In this document: piece after piece, positions 1 through 64,000 of the stretch | Layout of the letters: every line of letters starts with the position of its first letter | Numbering within the stretch: position 1 is the stretch's first letter | Assembly (NCBI GenBank): GCA_963971425.1 | Contig: OZ020514.1 | Span: 40,833,158 to 40,897,157 of the forward strand | Length of the DNA: 64,000 nucleotides | Source: Bryoerythrophyllum caledonicum | Lineage: Eukaryota; Streptophyta; Bryopsida; Pottiales; Pottiaceae | Reading direction: 5' to 3' | Translations under genes and position numbers: made by a program | Notes under the pieces: model-generated | Told to the model about the DNA's origin: nothing | Database searches by the model: none | What the model saw: the letters and a program-made list of their open reading frames with translations, nothing else

Positions 1-214
1 TATGCACAATATGCAATGGTTGATGGACCAGACTATAGTGTTCAAAAATATTTGTATAGTCGTAATGAAAGATGTGGAATTTGATTTAGGGTACAAAGAT
101 GCAAGTAGAAATGAGGCACATTGGAATGTAATTATTTTTCTTAGTAAACCTCTAGAATAAAAGTTATGCCAACTTAAAGAGAAAACTTCTCGAGTGTGGG
201 CACGTTGAGCAGCT

Positions 215-720
215 CAAAAAACTTTTGGTAGGACAGTCTGTTGAATGTGAGATCTTCAATACTAGCAAGTAGTATCATAACTTTTTATATTGTCAAGAAA
301 CATTTCTTGTCTTTTGTGAAAGTAGCACTATATTCCAAGTTATACATTTTTCCACATTGTCACACATTCTTGGGCACGGTACCAAAAAAACCTCTTCATA
401 TTCACGTAAGACTTAGAAATCTTCATATTTTCTACTTTTTAATTTTACTACTCCAAGATAAGGTGTAGACCTACTTATTGACCATTGGATTGTCATTCTA
501 AAACATATTAAAGCCACCAAAAATTAAAACTTTAATTTGGACTTTTAGAACCTTCAATCGTTGCACAATAGTTTTAAATTTGATGTACGCCTCCTCAACC
601 TCAAAAAATTGGTGTACAAGTAACTTATATCATGCTTAACGCGACGGTGATGAATTTAGACCTTGTGTAGTGCAAAAATTGGACACCAAATGAAGTCAAA
701 GTCAGTTGATCTACTCAATA
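215..720 (+). repeat. Dispersed repeat R1, copy A
   Basis: Noncoding AT-rich repeat with related copies at about 24,535-24,915 (same strand), 13,510-13,850 and 55,565-56,080 (opposite strand). Shared landmarks in order are a GGTACCAAAAA stretch, a GTGTAGACCT / ATTGACC block, TCTAAAACATATTAA, a region reading ATTGGTGTAYAAG, and TAGTGCAAAAATT near the end. No open frame is conserved between copies, so this is probably a non-autonomous element or an LTR fragment. Ends are approximate; I saw no clear terminal repeats. Confidence 0.7.
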
Positions 721-2862
721 CGAAGAAGAACATCAATATTTTTTCCAACACTAAAGACTATAATCTTCTAGTATATGCGATAAAAAATTATGACTTTTTG
801 TGAATATATATCATTTTATAAATCTTAATTGAGTTCCTACGGTTGAAATTGGAAAAAAAACTTTTCGTTTCTTTCTTTATTCAATGCACTAGAATCAATA
901 GTTTCTAAGTGTTTCTCGTGTAAATTTGTTAAAGAAATAATAGACTAGCATTAATTCACCAAGTTTGGCTAGGGCATTTATACTCCTTGCTTCAATCGGC
1001 GGGTATGAACCCGCAATCTCAATCATGCGTCGTGTAGAAGCTAATCATACCCGAGTATCAAATGTTTCTAAATTTCTACCCAAGGGTATGATCATAATAT
1101 CTCAAGGGTATCGCCTCAGCATCTCATGAGTGATGGAAGAGCATCTCACAAGTTGGGTTGCGAGTCTTCTCCTCCTTTCTCTTGTGCATTGCGTAGGATT
1201 TCTTGCTGCTTGTATAATTTGTATTCGAATTAGTGCACTTGTATTTGTGTTGTTTGTTCCAGGATCTGCTGAGTTTTGTGTTTGCTGTAGCTCTTTCATT
1301 TAGGGTTTGTTGCACATCTTTATCTACAACACTTTGGTTTCTAGCTCATAGTGTTTGTAGCTAGTGGGATTTAGGGTTGTGTGATATTAGCGAGTAGGAT
1401 TTGTAGCACGTAGAGTAACAAGCGTCTTGGTTCAAGGTTGTTTGTTGTGCGAGGAGGAGCGACGTAAACGTGCGACGAGGAGGAAGACATGCAACGGGGG
1501 AGTCCAAAATTCCAAGAGTTGAGGTATGTACACACATTGTCGCTTGAATGCATTGTTTTTTCATTTCTTTTTTAAAATGTGTTGGATTTCAATTATGGCT
1601 TTGTTTCACTTAGTAGTTATATTTAAATGGCTAATTCTGTAGCAAATTAGAGTTTTGGTTTTTGTTTGTTATGTGAAGTTAGTATGAAGAATATTATCTA
1701 CAATTCATGCTTATGAGTTGGAATTGGTTTTTACTAAAAATTTATTCACAAATTTTGTGTATTATAGACAAGTTTATGTATCTTTAGTTTTATTATTATG
1801 TGTGTATTATTTGTTCAAGCAAATTACATCTGCTCGTGCGTGCCTCTGGTGTTCTAGAGCTTTTATTGCACTTTGTTGCACCACCTCAATCAACCATACA
1901 TTATTCGACAATGGTGGTCGACGAGGGAGTTGTTGAAATTGCTGTCGGTTAGGAATCAACTTCCAATAGGGTCAACTTCTTGCAGTAGAAGCTTCTAAGG
2001 ACTTGGACACTATAAAGGACCGTGATGAGTTGGAGTCATCCTCAGGTTCATTCGTGCGTAACAATGAAAAGTTATAGATCTAGTTCCCAAGGTGTATTAT
2101 AATCGGAAAGAAACAATCGTATTGACAAATGTAAATACTTATTTTGTACACATTACAAAGAATAATTAAATTGTGTGTGGGTTTTCACAGTACATCTGCC
2201 TACCTAACAAACGAAAAATTATAGTTTTTCGAAGCGGACCTTAGGAAGTATTGTAAGTCTAAATTTTTTTGTCACATTTGGTTTAGACCTAAAATGTGAT
2301 TATTTATAAATAAGCCGTAGTTAGCAACTACATGTTATTAGTAGTATTAGTGAAATCCAATGATTTCATTAATTAGTATTAATAAGGGAAATTGGGGTTA
2401 GGTGAATAAGTGGTTGCGAGAAGATGATAAAACAAGGGATCACGGAAGTGGATTTCTATTAGTTAGTGATCATGTTGGCAAGAAAATTAGTTTAATTGTG
2501 GTAGAATTAGTGGTAGTAAATATAGGAGTATTAGTAAAAAGATTTTGTAAAGGAGAAGTTGTGAGGAGGAAGTACAATAAGTGTAAGATAGATTAGAGGT
2601 TAGTTAGGACTTAATAGGTTGGTTTTAGAGTTGGATAGAATGGTAGTTGAGTACATTTCGATTACTTCTAAATTTGTATGGAAAAATAGAGAGAAAAGAG
2701 AAAATTAAAAAAATAGTGGGAAAGAGAGTAAGAGAAATAAGAAAGGAAAAGAGAAAGAAAAGGAGGGGGAGAAGGGAAAGTTAGAAAAATGAAGGAAAAT
2801 AGAAAAAGGAAAAACAAAAAAAAGTTCATCCTTCCCCCGATCCTACGAAGGGGAAAACGGGC
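721..2862. other. AT-rich region without a supported gene
   Basis: Only short, unconserved open frames occur here. A hairpin-like block near 1,000-1,060 has a weak tRNA-like T-arm on the minus strand but no convincing tRNA. From 2,640 to 2,830 the sequence becomes purine-rich (GA/AAAG repeats). I see no domain, splice structure or element boundary. Confidence 0.5.
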
Positions 2863-3379
2863 TTAGAGCATCTCCACCCCACACCGCAAACCACTAAACC
2901 GGCGGTGCGGGGTGGGAGGGTGACGGGGGAAGCCCCGCACCGCAAACCTCAAAACGGGGAAGCGGGACAGGGATAATCCGTTGCGAGGCCTCCCGAACGG
3001 GGCCCGAGGGATGTACCGTTTCGGCCACCCCCTCCCCACATGCCATGTCGCATGTTGGGAGTGGCCCGGTTGGAAAATTATTTTTTTTTAAATTTTTTAA
3101 AAAGAATAAAAAATATATATATTTCGAGTTTTTTTGGAAAAATAAATATAGACATTGAATTTATTTTTTATAAAATTTATTAAAAAAATTTAAGTTTTTT
3201 TAAAAAGATCTTTTTAAAAAATAAACTGTATAAATTGAATAAATATATATATATTTTTTATTTTATATTATTTTTTTTATTTTTTTTTATTTTTTTTAGA
3301 AAATTTATTTTGTTATGTTGAAAAAAAATTATATTTTGAAAAATTATATATTTTTTCGATTTAAAAAAAAAATTAAAAT
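2863..3379. repeat. MITE-like end with TTA-GAGCATCTCCA, then AT-rich tract
   Basis: The sequence TTAGAGCATCTCCACCCC at 2,863 matches the terminal motif and TTA target of PIF-2 (10,602 and, inverted, 29,921-29,935). It is followed by a GC-rich stretch to about 3,070 and then a long A/T tract. No matching inverted end was found downstream, so this is probably a truncated PIF/Harbinger-type MITE. The tract from 3,080 to 3,370 is near-homopolymeric A and T runs. Confidence 0.45.
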
Positions 3380-3828
3380 ACTCCTTCCTTTTGAATATGC
3401 ACCCCAAAAAGGGATAAGGCCAAATAAAGTAAATAAAACTCATTTTTCCAATAGTCAAAATAGGAAGAGGAATTAGAAGTTGCATATATATGAAAACAAA
3501 ACTCTCTTTTATTTTAGACCTATCAAAAATAAGAGAAAAGGGAAAAAATTATGATAACAGAAAAAATACTCTTATTTATTTTTAAATTTTAAATGTAGTA
3601 AGGAAAGAAAACATATAAAGTAAATATATGAAACATATTTTTCTTTAAACTAGGAAAGAATCAAAGACAAAAGTTTGACACATGTGCTTCTATAATTTTT
3701 AGTTGAGCCGTATGAAAATCTAAGACACTTAAAAATTGGAAATTTAGCCCTAGAATCTGGCCCCAACACTTTACATTGACTAGGGCTAAGATGATGAATT
3801 TGAAATCCGGCCCTAGAATCCAGCCTCA
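3380..3828. repeat. Fragment of a PIF-1-family element, left of the nested insertion
   Basis: This stretch is a long direct repeat of 8,085-8,532 inside PIF-1, differing mainly by point changes and small indels. It runs up to GCCTCA at 3,823-3,828 and resumes after PIF-1 at 8,633 with ATGCTTTACATT, exactly as the internal copy reads through. It is therefore the right-end region of an older family member into which PIF-1 inserted, duplicating TCA. The left end of this older copy was not found. Confidence 0.8.
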
Positions 3829-4570
3829 GGGCCGATTTACACTTGGGGCCGGATTGAAGGCCGGCCGGAACTCTCCAAGTGTGGACCAATAGGATCTTGC
3901 AATATCTCAAAATCCAACCCAAGAGCTTTATACTTGGGGCCGGCCGGAACCACATCACATCCTACGTGTCGCCTTAGGTAGCATGGTTTTGGCGCCAAAC
4001 CATCGGGCCCCAAGGGAGCAATTGGGACGAGCTTTGGGGTGGCCCAAACTTCCATCTAGGGCCGGATTTGGTTCCTCCGTTGGATCTTTCAAATCACTAC
4101 CGTCAATTAATAAATTTTTATTTTTATTTTTTAAACATCCTTTGTCTGTGCGTACAGACGTGCAACAACGTCTGCAACTTGTTGACAGCAACTTGTCTGT
4201 GCATGTCAACTGTTCACGGAAACATGTGTTTGCACGTCAATTGTTCACGGCAGCGTGTCTATTCGTGTCAACCTGTTAACGTCTGTACTCGGCGATCTGA
4301 AACCGCTTAACCCATTTTGAGTTCACCTTAAAAAAACCCTGCTACGGTCTATTAGCGCCTCTTCGCCGTTTAGGGTTCGTCAGGAAGAACTTGAGTCGCC
4401 GCTTCTTTGATTTAGGGTTTTATTGTTTGCGTGCTTATAGGGTTCAAAGCTTTGAGAGAATAGAGAATTTGCACAGTGTGGGTTCTCTTCGGTCAGAGTT
4501 GAAGGAGAGAAGCAAGGTTGATGAGGATAGGGTTGATGAGGAATGTGAAGTGCATGCAGTAGAACCATAG

Positions 4571-5440
4571 AAAAAACGTCAAAAAAAAGGAAAATCCAAA
4601 GAAACTAAGGTTGCAGAGGAGGACAACAAACGCAATTGGTTGGACAGTGAGGTGGAAGCATTGATCGCGTTGAAGGGAGAGATGCAGCTAGAGTTCATAA
4701 AGAATGCAAAAAAACAAGGTAGGTTTTTTTTTTTCTTTTGCTCCTCTTTTTATCAATGTCGTTGCCTTGTTCTTCACTTGTATGTTATATGAAGAAAAAA
4801 AAAGAATTCAATCTTCATAACAATCATGATTGCCTTAAAAAAATTAGTTATCCACGAATATTAATTTAATTTTCCATGTGCAATGCTAGATTTTTAGACT
4901 CCTCTACTCACTCCACCTTCATAATTATGTTGATTGATTTTTTGATTTGTGATCTTCCTTGTAGGTGTGGACATGTGGTTGAAGTTGCACTGCAAGCTCC
5001 TGTGCTTGCATCCTAATTTCAAGAAAACTCCAAAGGCTTGCAATAGCAAATTCAATGATGTCTACAAGGCTTACAAAGATGACAAGCAGGCAAACAACAT
5101 TTCTGGAGAATCACGCCATACTTGTAAGTTTTATGACTCCATGGACTGTTGGTATCATCAAAATGGATCTGTGCTCAAACATATTTCTGCTTCTTCTAGT
5201 GACATGCCTAGCGTAGAAGGTGATGTTCAGGAAGGAAAGGAAGAGACCTCTGAAGTAGAGCCTTCCTCTATTTCAAAACAAGGAAAGGCTAGTGGGAAAG
5301 TAAAGTATCAAGAGAGTGCTTTAGAGCTCATGGGGCAGTTGGTAAACAATAGCAAGGACATGGCCCAGAGCATGAAGGAGGCTAATGGATTCATGAGTAG
5401 CCTCGACAAGCACATGGAGAGGCTCATTGAGAAGCTTTAG
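4571..5440 (+). CDS. Trihelix/Myb-like PIF/Harbinger partner protein (two exons)
   Basis: PIF/Harbinger elements need a Myb/SANT-like DNA-binding partner that binds element ends and works with the transposase; this is the likely one. Exon 1 ends at 4,718 (CAAG|GTAGGT) and exon 2 starts at 4,965 (TTGTAG|GTGTGG). The join keeps frame and reads KNAKKQGVDMW. Exon 1 contains NWLDSEVEALIALK, the first helix of a trihelix fold. Exon 2 has PKACNSKFNDVYKAYKDDK and SGESRHTCKFYDSM, typical of the plant Myb/SANT-like family, then an acidic/Ser-rich linker and a predicted C-terminal coiled coil (MEANGF to IEKL region). Upstream of exon 1 a TAG at 4,568-4,570 stops the frame and no ATG precedes the first helix, so the 5' end is damaged or another exon lies upstream. 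The stop codon is TAG. Confidence 0.72.
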
Positions 5441-6423
5441 AGTTGTCTTCAATGTGAAGTTTAGGTTGTATTCTTCATTACTCGGTGTGCAAAATGATTC
5501 TCCTCTATGTCTCATTTAATGCATGTCATCAATATTTGTGTAGTCAATTGTTGTGGTTCATTGGGGAAACCATTATTGTATTGAACTTCTCTTTTGTCAA
5601 TGGAATTTTTGTGTTGATTTTGAAAATAGTAAAAAGAATTGGAATTTTATGTGTACAAGGTTGTTTGATTTTGATTTGCATTTGTAGTTGCAATTGCATT
5701 CCATATGCAGGCTGTACTTTTGAAATGATGAATACCAAAGTACCACACTCATTAAATGCATTCCATATGCAAGTCGTGAAATGAAGAATACAACCGGGCA
5801 TATGGAATTGGACAAAATCGAAGAATTCATTAAAAATTCGATAAAATATATGATTTGCATTTTGGTCGATTGGTAGAAAAATACACCTTTATTCTACATG
5901 CACGCCTAATTTTTTTTCTTAATTAATCCCTTCTACAAGGATTTTCTTAGAAAATCTAAACATGAGAGGAGATACTTGATGTGACACTAAAAATTTCTAA
6001 TTTTTAGGTCAGAGTTATTTTAAAGACAAATTAACTATTGAAAATTAGGCCGACCTGTAGGATATTGTTAGCTTTTTCTACCAACCAAGAAAATTGTGAA
6101 ATAAATTATTTCCAAATTTTTATATGATTTCTTGTTTTTAGCAATTTTAGTAAATAAAACTAAATATTTATTACAAATGGCAAACTGACCTTCGACCGGA
6201 CTTACAAATAAAATAAAAAAATGACCTAACTCCCAAAATCATGTATGTTGTGCAATTATCACTTTATAAATTTTTCTATGTGTAGAATTTCATTCATATA
6301 GAAGCCAACTTTATTCAAATTAATATGGAAACAAATGAGATCCATAATAGAGCTTAAACAAGAAGAAGTTCAAAACGGAGATCAACAATAGAAATTAAAA
6401 AAGGTTTATAGTACTACTAAGAT
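5441..6423. other. PIF-1 internal spacer
   Basis: AT-rich region between the convergent partner and transposase genes. It contains a short internal duplication: CATTCCATATGCA with flanking text occurs near 5,697 and again near 5,760. I see no gene. Confidence 0.5.
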
Positions 6424-7890
6424 CTAGTCGGAGTCCATGTCTTCTTCAAGTTCGTCATCGAAAGTTACGGTACTTTGTTTGGCAACATGAAGTTGCCAAA
6501 AAATTTGGGCCATCAATTCATGTTGAACAGTTGCTTGTCTTAACATTTTTTGTATCATTTCTTCTTTTTCCTTTTTGGACTCTACAGAATCTCCTTGTAC
6601 TTTGCCTTTTATTGATTCTGGATCATCTCCATCATAACGCAGCAATTCAGAATGTGGAGCCGCTTTGGGAGACAATAACATGATTTGTAGTTGTTTCATA
6701 GATTCTTTTGCAATAAGTAATGTTTGAGCATCTTGTTCACCACTTTCAAGTTTTCCTAAACTTTGATCAGCAGATTTTCTCAAATCAGTATCTGCTTCTC
6801 TTGCCCACTGTATGTTGAAGCCGTCACCGTGAATAATGCATAAATTATGCAAACAAATACATGCTGTCACTAGATCTGGTAAATTCTGTAGTGGTACATC
6901 AATTCGCTTTAGAAGAATCCTCCATCGCCCTTTAAAACATCCAAAAGATCGTTCAACAGCCATTCGGGTGTTGGACTATATGAAATTCCAATGAGCCTTT
7001 TCTCTAGATAGACCGTCTTGTACGCCTTTGAATGGGCTGAAAAACCAAGGCCTCATTGGATATGCTGCATCACCTATTAATTTGTAGGGTAAAAACTTGT
7101 TATCCATAAGGTCTTTTCCTAACTGGCTTCTTTGAAATACGGACCAATCATGGCAACTTCCTGCCCAACCAAAGTCAAAATCCCAGAACTTACAGTGAAC
7201 ATCAACCACTCCTTGTAAAATAACCGAATAAAATCCTTTACGACAATAGTATTCTGGAGACTCTCGATTAGGGGCCACTATTGGTATATGGGAACCGTCT
7301 ATGGCTCCTATGATGTAAGGTATACCGTGTAAGGATTCAAATTCGGCAGCTCTAGTTTTCATATATTCGGGAGTCAATTTTTCTATCACTAAAGGCAATA
7401 AATGTTTGTTTATGGCTTTGCAACATTGTCGTACGATTACAGATGTCGTACTCTCAGCTATACCATATAAGTCTCCAATCATTGACAACGTATTGCCAGT
7501 CGCAAGTCTAGCAAGTGTAACTGCCACTCTAATTTGGACAGAAACACTATCAGTCATTTGAGTATTCTCTTTTTTTATATAGGGGTCCAAAAATTGACAC
7601 AAGAAATAGAAAGTTTCTTTGTTGACCCTGAGTCGATCTCGAAACATTTGTTCTGTATAGCTCCCCAACAATTGATTTTGAACAAATCTAGTCAGTCTAT
7701 TATGCTTCCAGATTGTCCGTATTCGTGGCCTTGAATCATCTTCTAGTGAAACAAAGACCATCAAAAGAATTGATAAGTCATTAGCATGTATAGCTGCTTG
7801 CATTTGGATTAGTATGGAATTGAAAACAAACTTCAAAGCAAAGAATAGTACTAGTGATACCAAAACTTTATGCCTTTGAGTAGTCACCAT
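6424..7890 (-). pseudogene. PIF/Harbinger transposase, one in-frame stop
   Basis: DDE_4-type nuclease that would cut PIF-1 ends. One frame runs from 7,890 to 6,424 (488 codons), broken only by TAG at 6,976-6,978. Visible catalytic signatures are AIDGSHIPI (first Asp), WAGSCHDWSVF (second Asp) and ERSFGCFKGRW (Glu), in the spacing expected of PIF transposases; the stop lies just before the Glu motif, in HWNFI*SNTRMAVERSFG. The N-terminal half has a predicted helix-turn-helix region (VSVQIRVAVTLARLATG). A long acidic/Glu-rich tail follows the catalytic core and ends DEDMDSD-like. Length is normal for the family. No frameshift is present, so a single nonsense change explains its inactivation. 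It is convergent with the partner gene at 4,571-5,440. Confidence 0.9.
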
Positions 7891-8528
7891 GTTGCAATAT
7901 CAGGAAAATAGAGATTGTGATTCAATGTGTACAACCTAAACAAATAACCAAATATAATCTAATATCCAAATATTAAAAAACTATGTAATAATGACAGCCT
8001 ATTTGTGTTTAAATATGATCTTCAAAAAGAAAAAGAAGTAGAAATTATAGAATAAAAGAATAACCTAAATTTGGAAAAAGTAAAAATAATCCTTCCTTTT
8101 GGATATGCACCAAAAAAATAGATTTGGTCAAATAAAGTAAATAAACATCTTTTTCCAACAGTCAAAATAGGAAGAGGAATTTAAAGTTGCATATATTTGG
8201 AAAAAAAAATCAATTTTATTTTAGACCTATCAAAAATAAGAAAAAAGGTAATTTTTAATGAAAATATAAAAAATATTCTTATTTATTTTTAAATTTTAAA
8301 TGTAGTAAAGAAAGAAAACATAGAAATTAAATATATGAAACCTATTTTTCTTTAAACTAAGAAAGAAACAAAGACAAAGGCTTGACATATGTGCTTCTAT
8401 AATTTTTAGTTGAGCCTTATGAAAATCTAAGACACTTAAAAATTGAAAATATGGCCCTAGAATCCGGCCCCAACACTTTACATTGACTACGGCCAAAATG
8501 ATGAATTTGAAATCCGGCCCTAGAATCC

Positions 8529-8743
8529 GGCCTCAATGCTTTACACTATTTGGGGCCGGATTGAAGGCCGGATTGGAGGCAAATCCGGCCGGCCTTCCAT
8601 CCGACCCCAGGCCTAATGTAAACCGGCCCTCAATGCTTTACATTATTTGGGGCCGGATGGAAGAATTGGGCCCGGATTGAAGGCCGGTTTGAAGGCAAAT
8701 TTAGGGCCTTCCATCCGACCCCAGGCCTAATGTAAACCGGCCC
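8529..8743. repeat. Two tandem PIF-1-family right ends
   Basis: The block starting CTCAATGCTTTACA and ending TGTAAACCGGCCC occurs twice, ending at 8,629 and 8,743. The first end is the terminus of PIF-1 (TSD TCA). The second is the terminus of the older host copy and is followed by TTA at 8,744-8,746, the canonical PIF target. Bases 8,633-8,743 join seamlessly to 3,828 once PIF-1 and one TCA are removed. Confidence 0.82.
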
Positions 8744-8749
8744 TTAGTA

Positions 8750-10100
8750 GGAAAATTAGAGTTTGGGGGAAAGGCCCTAGACGGCGGCTGAAGGAGCCAA
8801 GTAACGGCTGTGTTCAGGACGGCGGATAGGAACTCTCTGATGTGCGAGCTCGTTGTGGTGCAAGGAAGATAGGGTTTGGGAGTGTGTGTGTGCGTGAGAG
8901 GGCAGTGGGCATGAGGGCACGAGCGGTTGCGGCAAGGAGGAGAGTAAGGCGGTGAGTGGGTGAGGGGAGAGGTTTGTGTAGAGCGAGTCCTGGGCCGTGA
9001 GAGGAGCAAGGTGGAAGGTGCCTCGGCGGCGACGCTGGGTGCACCAGAGGTGGATTAGCGTGAGAGTGAGTGGCAGGTTGTGTGGCTTCCTTGGGATTGA
9101 GTGTGTGCGAAGCAGGGTTGTGAGAGTGCAGCAAGTTCGTAAGTGTGGGCTGGAGGCGGCGTCGACGTTGGAGTGGCGGCCGAGTGAATTCTGAGCGAGG
9201 GTGTGCCGTTGGGAAGATTGCAGAAGAGAGGCGGAGTCAGAAGTAGGGAGTACGTACGGACTGCTGGTTTCGGCCAAGGGCGACGAGGAGAGCGGGTTTG
9301 AGTGAATGCAGATCGGCGGCGGTGGCTGGAGAGTTCGGAGAGGAGAAGAGCGGAGAAGCAGGTTGGCATGAGATTTGCGAGCAGCGTGTGTGCACGGGAA
9401 GAATCGTCGGCGGAAGGAGAAGGTGGCCTCTGAAGGAAAAGAAGTGTCTCGGTGGCCGTTTGGGAGGAGTCTTCGTGGGCGGAAGGCTGCTAGTTCTAGG
9501 GTTCGGAGAGCTGTCAGTAAGCACGCGCGCTGCGAAGCGGCCGCGAAGGAGGAGACCAAGCAGTACTGCAGGTAGTTGAGCGGGCCGAGACGCTGGGAGC
9601 TGGCTGTCGGTGTTTAAGTCGGGGGTCACCGGTTGCAGAGGAGGTCAGAATCAGTACTGGTCGAAACTGCTCCTCGACGTGCGGCGAGGTGTTGTTCGTT
9701 TGGTGCTCGTGTTGTGATTTTTTTGTTGTTGCTGTGGTGGGCGGAGTCTGGAGGTGCTGATGTGATAAGTAGGCTAGATCGCCGGCAATCAGTGCAACCG
9801 GAACCTGCAACGAAAGGGAGGCCATTTGGCAGAGAGAGGGAGAACGACGGAGCCGCATTGGAGGGCCAAGGCGGCAGCCAGTGGTGGTGTTGTTGTGTTC
9901 TTGTGGTGTGTTTGGCACTGCTCTTGCTGGTTACCGCGTTGTTGTAGAGCGATGTCGGAGTGCACCTCGGGAAAAGTGATTAGGAAATCCGGCTGGCGGC
10001 TTGAGTGCGGAATCCAAAGGTGTCAGTGTGTCTGTTGGCGGTTCAGGCTGCAGCTGCAGTCTGCAGTGACTAATTTTAAAATTATTCTGTTTTAGTTGTT
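8750..10100. other. G-rich block of unknown nature
   Basis: A sharp rise in G content on the plus strand, with many AGGGTTTGGG / CTAGGGTTCGG-like phrases and GCGGCGG tracts. Long overlapping open frames exist on both strands, but they are compositional: Ser/Pro/Thr-rich on the minus strand with no domain. Similar G-rich blocks occur at 22,600-24,160 and 57,600-58,200. It could be a 5' leader or first-exon region of a host gene or of an LTR element; I cannot tell. Confidence 0.4.
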
Positions 10101-10194
10101 GTTAAAGTGTGGAATGTCCGTATACGTAAACGAGTTAGTTCTATTGTCAAGTGTTGGTACAACACTTCAGTGCGCGTGTCACGTTGTGTTACGT

Positions 10195-10330
10195 ATCTTC
10201 CCAAACAACAAAAACATCTTCTTGTGTTAAGTAAATTGTGTACCAAATGATAGTTATTGTGGTTGTGGCAAGACGTCGGGTTCCTTGTATGAAATTTATT
10301 GGTTGATTGTTGGCAACTTTTGGCGATTAT
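10195..10330 (+). repeat. Short repeat shared with the Tc1-2 region
   Basis: AAATTGTGTACCAAATGA followed by GTTATTGTG, GTTGTGG, AAGA and GGTTCCTTGTAT matches 54,278-54,370 on the same strand over roughly 100 bp with scattered differences. At the second site it lies inside the coding track of a decayed Tc1 transposase, so either it is a piece of that transposase family or an insertion present at both places. Confidence 0.55.
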
Positions 10331-10889
10331 TGGCAAGACAGCGAGGGGCTTATACCTATAGTTTCCAGCACGACTACTCGGTCTTTGTCTTTGCGACACC
10401 CCACCGGTTATGAAATTAATCACGGCCTTCCTTCTCATTCTACTGTTGATGGGAAATCAGGATGTAAAAACAACTTGTCATCTATAGAAGGACAGAATCA
10501 TTGCTGCACTGCCCGGTGCAGCATTCAAATGCACTCCACTGTGGTCGCATGGATGGTTGAGGATCAAACCTTGCATGCCTCCTAGAGGCTTTATGGCTGT
10601 GTTAGAGCATCTCCACTCTTGGTGTGTCCACTCCTAGCGTGTCCACTCTTGGCGTGGAATTTTCTGCGCTAGGTCGGGAAATGTGGTCCACGCAAGGAGT
10701 GGTTCAGCCTTTGGTGTAGGAAAGGCTACACCGCATAGCACCATTTTTTTTTTGCCACATGCCACCTTTTCAATTTTGTTGACTTTTCTTCACATTTGAT
10801 GGGATGGCACTTGGTAACCATCGCATGGTTCTACTTTGTTATTTACCCTACAGAATTAGGTCATCACCACTAGGTTTTATTCCAGTTGA

Positions 10890-11250
10890 ATTTCAATTGA
10901 ACTGAAATTGAAATTGAAAGCATGGTAATCACCACTAGGTTCTACTCTATTATTTTTAATTCTACTCTATTATTTTCGAAAACCTACACTAAATTTTCAA
11001 AAAATTGAAATTGAAATTGTTTAGAAAATTTCAATATTTCAATATTTCAATATTGAAAATGGTTTTGAGATATTGAAAATCGCTGCAATTGAAATATAAT
11101 ATTTTAAACATTTCAATATTATAATTAAAATATTGAAAATTAAACCGCTTCGAATATTTCAATATTGAAATGTAGAAAATGGTTTTGAAATATTGAAAAT
11201 CGCTTCAATTGAAATATTGAAATGAAATATATATTTTTATAAAAAAAATT
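10890..11250. repeat. AT-rich array of TTTCAATATTGAAA-like motifs in PIF-2
   Basis: Many overlapping copies of CAATATTTCAATATTGAAAA and AATTGAAATTGAAA occur between the PIF-2 left end and the transposase 3' end. The motifs are self-complementary and could form hairpins or act as transposase or partner binding sites. Function is inference. Confidence 0.6.
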
Positions 11251-11796
11251 AGTAGTTTTTATTTTTACTTCCTAGCCATGAAAGTTATATTAATTTTTTC
11301 TAAAATACCACAGGCTAAATAAAAAACATTTTCTTCAAATTTGTCAAGTAAATTAAATTTTCTGGAATATTTTTTAATACAAACCAAGAATCTCAGGGTG
11401 CTGATCCGGCCAACAACCTGAAATATGAGGTAAAATAGTAAATTCTTTATTTGTTATTAAAAAATGGAAGGTCTCTTTTCAATTATCCTCGTTGAAATAG
11501 CATGTGGTTTTTGTGTGAGGGTATGTGGATTTTGAAAGTGAAATGGAAATCGCTTCAATTTTAAAAAACAACACCGTACGTGTAATTTTCAAGAGCATTT
11601 TGAAATGAATCATCAAGAGATAATGAGATGAAGTAACCAAAAAATGCACTTACATTGTTCATGCTTATTCCAATTTTGTTTCGTGGGAAAGAAACAATAC
11701 TAGGGAAAACAATAATTCATCCCCTATACAATCCGCTTTTCTACTTGGATTTTAATTGTACAAATATGTATAGTACCATCTCTAGGTATATGAAAT

Positions 11797-13143
11797 TCAT
11801 CGTTGGTTGCCCTTCCATGCCCACAAATGCTCGATCAAGTCATTTTTCAATTCAAAGTGTGTATCGTGATCAACTATCTTGTCCATCTCACCTACATACC
11901 TTTTGATGGACAACGGGTGCTGGAGCTGTTGTTCTACTCGACGTTCGATTGATCCAATGAATTCGGAGGTGGATTCGGAGGTGGATTCTTTTAGGTATTC
12001 TTGGTTCAAGTCAGGATATGGTTCCTCATCTTCAATTACCATGTTGTGCAATATCACACATGCAGTCCAAATTGTAATCATCTCAGACTTCTTCCATTGC
12101 CGAGCGGGATTCCTTAAAATTCCCCACCGTTGCCGTAAGACACCGAAGGCACGTTCGATATCCTTTCGGGCGCCTTCTTGTTTCCGGGCATAAAACTTGT
12201 TCTTCTCACCTTCAGGATCTTGAATGGTTTTCATGAACATACTCCAATCTGGATAGATCCCGTCCGCAAGGAGGTACCAATAGTCGTATTTATGATGATT
12301 AACTTGAAATTTAACCGGAGTTGCTTTACCTTTAATATAGTTTACCATCCATGGGCTCCTATCAAGGACATTTATGTCATTGTTAGAGCCAGCCATCCCA
12401 ATGAAAATATGCCAAAACCATAGATTGTACGACGCAATTGCTTCCATAATTATAGATCGCATCCTATCCTTGTCCTGGTATTGTCCGTGCCCAGCCACAA
12501 GGCAATTTTTCCAGTCCCAATGGGTGCAGTCAATAGAACCGAACATTCCGGGAAAGCCCCTTTCCTTGTTGACATGCAGCTGTTTTGTTATGTCCTCTTC
12601 TGTAGGCTGCTTCAAGTACTGATCTCCAAAAACCTTCACCACAGCCGTTACAAACTTCTTGAAACTTTTTTGCGCCGTAGACTCCGCAATGCGGACGTAT
12701 TCATCAATGAAGTCCGCCGCTATGCCACCACTCAAAATAGGAAAGGAGGCAAATACCTTCTGAATAGAAGATAATCCCAACCGATCCACAGCATCCCGTC
12801 TTTGCTTGAAATATGGTTCGTGCTCAATTACAACGTCATGGATTCGTAGGAAGAGGGATTTGCGCATGCAAAAGCGATGGCGAAACAAGGACTCGTAAAT
12901 TGCCCCTTCTTTGAAGTAATCATCCCATATTTGTTCATGTCCTCGAGCATGACCCCTTTCAATGTTTCCTGACTTCCCAGGTCTTGATCCACCGTGTGTC
13001 CTCTCCAAAATTTCTCTACCTTCCTGCTCAAGTGCCTCTTTTGATTCTTGATATACCATATGCAATTCCATCAATTCTTCCAATTCGTCCTCCGTCGACA
13101 TGAAATCCTGCGCCCACTTTAATGTGTCACAACCCATATCCAT
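11797..13143 (-). CDS. PIF/Harbinger transposase (intact, 448 aa)
   Basis: Complete DDE_4-type transposase of PIF-2, with no internal stop. The catalytic triad is visible: GSIDCTHWDWKN (first Asp), MAGSNNDINVLDRS (second Asp) and DIERAFGVLRQRWGIL (Glu), followed by ILHNMVIEDE, all hallmarks of plant PIF nucleases. The N-terminus is acidic (MSTEDELEELMELHMVYQES), then an Arg/His linker, then FRMRKSLFLRIHD-type sequence typical of the pre-catalytic region. The start at 13,143 gives the usual family length and an intact N-terminus; the stop is TGA. It would recognise the GAGCATCTCCA ends with the Myb-like partner encoded upstream on the same strand. It could still be functional, unlike most genes in the window. 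Confidence 0.95.
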   Translation of the reverse strand: MDMGCDTLKWAQDFMSTEDELEELMELHMVYQESKEALEQEGREILERTHGGSRPGKSGNIERGHARGHEQIWDDYFKEGAIYESLFRHRFCMRKSLFLRIHDVVIEHEPYFKQRRDAVDRLGLSSIQKVFASFPILSGGIAADFIDEYVRIAESTAQKSFKKFVTAVVKVFGDQYLKQPTEEDITKQLHVNKERGFPGMFGSIDCTHWDWKNCLVAGHGQYQDKDRMRSIIMEAIASYNLWFWHIFIGMAGSNNDINVLDRSPWMVNYIKGKATPVKFQVNHHKYDYWYLLADGIYPDWSMFMKTIQDPEGEKNKFYARKQEGARKDIERAFGVLRQRWGILRNPARQWKKSEMITIWTACVILHNMVIEDEEPYPDLNQEYLKESTSESTSEFIGSIERRVEQQLQHPLSIKRYVGEMDKIVDHDTHFELKNDLIEHLWAWKGNQR

Positions 13144-13509
13144 TAAAGTGAGTACAAAGTAAGAACAACTTCTCTTACAAAATACACTTTCAGGACTTCT
13201 GAAATATAAAGGTGGAAGTACGATCGAAGTATAAACTATAAAGCTGGAAGAACTTTTAAAATGTGAAATATAATGTGGGAGGTTTGGTAGCTTTCATCTC
13301 TTTATAGCCCTCAAAACATCTCCAAAAGTAAAAGAAATGTTCCTCTTTTACTTTGATTTTGAAAATAAAAGAACCCCAAAAGTAAAGTATTACTAATAGT
13401 AAAATGCAAGCTATGAAAATAATTCATTCAACAAAAGTATATTGGAGAGAAAGTAAAAATATGACAACATTGGTTGCGTAGCCAAAGTGAAAGTAAAAGA
13501 ACCAACACA

Positions 13510-13850
13510 ACATAATAGAATATTTAAAATTAGGTACAATCATTTTGAAGAAGCATGGTATTAGTTCCTTGTACACCAATTTTTAGAGTAGCAAGAGCTG
13601 TAGCATATTTAGACCAATTGTGCAAGGAGTGGAGTTTCAAACATTGCGAATTGACAATGCATTTCTTTGGAAACCTCATATGTTCTACAAAGAGAATCTG
13701 AATGGTCAATACCAATATTTACAACATCTAATGTAATCAGAACTGTGTGGAGTAATAAATATTAAGATCTCTATGTTTTATGTAGACACATTGGAATTTT
13801 TTTGGTATCCTGATCCAAAATTGGTACTGTCCTCTACTCTATCCTAAATC
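13510..13850 (-). repeat. Dispersed repeat R1, copy B
   Basis: Reverse-complement copy of the repeat at 215-720. Shared text includes CCTTGTACACCAATTTTTAGAG, GTAGCATATTTA, GTGCAAGGAGTGGAG and GAATGGTCAATA (compare 55,650-55,790). It lies inside PIF-2, between the transposase and the Myb-like gene. Confidence 0.65.
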
Positions 13851-14158
13851 TGTGTACATTGCAATAGGCTCAAACCAAAATTAAGTAAAACAAAATTAAA
13901 TTTGGTTATATTTAAGACATTTTTTTATTTTCATAAACAAATCTTTATAACACATGCCGCTTTAAACACAAGTTTATTACACTCGCCGAAGTAAACTAAA
14001 ATTTACAGCACATGCCACAACGAACGCAAATTTGTAACACATGTGTGCAATATAGAGTTAAGGGAAAATTTGCTTTGTACAACTACAGATAGCACGAACA
14101 AAGTTGTACAAAACATAATTTGAAGATGTGGTTTAAGCTCTGCAAACAAAAAGTGCGT

Positions 14159-15335
14159 TTAGTACCTTAATTGAAATACATGTTCATAGTTCATTTTCTT
14201 AATCCAAAAGTACATGAGTGTATGGAGAACGCACCTTTCGCTAGGTGCAGCCTCCTCTGCATCCGGACCTGGAGAAAGCGGCAGTGTGATAAGGGGGGAG
14301 GCCCCATCATGTCTACTTCCAGAACTCTGAACATTAAGATTCACGTGAGTTTACATAATATGTGCATGATGAGAGCATTTAAATTGCTTCTAGAATATGT
14401 ACATGAAGTTTGAGAGTGATATATAAGAGGAATTGTACCTGAGAATCTGAGTTGACGTGATCCACCCGGGATCTAGCTTGTAAAGGTTCTGGATCGGCGT
14501 GAACCACCGGAGCGGGAATTTGTACTGTAGAAGCAGCTACTCGGGAAGCACGTAGATCGTCTAAGGCTTGCAAACGGAGTAAAGTATAGAACTCCAGGGA
14601 ATCGGGAGGCATAGTGGACAAATACATTGAGAATAGTTGCATATTCACAGCTCTTTCTTGCAAATTTGTGGCCCTTTCCATCGCCATGGTCCTCCTCTCA
14701 TGCGAGGAAACCATCTTCATTATGGCTGTCTTGAATTGTTCATCAACGTTCAGCTTCTTTGCATCAACCCTTGCAATTGCTTTGGCTTTCTTGTTACCAA
14801 TAGGCCGCTCTAGAGAGTCTGCAGTAGCTTGCACCTGAGATCCCCCACCCTCTTGTTCTTGTGGCACAGAGGAGCTTGAAGTCTTCCTCTTTTCCTGCAT
14901 GAACTATTGCCTCCATTTCTCTTTGTCACGAAGGTACCTCCAACATTCTACGAACTTAACAGGTACCTTCTTCTTTCCACCTCCACCGTCAAATTTGAAA
15001 TACAAATTCTTGGCCTCTTCGATCTCGTCGTCCTCACTCCATCCCGATTTCTTCATGTACTGCACTTGTGCGTAGTAACCTTGGAATTTTGATACGTCCC
15101 TAGCAATCTCCTGCCATTTCGAGTCAAGGCTGTGGGCCGGCCTGGAAGTAATATTGATGCATGGCTCCATGGTCTCGTATGACTTGTGGATTTTCTCCCA
15201 CAAAGAGCCAAGTTTTTGTCCAGTCCCTCGAACAGAATCCTGGGAGGTAGTGATCCAAGCATGACAAAGACGCACGCACTCGGCTTCAGTGAAGTTGGAG
15301 CCCCGGATTGTTTTTAGCGCACTCTCGGCAGCCAT
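14159..15335 (-). pseudogene. Myb/SANT-like PIF-2 partner protein with in-frame TAG
   Basis: Likely DNA-binding partner of the PIF-2 transposase. One frame runs 15,335-14,379 with a single TAG at 14,904-14,906. The first part contains FTEAECVRLCHAWITTSQDS, GQKLGSLWEKIHKSYE, RPAHSLDSKWQEIARDVSKFQG and KKVPVKFVECWRYLRDKEKW, the pattern of plant NAM-associated/Myb-like PIF partners. The second part is Gln/Ser-rich with an NKKAKAIARV basic stretch and a predicted helical C-terminal segment (SSHERRTMAMERATNL). A GT donor at CAG|GTACAA (about 14,438) and an AG acceptor at about 14,330 suggest a final exon coding SSGSRHDGASPLITLPLSPG. It lies upstream of the transposase on the same strand. Confidence 0.75.
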
Positions 15336-15919
15336 CGCAAGAGATCCTACAATAAAGTTGTATCAAAAATAGAATTTCAACCAGAAACAATGGTTGTTGC
15401 ACTAAGAAAAATGAGGTGCTAAACGTCTATAAAAATAGAGATAACATTTGGAAAATAGAAAAAACAAATAATTACATGTCTCTTACTTTTTCAAAATAAT
15501 AGAAACAAAAATTAGGTGCAATATTACTCAAAAGATGTATTTCGTAGGGCACTAAATAGAGTACTAAATGATATTTGAAGGCGGTGCTTCAAATTCAAAA
15601 GAAACGCAGTTGCGTGTGTCAAAGAATTGCTTATGTATTGGAAAAAAAATAAAAATAAAAATTGAAATGCAAAAACAAAGTTCTCACAATGGTCAAAGGA
15701 CATGCGACATTAAATATAAAATTGCATACATAGTTTACAAATAGAGACCCGAGACTTCAAGAAAACCTATTTATGTTCGTTTGACGCAGGAAAGTCTCAA
15801 AATCTTGTTTGACACCAGTTTGACGAAGTTCACTCCAGTTTGATGCAGTTAAATGAAGTTACACTTGTAGTAACTCCAGCTGTGAAAAACCTCCACTAAC
15901 CAATTACACAGCGCCACGT
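15336..15919. other. PIF-2 right subterminal sequence
   Basis: AT-rich, no gene. Near 15,780-15,870 the phrase TTTGACGCAG / TTTGACGAAGTTCACTCCAGTTT repeats three to four times, perhaps a partner-protein binding array. It ends at the hAT target site and continues beyond the hAT at 29,753. Confidence 0.5.
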
Positions 15920-16030
15920 GTCATAAGCACGGTTGTCATAACGGACGTGTTGAGGTGATCGGACGGGACAACCGGACGGGCGGTCCGGACGGCACCGACG
16001 GACGGTTCAGACGGATTGCCCGAAGAGGGC
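15920..16030. repeat. Left terminus of the giant hAT: TSD, TIR and subterminal motifs
   Basis: TSD GTCATAAG at 15,920-15,927, TIR from 15,928, then CGGACGGG, CCGGACGGGCGG, TCCGGACGG, GACGGACGG and CAGACGG in quick succession to 16,016. These are probably transposase-binding subterminal repeats, by analogy with Ac-type hAT elements. Confidence 0.85.
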
Positions 16031-16107
16031 CCAGTAATTTTTTGCAAGTAAGAAATTTTTACTGTGATTGCCACGTCACATACGGACGTGTCACGCCACC
16101 GTGGCAC

Positions 16108-16172
16108 TAGGGCGGGGACGTCACCATGAGGGGCGGAGACATCCCCGCCCCTCATGTAGGCATCTACGCCCC
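16108..16172. repeat. GC palindrome array 1 (near left end)
   Basis: Two units of the family with consensus GGCGGRGACGTCYCCGCC, here partly degenerate (GGGCGGGGACGTCACC and GGCGGAGACATCCCCGCC). It lies between the hAT left end and the 3' end of the transposase. Confidence 0.8.
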
Positions 16173-16389
16173 AGCATCATTGAGCGGAGAGGCCTTAATG
16201 TCTGGAAGCAAAATATGTTTATTACATTAAAAAGTTTCACGATAAAACAACAATTCCCTAATCTCATACTTCCAAACGAAGTAATATCTTGTAGTTATCT
16301 AAGAAACCTTTTTCTCTCCTAGCTTCTTCTATGAATTATCACAACTCTCTTGATTTCGCATACATATATGTAGTTATTTTTCTTGTCCT

Positions 16390-19300
16390 TTAATTATTCA
16401 AACGACCCGATCTGCGCACTCCTTTGGTGGACGGGCCACCCGTAACCGCATCTCGAAGGACGATATCATCATCATCTGGTGCCTCATCGCAATCTGGACG
16501 GTTGTCATCATCAGCTCCTTCACAGCTCTCATTTGAGAATTCTCCATTGCTACCATCTGTAGTCCAAAAGCCTTCTATTTCAGAGTTGTCATTGCGAAGC
16601 TCTACGATTGTTTCACCATCGCAACGCGAGCGTCTGAATTTCTTTCGTCGATGTGCGTGAGGATCATCGCCGTCGGAATTTATGGTTGGGCCGCTGGTAG
16701 GACGAACTGCTCGATTCGGAACAACAAACGCCGGAGTTGTTGAAGAGCGTCCTGGAACATACGTGTCCAAAAACGGTTGTATAACCACGTTTGGATCTCG
16801 TGCCCCTATTCCAAGGAGGGGACGTCTACGATGCCTTGAGGAGGATGCTTCGCCGTTGTTTCTTCCTTCACGGCCTCTAGTCGCTCCACGGCCTCTAGAC
16901 CCTCCACGAGCATTGGTCCTTGCACTCGGTTGTATATATTGACCCATTGGATGAAGAGGCGTCCTTGTAGCGGCCAAAGGGGGTCTGCCATTTCTGGTAG
17001 TAGTAGCGGAAGTGTTTAGATCCATCCCCTCAACGCCTACACTTCGTTGGAAAGGTCCATACATGGCATTTGCCGTTCTAGGAGAAGAGGAATTCCGGGA
17101 AGGCGGCGTTGGTACATTCTAGTCATTGATAACCGTAGGCAACACCACAACCGGAGATGGTTGTGGCTCAAGGTCCTCTGTGAATGCAAAAGCATCATCG
17201 GGGTCTACATATTTCGGGTCAAAATGCTTTCGCTTATTAACAACCCTTTCATTTCTTCGAGTCGTCCCTACAATTGTTGTGTTTACAACATTTGCGTTAG
17301 AGTCTTCTTGAACGACTCCAATGCTATGAAATGATGCACCCATTCCAATAGGGCTTTCTTGGCCATACCGATTTTCAACCGATGCTTGGTTGTTTCGAGT
17401 CGCAGTATTTACTGCGTTCTCTCCCGCTCCGTTGTTGTCGCCATCTCCATTTCCACCACCATAGTCTGATGGGAAATTGTCCTCGTCGCGAACATTCTCG
17501 ACATTGCCCCCCCCGGTTTCAGGCTCTTCAAGGTTAGTCACATTTGGGATGTCGCTCTCTGAGGAAGTAGACAAAGGTTGCACTTCATGAATGCCCTCAT
17601 TTTGAGGAAGATGAGGCGAAGGACTGCGACGAGGACTTTGATTCCAAGGTCCCCAACGACCTTGAGCCAATTCTTCTTCCACATCGTCATCATCTCCGTA
17701 ATAGTTTCTCGTTTCCTCAAGATGATCGGCGCCTTCCGCCCAAAGATTAGGGTGTCCACGGTACTCCAGCGGAGTGCGGGGAGCTGCCATATTGTGCTCC
17801 TCCTCTTCCTCGGCTATCAACACATGAAATTCACGATAAGGTTCACCCACCGGGACCGGCCCCAGGGCATCTGGATCGGAATTCTCCGAGTGAATATTCG
17901 CATCGTACCATCAAACGGGATCGGCCCCTGGTCTTTGGTGAAGGCATCGGCTATTGGTATAAATATACACCAATGACGCAGCCTTTTCTGCCGCTAATCG
18001 ATTTCGGCTCTTGTTGTGGACAAACGAGTACATACTCCAATTTCGTTTGCAAGAGCTAGCTGAACACGTAAGGGCTAGAATTCGAACAACTATTTTAGAC
18101 AATGCCTTGTCTGCGATCCTGGCCTACCATTGGTGGAGCTGAAGCTTTGTCTGGCGGATGTCAGATGCCTCGATAGGGCCATATGGTCCTGTGCCCTCCT
18201 CGTATTGTGTTAACTCATATTGGACGTCCTCATATGAGACTTCCAATACCTCCATCATTTTGCGAACAACCCGATTCAATGCTCTTTGTGCGATTCCGTC
18301 AGCCCTAAGCGCCACATTATCCTTGAGGTACGGATTCAAAAGAGCCCCCGCGTAGTGAACATCGGTAAAAACCATTTGCCACCGGCCATCAAAAGATTGC
18401 TCAAGAGTGGATGCTATGTCAGCTCGTAGAGTAAAGGGTGACTCTCTCAAAGAGTACACGTGTTCTCGCAAATTATGCATCGCGAGCCACGCACGACCCA
18501 TGGCTGGTTCGCGGCCATCAAACACACGCAATGCCTTCAAAACATCCCCAGTCATGTGCACGTACTTCTGACATCGTTGCCAAAAGGCCACATCTTCGAT
18601 GGTGAGCCCCATTGTCGAATGATGGTTTCTAATATGTTTGCACAATTTCTTTGCCCTCTTTATTAAATCTTGAAATTCTTGGACCTTCGCCCAATCTTCC
18701 AACATAAGATCCAATGCATGTGCCAAACACCACTGCTTGTGAATGTGCGGGTATGTGAGAATAATATCATCCATCGCTCCAAGCATGTTGGGAGCATTGT
18801 CTGTACAAATCTGTGTCACATTCTTGGAACCCACCTTCTCAATGTAATTTTTCACTTGGTCCGCTATGTACCGCATGGACTTCTTCTCACCACTGGTGTC
18901 TATGCTCGCCAAGAATACGTCACCAGTGGGGCACGACATCATTAAATTCATGAGGGGCCTCCGGTGGACATCATCCCAACCATCCGTGCATATCGACACC
19001 CCATAATTCTTGATTGCAAAACCAACTTTGGCTTCAAGCTCTTTCTCAATTTGCAACCTCTTAGGTTCAATCAATCTAGCCCTCAACTGGTCATATGTAG
19101 GAGGAGTGTACTCAAACTTTGCCACAGATTTTGCCCTCACTGCATCGATGAATGCTTGATTTCGCGCCACATTAAAAGACACATTCGCTTGATAGAAAAA
19201 AGTCACCCACTTCTCATCAAGTTCCTTCCTCTTTGCAATGTTAAAAGCATCAAGCATCTGTTGCTGATGTAGTTGCCTAGATCTAGTGGAATTCGAGGCG

Positions 19301-19725
19301 GTAAGACCATCCGACACATGTTCGCGGTCGTTTCCTTCAGAGAGATTAGGCACTCCTTCCTGAGGCCCACTTGTTACCCCACCCGCCACATTATTTTGAG
19401 CGTCGGATTGGCTTGAAGTGTCAATAGTTGGTGCCCTCGATGGAGCACTCGGGCCTGAATCTCCGCCATACATGTCCCCGCCCGTCATTCGTTGAGGAAC
19501 AATGTTTCCACAATTGGCAAATCGACTTCACACATAGGGAGGTAGGCTACGACAAATCGACCTCTCTGACTTGGCGCCGTATCTAAAGTGAGCGAACGCA
19601 CGCTCACGTTTGTAGCTAAAAGTATAGTTACAGAAAACACAACTCACTTTGCCCCCGTTGTCACCAAAATTGTACCAAGGTTCCCATTCTTTTGTTTGCT
19701 TTCTTTGACTTCCCATTGCATTCAC
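16390..19725 (-). pseudogene. hAT transposase with BED, DUF659 and hATC regions and a long acidic tail
   Basis: A single frame of 1,111 codons runs 19,725-16,390 without frameshift, broken by four stops: TGA 19,528-19,530, TAG 18,124-18,126, TGA 17,911-17,913 and TAG 17,119-17,121; the frame closes with TAA. Residues about 10-60 (WYNFGDNGGKVSCVFCNYTF, then an AHFRYG histidine) look like a BED-type zinc finger. Residues about 246-320 (CTDGWDDVHRRPLMNLM, GSKNVTQICTDNAPNMLGA) match the DUF659 part of plant hAT transposases, followed by WCLAHALDLMLEDW. The hATC dimerisation motif is CSASSCKRNWSMYSFVHNKS followed by RNRLAAEKAASLVY. About 500 further codons after hATC are acidic, Gly/Asn/Pro-rich and low-complexity, ending in GVRRSGRLNN; this tail is not usual for the family. 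Array 2 lies just upstream of the start. Confidence 0.9.
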
Positions 19726-20012
19726 GGCTTATGCCAAATAATATGCAAGTCCCGTCAGCCAAAATACGGGGCTAGTTATAGTATAGAATCAGGTGAAAAT
19801 GTGAGGTCTAATAGCGCTGGTGCACTACTTGAACCAATTTTTACATCACCTCAGCCGCACACCAGTGCCGCCTGCCATCCAAGTAGACTCGCAAGGAGCT
19901 CAAACTAAATTGAGGTCCAAGGGATAGAGGCCAAGGTGACAAGCGTGACGACAATCGGCCCTCCCCGAACCTTTTATAGACGAGCCAAGAACGGATGGGA
20001 CTTGACGTGCCA

Positions 20013-20304
20013 AGGGCGGGGACGTCTCCGTGCAGGGGCGGAGACGTCCCCGCCCTTACCCAGGCAGGGGCGGGGACGTCTCCACCCCTGCGCGGGTAAG
20101 GGTGGGGACATCTCCGCCCCTGCCCGTGTAAAGGCGGGGATGTCCCCGCCCTTGCATGGGTAAGGGCCGGGACGTCTCTCCACAATATGGCAGGGCGGAT
20201 ACGTGCCCGCCCCTATCCGGGTAAAGGCGGGGACGTCTCCGCCCCACCACGGCAGGGCGGAGACGACCCCGCCCTTACTTGGGTAGGGGCTGGGACGTCT
20301 CCTC
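20013..20304. repeat. GC palindrome array 2
   Basis: About nine degenerate units spaced 30-35 bp, each with a GGCGGGGACGTCTCCGCC-type palindrome separated by TGCCCGGGTAA-like linkers. It lies just 5' of the hAT transposase start (19,725) and also beyond the 3' end of the next gene. The regular spacing and GACGTC core suggest a protein-binding or promoter array; function is inference. Confidence 0.85.
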
Positions 20305-20535
20305 AACTTAGAAGAAGGAGGCCTTTGGGGCATTTTGGGTGCTTAGGCACTCCTCTCCATGAGGAGGGTGGAGGTTTTAATATAAGGTACCTTATTTTTG
20401 GTTCTGACAAGATTGCGACGCACTTAAAATAAGAAGCAGGTTATGTCTACGAAGGAAGGCTTTCGGGAAAGTACTACTTTTGTCCTTTGACCGCATGCTC
20501 TCCAATAATGAACACCTTTATTAGCTTCCTTTTAG
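20300..20535 (+). repeat. Direct repeat D1, copy 1
   Basis: Shared with 21,700-21,965 in the same orientation. Common text includes GAGGCACTCCTC-like sequence, CCATGAGG, TTATTTTTGGTTC, GACAAGAT, GCACTTAAAATAA, TTATGTCT and GGAAAGTAC. With the arrays at 20,013 and 21,545 it forms an array-plus-D1 unit that brackets the 20,740-21,417 gene like a direct duplication. Confidence 0.72.
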
Positions 20536-20739
20536 ATCAAGTAGTGAATAGCATGGGAGCTATGCAAGTCCCCATCCATAACGGGTAGTATAAGCCTCTA
20601 GTAGAATGTAATGTGCAAGTTCTCTAAATAAATTGTACCATTACAAACAAAAAGGATATTTAAAATCATATAATGTTTAGAGCAAAAGTATTGTTCACAA
20701 AATTGATTTGCTACGTCCTAAACCTTTAAATACTCCTAG

Positions 20740-21417
20740 TCAATAGTAACGTTGGTGAAGGGCTCGTTTGGTCCTCCTCAGCCTACCACGTGCTTGTGCC
20801 TTTTCGCTCGCGACTTGGACGTGGGTTCCGTCGGAGTCATCATCTGAACTTGACGTGTCAATATCATAGGTAGGTGTGTCGTCCATCACAGTCATGAACT
20901 TGTCCAATCCACCTTCCGGATACTCGCGCCATCCCATTGGAATTATTCCATTTTCAGGGCGAGGAATTTTTACCTTCCCCGGCATCGACTTCAAAGTGGA
21001 CCAATCCACTATCTTGCCCAACTTCACTTCCGCATGAACACCCCGCGCAATGAAGAGATTTGTTTCGTTGCGTTTGACAAATGGGACGTCATACAACACT
21101 TGGAAAACTTCGATGCATCGGTTTTTAAACGCCTCGTCGATGCAATGTTTCAAGTTTGCCTTGTGGAATTGCCGGTGATAGTTGTGTCGTGCCTCTGAAA
21201 AAGCCTTGTCGATGTGGCACCACTCGATGTAGTTCGCGCAATCATCAAAACTCCATGGCTCCACTACGTCCTCCCAACCTCGAATAGCCAACTTCTCGGG
21301 ATTACGAAGAACGTGCAACCGCTTCCGATGGGCGTTCCCCGCTCGTGCACGGGTCTTGTCTCGCTCCTCCTTGGCCATTTGTCCGGATGAAGACATGGTG
21401 TGCACGTGTGAATGCAA
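20740..21417 (-). CDS. Unrecognised conserved protein, 'WCHIDKAF' family, short copy (225 aa)
   Basis: I do not recognise this family. It is a clear paralogue of the gene at 25,071-26,891: both share KRLHVLRNPEKLA, GWEDVVEPWSFDDCANYIEW, CHIDKAFSEARHNYHRQFHK, AFKNRCIEVFQVLYDVPFVK and HAEVKLGKIVDWSTLK, in the same order. The N-terminus is basic (KEERDKTRARAGNAHRKR) and could bind nucleic acid. The shared block is rich in Trp/His/Cys. This copy stops at RRTKRALHQRYY, soon after the TSSSDDDSDGTHV acidic run, and lacks the coiled-coil and RING-like C-terminus of the other copy. The start at 21,417 or an internal Met (MSSSGQMAKEERDK) fits the paralogue. The upstream 120 bp also match the paralogue's upstream region, so gene and 5' flank were duplicated together. 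The open frame is intact. Confidence 0.75.
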   Translation of the reverse strand: MHSHVHTMSSSGQMAKEERDKTRARAGNAHRKRLHVLRNPEKLAIRGWEDVVEPWSFDDCANYIEWCHIDKAFSEARHNYHRQFHKANLKHCIDEAFKNRCIEVFQVLYDVPFVKRNETNLFIARGVHAEVKLGKIVDWSTLKSMPGKVKIPRPENGIIPMGWREYPEGGLDKFMTVMDDTPTYDIDTSSSDDDSDGTHVQVASEKAQARGRLRRTKRALHQRYY

Positions 21418-21544
21418 AATTCTGGCGTGGATGGATGAATGAAACCTCGCACAACGCCCACATCCAGCTCAATGAAGAGATGGTGGATAGGAGTATGCGA
21501 GGCGGGGACAAATGAGGTCCCCCTCCATTAAAATAGTAATCCGG

Positions 21545-21690
21545 TGGGGGCGGAGACGTCCCCGCCCCTGCCCGGGTATGGGGCGGAGACGTCCTCGCCC
21601 TTGCCTCGGTAGCGGCGGAGACGTCCCCGCCCCTGCCGGGCATGGAGCGGAGACGTCTCCGCCCCACCAGGGCAGGGGCGGGGACGTTTG
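21545..21690. repeat. GC palindrome array 3
   Basis: About five units of the GGCGGRGACGTCYCCGCC palindrome, 130 bp upstream of the 20,740-21,417 gene start. It mirrors the position of array 4 upstream of the paralogue. Confidence 0.85.
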
Positions 21691-21699
21691 CTTGTAAAT

Positions 21700-21965
21700 T
21701 GGGGGGGGTTCGTCCCCACAAAAATTTTCCAAGGAGGTGTTTGAGGCCACTCTTGCTTGGCCGAGGCACTCCTCATCTCCATGAGGCGGGTGCACAATTT
21801 AATATGGGGTGATTTATTTTTGGTTCCGACAAGATCCTAATGCACTTAAAATAACATGCAGATTATGTCTTTCCCTAGTTCTAGAGAGGAAGGCGAAATG
21901 GAAAGTACAACTTTTGTACTTTGACGGCACGCTCTCTAATAAGGAACACCTTTGTGAGTGGCCGA
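21700..21965 (+). repeat. Direct repeat D1, copy 2
   Basis: Second copy of the repeat at 20,300-20,535, following array 3 as copy 1 follows array 2. Confidence 0.72.
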
Positions 21966-22600
21966 AGTGGGCCCTCACTCTTTTTTCTTCATTTTTTCGA
22001 GTTTTCTTCATAGTATTAACCAAATTTTAGCTAAAATTGGTGGTCAACCCACCTATTAGAGTCAAAGTCCTAGATTAATAGGCCTAGTGCCATGATGGGA
22101 CACTAAGTTCCCTATTTTTTCCTCCTCCCTACTAATATACTCAAAAGTGTAGTGGAAGTGGAATGGAAATGAAGAGAAAGATAAAAAATGGGAAGGAAGT
22201 CCTTGGAAAATGACCAAAAATTGAGAAATGGGTAAAAAAAAAATATGGGAAAAAAATTGGAAGAGTGTCTCCTAGCAGGTAGAAGTAGTGGTAAAATTTC
22301 TAGAATTTTCCGAGTTGAATTGCTATTTTATTCTAGGGGTTGACTAGTTGATTGGCGGTTTGACCACTCGGGAAAAATACTTAAGGAACTCCAAAAATGC
22401 TAGGAAAATTTAGGTAGACTAATTAGGGTGCTGGGAGTCCAGCTGTGTGGTTAGTTTTTGAAGTTATAAGTAAACTGCAAATCATCAGTGGATAGTAGTA
22501 GATCTAGTGTAATAGTCTTTAAAAGATCAAAAGGAAAAGAAAAAAAAGGAGAGGAAGAAAAGAAAAGAAGGTGGTTGGGTGTGCTTCCCCATGCACATGC
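21966..22600. other. Spacer without a supported gene
   Basis: AT-rich and purine-rich sequence (runs of GAAAAGAAA near 22,520-22,570). No domain or repeat partner was recognised. Confidence 0.4.
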
Positions 22601-24160
22601 CACATGACAATTCTTGCCACCATGGAATTAATTTTAGGGAGGCTTGTCAGGAGCAAAGCGGCGAGTTAATGCTAGTAATAAACTAAAAACATGCAAAAAC
22701 GGCTGTAAGTAGCCAATCCTGCACTTCTGTGAGAGGTCATGGGCTGCCTCATTTAAACTAAGCCAGTCTTGTCGGGGAAGAAAAACGAGGAAGACCAAAA
22801 GAAAAAGAAAAAAAAGAGAAAAAGAGAGAAACGAGCTAGGCTGAGTCGCTGGCGAGAGCGCTGGAGCTCTCTGTTTTTGGTCTGCTTTTTTTTTTTTTTT
22901 TTTTCCTCGTGAGCACCGGGGATCGGTGCGCAAGGGACGCGCCTGTGAGTGTGCGGATCGTGGGCTCTTCTGTTTTTTGTGTGTGTGCACCGGAATCGAG
23001 TGGAGGATTCGGAGAGCTGGAGCTCTCGGGGGGTTTTTTTTTGTGTTGTGTTTGTGAGCACGCGCACCTGCTGCGCACGAGGAGAGGCTCTTCGGTTTTT
23101 TTTAGTGTGTGCCTGTGAGCACGCGCTCCTGGAGCTGGAGGTCGCGTCGGTGCGCGAGAGGAGGGCTCTGTTTTTGGGGAGGAGCCCGTTTTTTTTTAAG
23201 TGCGCGCCTGAGTGCGCGAGTTCTGTCGTTGGGTTGGAGGCTGGCTCCTGCGAGTGAGGAGCGAGGAGTCTGTGCTCGAGTGTACCGAGAGCTGGGAAGA
23301 GCCGCCGCGAGGAGTGGTGCGCTGTGTGGGTGTTGGGGAGTGTCTGCACCGAATTCGGGGAAGGCGCATCGGTGCGCGCGAGGGGCTCCTGTGCGCGAGA
23401 GAGCTGGTTTGTTTTCTTTGTGTGTTCGCACCTGAGTGCGCGAGAGGAGAGCTCGCACGAGCTGGAGAATCCGGCGTGTGGGGGGTGTTTTTTTTGGTGA
23501 AGGCGCTGCGCGTGCAGGCGGAGCGGTTGGTTGCGAGACTGTGGCCGTGATTTTAATCACGAGGTCGGGTTCTTGAATCCGGACGAGAGGTGCGCGGATC
23601 GGGTGGCACCTGTGGGGATCTCGTGCGTGAAGTGGGAGGCTGGCTGCTTCGTGGAAGGCGAGGATTCGGTGTGTGCGCTGCGCGACTGCTCGAATCAGGG
23701 AGTGACCCTTCCTTGGAATCCTGATTTCTCCCTCGTGTATTGGTATGCTAGTCCAGACGGCAATATTAGGCCGCGTGTATTCATGCGATGCTAGGTTTTT
23801 AATTTCTGGTGGCTGAATCTCTTGCGGAAGCGTTGGTAAATTTTGGTCAGAATTTGGTCTTGGACCACATAGCTTCCACCGGAACTGAACCGGTTCACAG
23901 CCCATTGATTTTGTTTTGTATGCACAAGTTCGTCTTTTGGTTCATAATGATGTGTTGAGATCGTTGGTGCATGGAAAATGCTTGTGATGATCGTTTCTAT
24001 GTCCTTGGCCTGCTGATCTTGGTTCTAAGTGGTTTATTCAAGTTGGAATTGAGTTGCTGATCATTTTGAGAGGAAATTTTGTTGAATTCGGAGTCCCGAA
24101 TCAAAAGATAAGGGCTGCTGAAGTTGCTGCTACAAAACAGGATCTGGATCAGGCCTGATC
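22601..24160. other. G/T-rich block followed by an A-rich tail
   Basis: From about 22,850 the plus strand becomes very G/T-rich with repeated phrases such as GTGAGCACGCGC, GTGCGCGAGAGG and CGAGAGCTGG. It ends near 24,160 and is followed by a 140-bp A-rich tract (24,165-24,310, AAAAATAAAA repeats). The body-plus-poly(A) look suggests a retroposed transcript or the leader of an LTR/LINE element inserted in the hAT. Open frames here are low-complexity and differ on each strand, so I call no gene. The same style occurs at 8,750-10,100 and 57,600-58,200. Confidence 0.4.
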
Positions 24161-24534
24161 AGCCGACCTAAACAAAAAAAAAAATTTAAAAAAATAAAAA
24201 ATAAAAAATAAAAAAAAATAATAAACTAAAACAAACAAAAAAAAAATGATAATAATAACAATAAATAATAACAAAACATAATAATAATAATTATCACATA
24301 ACAATTAATTAAATAATTACTCGGCCTATTTAAATTTATCCAGAGTTAAGCATAAGGAATGGTTTAAGTGGTGTAACAATAGGACCTTGTAGGTTTAAAA
24401 ATGGATTCTCTTAGGGGGTCTAATTTTGGGCTTACAACCTTTATTAGTTCCCTATTAGTTTTGGAGCAAACATAAGAGTGTAGAAAATTATTTCCTTCCA
24501 AATTAAAAAAAAAATTCCTTGTCTTTAGTGGAAA

Positions 24535-24915
24535 ATAACGCTTCAACTCAAGTCAAAGATTTTCACATATTGCCCAAAATATATCGGGCAAGGTACCAAA
24601 AACAAAAACGTCTTACCACATAAAACTTAGAGATTTTAACTTTTTATACTTTTGATTTTTTTCACAACAATATGTGGTGTAGACCTTCATATTGACCGTT
24701 TGGATCATCAATCTAAAACATATTAAGTATCTAAAAACTAAAACGTTACTTGCCTATTTTTTAGCTTCCACTTCTAGCATAGTTGACTTGAATAAAGTAC
24801 ACCCTTTTTCTACCTCTAACAATTGGTGTATAAGGAACTAACATCATCCTAAACTACCATTAGTAATGGATTTAGGCCTTATCTAGTGCAAAAATTTGAT
24901 ACCAAGTAGTGAATG
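24535..24915 (+). repeat. Dispersed repeat R1, copy C
   Basis: Same orientation as copy A. Shared text includes GGTACCAAAAACAAAAACG, GGTGTAGACCTTCATATTGACC, TCTAAAACATATTAAGT and TCTAGTGCAAAAATTTGA. Confidence 0.7.
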
Positions 24916-25070
24916 CACACCACTATTATCAAGTAGAATGTAGACAATACTATTCATTTTTTTTTTTAGTATCCATAATGTAATACAAAAATGGGAAAAT
25001 ACATTAAATGCTAAAAGATGAAGCATTGTAAGAAAATTATCTCTTGGCACCGCAAAAACTAAAAATACAC

Positions 25071-26891
25071 CTAGTCAATATTCATCGGGCTATTAGTAGT
25101 GCCACTCGCCCCTGCCTCGTTGTCGTGTGCCCCTACGTGCATAGGGAGGTCTTCATCTAAGCCCAATACAAGTCTACGAGACGCCGATCGTGTTCTCCTC
25201 GCTGGTCCATCTTCATCCAACATGGCCCTTAGGATCTGGGATTGCATGAGCTGGTCGAGCGCTTGCCGTGTCCCTCGACTGTGGACATCGAGCAAGAAGT
25301 CGATTCCGTCATTTCGGAAAATTTCTTTCCACTCAAGCTAATAACCATCAAGCTAATCAAGCAAAATGGATGGTACAAGTGCTCTTTAAGTGCCTAGATG
25401 CATCCCACCTTCTGGACCAAATGGGTTTAGACAAATTGAGCAAGTCGTACCGTCGGATACGAAGCTCGAAGGTTGTGGCCACAATAACATGGGTTTGCCC
25501 CGATGATCGAGGGTAGATGAAACCTCCTTTTTGAAATCCCATTTGTAACAGGACCAATCGATGGTTGTTTGCCCACCAGCGGTTTTCACCATCGCCATTT
25601 CATCCATCTTGAAAAGATCATCTACGAGGGCCCACGATGTCAAACCAAACACCCTCTCCTGGTTGTTTTCGGTATAGTTGTTGTCGATTTTTTGGAATTC
25701 CGCCACCAATTGTCAGGACCGATCGACCGTGAAGATGCAGGCCAACTTCCATTGATAGTAATGTTCTACCAACACATCCAAGCGACTTTGTAGTCTTGAA
25801 TTCTCTTCAAGCGCTTTAGCGTGCTTTTTGTTGCCGTCACCCCCCGCACCCTCTTCTTTGTTGACCATAGCTTTGTCTACGTTGGTAGGGGCCTCATCAA
25901 ACAACAATGAATCGTCTTGGATTGACACGTGTACAAGCCCTTCCTCTTCCCGTCGTGGATTCCGATCTTCTGTGGTCATTGTTCTAGCTTGAAGGGCAAG
26001 TCGGAGCTCCTCCATATCACGTCGTTACTGGTCAATAGCAATGTTTTTATCATTGACTTCAACTCTCAACTTGCGAACCTCATCGCGCAATGACAATAGT
26101 TCTGTTGTCTTCCCTTCCAATTGGTTCAGCAAGGTTTGGATAGTGTTGGCAAAAATAGCACCACTAGAGGCTTCCAACGTTCGATCAACAACCGCACGGG
26201 ATTGTATCTGAGCTACAACTTTATAAACGGTATCGTTAACGACTACGTTAACCGTTTGTTCCGCCGTCCTTCGTTTGGTGCGCGCTTGTGTCCTTTGGCT
26301 CCTTGTGATTGGAACGTGGGATCCGTCACAATCTGTATCCGTGTTTGAGGGATCGGTCTCGTACGTGTCGACCGGTTCAGTCTTCGCCATCAATTTGCCC
26401 AATCCGCCTTCTGGATACCTCCGTGTCCCCATTGGAATCAATCCATTCGCCGGAGAAGGAACTCTTATGCTATCTTCCATGGCTTTCAAGGTGGACCAAT
26501 CCACCCTCTTGCCCAACTTTACTTCCGCATGGTCACCTCGCGCAAGGAAGAGATTTACTTCATTGCGTTTGATATAAGGGATGCCGTACAAGACCTGGTA
26601 TACTTCAATGCACCGATTTTTGAACGCCTCGTCGGTGCACTTCCATAAATTTGCCTTGTGAAAGCGTCGGTGATAATTGTGTCGCTCCTCCGGGAAAGCC
26701 TTGTCGATATGGCACCACTCGATGAAGTTTGCGCAATCCTCGAAACTCCATGGCTCCGGAACTTCTTCCCAACCTTTAAAAGCCAATTCAACAGGATTCC
26801 GAAGCACATGCAACCTCTTCCGCTGCTTGTTTCCCGATCGTAGTCGACTCTTGTCTCGTTCTTCTTTATTCATTTTTACCGGCGCGGCCAT
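25071..26891 (-). pseudogene. Unrecognised 'WCHIDKAF'-family protein with coiled coil and RING-like C-terminus
   Basis: Longer paralogue of 20,740-21,417. One frame covers 26,891-25,386, interrupted by TAA at 26,025-26,027 and TGA at 25,713-25,715. A 1-bp frameshift near 25,380 and later drift separate the C-terminal piece (25,295-25,071). In order: a basic start (KMNKEERDKSRLRSGNKQRK), the shared Trp/His/Cys block (GWEEVPEPWSFEDCANFIEW onward), an acidic run, a predicted helical/coiled region (TLLNQLEGKTTELLSLRDEV), a second region (QERVFGLTSWALVDDLFKM), then CSICLNPFGPEGGMHLG followed across the frameshift by HLYHPFCLISLMV. The Cys-x2-Cys and His-x2-His-x2-Cys spacing is RING-H2-like, though the closing Cys pair is not clear. 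A ubiquitin-ligase or zinc-binding role is inference. It is divergent from the kinase-like gene, sharing the 5' spacer with array 4. Confidence 0.7.
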
Positions 26892-27065
26892 GGGTGGGGA
26901 AAATTTGAATAATGTATGTGATGCGAATGGATGAAGTCCTCACAGAACGCCCACAACCAACTCAATTAAGAGGTGGATGAAGGGGAGTATGTGAGGCGGG
27001 GACAATTAAGGGTGTGCACGATATTATATAGCCGATAGAGGAAGCACTGGTCTAGGGTCCCCGGG

Positions 27066-27171
27066 TAGGGGCGGGGACGTCTCCGCGCCACGGGCAGGGA
27101 CGTCTCCGCCCCCTACTGGACAGGGGCGGAGACGTCCCCGCCCTACCCAGGTAGGACGGGGACGTCTTCGC
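27066..27171. promoter_or_regulatory. GC palindrome array 4 between divergent genes
   Basis: About four units of the GGCGGRGACGTCYCCGCC palindrome. It lies in the 495-bp spacer between the start of the 26,891-25,071 gene (minus) and the kinase-like gene (plus, 27,387). The sequence TATAAATAGGGG about 20 bp further on (27,190-27,201) looks like a TATA box for the plus-strand gene. A bidirectional promoter is a reasonable reading but unproven. Confidence 0.6.
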
Positions 27172-27386
27172 AAAAAGAACCCTACACCATATAAATAGGG
27201 GACATTTTGTCCTTATTCTCTGCCAAGTCCACTCCCTAGGCCTCACGTGTCAGTTCGCTTTGCGGCCTGAAAGTGAGTTTGGTGGGTAATCGGGCTTGGC
27301 CCATTTACTGTACCCAGACTCTTTGCGGTTTTTTTTAAAACCATCAACTTGGAATTTTGACCACGGTAGGGAGTTGACTATTACAT

Positions 27387-28967
27387 ATGGCGGGAGAAGG
27401 AAGTAGGTCGATGGAGAAGCGCCCAGTATTTATGGACTTGGATGATGTTGATGAGACGGTTCTTCCGTCCACCAACACGGAGTTGACTTCGGGATCATTG
27501 AATCCGTCGTCATCGAGCGGGAAGAGGCGGAAGAAGTCACCAAATCCGGACATGCCCCCGCACAAATATATGGTTGAATGTAGAGGGATTGCCGTCGAGT
27601 TTTACAACCGCCGGAGGAGAGGGGCGTTGACGAGGAGCTATTTGGCGCACAACGAAGAGGGATACCACAAGTTGACGGTTGACATGCGACACGAATTAAT
27701 GTCAAACCTTGATAAATCAGAGAAATTTAATAACTTCTCAGATTATTGGTTGCATTCGGAGTGGTTGGAAACACAAGTGACCGCACTAACCACCAATATT
27801 GTTGCGAACTGGTGTTACGTCACGGGGAAGAAAGAGGATGAGAACACCTGGAACCTGGAGGAGCGCGCACTAGTGGCAAAGATGAGGATGATCCAGGGCT
27901 TCGTTCAACAGTACTCTTCTTCCCGTAAGAAGAGACTAGCTCCTTGGAAAGCGACTATTGAGGAGCAAATTTTGGCTGACTGCGTTGGTGGAACTTTCAA
28001 GTGGCTTGAAAGTTGCGCTAAAGTGATTCCAATGCCAGGGTAGAGCGCGGTGGGTGGCTATGGGGCTGTACGGAAGGTGATGATAACCAAATTGGAAAAC
28101 ATTCCAAGTTGGATTTACTTCGCCGGAAAGACTCTGACCAACACCAAGGAGAGGGAGAAGCGCCGAAACATCATCAACGAGGCTGGAGGATGTCCGATAG
28201 TGCATCCAGGGATCATTAGACTTGCGTACATCCACCCAAAAACTATGGAAGGGTACACGCTCTGGTGGAATGGGGGATCTCTCCAGAGTTTTTGGTCCAA
28301 GTTTGACTCGAAAGTGGACGAAGCATTGCCCTTTGAACGGATTGAGATGCATCCGAATACCGGGTTGTCGATCCAAGAGCTTTGGTGGGTAAAAATTTAC
28401 CACCAAAATCGAGTGAACCTCATGCTATCATTGCTTGTCATTGTGGGAATATGTCACGACGCAAATTATATACACAATGACATCTCTCCATCGAATGTTT
28501 TGCTCTACTTTGATGAGTGGAAACCCGATACAATGTACATCGGAATTTGCGATTGGGGGCTTTCTAGTCGGGTTGTGGAGAATGAGCCATCAAGGTATGG
28601 TTATCAATTCAAGGAGGAGCTTCAACAAGAGAGAGAGCGGCGGCGGTTTGTGGCACCAGAACTGTTCTATGTTTTTGGGCCGCGGGACTCCACCAACTCG
28701 CTTGAAGTCATGCAACGGTCACACTTCTACTCCAAGGCAGCAGATGCATTTGCGGTGGGTTGGATTTGTGAAAAAAATTGGAAAGAAGATTGGGACACTT
28801 CGTATTTCACCAGCAAAAACACGGAGCAATATGTAAACCTGAAGCTAAAATTTACAGCGTTGCGAAAACAACTGCTCGAAGAATGGTCTTCTGTGCCAGA
28901 TGTTTTAGACACATTAATGAAACCCCTCCACAACTGGACTATGCCTCTATGTTGTTACCGACAATAG
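27387..28967 (+). pseudogene. Protein-kinase-like cargo gene with one in-frame TAG
   Basis: One frame of 526 codons, split only by TAG at 28,041-28,043. The N-terminal 218 residues are not recognised; they carry an NLS-like SGKRRKKSP and SSRKKRLAPWK. Right after the stop comes a protein-kinase fold: GGYGAVRKV (Gly loop, 28,053), WIYFAGKTL (likely ATP-binding Lys), INEAGGC (possible helix-C Glu), NYIHNDISPSNVLL (catalytic loop with Asp and Asn), GICDWGLSS (DWG for DFG) and RRFVAPELF (APE). All key catalytic residues are present, so the kinase part could be active if translated. The C-terminal lobe looks short (KAADAFAVGW then ending CCYRQ). The stop separates the N-terminal region from the kinase and may simply be decay. 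It is the only plus-strand gene of the giant hAT and faces its right end. Confidence 0.82.
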
Positions 28968-29149
28968 GTTTTTGTTAATTAGGTGCATTAGTTTCGCATG
29001 TGGTGGTTAAATAGGCAATACGGCATCTTCGTAGAAGAATATGTGTACTTGGCAATTGCCATACGTTATATTTTAATCAATATTGAATACGTCCAAATCT
29101 TAAATTTTCAATCCGAGATTTGCATTTGTTCAAGCACAAATAATTATTG

Positions 29150-29370
29150 ATACACTATTGATACACTAAATGTGCACATGTGAAAGAAATAAATTTATTA
29201 TTTCTACAAAAATTGATACATAGTGTAGTAAATGGCATTTAGTGTCCGGTTATGTCACTACACTAAGTGCCTTATTTGCAATTGGTGTATGGGTTCACAT
29301 TTAGTGTATACTAGAGTAAACATAAATTTTAGTTTACGAACATAGTGTCAATAGTTAAACACTATTAACT
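29150..29370 (+). repeat. Repeat R2, copy 1
   Basis: AT-rich repeat shared in the same orientation with 44,865-45,050. Common text includes ACACTAAATGTGCA, TATGTCACTACACTAA (ATGTCACTACACTAA in both), TATGGGT and TTTAGTGT. ACACTA / TAGTGT words recur in both orientations within it, so it can fold on itself. It lies between the kinase gene and array 5. Confidence 0.65.
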
Positions 29371-29378
29371 AACTCATG

Positions 29379-29550
29379 AAGGGGCAGAGACGTCCCCGCC
29401 CTTGCACTAATAGAGGCGGAGACGTCCCCGCCCCTTTATGGGCAGGGGCGGGGACGTCCGCGCCCCATACGAGCAAGGCGGAGACGTCTCCGCCCCTGCC
29501 CGTGTAGGGGCGGAGACATCCCCGCTCAACCTGGGCAGGGGCGGCCCCAC
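29379..29550. repeat. GC palindrome array 5 (near right end)
   Basis: About five units of the GACGTC-centred palindrome, 190 bp inside the right end of the giant hAT. It balances array 1 at the left. Confidence 0.85.
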
Positions 29551-29659
29551 CTCCCTGTTGCCATTAGTCCCCGATCCTACTCAAACTTGAGCCTCTCCTA
29601 CGCGGCAGCTATGTGGTGCCAACATGGCTGCCACGTCGCCTGTTTATTACTTAGTGGGT

Positions 29660-29752
29660 AAGTCAACCCTCAGTTGACTGTATCGGACGGGCGAGAGCTC
29701 TACCGGACGGGCGTACCGGAAGTCTGTCCAGTATGACAACCCTGGTCATAAG
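29660..29752. repeat. Right terminus of the giant hAT: subterminal motifs, TIR and TSD
   Basis: Two CGGACGGGCG motifs (about 29,683 and 29,703), then GTCCAGTATGACAACCCTG ending at 29,744 as the TIR, then the target duplication GTCATAAG at 29,745-29,752. Confidence 0.88.
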
Positions 29753-29935
29753 GCTATGGATTATTGCCAACATCAAAATATGGTGCACTCCCCCATCCAA
29801 GGAGCTTTTGATGTGCCATGCACCAAAACTTCTAAAATTTTATAAAATTTCCCCATTTTGAGGTGATGGGTGCAACTTTTGACCTCACAAAACTCCAATT
29901 TGGTGGTTCTCCGTCTTGGGGTGGAGATGCTCTTA

Positions 29936-30855
29936 GAGCGCTTCCGGAATATTTTTGAGCATTTCCGGAATATTTGTGAGCCCAACACCATTTAATCTTG
30001 TGAGAGTAAATTGTTGGTGGGCTACGCAAAACACATTGCTTCCACTTGGTGATGATGCACTAAGGTAGAGAATCCAAAACCGGTTAAGACCCTACCCTGG
30101 TGGATTAGACTGCTCTAAATCGGTTAAGTCTCTGACTTAAATGGTTATTTTTTTGAGATTCGACATCAACCAATCAGCTTCTTGCATGTGTTCTATTTTT
30201 TGTATATTGATGGATCAGCACATTGTTGGTTTTTGAACAGCCCTATTATCCGCTTAAGATGAGCCTATGAAACCACTTTGGGCTACTAACTTACTTTCCA
30301 CTTAAAAAAATTATAACTATTTTTTTACATGGAATAAGAATACAAAACAACTTACATTCTTCATCATTTTTTCTTCTTCATTTGAGAAAAAATCTCCTTT
30401 TTTTGGCCCAGTGCTACATACAAAAATCACCTTATTTTCATTGGTTTTGGTTTCTCTACCTTAATGGAGGCTACCCAAATAACTCGTAGCACCATGGACA
30501 AGAGGAAAAAAATACTCAACAAAGTGAGGAGCTGTCAAGACCCCTATTGTTTGGACTAAGTACAATGGCTATACCCTCAATTGTTGTAGTATTTCAAAGT
30601 TTACCATAGCTTTAGGGTAAAATTCTCTCCGGTCCTACCCAAAGAATTTTCCTTATCTATTTCTTAGCGGTTGATCCTCCGTACAACGTTCACTCTACTA
30701 ACCCTAAGAACAAGTCCTCTCAATACAAAAAATCACTAATATATGAGTTTATCATTTCATGGATGCCCACAATGTTGTTCCATTAACACAAACACGTCGT
30801 TTAACTTGTAGTCTTAAAAAAGAAGCCCAAATTGAAATGAACACAGCATTTTAGT
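29936..30855. other. AT-rich spacer without a supported gene
   Basis: GAGCRCTTCCGGAATATTT-like phrases occur twice at 29,936-29,980 (GCGCTTCCGGAATATTT and GCATTTCCGGAATATTT). Two AATCGGTTAAG/AACCGGTTAAG phrases occur near 30,080-30,125. No gene recognised. Confidence 0.4.
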
Positions 30856-31103
30856 TAGGTATTTTACTTCGTGGATTCCAATTTGGTCATTTTGATGAGA
30901 ACCTAATAGAAAACATGGATGAGATCGACTTTGTCATCAACATGGACAACGGTAAAACTTTAGATTCTTGTGGTGATACTATTGTGAAGTACGTTGATGT
31001 TGTTGCCGATAGAGAAGCCATGACAATTGTTGTTCAACAACAGTTCAGAAATACTTACCATCGTGTGCAACTCACCTTTGTCAACCGATGGATATGTTTG
31101 TAA
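30856..31103 (+). pseudogene. DDE-superfamily transposase remnant
   Basis: An 82-codon open piece contains LRGFQFGHFDENLIENMDEI and then DFVINMDNGKTL, CGDTIVKYVDVVADREAMTI. The ENMDE..FVINMDNG...GDT.VKYADVV pattern resembles a DDE_1/Tc1-pogo-type transposase family I associate with oomycete and algal genomes; this is from memory and not verified. The Asp of NMDNG would be the first catalytic residue. Both sides degrade into stops. No terminal repeats were found, so the parent element is unknown. Confidence 0.5.
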
Positions 31104-31806
31104 TTTCTAAAAGAAAAGACACATAGACGAACCGGTGGGAGGAAAAATAAATTAAATTCATCTGCAACAATGCTTTGCAAAATTCTCACAGCGGCCATGG
31201 TCAATGGTTTGGTAAACTTACCAACCCGGATATGAATTTTTTGCATCACATGGCAGCAAATGCAATTAATGACTTCAATGGTATGGTTTATTGTGATAAC
31301 ATTTCATATGCCCAAAAGCCATGATTAGAACTAATTTGTTGTTGGATTTAGATTGCACTTTGTCGGTTCATCAAATATTTTCTCTGTCGTGTAAACAAAG
31401 ATTGCTAAACACAATAGATCGAGAATCACAACCAACATCAAATAAACGAAAAACATACACTAAAACAAGTATACGTAGTACACCCTTAAGTGCCCCTCCT
31501 TGCGAATAAAGAGACCCTCTATCTGACTAGGACCAAACAACACTATGTAGACAATTGCCACGGTGATGCCGCTGCAACAACTGTACGCATCCAGTTGAAG
31601 ATGTAATCCCTTGCCGCATCAATAAACCAATAGAGAAGTAACTAAGAGAGGGTAGGCGGGGTGCAATGTGAGCCCCATCCTTAATCGCCTTAGTCAACTT
31701 TGTTGCCAATCCCTTTGTCAATTCCCAGATAGCCTATTCCTGAAACAGAACTAGGAACTTCAACTCGGTGGCAGGACACCATACCAATGACATGTCCAGG
31801 AGAAAA

Positions 31807-33369
31807 TCAAGTTGTTTCATCTGATGAAACGTGGCTAGAAGACCTCCTACAACGAGGGCAAGTCCAATCCCCAGGCGGTAGAGTAGAGAAGGGCGGCATC
31901 AAGCAAGCCATATGCCATCCACGCTGACAACGGTCGCATAATAACATGGTAGCCGCACCCTTCTTCTCACCACACACAAAACACGGAAGACCTTGTGGCA
32001 CAACGGCCAACTCAGGATGCACGGAGCCATCAATGGACAAATGGCAGGGTGCGCAGTTTTTGGAGTGCTACCGACACTCCTGGCCATCTTTGCCTTTCAG
32101 CAACAAGATGCCACTAGGCAACACATCCTTCACACGAAGAATGGTGCTCCCTGCCTTGACGTCCAATGTCGTAGGCGCCTTACGCTGCAAATAAACGTAA
32201 TCTTCTGTGGAGAAACGCCGCAACTGAGGTCGGTAAGCGCCGCTGCGAATGCGAGCGTATCGTAACGTGTCGCGATGCTAATTGATGGATAAATTCTCCA
32301 TGGCCATTGGCATGGCCCGCTTGAAGAACTCCGCTTGATCACGCAGAAACTGGATCCAGACCTTTGGATTATCCAAGTCCGCAACTGGGGTTAACTTCTC
32401 CCGTACAAAACTCGGTAGAATCGGCTCCCGTCTGTACAACAACTGATACGGACTGAAAGCGGCCAAAGAGGCATGTCGGCTAAACCGGTATCCCATGGCG
32501 ATCCATGGTATCATCAGATCCCAATCACGGTGGCCACCCTAAAGTAATCCATACTTTCGTAATCCACGCTTGACGGTCCGATTCACACGCTCCGCCGAAC
32601 CGTCCGCTTTCGGATGATCCCGAGAAGTAGTACGGTGATCAATCAAAGCTTTGGTGCACAGAGCCTCGAAAGCTCCAAGGAACTCTCGCCCGTGGTCAGT
32701 CAACACCTCAGCTGGAGCTCCAAAACGAGCCAGCACCCGGTCAAAAAATGCCATGGCCGCCAACTCCGAGGAGTTATGTGGTAGTGCCACAAGCTCAATC
32801 CACTTGCTGAAGTGCTCCACCATCACCAACACGTACTTGGCTCCATGTGGAGTGACAATAAGCGGCTCAAAAAAATCCAGAGACCAACAGTAGCCCAAAC
32901 CCATGATGGGCAAAGGTTGCAACTGTGGTGACAAGGTGTTGAAGCTGGATCTGGCCCGATCACAGACTTCACACCGTGAAATATACGTGGCGACCTGCTG
33001 ACATATGCCGGTCCAACAATATTGGCTGCGCAGCATCGAATGAGTCCGTCGCACGCCAAAATGTCCCACGTCTTCGTGTACTTGCCGTACCAACGAAGCC
33101 CTCTGATTTGGCCTTGGAACTATGCGCCTAGTCCCATCTGGCCACACGCGAAATAGAAGGCCGTTCTCCCAACAGAACTTTGCTATTCGGTGCCCAACTC
33201 TATCACGCTCTATAGAAGAAAGAGTTGGGGGAAGTGTCCCGTGTTGTAGCTTGTGCAAGACTGGACTGTCTTTCGACACATCGCTAACAACTTGGGCCCT
33301 ATCCGGTTCCTCATCCGTTGCCAAATTAGGCAACGTCAATGCAGACCCACACATCAACGTGAAGTAAGC
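31807..33369 (-). pseudogene. Gypsy-MT1 integrase with C-terminal PHD finger
   Basis: One frame with in-frame stops at about 32,539, 32,278 and 32,079 (all TAG). The HHCC zinc module is HEDVGHFGVRRTHSM with CEVCDRA. The catalytic core shows SLDFFEPL (Asp), VLTDHGREFLG (Asp) and DGSAERVNRTVKRGLRK (Glu). After the core come AAFSPYQLLYRREPILP and a linker with STEDYVYLQRKAPTTLDV and NCAPCHLSIDG, then the PHD finger: CFVCGEKK, MLLCDRCQRGWHMACLMPPF and GDWTCPRCRR, a full Cys4-His-Cys3 set. PHD fingers bind histone H3 tails, so this likely targets integration to particular chromatin, as chromodomains do in chromoviruses. Gypsy elements of green algae are known to carry PHD fingers here. It ends DETT with a stop at 31,807. 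Confidence 0.9.
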
Positions 33370-34937
33370 TGTTGCATGCTACCTTAGGACTGACTCCCTA
33401 TTGCAGTCCACATGCCACCTAGTACCAATTAAATCCTCCTCTGATGGACTTAGATGACGAGATAGCCCATCCGCATCCAAGTTTGTGATGCCTGCTTAGT
33501 GCACAACCTCAAAGTTGTACTCCTGAAGCAACAGAGCTCACCTGGCAAGCTTGCTAGTAAGCTTGTCAGACTCCATGAACCACTTAAAAGGATGGTGGTC
33601 GGTCACCAAGGTAAAACGCTGCCTAAACAAGTAGGGCCTAAAATGAGCTATGGCCCAAACCGTGGCCGAAGCCTCCCCCTCATAGGATGAATAGTTGGAC
33701 TCCGCGTTGTTGTTGCTCCAAGAAGCAAACGCAACAACGTACTCCCGTCCCTCATCATCCTTCTGAGTCAACACAACCGCAAATCCCACAGCACTCCGGC
33801 CTCTGTGCAACTGAAAGGGTCGTGTAGCATCCGGACGTTGTGGCACGGGCGTTGAACCGAGCTTCAGCTTCAATGTAGCAAACGCTTGCTACTGCTCCCG
33901 TCCCCATATCCATGGCTGATCCATCTCCGTGAGAATAGTCAAAGTCCTCGCAATCAAGCTAAAATTCTTGACAAATCGGCGATAGTAATTTGCCAAGCCA
34001 AGAAAAGCTCAAAGCCGTGACACGTCGATTAGGGCAGGAATCTTCTGCAATGCATCCAACTTACCCTGCTACACGCCAAGACCCCCTGGAACAATCATAT
34101 GTCCCAAGTATGGCAACCGGTCGTGGAAGAACTTGCACTTGCCATGGTACAAGCGCAATCCCCACTGTCGTAACCTCTCAAACACTACCTGAAGATGCCT
34201 CACATGCTCCTGTGGGCTACTACTAAAAATGATAACATCATCAATGTAGCATCGGGCAAACGGTAAACCGGTCAACACCCGGTCCATCACCCTCTGAAAC
34301 TCAGCGAGTGCGTTCTTGAGGCCAAATGGAAGAAACTTCCAATGGTAGAGCTGATCTCTCCCATCCAGATCAACTCCCCAGAACGCGTCTTCACCTAGTC
34401 GTCCACCATCAATGGTAACTAATGGTAACCGGACCGCAAATCCAGAGTACTAAATACTCTGGCGTGTCCCACCGCATCAAACAACTCCTCTGGCGTGGGC
34501 ATGGGATACCGATCCGACTTGGTCTTACGATTGATCGGCCTATAATCCCCACACATCCGCTTCTCCATCCAATTGCCAAAGATGTCCTTCTTCGATGGCA
34601 TCACCGTGGCACAAGCGTACTCGTCGTTGGAGAGCTCAATCAAGCTGGCGGCCAACAACTCCTGATGACGAGTCTGAACCCCAACTTTCTCAGAGATCCT
34701 AAGCTTGTACGGTCGTCGAAAGATCGGGTGGTCGTCCTTCAACTGAATGTGAATCGGTTTGCCTCTGTAGCCCTCCAAATCATGGAGACTAAAGGCAAAA
34801 CAACTACGATACGAAAGTATAAATGCTCGTATCATTTGTGCCTCGGCACTGGTAAGATGTGGCCCCAAATCCAAAGACCAATCATCAAACTCCATGGTCT
34901 CCTTCTCCACCATAGAAGACTCACCTCGTACGGGCAC
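33370..34937 (-). pseudogene. Gypsy-MT1 reverse transcriptase and RNase H
   Basis: RT starts with VPVRGESSMVEKE then FSLHDLEGYRGKPIHIQL and RRPYKLRISEKVGVQ. Motifs visible are ACATVMPSKKDIFGNW, MCGDYRPINRKTKSDRYPMP and FSTLDLRSGYH (catalytic Asp of motif A), then RVLTGLPFARCYIDDVIIFS (YIDD box, about 34,240). A short duplication (TTACCATTAG/TTACCATTGATGG) near 34,420 shifts the frame. RNase H follows at 33,873-33,538: VGFAVVLTQKDDEGREYVVA, SNYSSYEGEASATVWAIAHF and FTLVTDHHPFKWFMES (TDHHP is the tethering-domain signature). Several in-frame TAG/TGA stops are present. Domain order and motifs are normal for Ty3/gypsy. Confidence 0.9.
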
Positions 34938-34949
34938 GGCCAGTGATTG

Positions 34950-35439
34950 CTACTTGGTAGTAGAGAGGGCATTGATGCCCAAAGACTCCTCACTCACGGT
35001 ATCCACATAAATTCCCGTGTTGTGATGATAAATTCGGGCAAAGATATCCCGGGCATCCTCTCGACCAAAGTCCTCGGCCAAGGCTGCAAAGACACGCTCA
35101 GTATAAAACTCCTCAACTGCATGCCTCTTCAAACGAAATAACAACTCCGCTTCCACGATCTCTGTGAGATGTGGCACCGCTGCCCCCTGACCATCAGAGT
35201 TTGCCCCCAGCACGCGTGGATGGACACTCAAACGGTGCTGAACGGCAAAACAAAGGCCACAAACCCAAACAAGGGTGTTGAGGTCAATGGCTTGACCAAA
35301 CAAATAACGACGTTGGCCCTCATAGAGATGCGGTGCGGCGGTGGTGCCTGTCAAAAAGTCCATCGCCTACTCTTTCTCATCGGCAGAAGGTTCCTCGTAA
35401 GTTTGGGAAGTAGAATCCCAAACCATGTCCGGGCCACGT
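34950..35439 (-). pseudogene. C-terminal end of the gypsy-MT1 methyltransferase, then linker to RT
   Basis: Downstream of the solo LTR the frame resumes as VWDSTSQTYEEPSADEKE, TAG, AMDFLTGTTAAPHLYEGQRR, then YLFGQAIDLNTLVWV. This fits motifs IX-X of C5-methyltransferases, in which an E.x-rich segment leads to 'amGf..GtT' and then 'R...LGqAmdlntl'. Element gypsy-MT2 has the same text joined directly to the rest of the methyltransferase (EPIAYEKELAIGFLTGITAA), confirming the split. A linker rich in charged residues (VEAELLFRLKRHAVEEFYTE) then runs into the RT. The frame ends at TAG before the RT start. Confidence 0.82.
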
Positions 35440-36439
35440 GTCCTTGTCGTACCACGAATTATAAAATTTTGTTAGTTAGTTAGTTAGGGATCTTAAATAT
35501 GACTAGTTAGATAGATATAAGAGTTAGCCCTGGACTAGTATTGACCTTCAAGGTAGATTAGAGTTAAGAAAGTTAGAAGGTATTTCAAAAACCTTAGAGT
35601 GGATAAAAAGTGGTCCAGGACCCGATCCTAGCTGGAGCGGAATAAGGAGCTCGGAAGGGGAAAACTCAAAGCTCGATAGTTGGAGCGGAGTGCAAAGAGC
35701 CCGAAGATAACAACTGAAGCCCGAAAGAAAGTTCTAGGGCCCAAGCCCGGACTTCTTATAGAGCTGGAACTTGGAGAATGAACAGCACCAGCCGAGCCCG
35801 GAGGCCAGCATCAACAGGGCCTGGAGAATAGTACCAACGGAGCCTAGAGATCGACATCAACACGAATCCGGAGGCCAGCACCAGCGGAGCGCGAGGGGAG
35901 GTCCGAGTAGGCAATCCAAGCAGCGGAGCACGAGGAGGAGGTTCGAGCAGGCAGCCCAAGCAAGAAGCTGCTCACAAGCTCCACCCAAGCTAGAGGCCGG
36001 TATAAGAACAAGCAGCGGAGCGCGAGGAGATCCGAGCAGGCAGCACTCGAGCACCAAAGACGACGAGGGTTTTGAGCAAGCAATAAGCGCGGAGGCGAGG
36101 GTGGCGAGCACGCGAGGATCACCGTGGAGCAAGCTAGGAACAAGACTCCAAAAGCGATAAAGAACCCCGTAAGGACAACGACGAGGGACATGAGCGAGTA
36201 GGCGGGAGGAACATCACCAACTCCGCAAGCAGCGCAACAAGGAGCACGCGCGCACCGAGCGTATATAAGGATCACCATCATCACGAGAATACCTGGACGG
36301 CAAAGGCAGTAACGGAACCGTGAGGGCAACCATCACCAAGATAGCTCGGAATGGACTCGGACAAAGATCACAACGCGAACCAAGCTCGGAGGCGGACGAG
36401 TAGAGGAAGACAACCGCGAGCAGCAAAGCAAAGAGCAGG

Positions 36440-36885
36440 CGCGGCACGAGCAACGAACAGGATGTGAGCTCGGACCGAGCCCGGAAAGTTGTCCCGAAAT
36501 TCCTGAATCTTGGGAGAGGCATAACTCCCTTGATACTTGTCCAAATGAGCTGCGTGAGGAGTCTATCGGCATCTACGCAACAAGGAGATATCAATCAAGT
36601 GGTCGATCACTCCATTCAGATGCATACAAAGGAAGATATGCTGCCTAGAAGGTTCAGCTCGGATGTGAGCTCGGACTGAGCCCGGAAAGCTGTCCCGGGA
36701 GTCCCGAATCTTGGGAGAGGCATAACTCCCTCGATACTTGTCCAAATGGAACAAGTGAGGAACTTGTCGGCATCTACACACTGAGTAGATGTCAATCAAG
36801 TGGTCAATCGTCCCGTTTGGATGCGGGACAAGGAAGATACACGGCCTAGAAGGTTCAGCTCGGATGTGAGCTCGGAAGGGAGCTT
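36440..36885. repeat. Tandem duplication of about 200 bp in the solo LTR
   Basis: GCTCGGATGTGAGCTCGGA...GAATCTTGGGAGAGGCATAACT...CAATCAAGTGGTC occurs in two diverged copies, with a third start of GGTTCAGCTCGGATGTGAGC at about 36,856. Confidence 0.8.
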
Positions 36886-36954
36886 GGATAACCGAAGGAG
36901 GACGACCACCACCGACAAGGCAAGGAAGGCAAGCTCGGATAGGCAAGAGATGAG

Positions 36955-37320
36955 GACCACCACCGGGAAGGAGAGGACGAGCCCGGACCACGAAGGAGAG
37001 GACAAGCCCGGACTGGGAAGGAGAGGATGAGCCCGGACCGGGCCGGAGACCATGAGCAACGACCGGGAAGGAGAGGAGGAACCCGGACCGCGAAGGAGAG
37101 GACGAGCCCGGACCGCGAAGGAGAGGACGAGCCCGGACCGCGAAGGAGAGGACGAGCCCGGTCCGCGAAGGAGAGGACGAGCCCGGACCGCGAAGGAGAG
37201 GACAAGCTCGGACCGGGAAGGAAAGGATGAGCCCGGACCGGGAAGGAGACCATGAGCAACGACTAGGAAGGAGAGGAGGAACCCGGACTGCGAAGGAGAG
37301 GACAAGCGCGGACCCTGAAG
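36955..37320. repeat. 25-bp minisatellite in the solo LTR
   Basis: A dozen or so head-to-tail units of GAAGGAGAGGACGAGCCCGG plus ACCGC (25 bp), some near-identical around 37,080-37,200. Two further short arrays follow (GAAGGTAGGTCCGAGC units at 37,320-37,400 and 37,500-37,660). Since 25 is not a multiple of 3, the long Ser/Pro/Arg-rich frames over this array are artefacts. Confidence 0.85.
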
Positions 37321-39359
37321 GAGGTAGGTCCGAGCATATTAGCTGAAGGTAGGTCCGAGCATATCAGCTGAAGGTAGGTCCGAGTTACAAACTAAAGGTA
37401 GGTCCGAGCTGCAGGGCGAGCTGGGACACCACCTCTACGAGAAGACCACCACCACACGAGCATTAGAGCTAAAGGGCGAGCTGGGAATACACGAGCACGG
37501 GCTGTGGCACCACGAGGTCCGAGCTGCAAACTCGGGGTAGGTCCGAGCTACGAGTTGAAAGTAGGTCCGAGCTGCGAGTTGCAGGTAGGTCCGAGCACGC
37601 GAGTTGAGGGGAGAGCTGTGGCATCACGAGCACGAGCTGCGAGCTGAGGGTAGGTCCGAGGTGCGAGCTGAGGTCAAGTTGGGACACACCTCCATACAGG
37701 GGGCCTTCATTGGGACTCCGAGCCTCGTATCGGCCCTTCCGGCCCGGTCCGAGCCCCACCGAAGCACGACTTCCGTGCTACTTACTCCGGGTGGTCCGGA
37801 TGCCTCCGTGACTTCGATGGAGGCCTTGCCTCGGTCATCCATGGCCGGATCGGCACCCTCTTCATCTGCGGATCTGTTATCACCACTTGTGACACTCGCG
37901 AAGGCTGCGGCGCACCCGACTTCCAGCAAGAGTTTGAAGAAGCGGAAGAGGAGGGAAGAGAAGAGAAGACTTGAGGAGTTGGCCCGGAAGTAGGGTCAGA
38001 ATCTTAGTTGATAGGTCACTGTTCATTCGCGGACTAGGCCTCGCGTTGACTTTGGGATTTGACTTGGTTTTGCCTTGGGTTTTGTGTAATAAGTGACCTC
38101 TGACGGTGCACGTCGTGTGGAGTGGCAGCCACCGCCGCCAAGAGTAGTTAATGTCACCGTTAGAAGGTATCTTTGAGTTTGGACTCTTGTGTCAGTCCTT
38201 CGCGGTATAAGAGAGGAGTCCCGTGGCACCTCTCTTCACTGCTTGATGTGTGTATTTGCTTTCAGTTGAATTCTAAACCTACGCTCTGAGAAGACCTTCG
38301 ATGGTTGGAGAGCTCGGATTGCATACATGACTGTGAGTGCCATTTCAAGTAGTCCACTCCTCAAGTCCATACTAACTGTCTAATCATTGTTTCCTTGTTC
38401 CATTAAGTAGATTAGTCGTGGTGGATGGGAATAGCAGGTAAGGTGAGAAGACGGTTAGTAGGGACGTGACTCCAACTCTAACCGTACAGTTGTTTCCTTG
38501 TTCCATCAATTAGATTAGTAGGGGTGGATGGGAATAACAGGTGAGATTGTATGTGTCTAGAAGAGGACGAGGGGGGAGTGACGGATGTGAAAAGGGATTT
38601 AACGAGTCTTGAGTGACCTTCCGGCGTACCGATTGGTGTCGATTGTGAAGGCTTGTACCAATCCCTGAAATATCCTACCTCCAGCTGCAGCGGAAGTGGA
38701 GGGAGACTGAGAGGAGGACGGATAGTGGGCGGGTAGGCCCCTTGCTCACTTACATTACGCCGCTCGCAGCCTCGGAAACACGGGTCTAACACCCCTTCGG
38801 GGGGATCCCAGTGACACCATAACCATCCAAGAGAGTGAGTAGAGTTAGAAGGAGAGAACGAGAGGAAGAGTAACTGTTATTTGGGTCAAACGCTAGAATC
38901 TCTATGAGTCCACGGAATACTGTCCGTGATGATATACTCCTTATCCGGGTACTCGTGTACTCCGGATGTTTATAGTGTGCATAGTTGTAAAGAAAACCCC
39001 CCCCTCTCTTAAACCGGGGCTCCGGACAAAGTAGGCTCCTACCCAAAGGTTCCTACCTTCCGAGCCAAGTAGGCTCCTACCCGAAGGTCCCTACCTTCCG
39101 AGCCAAGTAGGCTCCTACCCGGGGGGAAGACACTTGTACGGAGAGCAGGATAGTGGATGTAGATAACGCTCAGGCATTGTAATCTAACCCTTTTCCTTTC
39201 TTTCCTTTGATGTATTTATTGTGATATAGGTAACATTGTGTACATATAAACAGGTTGTTAGTCGTTGTAGTTCTCGGTGATTCTCTGTGGGAACGATTAC
39301 CTTAAGGGTATCTTTGTGTTAAGATGTGAATAGTTGCCAACACGTACTACGACAGTCCT

Positions 39360-40800
39360 AAAGGCAAAAGAGCCTCGGTAGCACATCAAGGTGGGAAATG
39401 CTCCCCGAGAGAAACCAACGCGGTTGACTACTGCCAATGGTGGCTCATCATCTTTAGTAACCTCCGTGGAAACACGATGGTCATCCAAGATGTCATTGAC
39501 CTCACGACGCACGGGCTGTTGCACTTGAATAAGTGCAGAGGTGAATGTTGTTGATGATGCCATATTGGTCCAAATCCAACGTGGCCGATGGGCGTAAGAT
39601 CCTAATGCCGTGGCATCAACAAACATGGGGGACCAAGAAGGTGATGGATGTATGCCCCATCCTCACGCACCTTCATCCGTGTATCCTACAATGGGGGTAC
39701 ATTCTCAAAAATGTACCCCAGTGGCGTCGATTGGTGGGTACTCCACCACTGGATGAGCCTGAGCAAATCCGCAAAGATACCCGATCGTGGATCATCCAAG
39801 CCACGTCCACTGCCCGCTTGTGAATGTCCTTGGCAAGGCCATCCGACAATCACCAAGTCCACGTGACCTAATCGGCGAAAATCATCCTCACTGACCAACG
39901 TCACATCACGTGGCAACTTGCCAAAACACCTTTGAATTGCACAAGGTGGTAACTACTCTGGATACAACGCCAAAAGATGCTGAATGTAATGGTGAGCGGC
40001 ATGGTTGGCTGCAAATCCACTATCCACGTGGACATACCGTCATACCTTGAGTCCGGCCTCCAACACAGCCGTGAGCCCCGTACCAATACCGGCAAATAAC
40101 TCCACAAGGATAATATCCTCATCAGGTGGTTGCCACTGAATAGTGCAAGCCAACAATGGGGTGGAAGAATTTACTAACAACGGTGGAGTATCAAGGGCGT
40201 TCACAATCTCCTGACTCTGACGAGTGAGCTCCAACAGCGTCCCCCACGGCGGAAGCGGATCCTTGCAATGATGGGCAGTGATTGCCAATGGTGGGTGCTC
40301 GCGTGAATCCTCCACCTCAGACATAAATGCATATGTTTTCTCCAAAAGTGAAGAACCATACGGCAAGTTTGATGCCAGAGCACTGCACTCAAACATAGTG
40401 TCCGTCGTCGAAGTCACCGCGCTAGCTGTGAAGACCACAGAGATGAGCTCCTTACTGCCATCACCGGCAGACCATCCTAGCCTAATCCATACCTCCTCCG
40501 TCCAGTTATTCACCCCGCAAGGAAGGGAATAAAGCGCGTGCTGGCCCACCAAAATATCGTAGTTGGTGGCGCTAGTTAGAGTGCTCTGAAGGGTGACATG
40601 GGAGAACAACAAACCAGATCCGACGCCAAACATCAACTGCAACGGATGTCGGGTGTAATCCATGGCCTTCTCCGTGCCCCCAGCGATGTAACAATCGTGA
40701 ATGAGCAAGGCTTAAGGTCCAAAGCACCTACATCTAAATCCTCGATTTACTACTTGCCAATTTTCACTGGTTGAGCTCCACAGTCCAACATAACACGAAG
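39360..40800 (-). pseudogene. Gypsy-MT1 retropepsin and C5-cytosine DNA methyltransferase
   Basis: The protease starts with VMLDCGAQPVKIGK (active-site Asp near 40,784, DCGA for DSGA), continues LKPCSFTIVTSL, HPLQLMFGV and ATNYDILVGQHALYSL, a typical retropepsin end. After a linker comes a C5-methyltransferase: ILVELFAGIGTGLTAVLEAG (motif I, SAM-binding; about 40,110), DLVIVGWPCQGHSQAGSGRG (motif IV, catalytic Cys in PCQ; about 39,830) then LDDPRSGIF, YIFENVPPL (motif VI, ENV) and FVDATALGSYAHRPRWIWTN (motif VIII). Internal stops are TGA 40,040, a TAG in YPE*LPP, and a TAG after NVPPL; one frameshift separates motif VI from VIII. The enzyme family transfers a methyl group from SAM to cytosine C5. 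Which class (DNMT3-like or other) is uncertain. Confidence 0.88.
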
Positions 40801-42859
40801 GGGGTAGCTGGAGTGGGGTTGTCTACCGTACGACCAACCACCATGACTACGTCATCGTTTACCAAGCGTACCACCCCTAGACGCACACTGTGTCGCTCCC
40901 GTGCCAACCGGGTTGCAACGTCAGACAAAGTAGCCACTCCAGAGATCAAGGACTGATCCGCGGAGGGCTGCTCCGTAAGTGTAGAAGTGGCATTGGCCTC
41001 AAATGCGGAAGTAGCCTCCGCCGCCAACTTGGCTCGCATTGCCACCAAATCCTCCTTAGTGGGTGGAGTTGTCACTGCCTGCGACACCTCTAACGATGGC
41101 ATGGGCACCTTGCCCTCTAACATACTACCCGCCAAGTGAAATACACCGGATGGTTGAAAATTCGGTGTCAAAAAGTCCACACCGGCAAACACCGGCAACC
41201 GCAACACCTTGTACGCAAAGGAATGAGCGGCTTCGACATGAGTGAAAGAAGCTGGTGATACGTTAGAAAAACGGGAAGCGGCATCAGTAGCAGCTGCATC
41301 TGCAATGCCAAACGATAGTGGTAGCCGTGATTGACCAATGTGGTCCGGTAATCCCACGTGGCGTGGACGACCACTAGTTCTCGACACACTGGATGAAGGT
41401 GACACTGCCAGAGCAATGGTCAGAGCACGAGTGGCAACTGCAGCCACAACCTCTTCGGAAGCGCCATACAAATAGGCATCCATGGCTGAGGACAAACCAC
41501 GACTCTTCACCGTAGCCCGTGCGTCCACCACTTGTCCCAAAGAAGCATTCGCACTCAACTTCTTCAACTCCGCCAAGTCCTTCTTCCGTGATGAATCTGA
41601 ATGGAGAACAAAGCAGTTCTCATCACTATGGCTAGACTTGCCACAGTGAGAACAAGTAATCGGCTTCTTCTCCTTGCCTGCAACCTTGTCACCAGACTTC
41701 GCCGCCTCGGTCTTAGGCCTCACCTGCCCCTTCTCTGCCCCCTTCTTCTTAGAACAGTTCGGATCCCCTTTGGTGTGACGGGATCTCCACAAGCCCAGCA
41801 ATGCACAACCTTTTCAGGTTGTGCCTCCGCCAAGCTACTCGTCGCAGTAACAAGCTTCTTGGACTTGGAAGCGTCCATCAATGACGTGACCAAGTCTGTG
41901 GCCTCGGACACGCCCAGCGCTCTATCAAACACTTCTACCTCAGCAAACGCCAGAGCCAAACTAGCGTTGCCGTGATAATCAAAAGGAAGACGGGTAGGGA
42001 TCAAGTCCACCATTTTCTTGTTCAACTTGGACATAAAAATCTTCACAAGTTGGCGCTCCGTAAAGACATCACCTGCCTCCGCTGCCAACCGCGCCAATCG
42101 GGTATACATGGTGCTCGGCGTGTCCTCCTTTTCACGGCGGAAATCGTGAATGCGTTGCATCTGATCAAGCCAGAATCCCTCATACTCCACCTCCTAGTGC
42201 ACCATAAACTGCGCCAGAGGGTCAAAGACCGGTGACGGACCAACGGCCACCAATGCCGTCCGCGTGGCCTGGGCCAAACGCGACATGGCCCCCATGCCGG
42301 ACGCCTCATCTACAAGGACAATGTCCTTCTGCCGGGAATCCTCACTAATGGAACCTCCCTCCACCTTGGGTTGAACGGTAAAGGTCGGGACACGGGCAAC
42401 GGCACTTTTCTTGAGCGCAGTCATCAACTCCACCCGGTCGCGCCAGTAATCCTCAACCGGACGCAACTCCTCCACATGTAATACCGACCACCTTCCATAG
42501 GTCTGGAACGCCTTCAGCTCCAAATGATGGGGCAAAAGCTCAAAAGCGTGTTAGTTGTTGAATGACGGTGAACGTTGACGCTTCTCCTTCATCCATGTCT
42601 GGAAACGGAGCCGCCAATCGGGCAAGGCGATGCCTCCAGCCTAACCTGAGAAACGATCACGCACAACCTGGCGGTGATCGTCCTCCATGTCGTTAAACGT
42701 GCCCACACTCCAAACTCGAAGCCTACAATCAGTATCCAACGTCGAAATAGGCTCAAAAGAATCGTCGGTATCCGAACCTGGCCCAAAGTCTAAAGCCGGT
42801 GCACTCTCCGCAGAATCTGATGAGGAAGAACGGTAATACCGACTTCTCATAATCACCAT
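40764..42859 (-). pseudogene. Gypsy-MT1 gag polyprotein with two zinc knuckles
   Basis: Starts MVIMRSRYYRSSSSDS at 42,859 with an acidic N-terminus. A gag core around 42,190 shows GFWLDQMQRIHDFRREKED, YTRLARLAAEAGDVFTERQL and KIFMSKLNKKMVDLIP, the retrotransposon-gag pattern. Two CCHC knuckles follow: the first is split by a frameshift (HCWACG in one frame, SRHTKGDPNC in the next, near 41,780), the second is intact as CSHCGKSSHSDENC (about 41,640). A long Ala/Ser/Thr-rich region then runs to the protease. TAG at about 42,194 interrupts the frame before the gag core. gag would form the particle and bind RNA. Confidence 0.8.
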
Positions 42860-44404
42860 AAATAGAATTTCCCTGGGTAACTATCTACGGGTGCTATCTA
42901 AAGGATAAGGGTACGGACGGGCAACCTGCACCTGCAAAATCACCAAGCTATGTGCTTTACCGGTCATCACCTCCGGCTAACGCACGTCCAACAACATCCC
43001 TCCACATAAAAAGGTCTTGCCGGTTATTACCTCGACTTCACCACTATGGTACTCTATCACAAACTAGTGACAACAAGAAATGGGGCCACCGGAAAACACC
43101 AGCAACAAGCCCGCAACACGGGGGAAGTACTGCACAAGAATCCATAAAATCAAAACCAGATCTCCTCCCCCAACGACATGAAAGCAGAAAATGACAAGGG
43201 GTCGGAGCCACTAGCACGCGCCTGCAGTGGTTGGCCCGAGTCGCAAACCTGCAGTACAAAGAGAAATACTAGAAGTATTTCTCCAATTTTAGCACTAAGG
43301 GAAATAGTGGGAACTTGTCCGCGGTGTTCAAAAACATAAACCCACGAATGAGAATGCAATTCAATGGGTGAGAAACGCGACAAACGCCAATCCACTACCA
43401 AAATGGGATCAAATGACGGAATCCCATACTATAGGTGCAAAAGAATGTCACTCCAAACCGAGTAACAAATCTTGCAATCCCCTTCCAAAGTGCCGACCCT
43501 TTTTTTTAATATATAGCCACATAAAAATGTAATTTTAAAAAAACTTTCATTCCAAATGTTTTTCTTGCCTCTTAGATAAAAACCCCCTTAAAAAGCTCAA
43601 ATCCAAAGTCGGAATCCAAAAATAGTAATTATTTTGGAAGATATGAACTCACAGTTGTTTAAATCTCGCTTAAATACAGTTTCATCCGCAGTGGATGAAA
43701 TCTACCCGCATCGAATGAAAATCTACACAATAGATGAGAAATTGCAAATCGGATGGAAACTCGCAAAACGGATGAAAAATTACCGCAGCAGATGAAACTG
43801 CCGCAGCGGATGAGAAACGACGCAGTGGATGAAAAATCGGCGCAGACCAGAATGTTGCCCTTCTTCACTACAAACTTTGAATGCCCACAATTTCTTCAAA
43901 AATTCTCCAAATTGAGCACCGTTTGTTGTGTTGTCTTCATCTAACCGCGCTCTACAACATTAATCTAAGTACCTACAAAAAAATTCTACTCACTTAAGCT
44001 CACATTTAAGAACTAAAGAAGAGATTGCGGGAGGTCTTTGTCAAGTGAACAAGAATGAAATCACACAATAGTCAAGCGTCTTGCACTCCACATGGGGAGA
44101 ATCAAGGAGTGCAAGTAGAACTAGAGAATGAGGAGCATTTACTAATGAAAACCATCACTTACAAGTAAACACTCACAAATCACTCTCTAAACACTAACAA
44201 AGTTTTACTTGACAAAGATGTCAAGTCAAGGACAAGTGCGGCGCTATATGCACACGCAGAATCCTAAGTGGATGAAAGTCATCCATGGATGAATAAGGTG
44301 CGCCGCCATACGTACCTAAATAGTAACTAACGTAGATTAGACTAATCTAACCTACGCTAACACTACAAGATGTGGTGTGGTCCTCGACGCCACATCCCGT
44401 GACA
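42860..44404 (-). repeat. Gypsy-MT1 5' LTR and leader
   Basis: The outer end (minus strand TGTCACGGGATGTGGCGTCG) and scattered blocks match 51,270-53,205 of the second copy: GTCTTTGTCAAGTGAA, AAGTATTTCTCCAA and GATTGGCGTTTGTCGCG are examples. The LTR/leader boundary and primer-binding site could not be fixed. The part 43,670-43,860 is a minisatellite of roughly 20-bp units around GGATGAAAAATTRCCGCAG. 44,200-44,300 also contains GTGGATGAAAGTCATCCA, a short hairpin shared with 53,075-53,095. Confidence 0.7.
43670..43860. repeat. Minisatellite in gypsy-MT1 LTR
   Basis: Eight to nine degenerate tandem units of about 20 bp built on GATGAAAAAT.RCCGCAGY.G. This array is not evident at the matching place in gypsy-MT2. 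Confidence 0.75.
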
Positions 44405-45344
44405 TCTCACCTTTAGAAAATCATGACCATAAATTGTCTTTTCTTTGATAGATAAGAGGGTTTTAATTTGCCGTAGACAATTTCATATATGTATTCTATT
44501 TAAATATGAATTTGTAATTCTACTTTTCTTTTCTTTGCACTTGAATTCGTTTTCTTTCATTTTCTTAAATTACTTCTACATCAGACATTTTATGTTTTCA
44601 CCCCATTCCTTATTTCTTCCCATTTTGCCACTTGGTTGTCTCCAAAAATTTAACAAAGTCCATTCTCACTTAAGTAGAATTTTTGGATGAAAATAACTTA
44701 CTCCAATTCTGTTCAAATAAAACAAATGAGTTGTTTTTTGACATCAACAAAAATGTAGATATCAATAAACACCCCATATGTTGAATTCGGAGATGTTATG
44801 CGTGAGATACGGCCTCCAGAAGTTTCTAGGAACGATACATGGTAGTTTTCTGCAACACGCTTTCCACACACTAAATGTGCATATGTAAAAAAAATATCCT
44901 TCAAATCTTTATTGAAATTTGCATATGGTATATTATTTCAAATTTAGTGTATTGCCATGTCACTACACTAATTGTAATTTTTACATTTAGTATATGGGTA
45001 CGTATTTAGTGTGCAATATACTAAATGTGATGGTTAGTGTAGTTGATTAGGCTTAATCAATTGATTGGGTGTTAAGGAAAAAGTAGAGACGATAATGTGA
45101 AGGATAGCGGTGAGGGTGCCTATTCAACGTGCATGATCTTGTAGAGTTGGGCGTAGTAGCGAGCACCACCGCAGAACCTACGACGATGTCTAGTTGGGGA
45201 TTTCAAACGGTTGCTTCCACAACTCTCTCCGCTCTCCGTCCACTTCACCACTTCTCAAAAAATTCACTTTTCCTCCTCTCTGTAACTTCACTAACTATTG
45301 AAATTACTAAATAAGAATACAAACAATAACTGACATTTAAATGC
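44405..45344. other. Spacer between the two gypsy copies, with repeat R2 copy 2
   Basis: No gene. Contains R2 copy 2 at 44,865-45,050 (see 29,150-29,370). The remainder is AT-rich unique-looking sequence. Confidence 0.5.
44865..45050 (+). repeat. Repeat R2, copy 2
   Basis: Same-orientation copy of 29,150-29,370, sharing CACTAAATGTGCA, ATGTCACTACACTAA, TATGGGT and TTTAGTGT in order. Confidence 0.65.
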
Positions 45345-45949
45345 AAAAACCAACAACTCTTGGCAATAAGTCTAGACCCCATCTTTCTTTGGGAGATTGA
45401 GCTTGTACGATCCTTAATAGATCAAGTGGTCGTCTTCCAACTCAATGTGTATCAATTTGCATCTGTAGCCCTCCAAATTATGGAGACCAAAGGCAAAACA
45501 ACTACGGTATAAACAAATAAATGCTTGTACCCTCCGTGTCTTGGCACCGGTAAGATGTGCCCCCAAATCCAAAGGTTAATCATCAAACTCTGCGGTCTCG
45601 TTCTCCACCGTAGAAGACTTATAGCATATAAGCACAATCGGTGATTGCTATTTTGTAGAAGAGAGGGCATTCATGCCCCTAGACTCCCTACTCACAAGAT
45701 CCACCATTAATTTCGTATTGTGGTCATAAAACCAGGAAATGATATCCCGAGCATCTGCTTCACCAAGTCCTTGATCAAGGCTGTAAAGACTTGTTGAGCA
45801 CCAAGGAGCTGAGTTGCATGCCCCTTCAAACAAAAAAGCAATTGCGCTTTCTTGATCTTTGTGAGATGTGGCACCGCTGCCACCTAGCCATCAAAGTCTG
45901 ACCCCATTATGTGTAGATGGTCACGCGAACGATGTTGAACGGCGAAACA

Positions 45950-47575
45950 GAGGCCACAAACCTAAACAAGAGTACTGAAGTCAATGGCTTAACCCAACAT
46001 ATAATGACGTAGGCCCTTAGAAAGATTTAGAGCGGCAGTGATGCCTGTCAAAAAGCCTATCGCTAGTTCCTTCTCATAAGCAATAGGCTCCTTGTAAGTT
46101 TGGGAAATAGAATCTTATACTATACCCAGATAGCGGATCTTAAAGGCAAAAGACCATGGATAGCACATCGACAAAAAAAATGACCGTGGAGTAAAAGCAA
46201 CGCCGTTCACCACCGCCAATCGTGGCTCATTATCATTGGTAATCTCCGTGGAAACACGGTGGTCGTCTAAGATGTCATCGACCTCACGGCACACAAGATG
46301 TTGCACTTGAGCAAGTGCAGAGGTGAGCATCGCCAATGATGCCATGTTGGTCCAAATTCAACGTGGCCGATGGACATAAGAGCCCAATGCTGCAGCATCT
46401 ACAAACATGGGGGGGCCAAGAAGGTGATGGAGGTATGCTCCCTCCTCACGCACCTTTATTCATGTATCCTCTAATGAGGGTACATTCTCAAAAATGTACC
46501 CCGATGGCGTTGATTATTAGAGACTTCAATAGCGAATGAGCCTGAGCAAATCTATAAAGTGACCTAACCATAAATCATCCAAGCCGCGTCCATTGCTTGC
46601 CCGTGAATGGCCTTCGCAAGGCCATCCAATATCACCAAGTCCACGTGACCTAACCGGTGTGGATCATCCTCATTGATCAATGTCAAATCACGTGGAAACT
46701 TGCCTAAATACCCTCAAATGATAGAAGGTGGTAACTGCTTTGGATACAACGCCAAAAGACGTTGAATGTGGTGGTGAGCGGCACGGTCAGCTGCAAAGCC
46801 ACTATCCACGAGGATGTCCCCGCGTCCCTTGAGCCCAACCTTTAACACAACCGTGAGCCCTATACGGATAGGAGCAAATAGCTCCACGAGATAATACCCT
46901 CATTTGGTGGTTGCCACTGAATAGTACAAGCCAACAATAGAGTGGTAGAGTCTAGTGAGAGATGTGGAGCATCTAGAGCATCCAAAATCTTCTGGCTGCG
47001 ACTAGTGAGCTCCAACTGAGGCTCCATAGGAGATCCTTGCAATGATGTGCAAGGTTCTCTATTCATCTGGGCTTACGTGATTCCGCATTCCTGACATAAA
47101 AGCATGTGTCTCCTCCAATAGTGTAGAACAACATGGCAAACCGAATGCCAAGGCATTGCACCAATACATAGCATCCATTGTCGACGTCACTGTTCTAATT
47201 GCAAAGACATCCGAAATGAGCTCTTCGCAATCATAATTAGCAGACCACCTAGGCCTTATCCAGGCCTATTTCGTCTAATTATCTATCCCAAAACCAAGTA
47301 GATAAAGCGCTTGATGACCCATCAAAATGTCATAGTTAGTGGCGCCACTGACAACGCAATGGAGAGATACATGGGCGAATAGTTGACTAGATTCTATGCC
47401 AAACATCAACTGCAACGGATGTCGGCGGTAGCCTGTGACCTTCTCAGTGCCCTCCAATGATGTAACAATTGTAAATGGGCAAGGCTCAAGGTCCGAAGCA
47501 CCTAGACCCAAATCCTTGGCTAGCTGCTTATAGATCATCACTGGCTGAGATACGGAGTCCAAGATAACACGTAGG
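45950..47575 (-). pseudogene. Gypsy-MT2 retropepsin and methyltransferase
   Basis: The protease piece reads VSQPVMIYKQLAKDLGLGAS, EPCPFTIVTSLEG, HPLQLMFGIES and ATNYDILMGHQALYLL (47,575-47,275). The methyltransferase retains a damaged motif I (LVELFA, then PIRIG where MT1 has GIGTG), a motif IV whose frame reads IGWPCEGHSRASNGRGLDD (PCE where MT1 has PCQ), and motif VIII followed by CREVDDILDDHRVSTEITND. It continues into EPIAYEKELAIGFLTGITAA without the LTR insertion. At the position of the MT1 stop YPE*LPP this copy reads YPKQLPP with CAG, showing that stop arose from CAG. Confidence 0.75.
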
Positions 47576-47929
47576 GGGGTCGCTCAAGTGGGGTTGTCGT
47601 CCGTACGGCCAACCACCATGACTCCGTTGTCATTCACCAAACATACCACCTCTAGACGCACACTACGTCGCTCCCGTGCAGATTGGGCCGCAACATTCGA
47701 TCAATAAGGCACTCCAAAAATCACAGACTAATCCCCGAAAGACTGCTCTCTAGGTGTACAAGTGGCGTTGGCTTTATGTACTAAAATTTACTCCGCCGCC
47801 AACTTGGCCCATATAGCCATCATTTGTACTCGATGGATGGAGCCGTTTGTCCCTACAACACCTTTAACGATGGAATAGGCACATTGTCCTCCTACAAGCT
47901 ACTCGCCAAGTGGAATCCACCGGATGGTT

Positions 47930-49460
47930 GAAAATTCAGTGCAAAGAGTATACATTGGCAAACACCGGCAACTACAACACCTTATACGCCAAGGAGTGCG
48001 CCATTTCCACGACTAAAGAAACTGGTGGGATGGGGGTTGGAGTGGGAGTGACAGTAGAAGTAGCTGCATCCGCGATGCTCAACAAAAGAGGTAGCCAAGA
48101 TTGATCAATGTTGTCCGAAAAACCCGTGCGGCGAGGACGGCTACTACCACCTGGCATGGAAGGAGAAGTTGCCACCTGGTCGTGAACGGCCGTAGACTGA
48201 GGACAAGTTAGAGATGCTGCCACCACCTCCCCTGAAGTGCCATACAAGTAGCAATTTAGGCTGAAAATGACGTTAAGCCCTCACTAGAGACTGTGTGTTT
48301 GCCACTTGTCTCAAAGAGACCATTGCGCTCATTTTCTTCATCAGCTCTGATAGTTCAACCTAAAGTGAATATACCACATGTAATCGAGCAACTGAAGACC
48401 CTGGGCGCTTCTTTGTATGAAGAAAAAAGCAATTCTCATCACCTAGGCTACTCTTGCGACAATGAGAACATGTCATGGTTTTCTCCGCCTTGCCCCTAGC
48501 CTTCTCTACATGCTTGGTTGTCTCCGTCTTGGGCTTGGCTTTCACCGTGCTTGCCTCCTTCTTTGGACAATTTGGGTACCCCTTTGTGTGGTAGGCTTCC
48601 CTTCAAGCCCAACAATGCACAACTTTTAAGGTTGTGCTTTTGCCAAGCTACAAGTAGCTTTGACAAGGTTCTTAGGCTTGGGAGCCTTCTACAATGACAT
48701 GACCAAATACGTGGCCTTGTTTACGCGCAGCGCTCTATCAAGCGCTTCCATATCATTAAGCGCTTCCAAGTAGCGAATGCTTGTGCCAAAGTGGCGTTTC
48801 CATGATACCAAAAAAGAAGATGTAGTCTAATCAACTCCACCATCCACTTATCCAGCTTGGAGATGAAGATCTTCACCACCCGGCGCTTTGTGAACAAATC
48901 ACCGGCCTCCGCTGACAACCGCGCCAACTAGGTATACATAGTGCTTGGGATATCTTCTTTCTCTCGGCAGAAATCCTAGATGCGTTTCATCTCATCAAGC
49001 GTGAATCCCTCATACTCCACCTCTAGATGTGCAATGAATTCCGCTAATGGATTGAAGGGTGGCGGATTGTCAACCGCCACCAATGACACACGTGTGGCTA
49101 TGGCTAAACAGGACATGATACCCATGCCAGCCTATTTGCCGACAATGGCAACACCCTTGCCCGTAGAGTCCTCATCGAGAAAACTCTCTTTTACCTTGGG
49201 CTCCTTGGTGGAAGTCAAGAGTTGGGCAAGTACACTCTCTTTAAGTGCTATGATCAAATCCACACGTTAGAATCGATACCCCTCAACGGGGAGCAAGTGT
49301 GTGTAGTGCTGCATAGTCCACCTCCCGTATGACTGAAACGCCTCCAACTCCAAATGTTGGGGCAAGAGCTCAAACACATACCAGTCATTAAATGACGGCG
49401 TCTGCTGGCGCTTCTCCTTCATCCAAGTCTACAATCAGAGCCGCCAATTGGGCAGGAAAA
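47930..49460 (-). pseudogene. Gypsy-MT2 gag region, part 1
   Basis: Decayed equivalent of 40,764-42,600. The knuckle MTCSHCRKSSLGDENCFFLH is recognisable near 48,460, and ARLSAEAGDLFTKRRVVKIF plus KLDKWMVELIRLHL near 48,840-48,920 match the gag core. Frames are broken by many indels and stops. Confidence 0.7.
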
Positions 49461-49630
49461 TACAGCGACTTCAAGAAATTACTCTATGAGGGTATTTGAT
49501 TTAGAAAAGTAATAATGTAGAGAGTATGAAGAATCAAAGCAATAAATTTTGAACATGAAAGTTTGAGAGCATGAAGTAACTGACAACCTCAAGAAAATTG
49601 AAAAAAATTTGCCACTAGATAAAAAAAATA

Positions 49631-50926
49631 CATAGTGCCAAAGTTAACTATGTACATAGACTCATTTATTGAGGCATTCTACACAGAGTGGTCAAAATTT
49701 TGTCCACTTTCCACGAGCAGCCAAAACAACTGCAATTCGATGTGGCATGCTAGCATACAATCTCTCACATTGCTCTGTAGTGATCGTCTTATAACTCTCC
49801 TCCACACGCTCCCATAATTGCAAAAGACCTACAGGAGGAGTTGGATAGGAATTCAAACGATGTTTGAGGATTGCCCAAACATGTTCTATGGGATTTAGGT
49901 CTGGGGATTGAGCTGGCTACTCTAAAACAGAGAATGGTTGCTCTAAGAACCATTTCTGAACATTCTTTGCTTTATATATGGGAGCATTATCATGCTGGAA
50001 AATGACGTTATCGAGGTTCAGGTATCCTAATCTCCCTAAACTCAAGTACAAATCTCCATGCAAGATTGAAATATAGTCCTTTGCATTTAAACGCCCATCC
50101 ACCTTTTGTAAATCACCTAGACCTCTTGTTGTCATACAACTCCATAGCATCAGAGACCCTCCACCATGCTTCATTGTTTGCTTCACCGCACGATCAGGCA
50201 AGCTTTCTTTGTCATTAACCCAACACCAAGTCCTCCCATCTGAATTGAAACGATTTATCTTTGTTTCATCACTGAATACAACTCTCTTCCAATCCTCTAC
50301 TGTCCACTCTTTATGAATTCTTGCAAATTGTAGCCTCTCTCGTACATTTTTCTGTGACAAACAAGGCTTAGGAATCTTCTCACAAGCACTCAATCCAGCA
50401 TCTCTCAAAGCAAACCGCAAAGTGTTATCACAAAAATCCACTTCTCTACCCTCTCTCAACATTTTTGCTGCCTGTACTGCCGTTTCTAACCCTCCAACTG
50501 TGACCAAACGCACTGCACGTTGTCTCTCTGATGTGGTAAGAATCTTTGGAGCACCTCGTTTTGGCAGTTCTAAGTTACTACAATGTTTCTTCCTCACTCT
50601 ATTCACCGTACTTTGTGAGAAACCCAAAGACTTTGCAACCACTCTTGTACTCTGACCTTTCATCAAAAGAGCAACAATATCTCTCACTTTGTCTCCTGAA
50701 ATTGGCTTCATCATACCAATCTTAATTCCTATTCTCCACAATATGTTCTACAAGAAGGCAGAGAAGAGAAATCACAAAAAAATTCATCAAAAAACACAAG
50801 TTTCTATCTGTTCTACACTCATCTGAAGTTGCTCCAGAAGCCACCTCAAAAAATGAGTCTATGAGGGTACATGCACATTTGTAATCATAACTCACGATGT
50901 AGATATTATTTAGGCAAAGCGCCATG
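49631..50926 (-). mobile_element. Tc1-1, Tc1/mariner element inserted in gypsy-MT2
   Basis: Inverted repeats flank a Tc1 transposase: ATAGACTCATTTATTGAGG at about 49,656 and, inverted, CCTCAAAAAATGAGTCTAT at about 50,844. A weaker outer match (CATAGTGCC from 49,631 and GCGCCATG to 50,926) is bordered by TA on each side, the Tc1 target. Outer limits are not certain: relative to gypsy-MT1 the extra DNA spans about 49,460-51,030. Confidence 0.72.
49692..50741 (-). pseudogene. Tc1 transposase (DD34E), one in-frame TAG
   Basis: One frame from 50,741 to TGA at 49,692-49,694 (350 codons, normal Tc1 length), interrupted only by TAG at 49,917-49,919. Two helix-turn-helix regions are seen: GDKVRDIVALLMKGQSTRVV with GFSQSTVNRVRKKH, and SERQRAVRLVTVGGLETAVQ onward. 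Catalytic residues are VVFSDETKINRF (Asp), VIFQHDNAPIYK (Asp) and, after the stop, SPDLNPIEHVW (Glu), with 34 residues between the second Asp and Glu. The C-terminus reads ASMPHRIAVVLAARGKWTKF, typical of Tc1. The stop replaces the Trp expected in VLEWPAQSPDLNP. It is among the best-preserved transposases of the window. Confidence 0.93.
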
Positions 50927-50929
50927 TAG

Positions 50930-51290
50930 TGTGTGTTAAGAGTGCATTAGGCAACAATGGAATTATTTTTAAGGCTTCAGCCGCCTTAAGGTTTATGAGC
51001 TGGCCCTCATTAATGCTCTCTGACAGGGGCATTGACTCATTTGTTGAGGTCGATGTATCTTGAGCCCGTTTGGAGAACCTGCCTTGCACGACATGACGGA
51101 GATCATCCTCCATGTTGTGAATCGTGTTGACGCACAAGATCCAAAGCCTACGGTTGGTATCCAACACCAAAATAGGCTCAAAAGCCTTGTCAGTATCCAA
51201 CCCTGGCCAACGACTCAAGCACTCTCCAGGTGGTTTGGCGAGGAGAAGCTGTGATACCGACTCTGGATACTCACCATAGAGAAAAACTAC
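50930..51290 (-). pseudogene. Gypsy-MT2 gag region, part 2 (N-terminus)
   Basis: Beyond the Tc1 insertion the gag N-terminus continues: DTDKAFEPILVLDTNRRLWI and NMEDDLRHVVQGRFS match DTDDSFEPISTLDTDCRLRV and NMEDDHRQVVRDRFSG of MT1. The extra SKRAQDTSTSTNESMPLS is not in MT1. Confidence 0.7.
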
Positions 51291-53205
51291 CTCGGGATCT
51301 ATCTATACGTATTATCTAAAGGATAAGGGTACGAACGAACAACTCGCACGTGCAAAACCACCAAACTTTGTAGTTCACGAGTTAAAACCTCCGCCTAGCA
51401 GAGGTCCAATTACAACTCCCCACAGAGAAAGGTCTTGCCTACTATAAACCTGACTTTATCTCTATGGTATCATGTCACAATCTAGAGACAATAGAAAATG
51501 GGGTCATTGCAAAACATTGGCAGCAAGTCTGCAACATGGGAGAGGTACCGCACAAGAATCTTGAAATCAAAACCAAATCTTCTCCTCTATCAACATAGAA
51601 ACAGGAAAGACAAGGGGTCAAAGCCATTGGCACTTGCTTGGAGTGGATGGCCTAAGTCGCAAAACTGCAATATAAAGAGGAACACCAGAAGTATTTCTCC
51701 AAAGTTTAGCACTAAGAAATAGTGGGAACTTGTCCGCCGTGTATTAAAATTCAAACCTCTTAATAAAATGGAATTCAATAGGTGAGAAACGCGACAAATG
51801 CCAATCCACTATCAAAATTGGGTTAATTGGTAGAATTCCAGATTATAGGTACAAATGTCACTCCAAACCAAATTTTGCAATCTCATTCCAAAGTGTTAGC
51901 ATTTAGTTTATTTTTTCTTTTAGAGAAACATCCTAATTTTATTTTTAATTATCCAAAAAATGTCGATTTTTGAAAAGTCTAAAAACTATTAAAAGACATT
52001 ATCACCAGTCTTATATTTCCTTTCCAAGTTCAAATCCGAAGTCGGAATTAAAAAATAAGCAAAATTGCAAAAGTTAAATTTTTGAAGTATGCATTTCAAG
52101 GATGTTTAGAAATTTTGAGCAAAACTCACGCCTTAAGGGTACCTTGGCACAAAAAAAGGTACCTTTGTATTCATGTGCACGATTTGTGTATCCTTGCCGC
52201 TGCTAGCCTTGGATTCCTTGGGGGATGACTAATGCTGCATCCTCAAGCGTAGCTCAGGCCCGCAGCTCGTGTATGTGTCCTTGCACGGACCGCTAATTCC
52301 CTCACCCATGGAATGAAACCCGTTCGTGAGTAGAATTTGGCCCATGCTGATCAAGTCGCCACATGGCTAGCCCTTGCTTCTCCTACAGGATCTCGCGTCT
52401 CCGTAGCCTTAAGCACCAGGCTGTCTCGAGAGGACCGCACGGGCTAGATCAAAGAAGTCAATTCTCGTGTCCCTAGTCTTCTTCGCGTCTCCAGCCCTCC
52501 GATGCGTTGACTGCAAAATCCCTTGATTGGAACTGCCACAAGCCTTGCACGTAATTTCACTTCGCTTCATTGTCTCAAACAAACACCGTGCCTGAGATGA
52601 ACAATTCCAATGGATGAACAAATGATGACGGGTTTGGGACGTTAGAAAGTTGTTTCGAAGTTCTACGAGCTCACAAACTCCCTGACCATGTAGCAGCTTT
52701 GGCAACCTCTGCTCTTTACAATACAAGCTCTTTACAACACAACAATGAATTTCTACCTCACTCTTCCTCAACTCTTGCCATTTTCAACAAACTTCTCAAA
52801 TGCCAAAACACTGGAAGAATAAGAGAGATATGAGAGGGTCTTTGTCAAGTGAATATCTAGTGAATCACAAGAGTAGTCGAGCATCTCGCACTCTACAAAG
52901 GAAGAATCAACGAGTGCAAGTAGTATAAAAAAATTTGAGCTTTTACTAATGATAAACAGTCACTTTCAAGCAAAGCTAATCACTAAAAACTCTCTAACTC
53001 ACTCACAAAGCTTGACTTGACAAATACGTCAAGTCAAGGACGTGTGTGGTGCTATACGCACAAACACAACCCAAAGTGGATGAAAATCATCCACGGGTGA
53101 ATGTGGTGCGCCGGCCTACATCTTTAAACTTGTAGATTAGTAACAAAATAATCTATGCTAAAAAACTACGATGCGGAGAGGCCCTTGAAGCCACATCTTG
53201 TGACA
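51291..53205 (-). repeat. Gypsy-MT2 5' LTR and leader
   Basis: Counterpart of 42,860-44,404, longer by a segment at about 52,100-52,750 absent from MT1. Shared blocks include AAGTATTTCTCCAA, GGGTCTTTGTCAAGTGAA and GCCACATCTTGTGACA at the outer end. No gene is supported; the 120-aa frame at 52,409-52,771 has no domain. Confidence 0.65.
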
Positions 53206-53518
53206 ATACAGTGGCCACCAAAAGTGTCCAAACAATGTCGTATCTCTCCAACAGGTGTTGATTGTAGCATAGTTCATTAATTGATAAGAGATTTTTTGAA
53301 TTAGCTTTAATAAGTACACCACATGGCACCTAATTGTTATTGACTCTGTCCAAATTACCACTTCTAGAGATTATACATGCAAAAATCAGAAAGGGGTGTG
53401 TACAAATGAATATGCACAGAAGCTAGACACACCACTTTCTTCTCATTTCAAGTGTACTTGTAAGGCTTTTTGTTTTGGATTTTTTTGTAAGATTTGGAGG
53501 GCCTTTGGTGATTTGCTA

Positions 53519-54493
53519 TGGCTCCTAGATGCTCTATAAATCAATGTAGGGCAATTCTTGAGATTCTTGAGCGAGGCAACTCATAAGGCAAAATTCCAAT
53601 AATTTTGGGCATTCCTCGAAGCACATCTTCAAACATAGTACGAAGGTTTTGTGAGAGAGCGCATAACAAACAGAACTTCACCCGGCAGACCTAGGATTCT
53701 TGATGAACGTGGTGACCGTGACATTATGAAGAGATTAAATTATTGAAATACTAGAATAGCGGCAACTATAGGAAGAGTGTTACGATTTGAGGGCATGCGA
53801 TCGAGTGATGATATGGTTAAAAGGAGTCTTTGGAGGCAAGGGTTGAGAGCATTTGTGAAGACCAAGAAGCACCTTTTGACAAAGAAACATCGAGCACGTT
53901 GTTTGCAGTTGGCAAAAAAGTCCAAACATGTAGATTGGAAGTTTTGGGCTCATGTCATTTTTAATGGGGTTTAGATTTAATCTTTTTGGTTTAGATGGAC
54001 GTTAATAATGTTGGAGAAAGAGTAGAGAATGTCTTAGAGATCAGCATGTGCAATTTACAATCAAACATGGAGGAGGAAACATAATGGTTTGGGGTTGTAC
54101 GAGTTGGAAAGGAGTTAGCAAGCTTTATCTGATTCAAGAGAAGATGGATAATCATGTATATTGCAATATTTTAGAAATGGAACTTATGGGCGCAATACAC
54201 ATGCAAGGTTTAGAAGTGGATGAACTTATGTTCCAACATGACAATGACCTAGAGAATATTGCACATTATGTTGTATGAAGCAAATTGTGTACCAAATGAC
54301 TGTTATTGTGTGGTTGTGGTAAGATGTGGGGTTCCTTGTATCAAATTTATCCGTTTATTATTGGCAAAAAATCATGGGAGAAGATCCAAGAAATTTGGTA
54401 CAATATGGAGCTTGATGTTGTTAGGAAGTTGATACGCTCTATGCCTCAAAGAGCTTTTGATGTCTACCAAGCAAAAGGTGGCTACACACTGTG
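53519..54493 (+). pseudogene. Tc1 transposase pseudogene
   Basis: Recognisable pieces in order: MAPRCSINQCRAILEILERG then a stop; GIPRSTSSNIVRRFCERA; RPRILDERGDRDIMKRL; VKRSLWRQGLRAFVKTKKHL, KKHRARCLQLAKKSKHVDWK and FWAHVIFNGV; IKHGGGNIMVWGCTSWKGVS; LEVDELMFQHDNDLENIA; and VRKLIRSMPQRAFDVYQAKG ending GGYTL. These match the HTH, first-Asp region, HGGG..MVWGC block, second-Asp region and C-terminus of Tc1 transposases. The DLNPIE region is replaced by sequence shared with 10,195-10,330. Several stops and frameshifts make it non-functional. Confidence 0.85.
54278..54375 (+). repeat. Short repeat shared with 10,195-10,330
   Basis: Matches the earlier site over about 100 bp (AAATTGTGTACCAAATGA ... 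GGTTCCTTGTAT ... TTTATTGGC-like). It sits where the Tc1 transposase should encode its catalytic Glu region. Confidence 0.55.
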
Positions 54494-54500
54494 ATATTGT

Positions 54501-57315
54501 TTGTGAGTGCTTATGAGTTAAGTTATTGAGTTGGAAAGGTGTTTTAGAAATCTTTAGTCTTGTTTTTTCTTTAGTTGATATGCAATAAAAATCAATTTGA
54601 GCATAAAGAATCATACAAGTTTTTTGTACATTTGATTCATTGTGTGTTATTTTAATTACTATCTTCATTGAAACTTTGTGCTTTATGCTTGTTGCAACTA
54701 TATGCACTTGGGATTGTGTACTTGCTATCAAATGGTTTTTTACCAAGAATCTATTCACACTGCTATACTTATTTCAATTTTGGCTAGATGAACATCATTT
54801 GTATATGATTAAGGATTAACTTATTAAGAATATATAACTTCTTTTCTCTAGGTGAAGGTTTAGATTTTTGAGTTCCATTGTTTTTCTTGGTATTTAGGGT
54901 TCATGTTTGGTTTGGTTAAATATAACTTAGATGATTTGATATCATATGATTATGTTGTTTGCTGCATTATCATGATAAGGTATACATGAAATAATTATAG
55001 GTATTATATTCATGTGACAAATGTTTTAAACATACCATGTGCTTCTAATATTTATAATTGAAATTTTGTATGTAGGACTTAAGATTTAAGATTTAAAGTT
55101 TGGTGTAACCTAAAGATTTGCATGGAGCTTAACTAAATTTCATATGAAATAGTTTAATGCATCAAAAGATTACAGTACAAATAATAATATTTAAAACATC
55201 TATTCAATATCTCTTAAAAATATAATTTTAATGTATAAACTTTCATTTTTAAGTTCCATGTGTAATTATTCAATATTTGGTTTTATGTATATTTATAGAG
55301 TATGACTCATGAAATAATTCACTTTAATCTCTAAATTTCCTTGACAATTTCACACCAAAAACACTTCATAATTGTGAATTCTAGTATAATGAGTAAGGGA
55401 GGAAACAAAAAATTGTATTTCTAGATTTTGATTGAAGGATCTCATAAACTCTCAATTAATAACATACTTACTAAATTCATCAACTGTGATCGCATAGATC
55501 GAAAGATTATAGTGTTTGAAATAAACAAAATAATTCATTCTCATTCTCGCATTGAGTAGATCAGCACACTTTGAATTCACTTGGTGTTAAATTTTTGCAC
55601 TACACAAAGTCCAAATTTTATATCATCATGTTGGTCATGATATTAACTCCTTGTTTCACAATTTTTAGAGGTAGAGAAAAGGTATAGCATATTTAATAAT
55701 ATTTTGCAAAGAGTGGAGGTTTCAAAAGTGTCAATTCACGTTTTACCTTTTTGAGAACAAATTAAATTTTAAAATGATATTCTGAATGGTCAATAAGAAG
55801 TTTTGCACCACATCTTGTAGTTCAATAAATAAAAAGTCAAAAATATGAAGATCTCAAATTTTTATGTGGAAAGAAGAAGCTTTTTTGATTCCTTGTTCGA
55901 CAATGTGGGGCAATGTATGAAAATCATTGACTTGGGATTAAATGCAGTTTTTCACTAAAGACAAGATTTTTTTTGACAATATAGAAGGAAAGAATATTAG
56001 TTGCTAGTATTGAAATTTTCAAATATTCTAGATTGTCCTTGCAAAAGTTTTTGGTGTTGTCTGATGTGACCGCAATAGATATCTTTTTCATTAAAATGGC
56101 ATAATTTTTTTCCATAAGCCTAATAAGAATAAAAATAATACTACCGCATATCTTTTGTCTTCTTACATCTTCAAACAAAAATTCAAGAATTGCAAATTTA
56201 AATTGCAACCATGTGAACATGCTCAAAAGTTGCAAAAGGCCACCTCAGCACATTTACATTTAGGAATTAAATAATCACAATTTTTATATCACCTTTGAAT
56301 TATAATTCACATATTGGATCTAAATTTTATTTTTTAATATAATTATTTATTCATATAAACATGAATTTACTATCATGATTCACTATATTAATATTAACTG
56401 TCATGTATAGTAATTCAACACACAATATTATTTATAATAAATCAAGAATTTTTTAAAAATTTTTAATAGTACAATATTCATGACATCAATCTAATATCAC
56501 CTTAATATTATATTTCATGTATATTAGTTGAAAAGTATAAAGTATATCACAAATAATGGAAGCTGCTTCTGTAATACAATATATATGCAATAATAATTAC
56601 TTATGGATAAACTATTGAATAAACCAAAATAGGATCTTATGGTGCCAACATGCAACAATTTGTTCTTTAAGATTAGTTAAAGTTTCTCTATTGGTCTGAT
56701 GGAGATTCAAAACTTATGCCCATATATTATTTGTCTCTTTGCATCTTTGTACAAAAAATTAAGAACGGTAATTATATATTGCAACCATGAAAAAGTGTTC
56801 TGGAATTGCAAAAGCCCCAAGAAAATCCCCAGGACAGGAAATAGATAGAAAAATTAGATCTACTGCCATAAAGAAAGGGAAAGATATATAAATGTAAATC
56901 GAAGAAGAAAAAAGAAAAAAGGAACCGAATGGAAAGTAAATGATCAAGACCTCCCACCTCAATACAACAAATGTGGCTATTACTGTCGTCTAGTTCATGC
57001 AAGCATCATCTTAGTACATTTGGATATCGGGCATCTATCAATCATTCCAAAGAAGGTGGATGGTTGGGCACTAGAATTGACGCCCAAGGCAAATTGACTC
57101 CCTTGTTGGAAGTTATCCAAGGTGGGCCTTGTCTTAATCGCATGGAGTCATTTTTCTAGCCCTCTTATTTTAGGGGGTCTAGAGGTTTTTTACGGAATTA
57201 TTCTGGACAAATCTGAAGCCTACGATCATCGTTTATCCTAGAGGACCCTCCCTTGCTATAATTAGGGCCCCATCGAAAATCAAAATAAGGGCCAGGTTTG
57301 GGATTTGCCTAAATA
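54501..57315. other. AT-rich region without a supported gene, containing R1 copy D
   Basis: Very AT-rich with no conserved open frame. Includes R1 copy D at 55,565-56,080. The remainder shows no splice or domain signal I can defend. Confidence 0.5.
55565..56080 (-). repeat. Dispersed repeat R1, copy D
   Basis: Reverse-complement, full-length counterpart of copy A: shared (in this orientation) TTTTTGCACTACACAAAGTC, GTATAGCATATTTAATA, GAATGGTCAATAAG, TGAAGATCTC and TGCTAGTATTGAAATTTTC. Confidence 0.7.
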
Positions 57316-57565
57316 CCCTGGTCGAGCGTTGTAGTAAGCCTCAGGCTTGGAAGGGTGGGGGAGGATAGGGACAAAACCGGCCCCTATTTTTATGTTGGAG
57401 GGGGGCCCTATTTGAACCAAGGAAGGGCCGCCGAGGGTAATTTGAGGCCGCAGGCCTTCATTTCGTTAAAAAAGATCCAAAAAAAGCCTCAAGAACCCTA
57501 AATCGGGCAGGGCTAGAAAAATGGTCCCACCCGAGCCTGTGGCTCGGTGCAACGCTCGACCAGGG
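57316..57565. mobile_element. 250-bp MITE with 16-bp perfect inverted ends
   Basis: CCCTGGTCGAGCGTTG at 57,316-57,331 and its exact reverse complement at 57,550-57,565; similarity continues inward (CCTCAGGCTTGG against CCACAGGCTCGG). It is flanked on both sides by TAAATA (57,310-57,315 and 57,566-57,571). A TA target (Tc1/mariner-Stowaway) or a 6-bp duplication are both compatible. No coding capacity. Confidence 0.85.
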
Positions 57566-58230
57566 TAAATAAAGTGATCCCCAGGTTTGGCCTTACCACC
57601 TCGTGGGTTCCTCAGGTAACTCCCAACGAGGGGTCAATTCACTTTGGGCTAGGATTGACTCTACATATAAAAGGGCTACTTTTTCTTTCTACATATAGCC
57701 CGCAGGTATTGAATGTACAAGGAACTGCAGGACCCTCACATCGCATGAGGCCCTGTTCCCCTTGGTCCCCTTGTTCCCGGGCATTATGGGTTATTTTGCC
57801 CTCAGAACAGCTGCGGAACGCCCGCCGTACGATGTGACGTCAGAATATTTAAAAAAAAAACCTTCGGCCTTTATGTAGGGTGAGGCCCCATTTCGCAGGG
57901 CCTTACCCTATACATTCGTGGTCGAGGTCTGCGTTCCTGCAAGACGTCTGTCGAGATCCGCGTCGGTGCAGCGCGTCTGTCGAAGTCCGGATTTGTCTGT
58001 GTCTGCGTTTGTCTGTGTCGGTTCGTTTGTGTCTGCACGGAGGCGCGTCTATGTCTGCGTTTGTACGGCAAGGTGTGTGCAGGCGGAGGAGGCGAGGATA
58101 AGGAGGCGAGGACGAGCAGGAACACATCCTGGCGGAGAAGGTATGGTGCGTCTAGGCGGAGGAGGCAAGGACAAGCAGCAACACTTCCCAAGTAGAAAGT
58201 TGTGTGCGTCCTAGTTGCATGCCTAAGGTA
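57566..58230. other. GC-rich block with a small hairpin
   Basis: Contains TAGGGTGAGGCCC (57,876) and its near-complement GGGCCTTACCCTA (57,898), a 13-bp hairpin with a 9-nt loop. This is followed by GTCTGTGTCTGCGTTTGTCT-like repeats to about 58,070. No gene is supported. Confidence 0.5.
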
Positions 58231-59334
58231 TCAGTCCTACAAAATTATGCTCATTGATGTACCCTCTGAGTGTCTGGACCCGCTGAAATTGGTAAAAGTT
58301 AGAAAATAGAGAGAGTATCCACAGATACAAGGAAGCAAAGAATGCGAGGAGTGAATGCTCACAGAGCAGTTGGTTTGGACATCTCAAATTCGTAATGTGT
58401 TGTCCATAGAAGTTGATGCGAGCTAAGTCGGTACAGACAAACACTAAGTCGCTATTCAGTGCAATACTCCGTAGGATTGTGCACGTGTAGCTACTTGGCG
58501 CAATAATGGGATCTAACAGCCCTTGTTTCCATTATTTAAAGAAAAATTCATATAAAAATGGATTAGTTCCTCGATGTGTCGGGGTCCAAATCATGTAGAT
58601 GTTACACACGATAGCCGAGAGTGATCCCCGCAATCATGTTTTAGTGCTTCAAAACTATTGTATTGCAATCTCCTCTTTCGTCCTACTTTCGTCCCACAAA
58701 ATTTGGATTTGAATCTTCTAAACTATTTGAATTTAGCACAACCGTGTACAATCCAAGATCCTTTCAAGCCACGTCAAAGTTGAAGCTATCGTCATTCAAG
58801 AGTTTATCAAGGTATGGTATCATCCTTCTTTTGCAAATATGGTTACAGATTATTGACTCGTGATGGTTTCGTGAGAATGTGAATGTTTTTTGTCCATGCT
58901 GTAATGCATCATTTGTTGCCAAGCTTTGTTCTTGTAGGTGACTCTTATTTGAAAGTAAATAGTTTGTTATATTAGAGATAATGCATACCTCTGCTTGAAC
59001 AATTTTTCTTCTCTTAAGAGCTAATGAATTGCATTCGGAGAATCTACATTGCTCCAGGCTCATGATTTACAGAGATACTTGTATTGTGTACCTGTTGCAT
59101 TTATAGCTACTTAAGGTAAGAAATGTACTCATGTATGGAGTGCATTATGTTGTAGGCAGGTCGTGAGACTTCTTGCATTTACACTCTAGGGCTTCAGAGT
59201 CTGTGTGTTGCAATACAAAATAATACACAAGCAAAGGAATTTCAACATCTCAAAGTGACAAAATGGCTGAGAGGTACGTAGACATCCTTGTAGAGAATTG
59301 TTTTTTCGAGTGAAATGATTCATGAAACGTTGCA

Positions 59335-62300
59335 CAATGAGCTCGACTTGAGCTGTTTTTACAATTTAAGTGAAGAAGACTTGAAATAATCTAAAGAGTG
59401 TTGTACAATCAGGTCAAATCTAGTGGATTGTGCTTGTATTTATGTATAGATACATATAACATGGTCTACAAAACGTTGCAGAAACAGCTGGACTACAACT
59501 GATTGTGCAATTTACATTGAAATGAATTGTTAATTTAGCTCGATTCAAGCTCATCATATAATCTATGTAGGAGACTCGTAGAGAGCTAACTGTTGCTTGC
59601 TTCCCATGCAGCAACATTTCCAACGACATTGATATCATTGAGACCTTCTATGTGGCGTCCGACATTGTCATTGAATCCGATAGTGGTGATGACAAGAAAC
59701 ATGGGAGCCGCTACCAGATTTGTGAACCGGACAGACATAATGGAGGTGAGATTACAGCATATGCCGCACTTTCACAGATTTATGGGTAATTACATCTACG
59801 TGCCGGTCAAACCTGGAGAAATAGTTGTTGACATTGATCACAACGAGAGGTACTTTGTGGTCAAGTGTGAGACAACCACTGAATCCATGTTCAAGAGGAC
59901 TGCACTAGTCAGATCTTCAGCATCAATCTACTTTTGGACTTTCTACAAAGTACAGTTGAGAAAAACATCAGAAAGCAACCAGACGAGAGGTAATAGACGA
60001 CAACAATAGGTCAGCCTCTACGCGCAACTGCTCTGTCATCGAAGCAGCAGAATTTGTTGCGTTTAATAGAGTTGAAGTTCGTCGACAACTCGCACGCAAA
60101 GGCACTCATGAGACTCGCTGATACCTCAAGGCGGACTAAAAGCGACAACGTCAGCCAAGGCTAGACTAATCAGAGGACTTTGGCGGCTCGGTCTACCAAG
60201 AACAACCTTTGAACTTCAACGTTTTCAACAGCATAGCAACTGTTGAATAGTGTAATATTCAGCTCAATTAAAGCTAAATATGCAACAGCACTGAATACTC
60301 AGTTCTTTATAGTAATCAACCAAAGCCAACCTTGTGTATTGACAATTGCTATTTTAATGCAGAAATTCACCGACGCCATTCAACATTGGTTTGCGTTCAT
60401 TGACGTAAACAAAAACCAGGAAATAACAAGTTCAAGAAAGGTCTCCTTGACTTGCACAACGATGTGAAGACTATCACGGCATCAGACTCAACGTACAAAC
60501 AATGGAAGAGGTTAATTGCCACATATGCCCGAGGAGAATAGATCGACGTCATCTCAAAAGAACTCCGCGAACCCAAAGACAAGTCGAGTTGGACGCCATT
60601 GAAGAATAACATCATTTGTCGCAAATTTTTAAGGTGGAGCGGCAGTATGTCCAAAGCCGATCCGACATATTTTGAATAGGCAATTTAAATGGCCGAAGGT
60701 GGTTATTAAACCGCCCACCACCGTCCTCAACAGTTGCTATGCCGTGGAAGACTTGGCGAGACTACCATTTTTCGTATGCAACCATGCAGATGCTTACTTC
60801 GATACTTGGCAAAAAGTACTTCACGGAGGCAACGATCTTGCACAACAAGAACAAGTCAATCAAAGAACTATCCAGTGGAAGACTATATAGATGAGATGTC
60901 ATAAAGACCTCTGAGCATGGGGGCATGCCTATACCCATCGACCCTGACGTGTAGCTTTGGATTTGCGGGAATCGCAATGCTGAATTTCAGGTGCTCGCGC
61001 ACGCAGAAAAGTCTTTGTTCTCTGAGGAGTAAGAGTTACATCTTCTTGAACGTCGTAGGGAGGCACAAGAGGTTGGATGACCATATCGCTAATATCTGGA
61101 AGATAAAAGAGTATGTGGAATTGCTTGGGCTTGTCCGGAAGCATGTGCTAGCTAACACCAAATTTTTGATTGAGTATGCTTTGCCAACTCACCCCACGAA
61201 TATCAAGCCCTGCAGGTACAACAAGGTAGAATATCGGGTCATCAAAAATGAGAGTTTTCAATGAAATTCTATTTAAAAACCTTGGGAGACTAGTGCAAGC
61301 CCAAGTACATAGTATTCACAACCTTTGTAGGAACAAAGTTGCAATAGTGGTAAGTAATTCACAATCAAATTGAGTCAAGTTTAATTTCCTACAGCGATGC
61401 TTTACAAGTTTGGTTCTTCATTATAAAACATCACTCAACAATATGAATCAGCTGTAGATTCATTTTGACTTGAGCAGATTCTTACCATTTCACTTGAATT
61501 CATAAGTTAACATAATCAACTCGAGTTGAGCTGATTCCACTTTCATAGTATGTTCACTTAATCCAAAAACTTTACATAATCAGCTTGAGCCAAGATGATT
61601 CATGTGATAACTTACCTCTGTTAACTCCCTTGCAGATCACCTGTTTGAAGATTTTGTGCATCTACAACGCAGAAGATAGTGCTTAGTATGTCGAGAAAAC
61701 CAAGTTGGCATCGGCTCTTTATAGGGCCGACTTTGTTCTTGACAGATATCCCGTCGACTTAAAGAAGTATCCTTAGACGGCCTCTAAAAAGGATAAGGAG
61801 CGACAAAGACAATGAAAAGGAGGAGTGGCAGATGCCCCCCTATGTGGCAAATGCGGAGGCAGTTGCTACTGATGGCATGCTCAACAAAGCTCCATCTCGT
61901 CATGATCTGAAGGTCAGTAGATGTTGACGAGGGCCTAGAAGAAGGCAAGGTACAACACTCTAATATTGATGAGACATTGACGAAGATGTGCTTCCATTAC
62001 CGGCTTGAAGTCTTGGTCCACCTCGTTAGAATCAAAGAGCTATTGAAGTATTGTCGTCTCCATCGCAATCTACATCCCTCACCACTACTCAAGTGAACAT
62101 GGTGTCATAGATGGAGATGCTGATGAAGCAGATGGACGATCATTGAAGGTACTACGCTAGGCTGAAAGAGGAGAAGGAATTACAATAGCTAGAGCGCCAA
62201 AATGGAGAATAAGCAGGAAAGATGAACATGTTGTAGGAACGTCATGTGAAAGTGCTCCACTTCTAGAGTGGCTTCCTTCGCCCATGCATATGTTGCTGCA

Positions 62301-62910
62301 GCAGCCCTCCATCGCAGTGTGCTTAGGTGGAAGAGCTAACTCTTACTCAAGTACATCAAGTGTCTATGAGCCGTTGTCTAAGGAGCCACTTGTTGAACTA
62401 CTAGCGGTACCATCGCCTCCAACCGAAGATGTTTATATGACATCCGCCAATGCAACTGCCTCGGAGTACTCGTTAGGTAGGGCTCTTAATGAATAGTTGT
62501 TAATATATCTATTGTTTGTTATGCATTTTGTTGGTGTAAATACGCTTCTCCAAAAACCTTTGTATGGAATCGCTTAGGGATTTTATTTAGTACAATGCTG
62601 TTCCTCTTTCAAATCCTACTTCCTTATTCCATTAACTTTTGTTTGAATGTTGGTTTTTGATCATTTCTTTGTTATTTAATCTTCATCTTGACTCGAGCTT
62701 AATCCACTCCGTTCAGTACCTAAGATATGCCTGTAGTTGTATTCGTTGTAATGTCCCCTGCTGACGATCATGTTTTAATTATTGCCCATGCCCTATTCAG
62801 CTCAACTTAAGTTGATTGTGCATGATATTATCTCTCTCATTACCTCACCACTTTAGACATAATACTCTACGTTCAAATTTTAGTTAGCTCAAACACAATC
62901 AGCTTGAGTT
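59335..62910. repeat. Dispersed palindromic motif AATCAGCTYRAGTTGAGCTGATT-like
   Basis: About ten diverged copies of a short motif centred on AGCTCAACTTGAGCT occur in non-coding stretches: near 59,340, 59,535, 60,258, 61,365, 61,470, 61,513, 61,576, 62,690, 62,798 and 62,890. The best is CAATCAGCTTGAGTTGAGCT at about 62,889. It is absent or rare elsewhere in the window by eye. Confidence 0.6.
59612..62510 (+). pseudogene. Decayed or fragmented coding-like region, unrecognised
   Basis: I do not recognise the product. A plausible exon is 59,612-59,751, bounded by CCATGCAG and GTGAGATT, reading SNISNDIDIIETFYVASDIV and ending PDRHNG. Next, NYIYVPVKPGEIVVDIDHNE continues to 60,009. Further coding-like pieces follow with in-frame stops: DLHNDVKTITASDSTYKQWK (about 60,460), ELREPKDKSSWTPLKNNI (60,560), RNAEFQVLARAEKSLFSEE (60,970), EKTKLASALYRADFVLDRYP (61,700) and a coiled-coil-like EMLMKQMDDH..YARLKEEK (62,115). 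Codon-like bias and absence of repeats suggest a former multi-exon gene or an element gene, now broken. The palindromic motif lies between these blocks. Confidence 0.35.
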
Positions 62911-63530
62911 GAGCTGAAATAGTCTACTCTATCCGTTTGAATTCCTTCTTATATGTGCATCCATTTATTATCTTCCTGAAGTTTTATCTGTTTGGATGAA
63001 TTATGAATGCATTGAGCCTTGAGGGAGATACCATCATGGATGCTACTTCTCACCGATTACGGGTTCTTCATGAAGGGCCCAATGTTCAGGATGTGCACCC
63101 TTCTGAAAGGTCCCTTCAATACTACATGCTTTGGTTTGTGCAGGGCACTTAGAAAGTACAATGATTTTTGTTCCATAGGTATGACTCTTCCTTGCACTTG
63201 TTGTGTTGATGGTCGTATTAAATTGCGTTGTTTGATTCAATGCTTTCTACCTTTAGATATTCGCAACTAGTGTTCATGGCAATCATTCATGCTTAGCAAG
63301 ACATTACACTCCTCTCTCTTTCCCATCTGCAACCAGCTGGTTAAGTTGTCGAAGGGCATTCATAGCTTGGTAGTTGGTGTTCCATGTACACCACCTAGAG
63401 TGTTTAAGCCTTCGTTGAACCTTGTGTTAGATAAGTGTGGTTTTCCCTTGATGAAATACATGTCTAGACTTTTTGAAGGTTCCGGTTTGTCTGTCTGTTT
63501 GTCAGTCACAAAATCCTGAATCACCAATTC

Positions 63531-64000
63531 TTGAATGTGATACTGTGCGTATGTGAAGAATTTTGCCTGAAGCCCTTCACACTCAAGTTCAATCGGGACT
63601 GTTTGCCGCACTCAGCAACCATTCCGACCAAAGTCCAGCCTAGACGTGTGTATGTGCATCTGGGGTGCTCAATATTTTTTGAAGTTGTTTCTAAGTTTGC
63701 AACCATAACGGTTTAGATTTCAATGAAAGTCAACACCGCAGGAAATTGAGTACTACTTAAATAATAATTGGTGTGAAGTTCGATGAAAGTAAGCATTGGG
63801 GTAATCACGACAACTACAACGGACAACGTATCTCAGTTCTTGAAGATGAAGAACTTATATAAGGTAATATTCTTGAAGACGCTGTCGACGGACCTTTTTC
63901 TAAAGTATGTTGGATCCTTTACAAAGGACAACACTATCATCATAGATGACAGCCCTATCAAGCACATCCTCAACGATGCGGAGAATGTGCTTCTTCCTGA
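63531..64000 (+). pseudogene. FCP1/NIF-like phosphatase fragment, cut by the window end
   Basis: Two pieces on the plus strand fit an FCP1/SCP (NIF) HAD phosphatase. The first, to 63,716, has KPFTL, HSATIPTK, RRVYVHLGCSIFFEVVSKFA (the 'R.y..pg..eFfe..skfa' segment). The second, from the ATG at 63,783 to the window end, reads IGVITTTTTDNVSQFLK, LFLKYVGSFTKDNTIIIDDS and PIKHILNDAENVLLP, matching the 'vgvwT.t...nv..fl' segment and the 'ntliiDDSp.k...N..n.i.p' motif with its conserved Asp pair. The N-terminal DxDxT catalytic motif is not recognisable (KFNRDC at the expected place), and stops separate the two pieces, so this is either decayed or has an intron at about 63,717-63,790. These enzymes dephosphorylate RNA polymerase II CTD or related targets. 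Confidence 0.55.

What the first reader, a model, noticed from the sequence alone, without database searches (positions are those of the whole stretch)
34950..40500. C5-cytosine DNA methyltransferase built into a Ty3/gypsy polyprotein between protease and RT
Motifs I, IV (PCQ), VI (ENV), VIII and IX-X are all visible, in the order of C5-methyltransferases and continuous with retropepsin upstream and RT downstream. Retrotransposon-borne cytosine methyltransferases have been reported in charophyte algae and dinoflagellates; the combination here with a PHD finger on the integrase would give one element both a DNA-methylation writer and a histone reader.
Basis: partly seen in the sequence, partly recalled or inferred. 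Interest (0 to 1): 0.92.

Follow-up and report, generated by a model that had tools for sequence, protein, structure and literature searches.

The report
Jumping gene with own DNA methyltransferase
A family of jumping genes in what is likely a green-lineage genome, seen here as a broken copy, carries a DNMT3-type methyltransferase domain ahead of a stop codon of the leaky type and a PHD finger behind its integrase; the enzyme would be made at the dose of the coat protein and would methylate the element's own new DNA copies, and the finger is predicted to steer them by reading histones.

Summary
On the minus strand, C5-methyltransferase motifs I, IV, VI, VIII and IX-X lie between a retropepsin and a Ty3/gypsy reverse transcriptase. 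The window copy (31385-44404, GAGA target duplication) is dead: stops, a frame change and a 3,910-bp insertion split the methyltransferase. A second decayed copy lacks that insertion. In the same 437-Mb genome at least ten copies have both frames open, so the domain belongs to the family. Profile and fold place it with DNMT3; dN/dS is 0.04 (RT 0.03) between two branches.

New points: (1) In open copies the methyltransferase ends ORF1 (Gag-protease-DNMT), and in-frame ORF2 (RT-RNaseH-integrase-PHD) follows one stop: UAG with CAR-YYA, the TMV leaky-stop context, in 71 of 76 covered junctions and in two subfamilies with 36% ORF1 identity. (2) Ends are DIRS-like split direct repeats, yet with 4-bp target duplications. 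(3) Integrase-PHD recurs in green-lineage elements; 42 of 120 listed proteins also hold a DNMT domain.

Closest known: KnitGypsy-Dnmt3 of Klebsormidium. New variant of a known kind; activity, readthrough and histone reading are untested, and a search for copies lacking the DNMT could not be run.

The parts
31385..44404 (-). Copy 1 of the element, whole; contains a nested 3,910-bp insertion; second A and second B repeat missing
   Evidence: A repeat at one end, B repeat at the other, 4-bp duplication GAGA outside both
44405..44408 (.). Target-site duplication (GAGA on the element strand), 5' side; its twin is 31381-31384
31381..31384 (.). Target-site duplication, 3' side
44041..44404 (-). A repeat (5' terminal direct repeat)
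   Evidence: 81% identical to the 364-bp A repeat of L027
40767..42880 (-). gag with CCHC zinc knuckles, in several frames
   Evidence: open pieces 42644-42880, 42197-42550, 41723-42193, 40767-41813, read against ORF1 of open copies by eye
40112..40711 (-). Protease C-terminal part and linker, upstream of motif I (domain limit approximate)
   Evidence: Asp_protease_2 only below the curated cut-off: E = 0.018 on the matching piece of copy 2, 0.0012 in L027; named by Pfam in relatives P0014, P0017-P0019
40043..40111 (-). DNMT motif I (ILVELFAGIGTGLTAVLEAGLKV)
39689..39952 (-). DNMT motifs IV (PCQ) and VI (ENV)
   Evidence: PF00145 E = 9.5e-12; M.HaeIII match E = 3.8e-7
39355..39662 (-). DNMT motif VIII (HRPRWIWTN) and start of IX
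35445..39354 (.). Nested insertion inside DNMT motif IX, with tandem repeats; ends TGTC...GACA, AGGAC duplicated at 35440-35444 and 39355-39359
   Evidence: absent from copy 2
34953..35444 (-). DNMT rest of motif IX, motif X and ORF1 tail (one in-frame stop at 35367-35369)
   Evidence: matches relatives P0002, P0003
34944..34952 (-). ORF1 stop and context, TAG CAA TCA: TMV-type leaky-stop signal, in frame with RT
   Evidence: same in subfamily B copies
34072..34949 (-). Reverse transcriptase (two frames)
   Evidence: PF00078 E = 2.2e-21 on 34072-34449; 34422-34949 by likeness to ORF2 of L027
33541..33888 (-). RNase H
   Evidence: PF17917 E = 3.9e-27
32071..33378 (-). Integrase (H2C2 zinc finger, DDE core, C-terminal part), one frame with single TAG stops
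   Evidence: PF17921 E = 1.5e-15, PF00665 E = 2e-14
31810..32067 (-). PHD finger at the integrase C-terminus
   Evidence: PF00628 E = 1.5e-11
31385..31485 (-). B repeat (single copy left)
45350..53205 (-). Copy 2, decayed, truncated in RT, no insertion in the DNMT, Tc1-type insertion at 49695-50747
52845..53205 (-). A repeat of copy 2
   Evidence: 82% identical to L027 A repeat
45642..45650 (-). ORF1 stop and context of copy 2, TAG CAA TCA

Best explanation
This is a decayed copy of a multi-copy retrotransposon family whose open members encode Gag-protease-DNMT3 in one frame, then a UAG stop in the leaky TMV context, then RT-RNaseH-integrase-PHD in the same frame; the stop is likely read through at low frequency, so the DNA methyltransferase would be made at the dose of Gag, would be packed into the particle and would methylate the element's new DNA copy, while the PHD finger is predicted to steer integration by reading histone H3. 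Shown: domain content and order, open copies, the stop and its context, the split direct repeats with 4-bp target duplications, DNMT3-type sequence and predicted fold, low dN/dS. Inferred: readthrough, methylation of cDNA (most likely at CG), histone reading and its effect on target choice. The likely benefit is that new copies enter the genome already methylated, in chromatin low in H3K4 methylation, which limits harm to the host and recognition as foreign DNA.
Against: No activity, expression or methylome was measured. The K. nitens retrotransposon DNMT gave no methylation in yeast, judged inconclusive by its authors (PMC5890265, section 10). Only 8 of 19 long loci, one branch of subfamily A, are CpG-poor; the other A branch (0.75-0.82) and subfamily B, to which the window copy belongs (0.79-0.80), are not, and host methylation of silenced copies could explain the low values. 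Within a subfamily the stop context could be kept by recent common descent; only the A/B comparison is independent. L024 has CAG in place of the stop, L085 TAA, L017 is rearranged, L039 and L040 break the hexamer. Some relatives (Closterium P0024, metagenomic P0051) have no stop between DNMT and RT. dN/dS of close pairs is higher and rests on few changes (DNMT 0.08-0.16). Whether sister copies without the DNMT exist in this genome was not tested.
Confidence: 0.6

Rival explanations
1. The DNMT acts mainly on RNA or as a structural/nucleic-acid-binding module of the particle, not as a DNA methylase.
For: It sits on the Gag side behind zinc knuckles. In some relatives the domain is kept although the PCQ and ENV motifs are gone, for example P0170 and P0185. 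The K. nitens domain was inactive on yeast DNA, inconclusively.
Against: In L012 and L027, one copy of each subfamily, PCQ, ENV and the RxR of motif VIII are kept; dN/dS is 0.04 between two branches, and the fold is nearest to DNMT3A/3B. SymbioDIRS-Dnmt3 domains methylate DNA in yeast.
Confidence: 0.2
2. The UAG is an ordinary stop and ORF2 is made some other way (internal initiation or a spliced RNA); the context is a chance inheritance.
For: Several relatives manage with one fused frame. Within subfamilies the copies are close.
Against: UAG + CAR-YYA is kept between subfamilies of about 36% ORF1 identity and mostly saturated dS, with different hexamers CAACCA and CAATCA, and ORF2 stays in frame with ORF1.
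Confidence: 0.12
3. The DNMT is passenger cargo caught once by this copy, or an assembly artefact.
For: The window copy is broken and interrupted.
Against: Second copy in the window, many copies in the genome, relatives in Marchantia, Calypogeia, Sphagnum, Closterium and unnamed sources, DNMT and RT trees that agree where they overlap.
Confidence: 0.01
4. The retained DNMT acts on the host genome, to protect silenced niches or to blunt host silencing, rather than on its own cDNA.
For: A DNMT made at Gag dose could leave the particle; the PHD finger suggests chromatin contact.
Against: No sequence evidence bears on the substrate; the methylome of K. nitens was plant-like despite such elements.
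Confidence: 0.12

Closest known systems
KnitGypsy-Dnmt3 of Klebsormidium nitens (de Mendoza et al. 2018, PMC5890265; seen: abstract, Introduction, first Results sections, sections 9-11 with their figure legends, search passages; not Methods or supplements)
   Same: Dnmt3-class domain without DRM rearrangement, in an element with Gypsy domains; DIRS-like arrangement of repeats; purifying selection on the DNMT.
   Different: There the DNMT is described as part of the Pol polyprotein ORF. Here it closes the Gag-protease ORF, before a conserved leaky-type UAG. The main text names no PHD (0 occurrences). I had no K. nitens DNMT sequence to compare.
SymbioDIRS-Dnmt3 and SymbioLINE-Dnmt of dinoflagellates (same paper)
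   Same: Retrotransposon-borne DNMT, intronless, many copies, purifying selection; SymbioLINE also CpG-poor.
   Different: DIRS (tyrosine recombinase) and LINE elements, not elements with a DDE integrase.
DNMT3 members in 'LTR Copia and DIRS' elements of streptophytes and dinoflagellates (PMC12344493, 2025; search passages only)
   Same: Restates retrotransposon-embedded DNMT3, citing the 2018 paper.
   Different: Says Copia; the element here has the Gypsy domain order, RT before integrase.
DNMT3A/DNMT3B
   Same: Linear order of motifs I to X, best PDB profile and fold match; animal DNMT3 carries an ADD domain (passage of PMC12344493), a PHD-like histone reader (recalled).
   Different: 19-26% identity in the structural alignments shown; here reader and writer lie on different ORFs of one element.
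TMV-type leaky stop (UAG CAR YYA); readthrough candidates among rice gypsy elements are mentioned in PMC2754532 (passages)
   Same: Stop, hexamer and in-frame downstream polymerase ORF.
   Different: Readthrough not measured; the upstream product here ends in a DNA methyltransferase domain.
DIRS/PAT split direct repeats (PAT recalled)
   Same: Order A - ORFs - B - A - B.
   Different: DDE integrase and 4-bp target-site duplications instead of a tyrosine recombinase.

Membership tests
KnitGypsy-Dnmt3-type element | Dnmt3-class domain, motifs in linear order | tested here: met
KnitGypsy-Dnmt3-type element | Gypsy domain set (RT, RNase H, DDE integrase) | tested here: met
KnitGypsy-Dnmt3-type element | DIRS-like arrangement of repeats (A - ORFs - B - A - B) | tested here: met
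   L027 A 364 bp 99.45%, B 102 bp 100%; L026 the same arrangement; B1/B2 and part of A1 in L011 and L012
KnitGypsy-Dnmt3-type element | DNMT in the Pol ORF with RT | tested here: not met
   DNMT ends ORF1 with Gag and protease; RT begins after an in-frame UAG; exceptions L024 and the fused relatives
KnitGypsy-Dnmt3-type element | Sequence relationship to the K. nitens DNMT elements | not tested
   No K. nitens DNMT sequence was returned; P0159, a K. nitens RT-integrase-PHD protein, has no DNMT hit in its ORF
Ty3/gypsy LTR retrotransposon | PR, then RT-RNaseH-IN in this order | tested here: met
   (protease match below the Pfam cut-off)
Ty3/gypsy LTR retrotransposon | TG...CA ends with a short target-site duplication | tested here: met
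   TGTC...GACA; GTGC (L027), AGCA (L026), GAGA (window copy 1), the three copies with both ends in hand
Ty3/gypsy LTR retrotransposon | Identical LTRs directly bounding the internal region | tested here: not met
   5' end has A alone, 3' end B-A-B
DNMT3 methyltransferases | Closest profile and fold among C5-methyltransferases in the PDB | tested here: met
DNMT3 methyltransferases | Placement in a tree with DNMT1, CMT, DRM and DNMT2 | not tested
   Only one partial DNMT3A row and ten unnamed, probably prokaryotic rows were at hand
DNMT3 methyltransferases | De novo DNA methylation | not testable with these tools
   needs an assay
TMV-type readthrough | UAG followed by CAR YYA, ORF2 in frame | tested here: met
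   71 of 76 covered junctions
TMV-type readthrough | Measured readthrough | not testable with these tools
   needs a reporter
Histone-reading PHD finger | PHD sequence signature | tested here: met
   PF00628 E = 1.5e-11, 2.1e-10 in L027
Histone-reading PHD finger | Specificity for unmethylated H3K4 | tested here: inconclusive
   nearest solved fingers include KDM5, UHRF1, CHD4; their specificity is recalled, binding untested

The most novel reading that the evidence does not exclude
A green-lineage group of DDE-integrase retrotransposons with split direct repeats carries a two-part epigenetic kit: a DNMT3 writer delivered at Gag dose by a leaky stop, and a PHD reader on the integrase. Each new copy arrives pre-methylated and is placed in chromatin chosen by its histone state: a self-silencing insertion programme run by the element itself.
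Probability: 0.35. Interest if true: 0.88.

Novelty: new variant of a known kind. Interest (0 to 1): 0.7.

Why it matters
Retrotransposons that carry the enzyme normally used to silence them were known from Klebsormidium and dinoflagellates. Here the family is large, in part recent, with low dN/dS on the enzyme, and has relatives in liverworts, Sphagnum and Closterium. Its anatomy says how the enzyme would be dosed (with Gag, not with Pol) and pairs it with a chromatin reader on the integrase. That makes the open question of what such DNMTs are for directly testable: stoichiometry, cDNA methylation and target choice each have a named part. The hybrid ends (DIRS-like repeats with duplications of the DDE kind) also raise a question about how such an element replicates.

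Tried and rejected

CpG depletion as proof of self-methylation: rejected, since only one branch of subfamily A shows it. Trees: the first script failed; the second gave the DNMT tree but failed on RT (L009, L013, L019 and P0034 were dropped because the motif patterns missed them); the RT tree is. In one search the row P0065 was labelled protease-DNMT-RT by mistake: its ORF runs DNMT-integrase-PHD. Read so, the ten RNaseH-DNMT-IN rows form one side of a branch (95/95). The tests there (nine or eleven rows held together, as labelled) rejected neither position class (p 0.21, 0.18). The Marchantia and Calypogeia rows were dropped because the motif pattern missed them. Viral contigs: no relative found. 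Rfam: nothing at the gathering threshold in the window.

Print: ten searches of an open-access library; two searches returned nothing. I saw no paper in the listings on a DNMT before a leaky stop, or on PHD plus DNMT in one element; most listed papers were not opened.

Not done: search of the genome for ORF2 copies without a DNMT. The tool stayed busy.


Full report
WHAT IS IN THE WINDOW. The element is on the minus strand. One search gave the open pieces and the frames. From 42880 down to 31810 they read gag, CCHC knuckles, protease, DNMT motif I (ILVELFAGIGTGL), motifs IV and VI (GWPCQG, FENVPPL), motif VIII (HRPRWIWTN), motif IX, a 3.9-kb insertion, motif X (RRYLFGQAIDLNTLVW), RT, RNase H, integrase and a PHD finger. 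Pfam supports DNA_methylase (9.5e-12), RVT_1 (2.2e-21), integrase core (2e-14), RNase H (3.9e-27) and PHD (1.5e-11); the protease match stays below Pfam's cut-off. Copy 1 is broken in most of these parts: in-frame stops, frame changes and the insertion. A second decayed copy lies beside it at 45350-53205, without that insertion but with a Tc1-type element inside.

OPEN COPIES EXIST. The window's own assembly (437,360,962 bases, 894 contigs, no name given) has 123 PF00145 matches, a lower bound. I took 19 of the 20 matches with an open frame of at least 1,305 aa. Ten of the 19 have ORF1 of 1,305-1,371 aa (stop to stop) and ORF2 of 1,041-1,047 aa in one frame. They fall into subfamily A (L009-L025, two branches of about 77-78% ORF1 identity) and subfamily B (L026, L027; the window copies match B). 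ORF1 identity between A and B is about 36%. A search with a protease-DNMT relative of B gave 69 scored matches of 85-90% identity, again a lower bound. In L027 the two A repeats differ by one mismatch and one gap in 364 bp; in L026 they are 98.6% identical: recent insertions.

THE STOP. In the open copies the DNMT is the last domain of ORF1, and ORF2 begins in the same frame after a single stop. Three sets were examined: the 19 long loci (17 UAG with CAR-YYA; L024 has CAG there; L017 is rearranged); 20 further junctions in rank order out of the 103 remaining matches (19 covered, UAG 19, CAR-YYA 17); and the first 40 of 69 subfamily-B matches (UAG 39, TAA 1, hexamer 40), two of which repeat L026 and L027. 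Together: 77 distinct junctions, 76 covered, UAG 73, UAG with CAR-YYA 71. Both decayed window copies keep it too. In the window 4 of 1,730 TAGs are followed by CAR-YYA, two of the four being these junctions; ORF2 of the ten copies ends in TAA or TGA without it. CAR YYA is the hexamer reported as essential for TMV readthrough (passages of PMC2754532). So I infer, untested, that the DNMT is made with Gag and that RT, integrase and PHD come as a minor readthrough product. Among the relatives, one search lists 20 as ending after the DNMT; I strike P0043 and P0052, which run on into pol, leaving 18, Marchantia P0029 among them; others (Closterium P0024, P0051) are fused to RT. DNA of these relatives was not available, so their stop context is unknown.

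THE ENDS. L027 and L026 read A - ORF1 - ORF2 - B - A - B: in L027 A is 364 bp (99.45%) and B 102 bp (100%). L011 and L012 have B of 239 and 233 bp and a part of A in the stretch fetched. The outer ends are TGTC...GACA, flanked by GTGC (L027), AGCA (L026) and GAGA (window copy 1), the three copies with both ends in hand. Window copy 1 has A and one B only, as recombination between the two B repeats would leave (inference). The paper on KnitGypsy-Dnmt3 describes DIRS-like repeats with Gypsy domains (figure legend); this family shows the same, with duplications as a DDE integrase makes.

THE PHD FINGER. Its nearest solved relatives are PHF12, CHD4, KDM5 and UHRF1 fingers, several of which bind the unmodified H3 tail (recalled). 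A search with the integrase tail and PHD of L027 found 181 proteins, 120 listed; the named ones are Marchantia, Klebsormidium, Volvox, Haematococcus, Tetrabaena and Astrephomene. A DNMT profile hits 42 of the 120 in the same ORF; of the 16 in which an RT motif was found, 15 have the DNMT behind it and one ahead. So DNMT plus integrase-PHD is a recurrent green-lineage kit with two positions for the DNMT. In P0170 and P0185 the catalytic motifs are gone.

HOW IT LIKELY WORKS, AND STATUS. Gag-protease-DNMT particles form; a few chains carry RT-IN-PHD by readthrough; the DNMT methylates cDNA; the PHD finger guides integration. Only the anatomy and the low dN/dS are shown. CpG depletion in one branch of subfamily A (8 of 19 loci, 0.49-0.53, against 0.78 in the window) would fit methylated copies, but the other A branch and subfamily B show none (0.75-0.82). 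De Mendoza et al. proposed cDNA methylation for SymbioDIRS and found CG methylation in yeast there, none for the Knit domain. The host cannot be named from these tools; plant-type transposon and NAM-associated domains and the relatives suggest a streptophyte.

Noticed in passing
P0065 (1233-1293), P0068 (1887-1951): Behind the PHD finger these two relatives carry a further stretch with DPWxGxG and SPxF motifs, resembling a second SAM-dependent methyltransferase (by eye); no Pfam match there.
   Followed up: partly
P0170 (unnamed), P0185 (Astrephomene) and others: Some elements keep a recognisable DNMT domain between RNase H and integrase although PCQ and ENV are lost: possible pseudoenzymes.
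   Followed up: partly
window 35445-39354: Nested insertion with a 25-bp tandem array (36962-37323) and other repeats; ends TGTC...GACA like the host element, AGGAC duplication; no long terminal repeats found.
   Followed up: partly
window 49695-50747: Tc1-type transposase inserted in copy 2.
   Followed up: no
window 20028-20302, 21547-21687, 29380-29544: GC-rich 32-bp tandem arrays of the GGGGCGGAGACGTCCCCGCCCC type, in both orientations.
   Followed up: no
window 11797-13293: 498-aa open frame with a plant transposon protein domain (Plant_tran E = 2.3e-83).
   Followed up: no
G000:C14:16013000-16022000 (L001, L028): GC-rich block with a bacterial-looking C5-methylase and, by eye, an IS-type transposase frame, near a run of 200 N: probable bacterial contamination in the assembly.
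   Followed up: partly
L024: One long copy has CAG where the others have the UAG stop, so that ORF1 and part of ORF2 form a 1,710-aa frame.
   Followed up: no
L010-L014, L017, L020, L022 against L009, L015, L016, L018, L019, L021, L023-L027: CpG observed/expected is 0.49-0.53 in the first group of copies and 0.75-0.82 in the second.
   Followed up: partly
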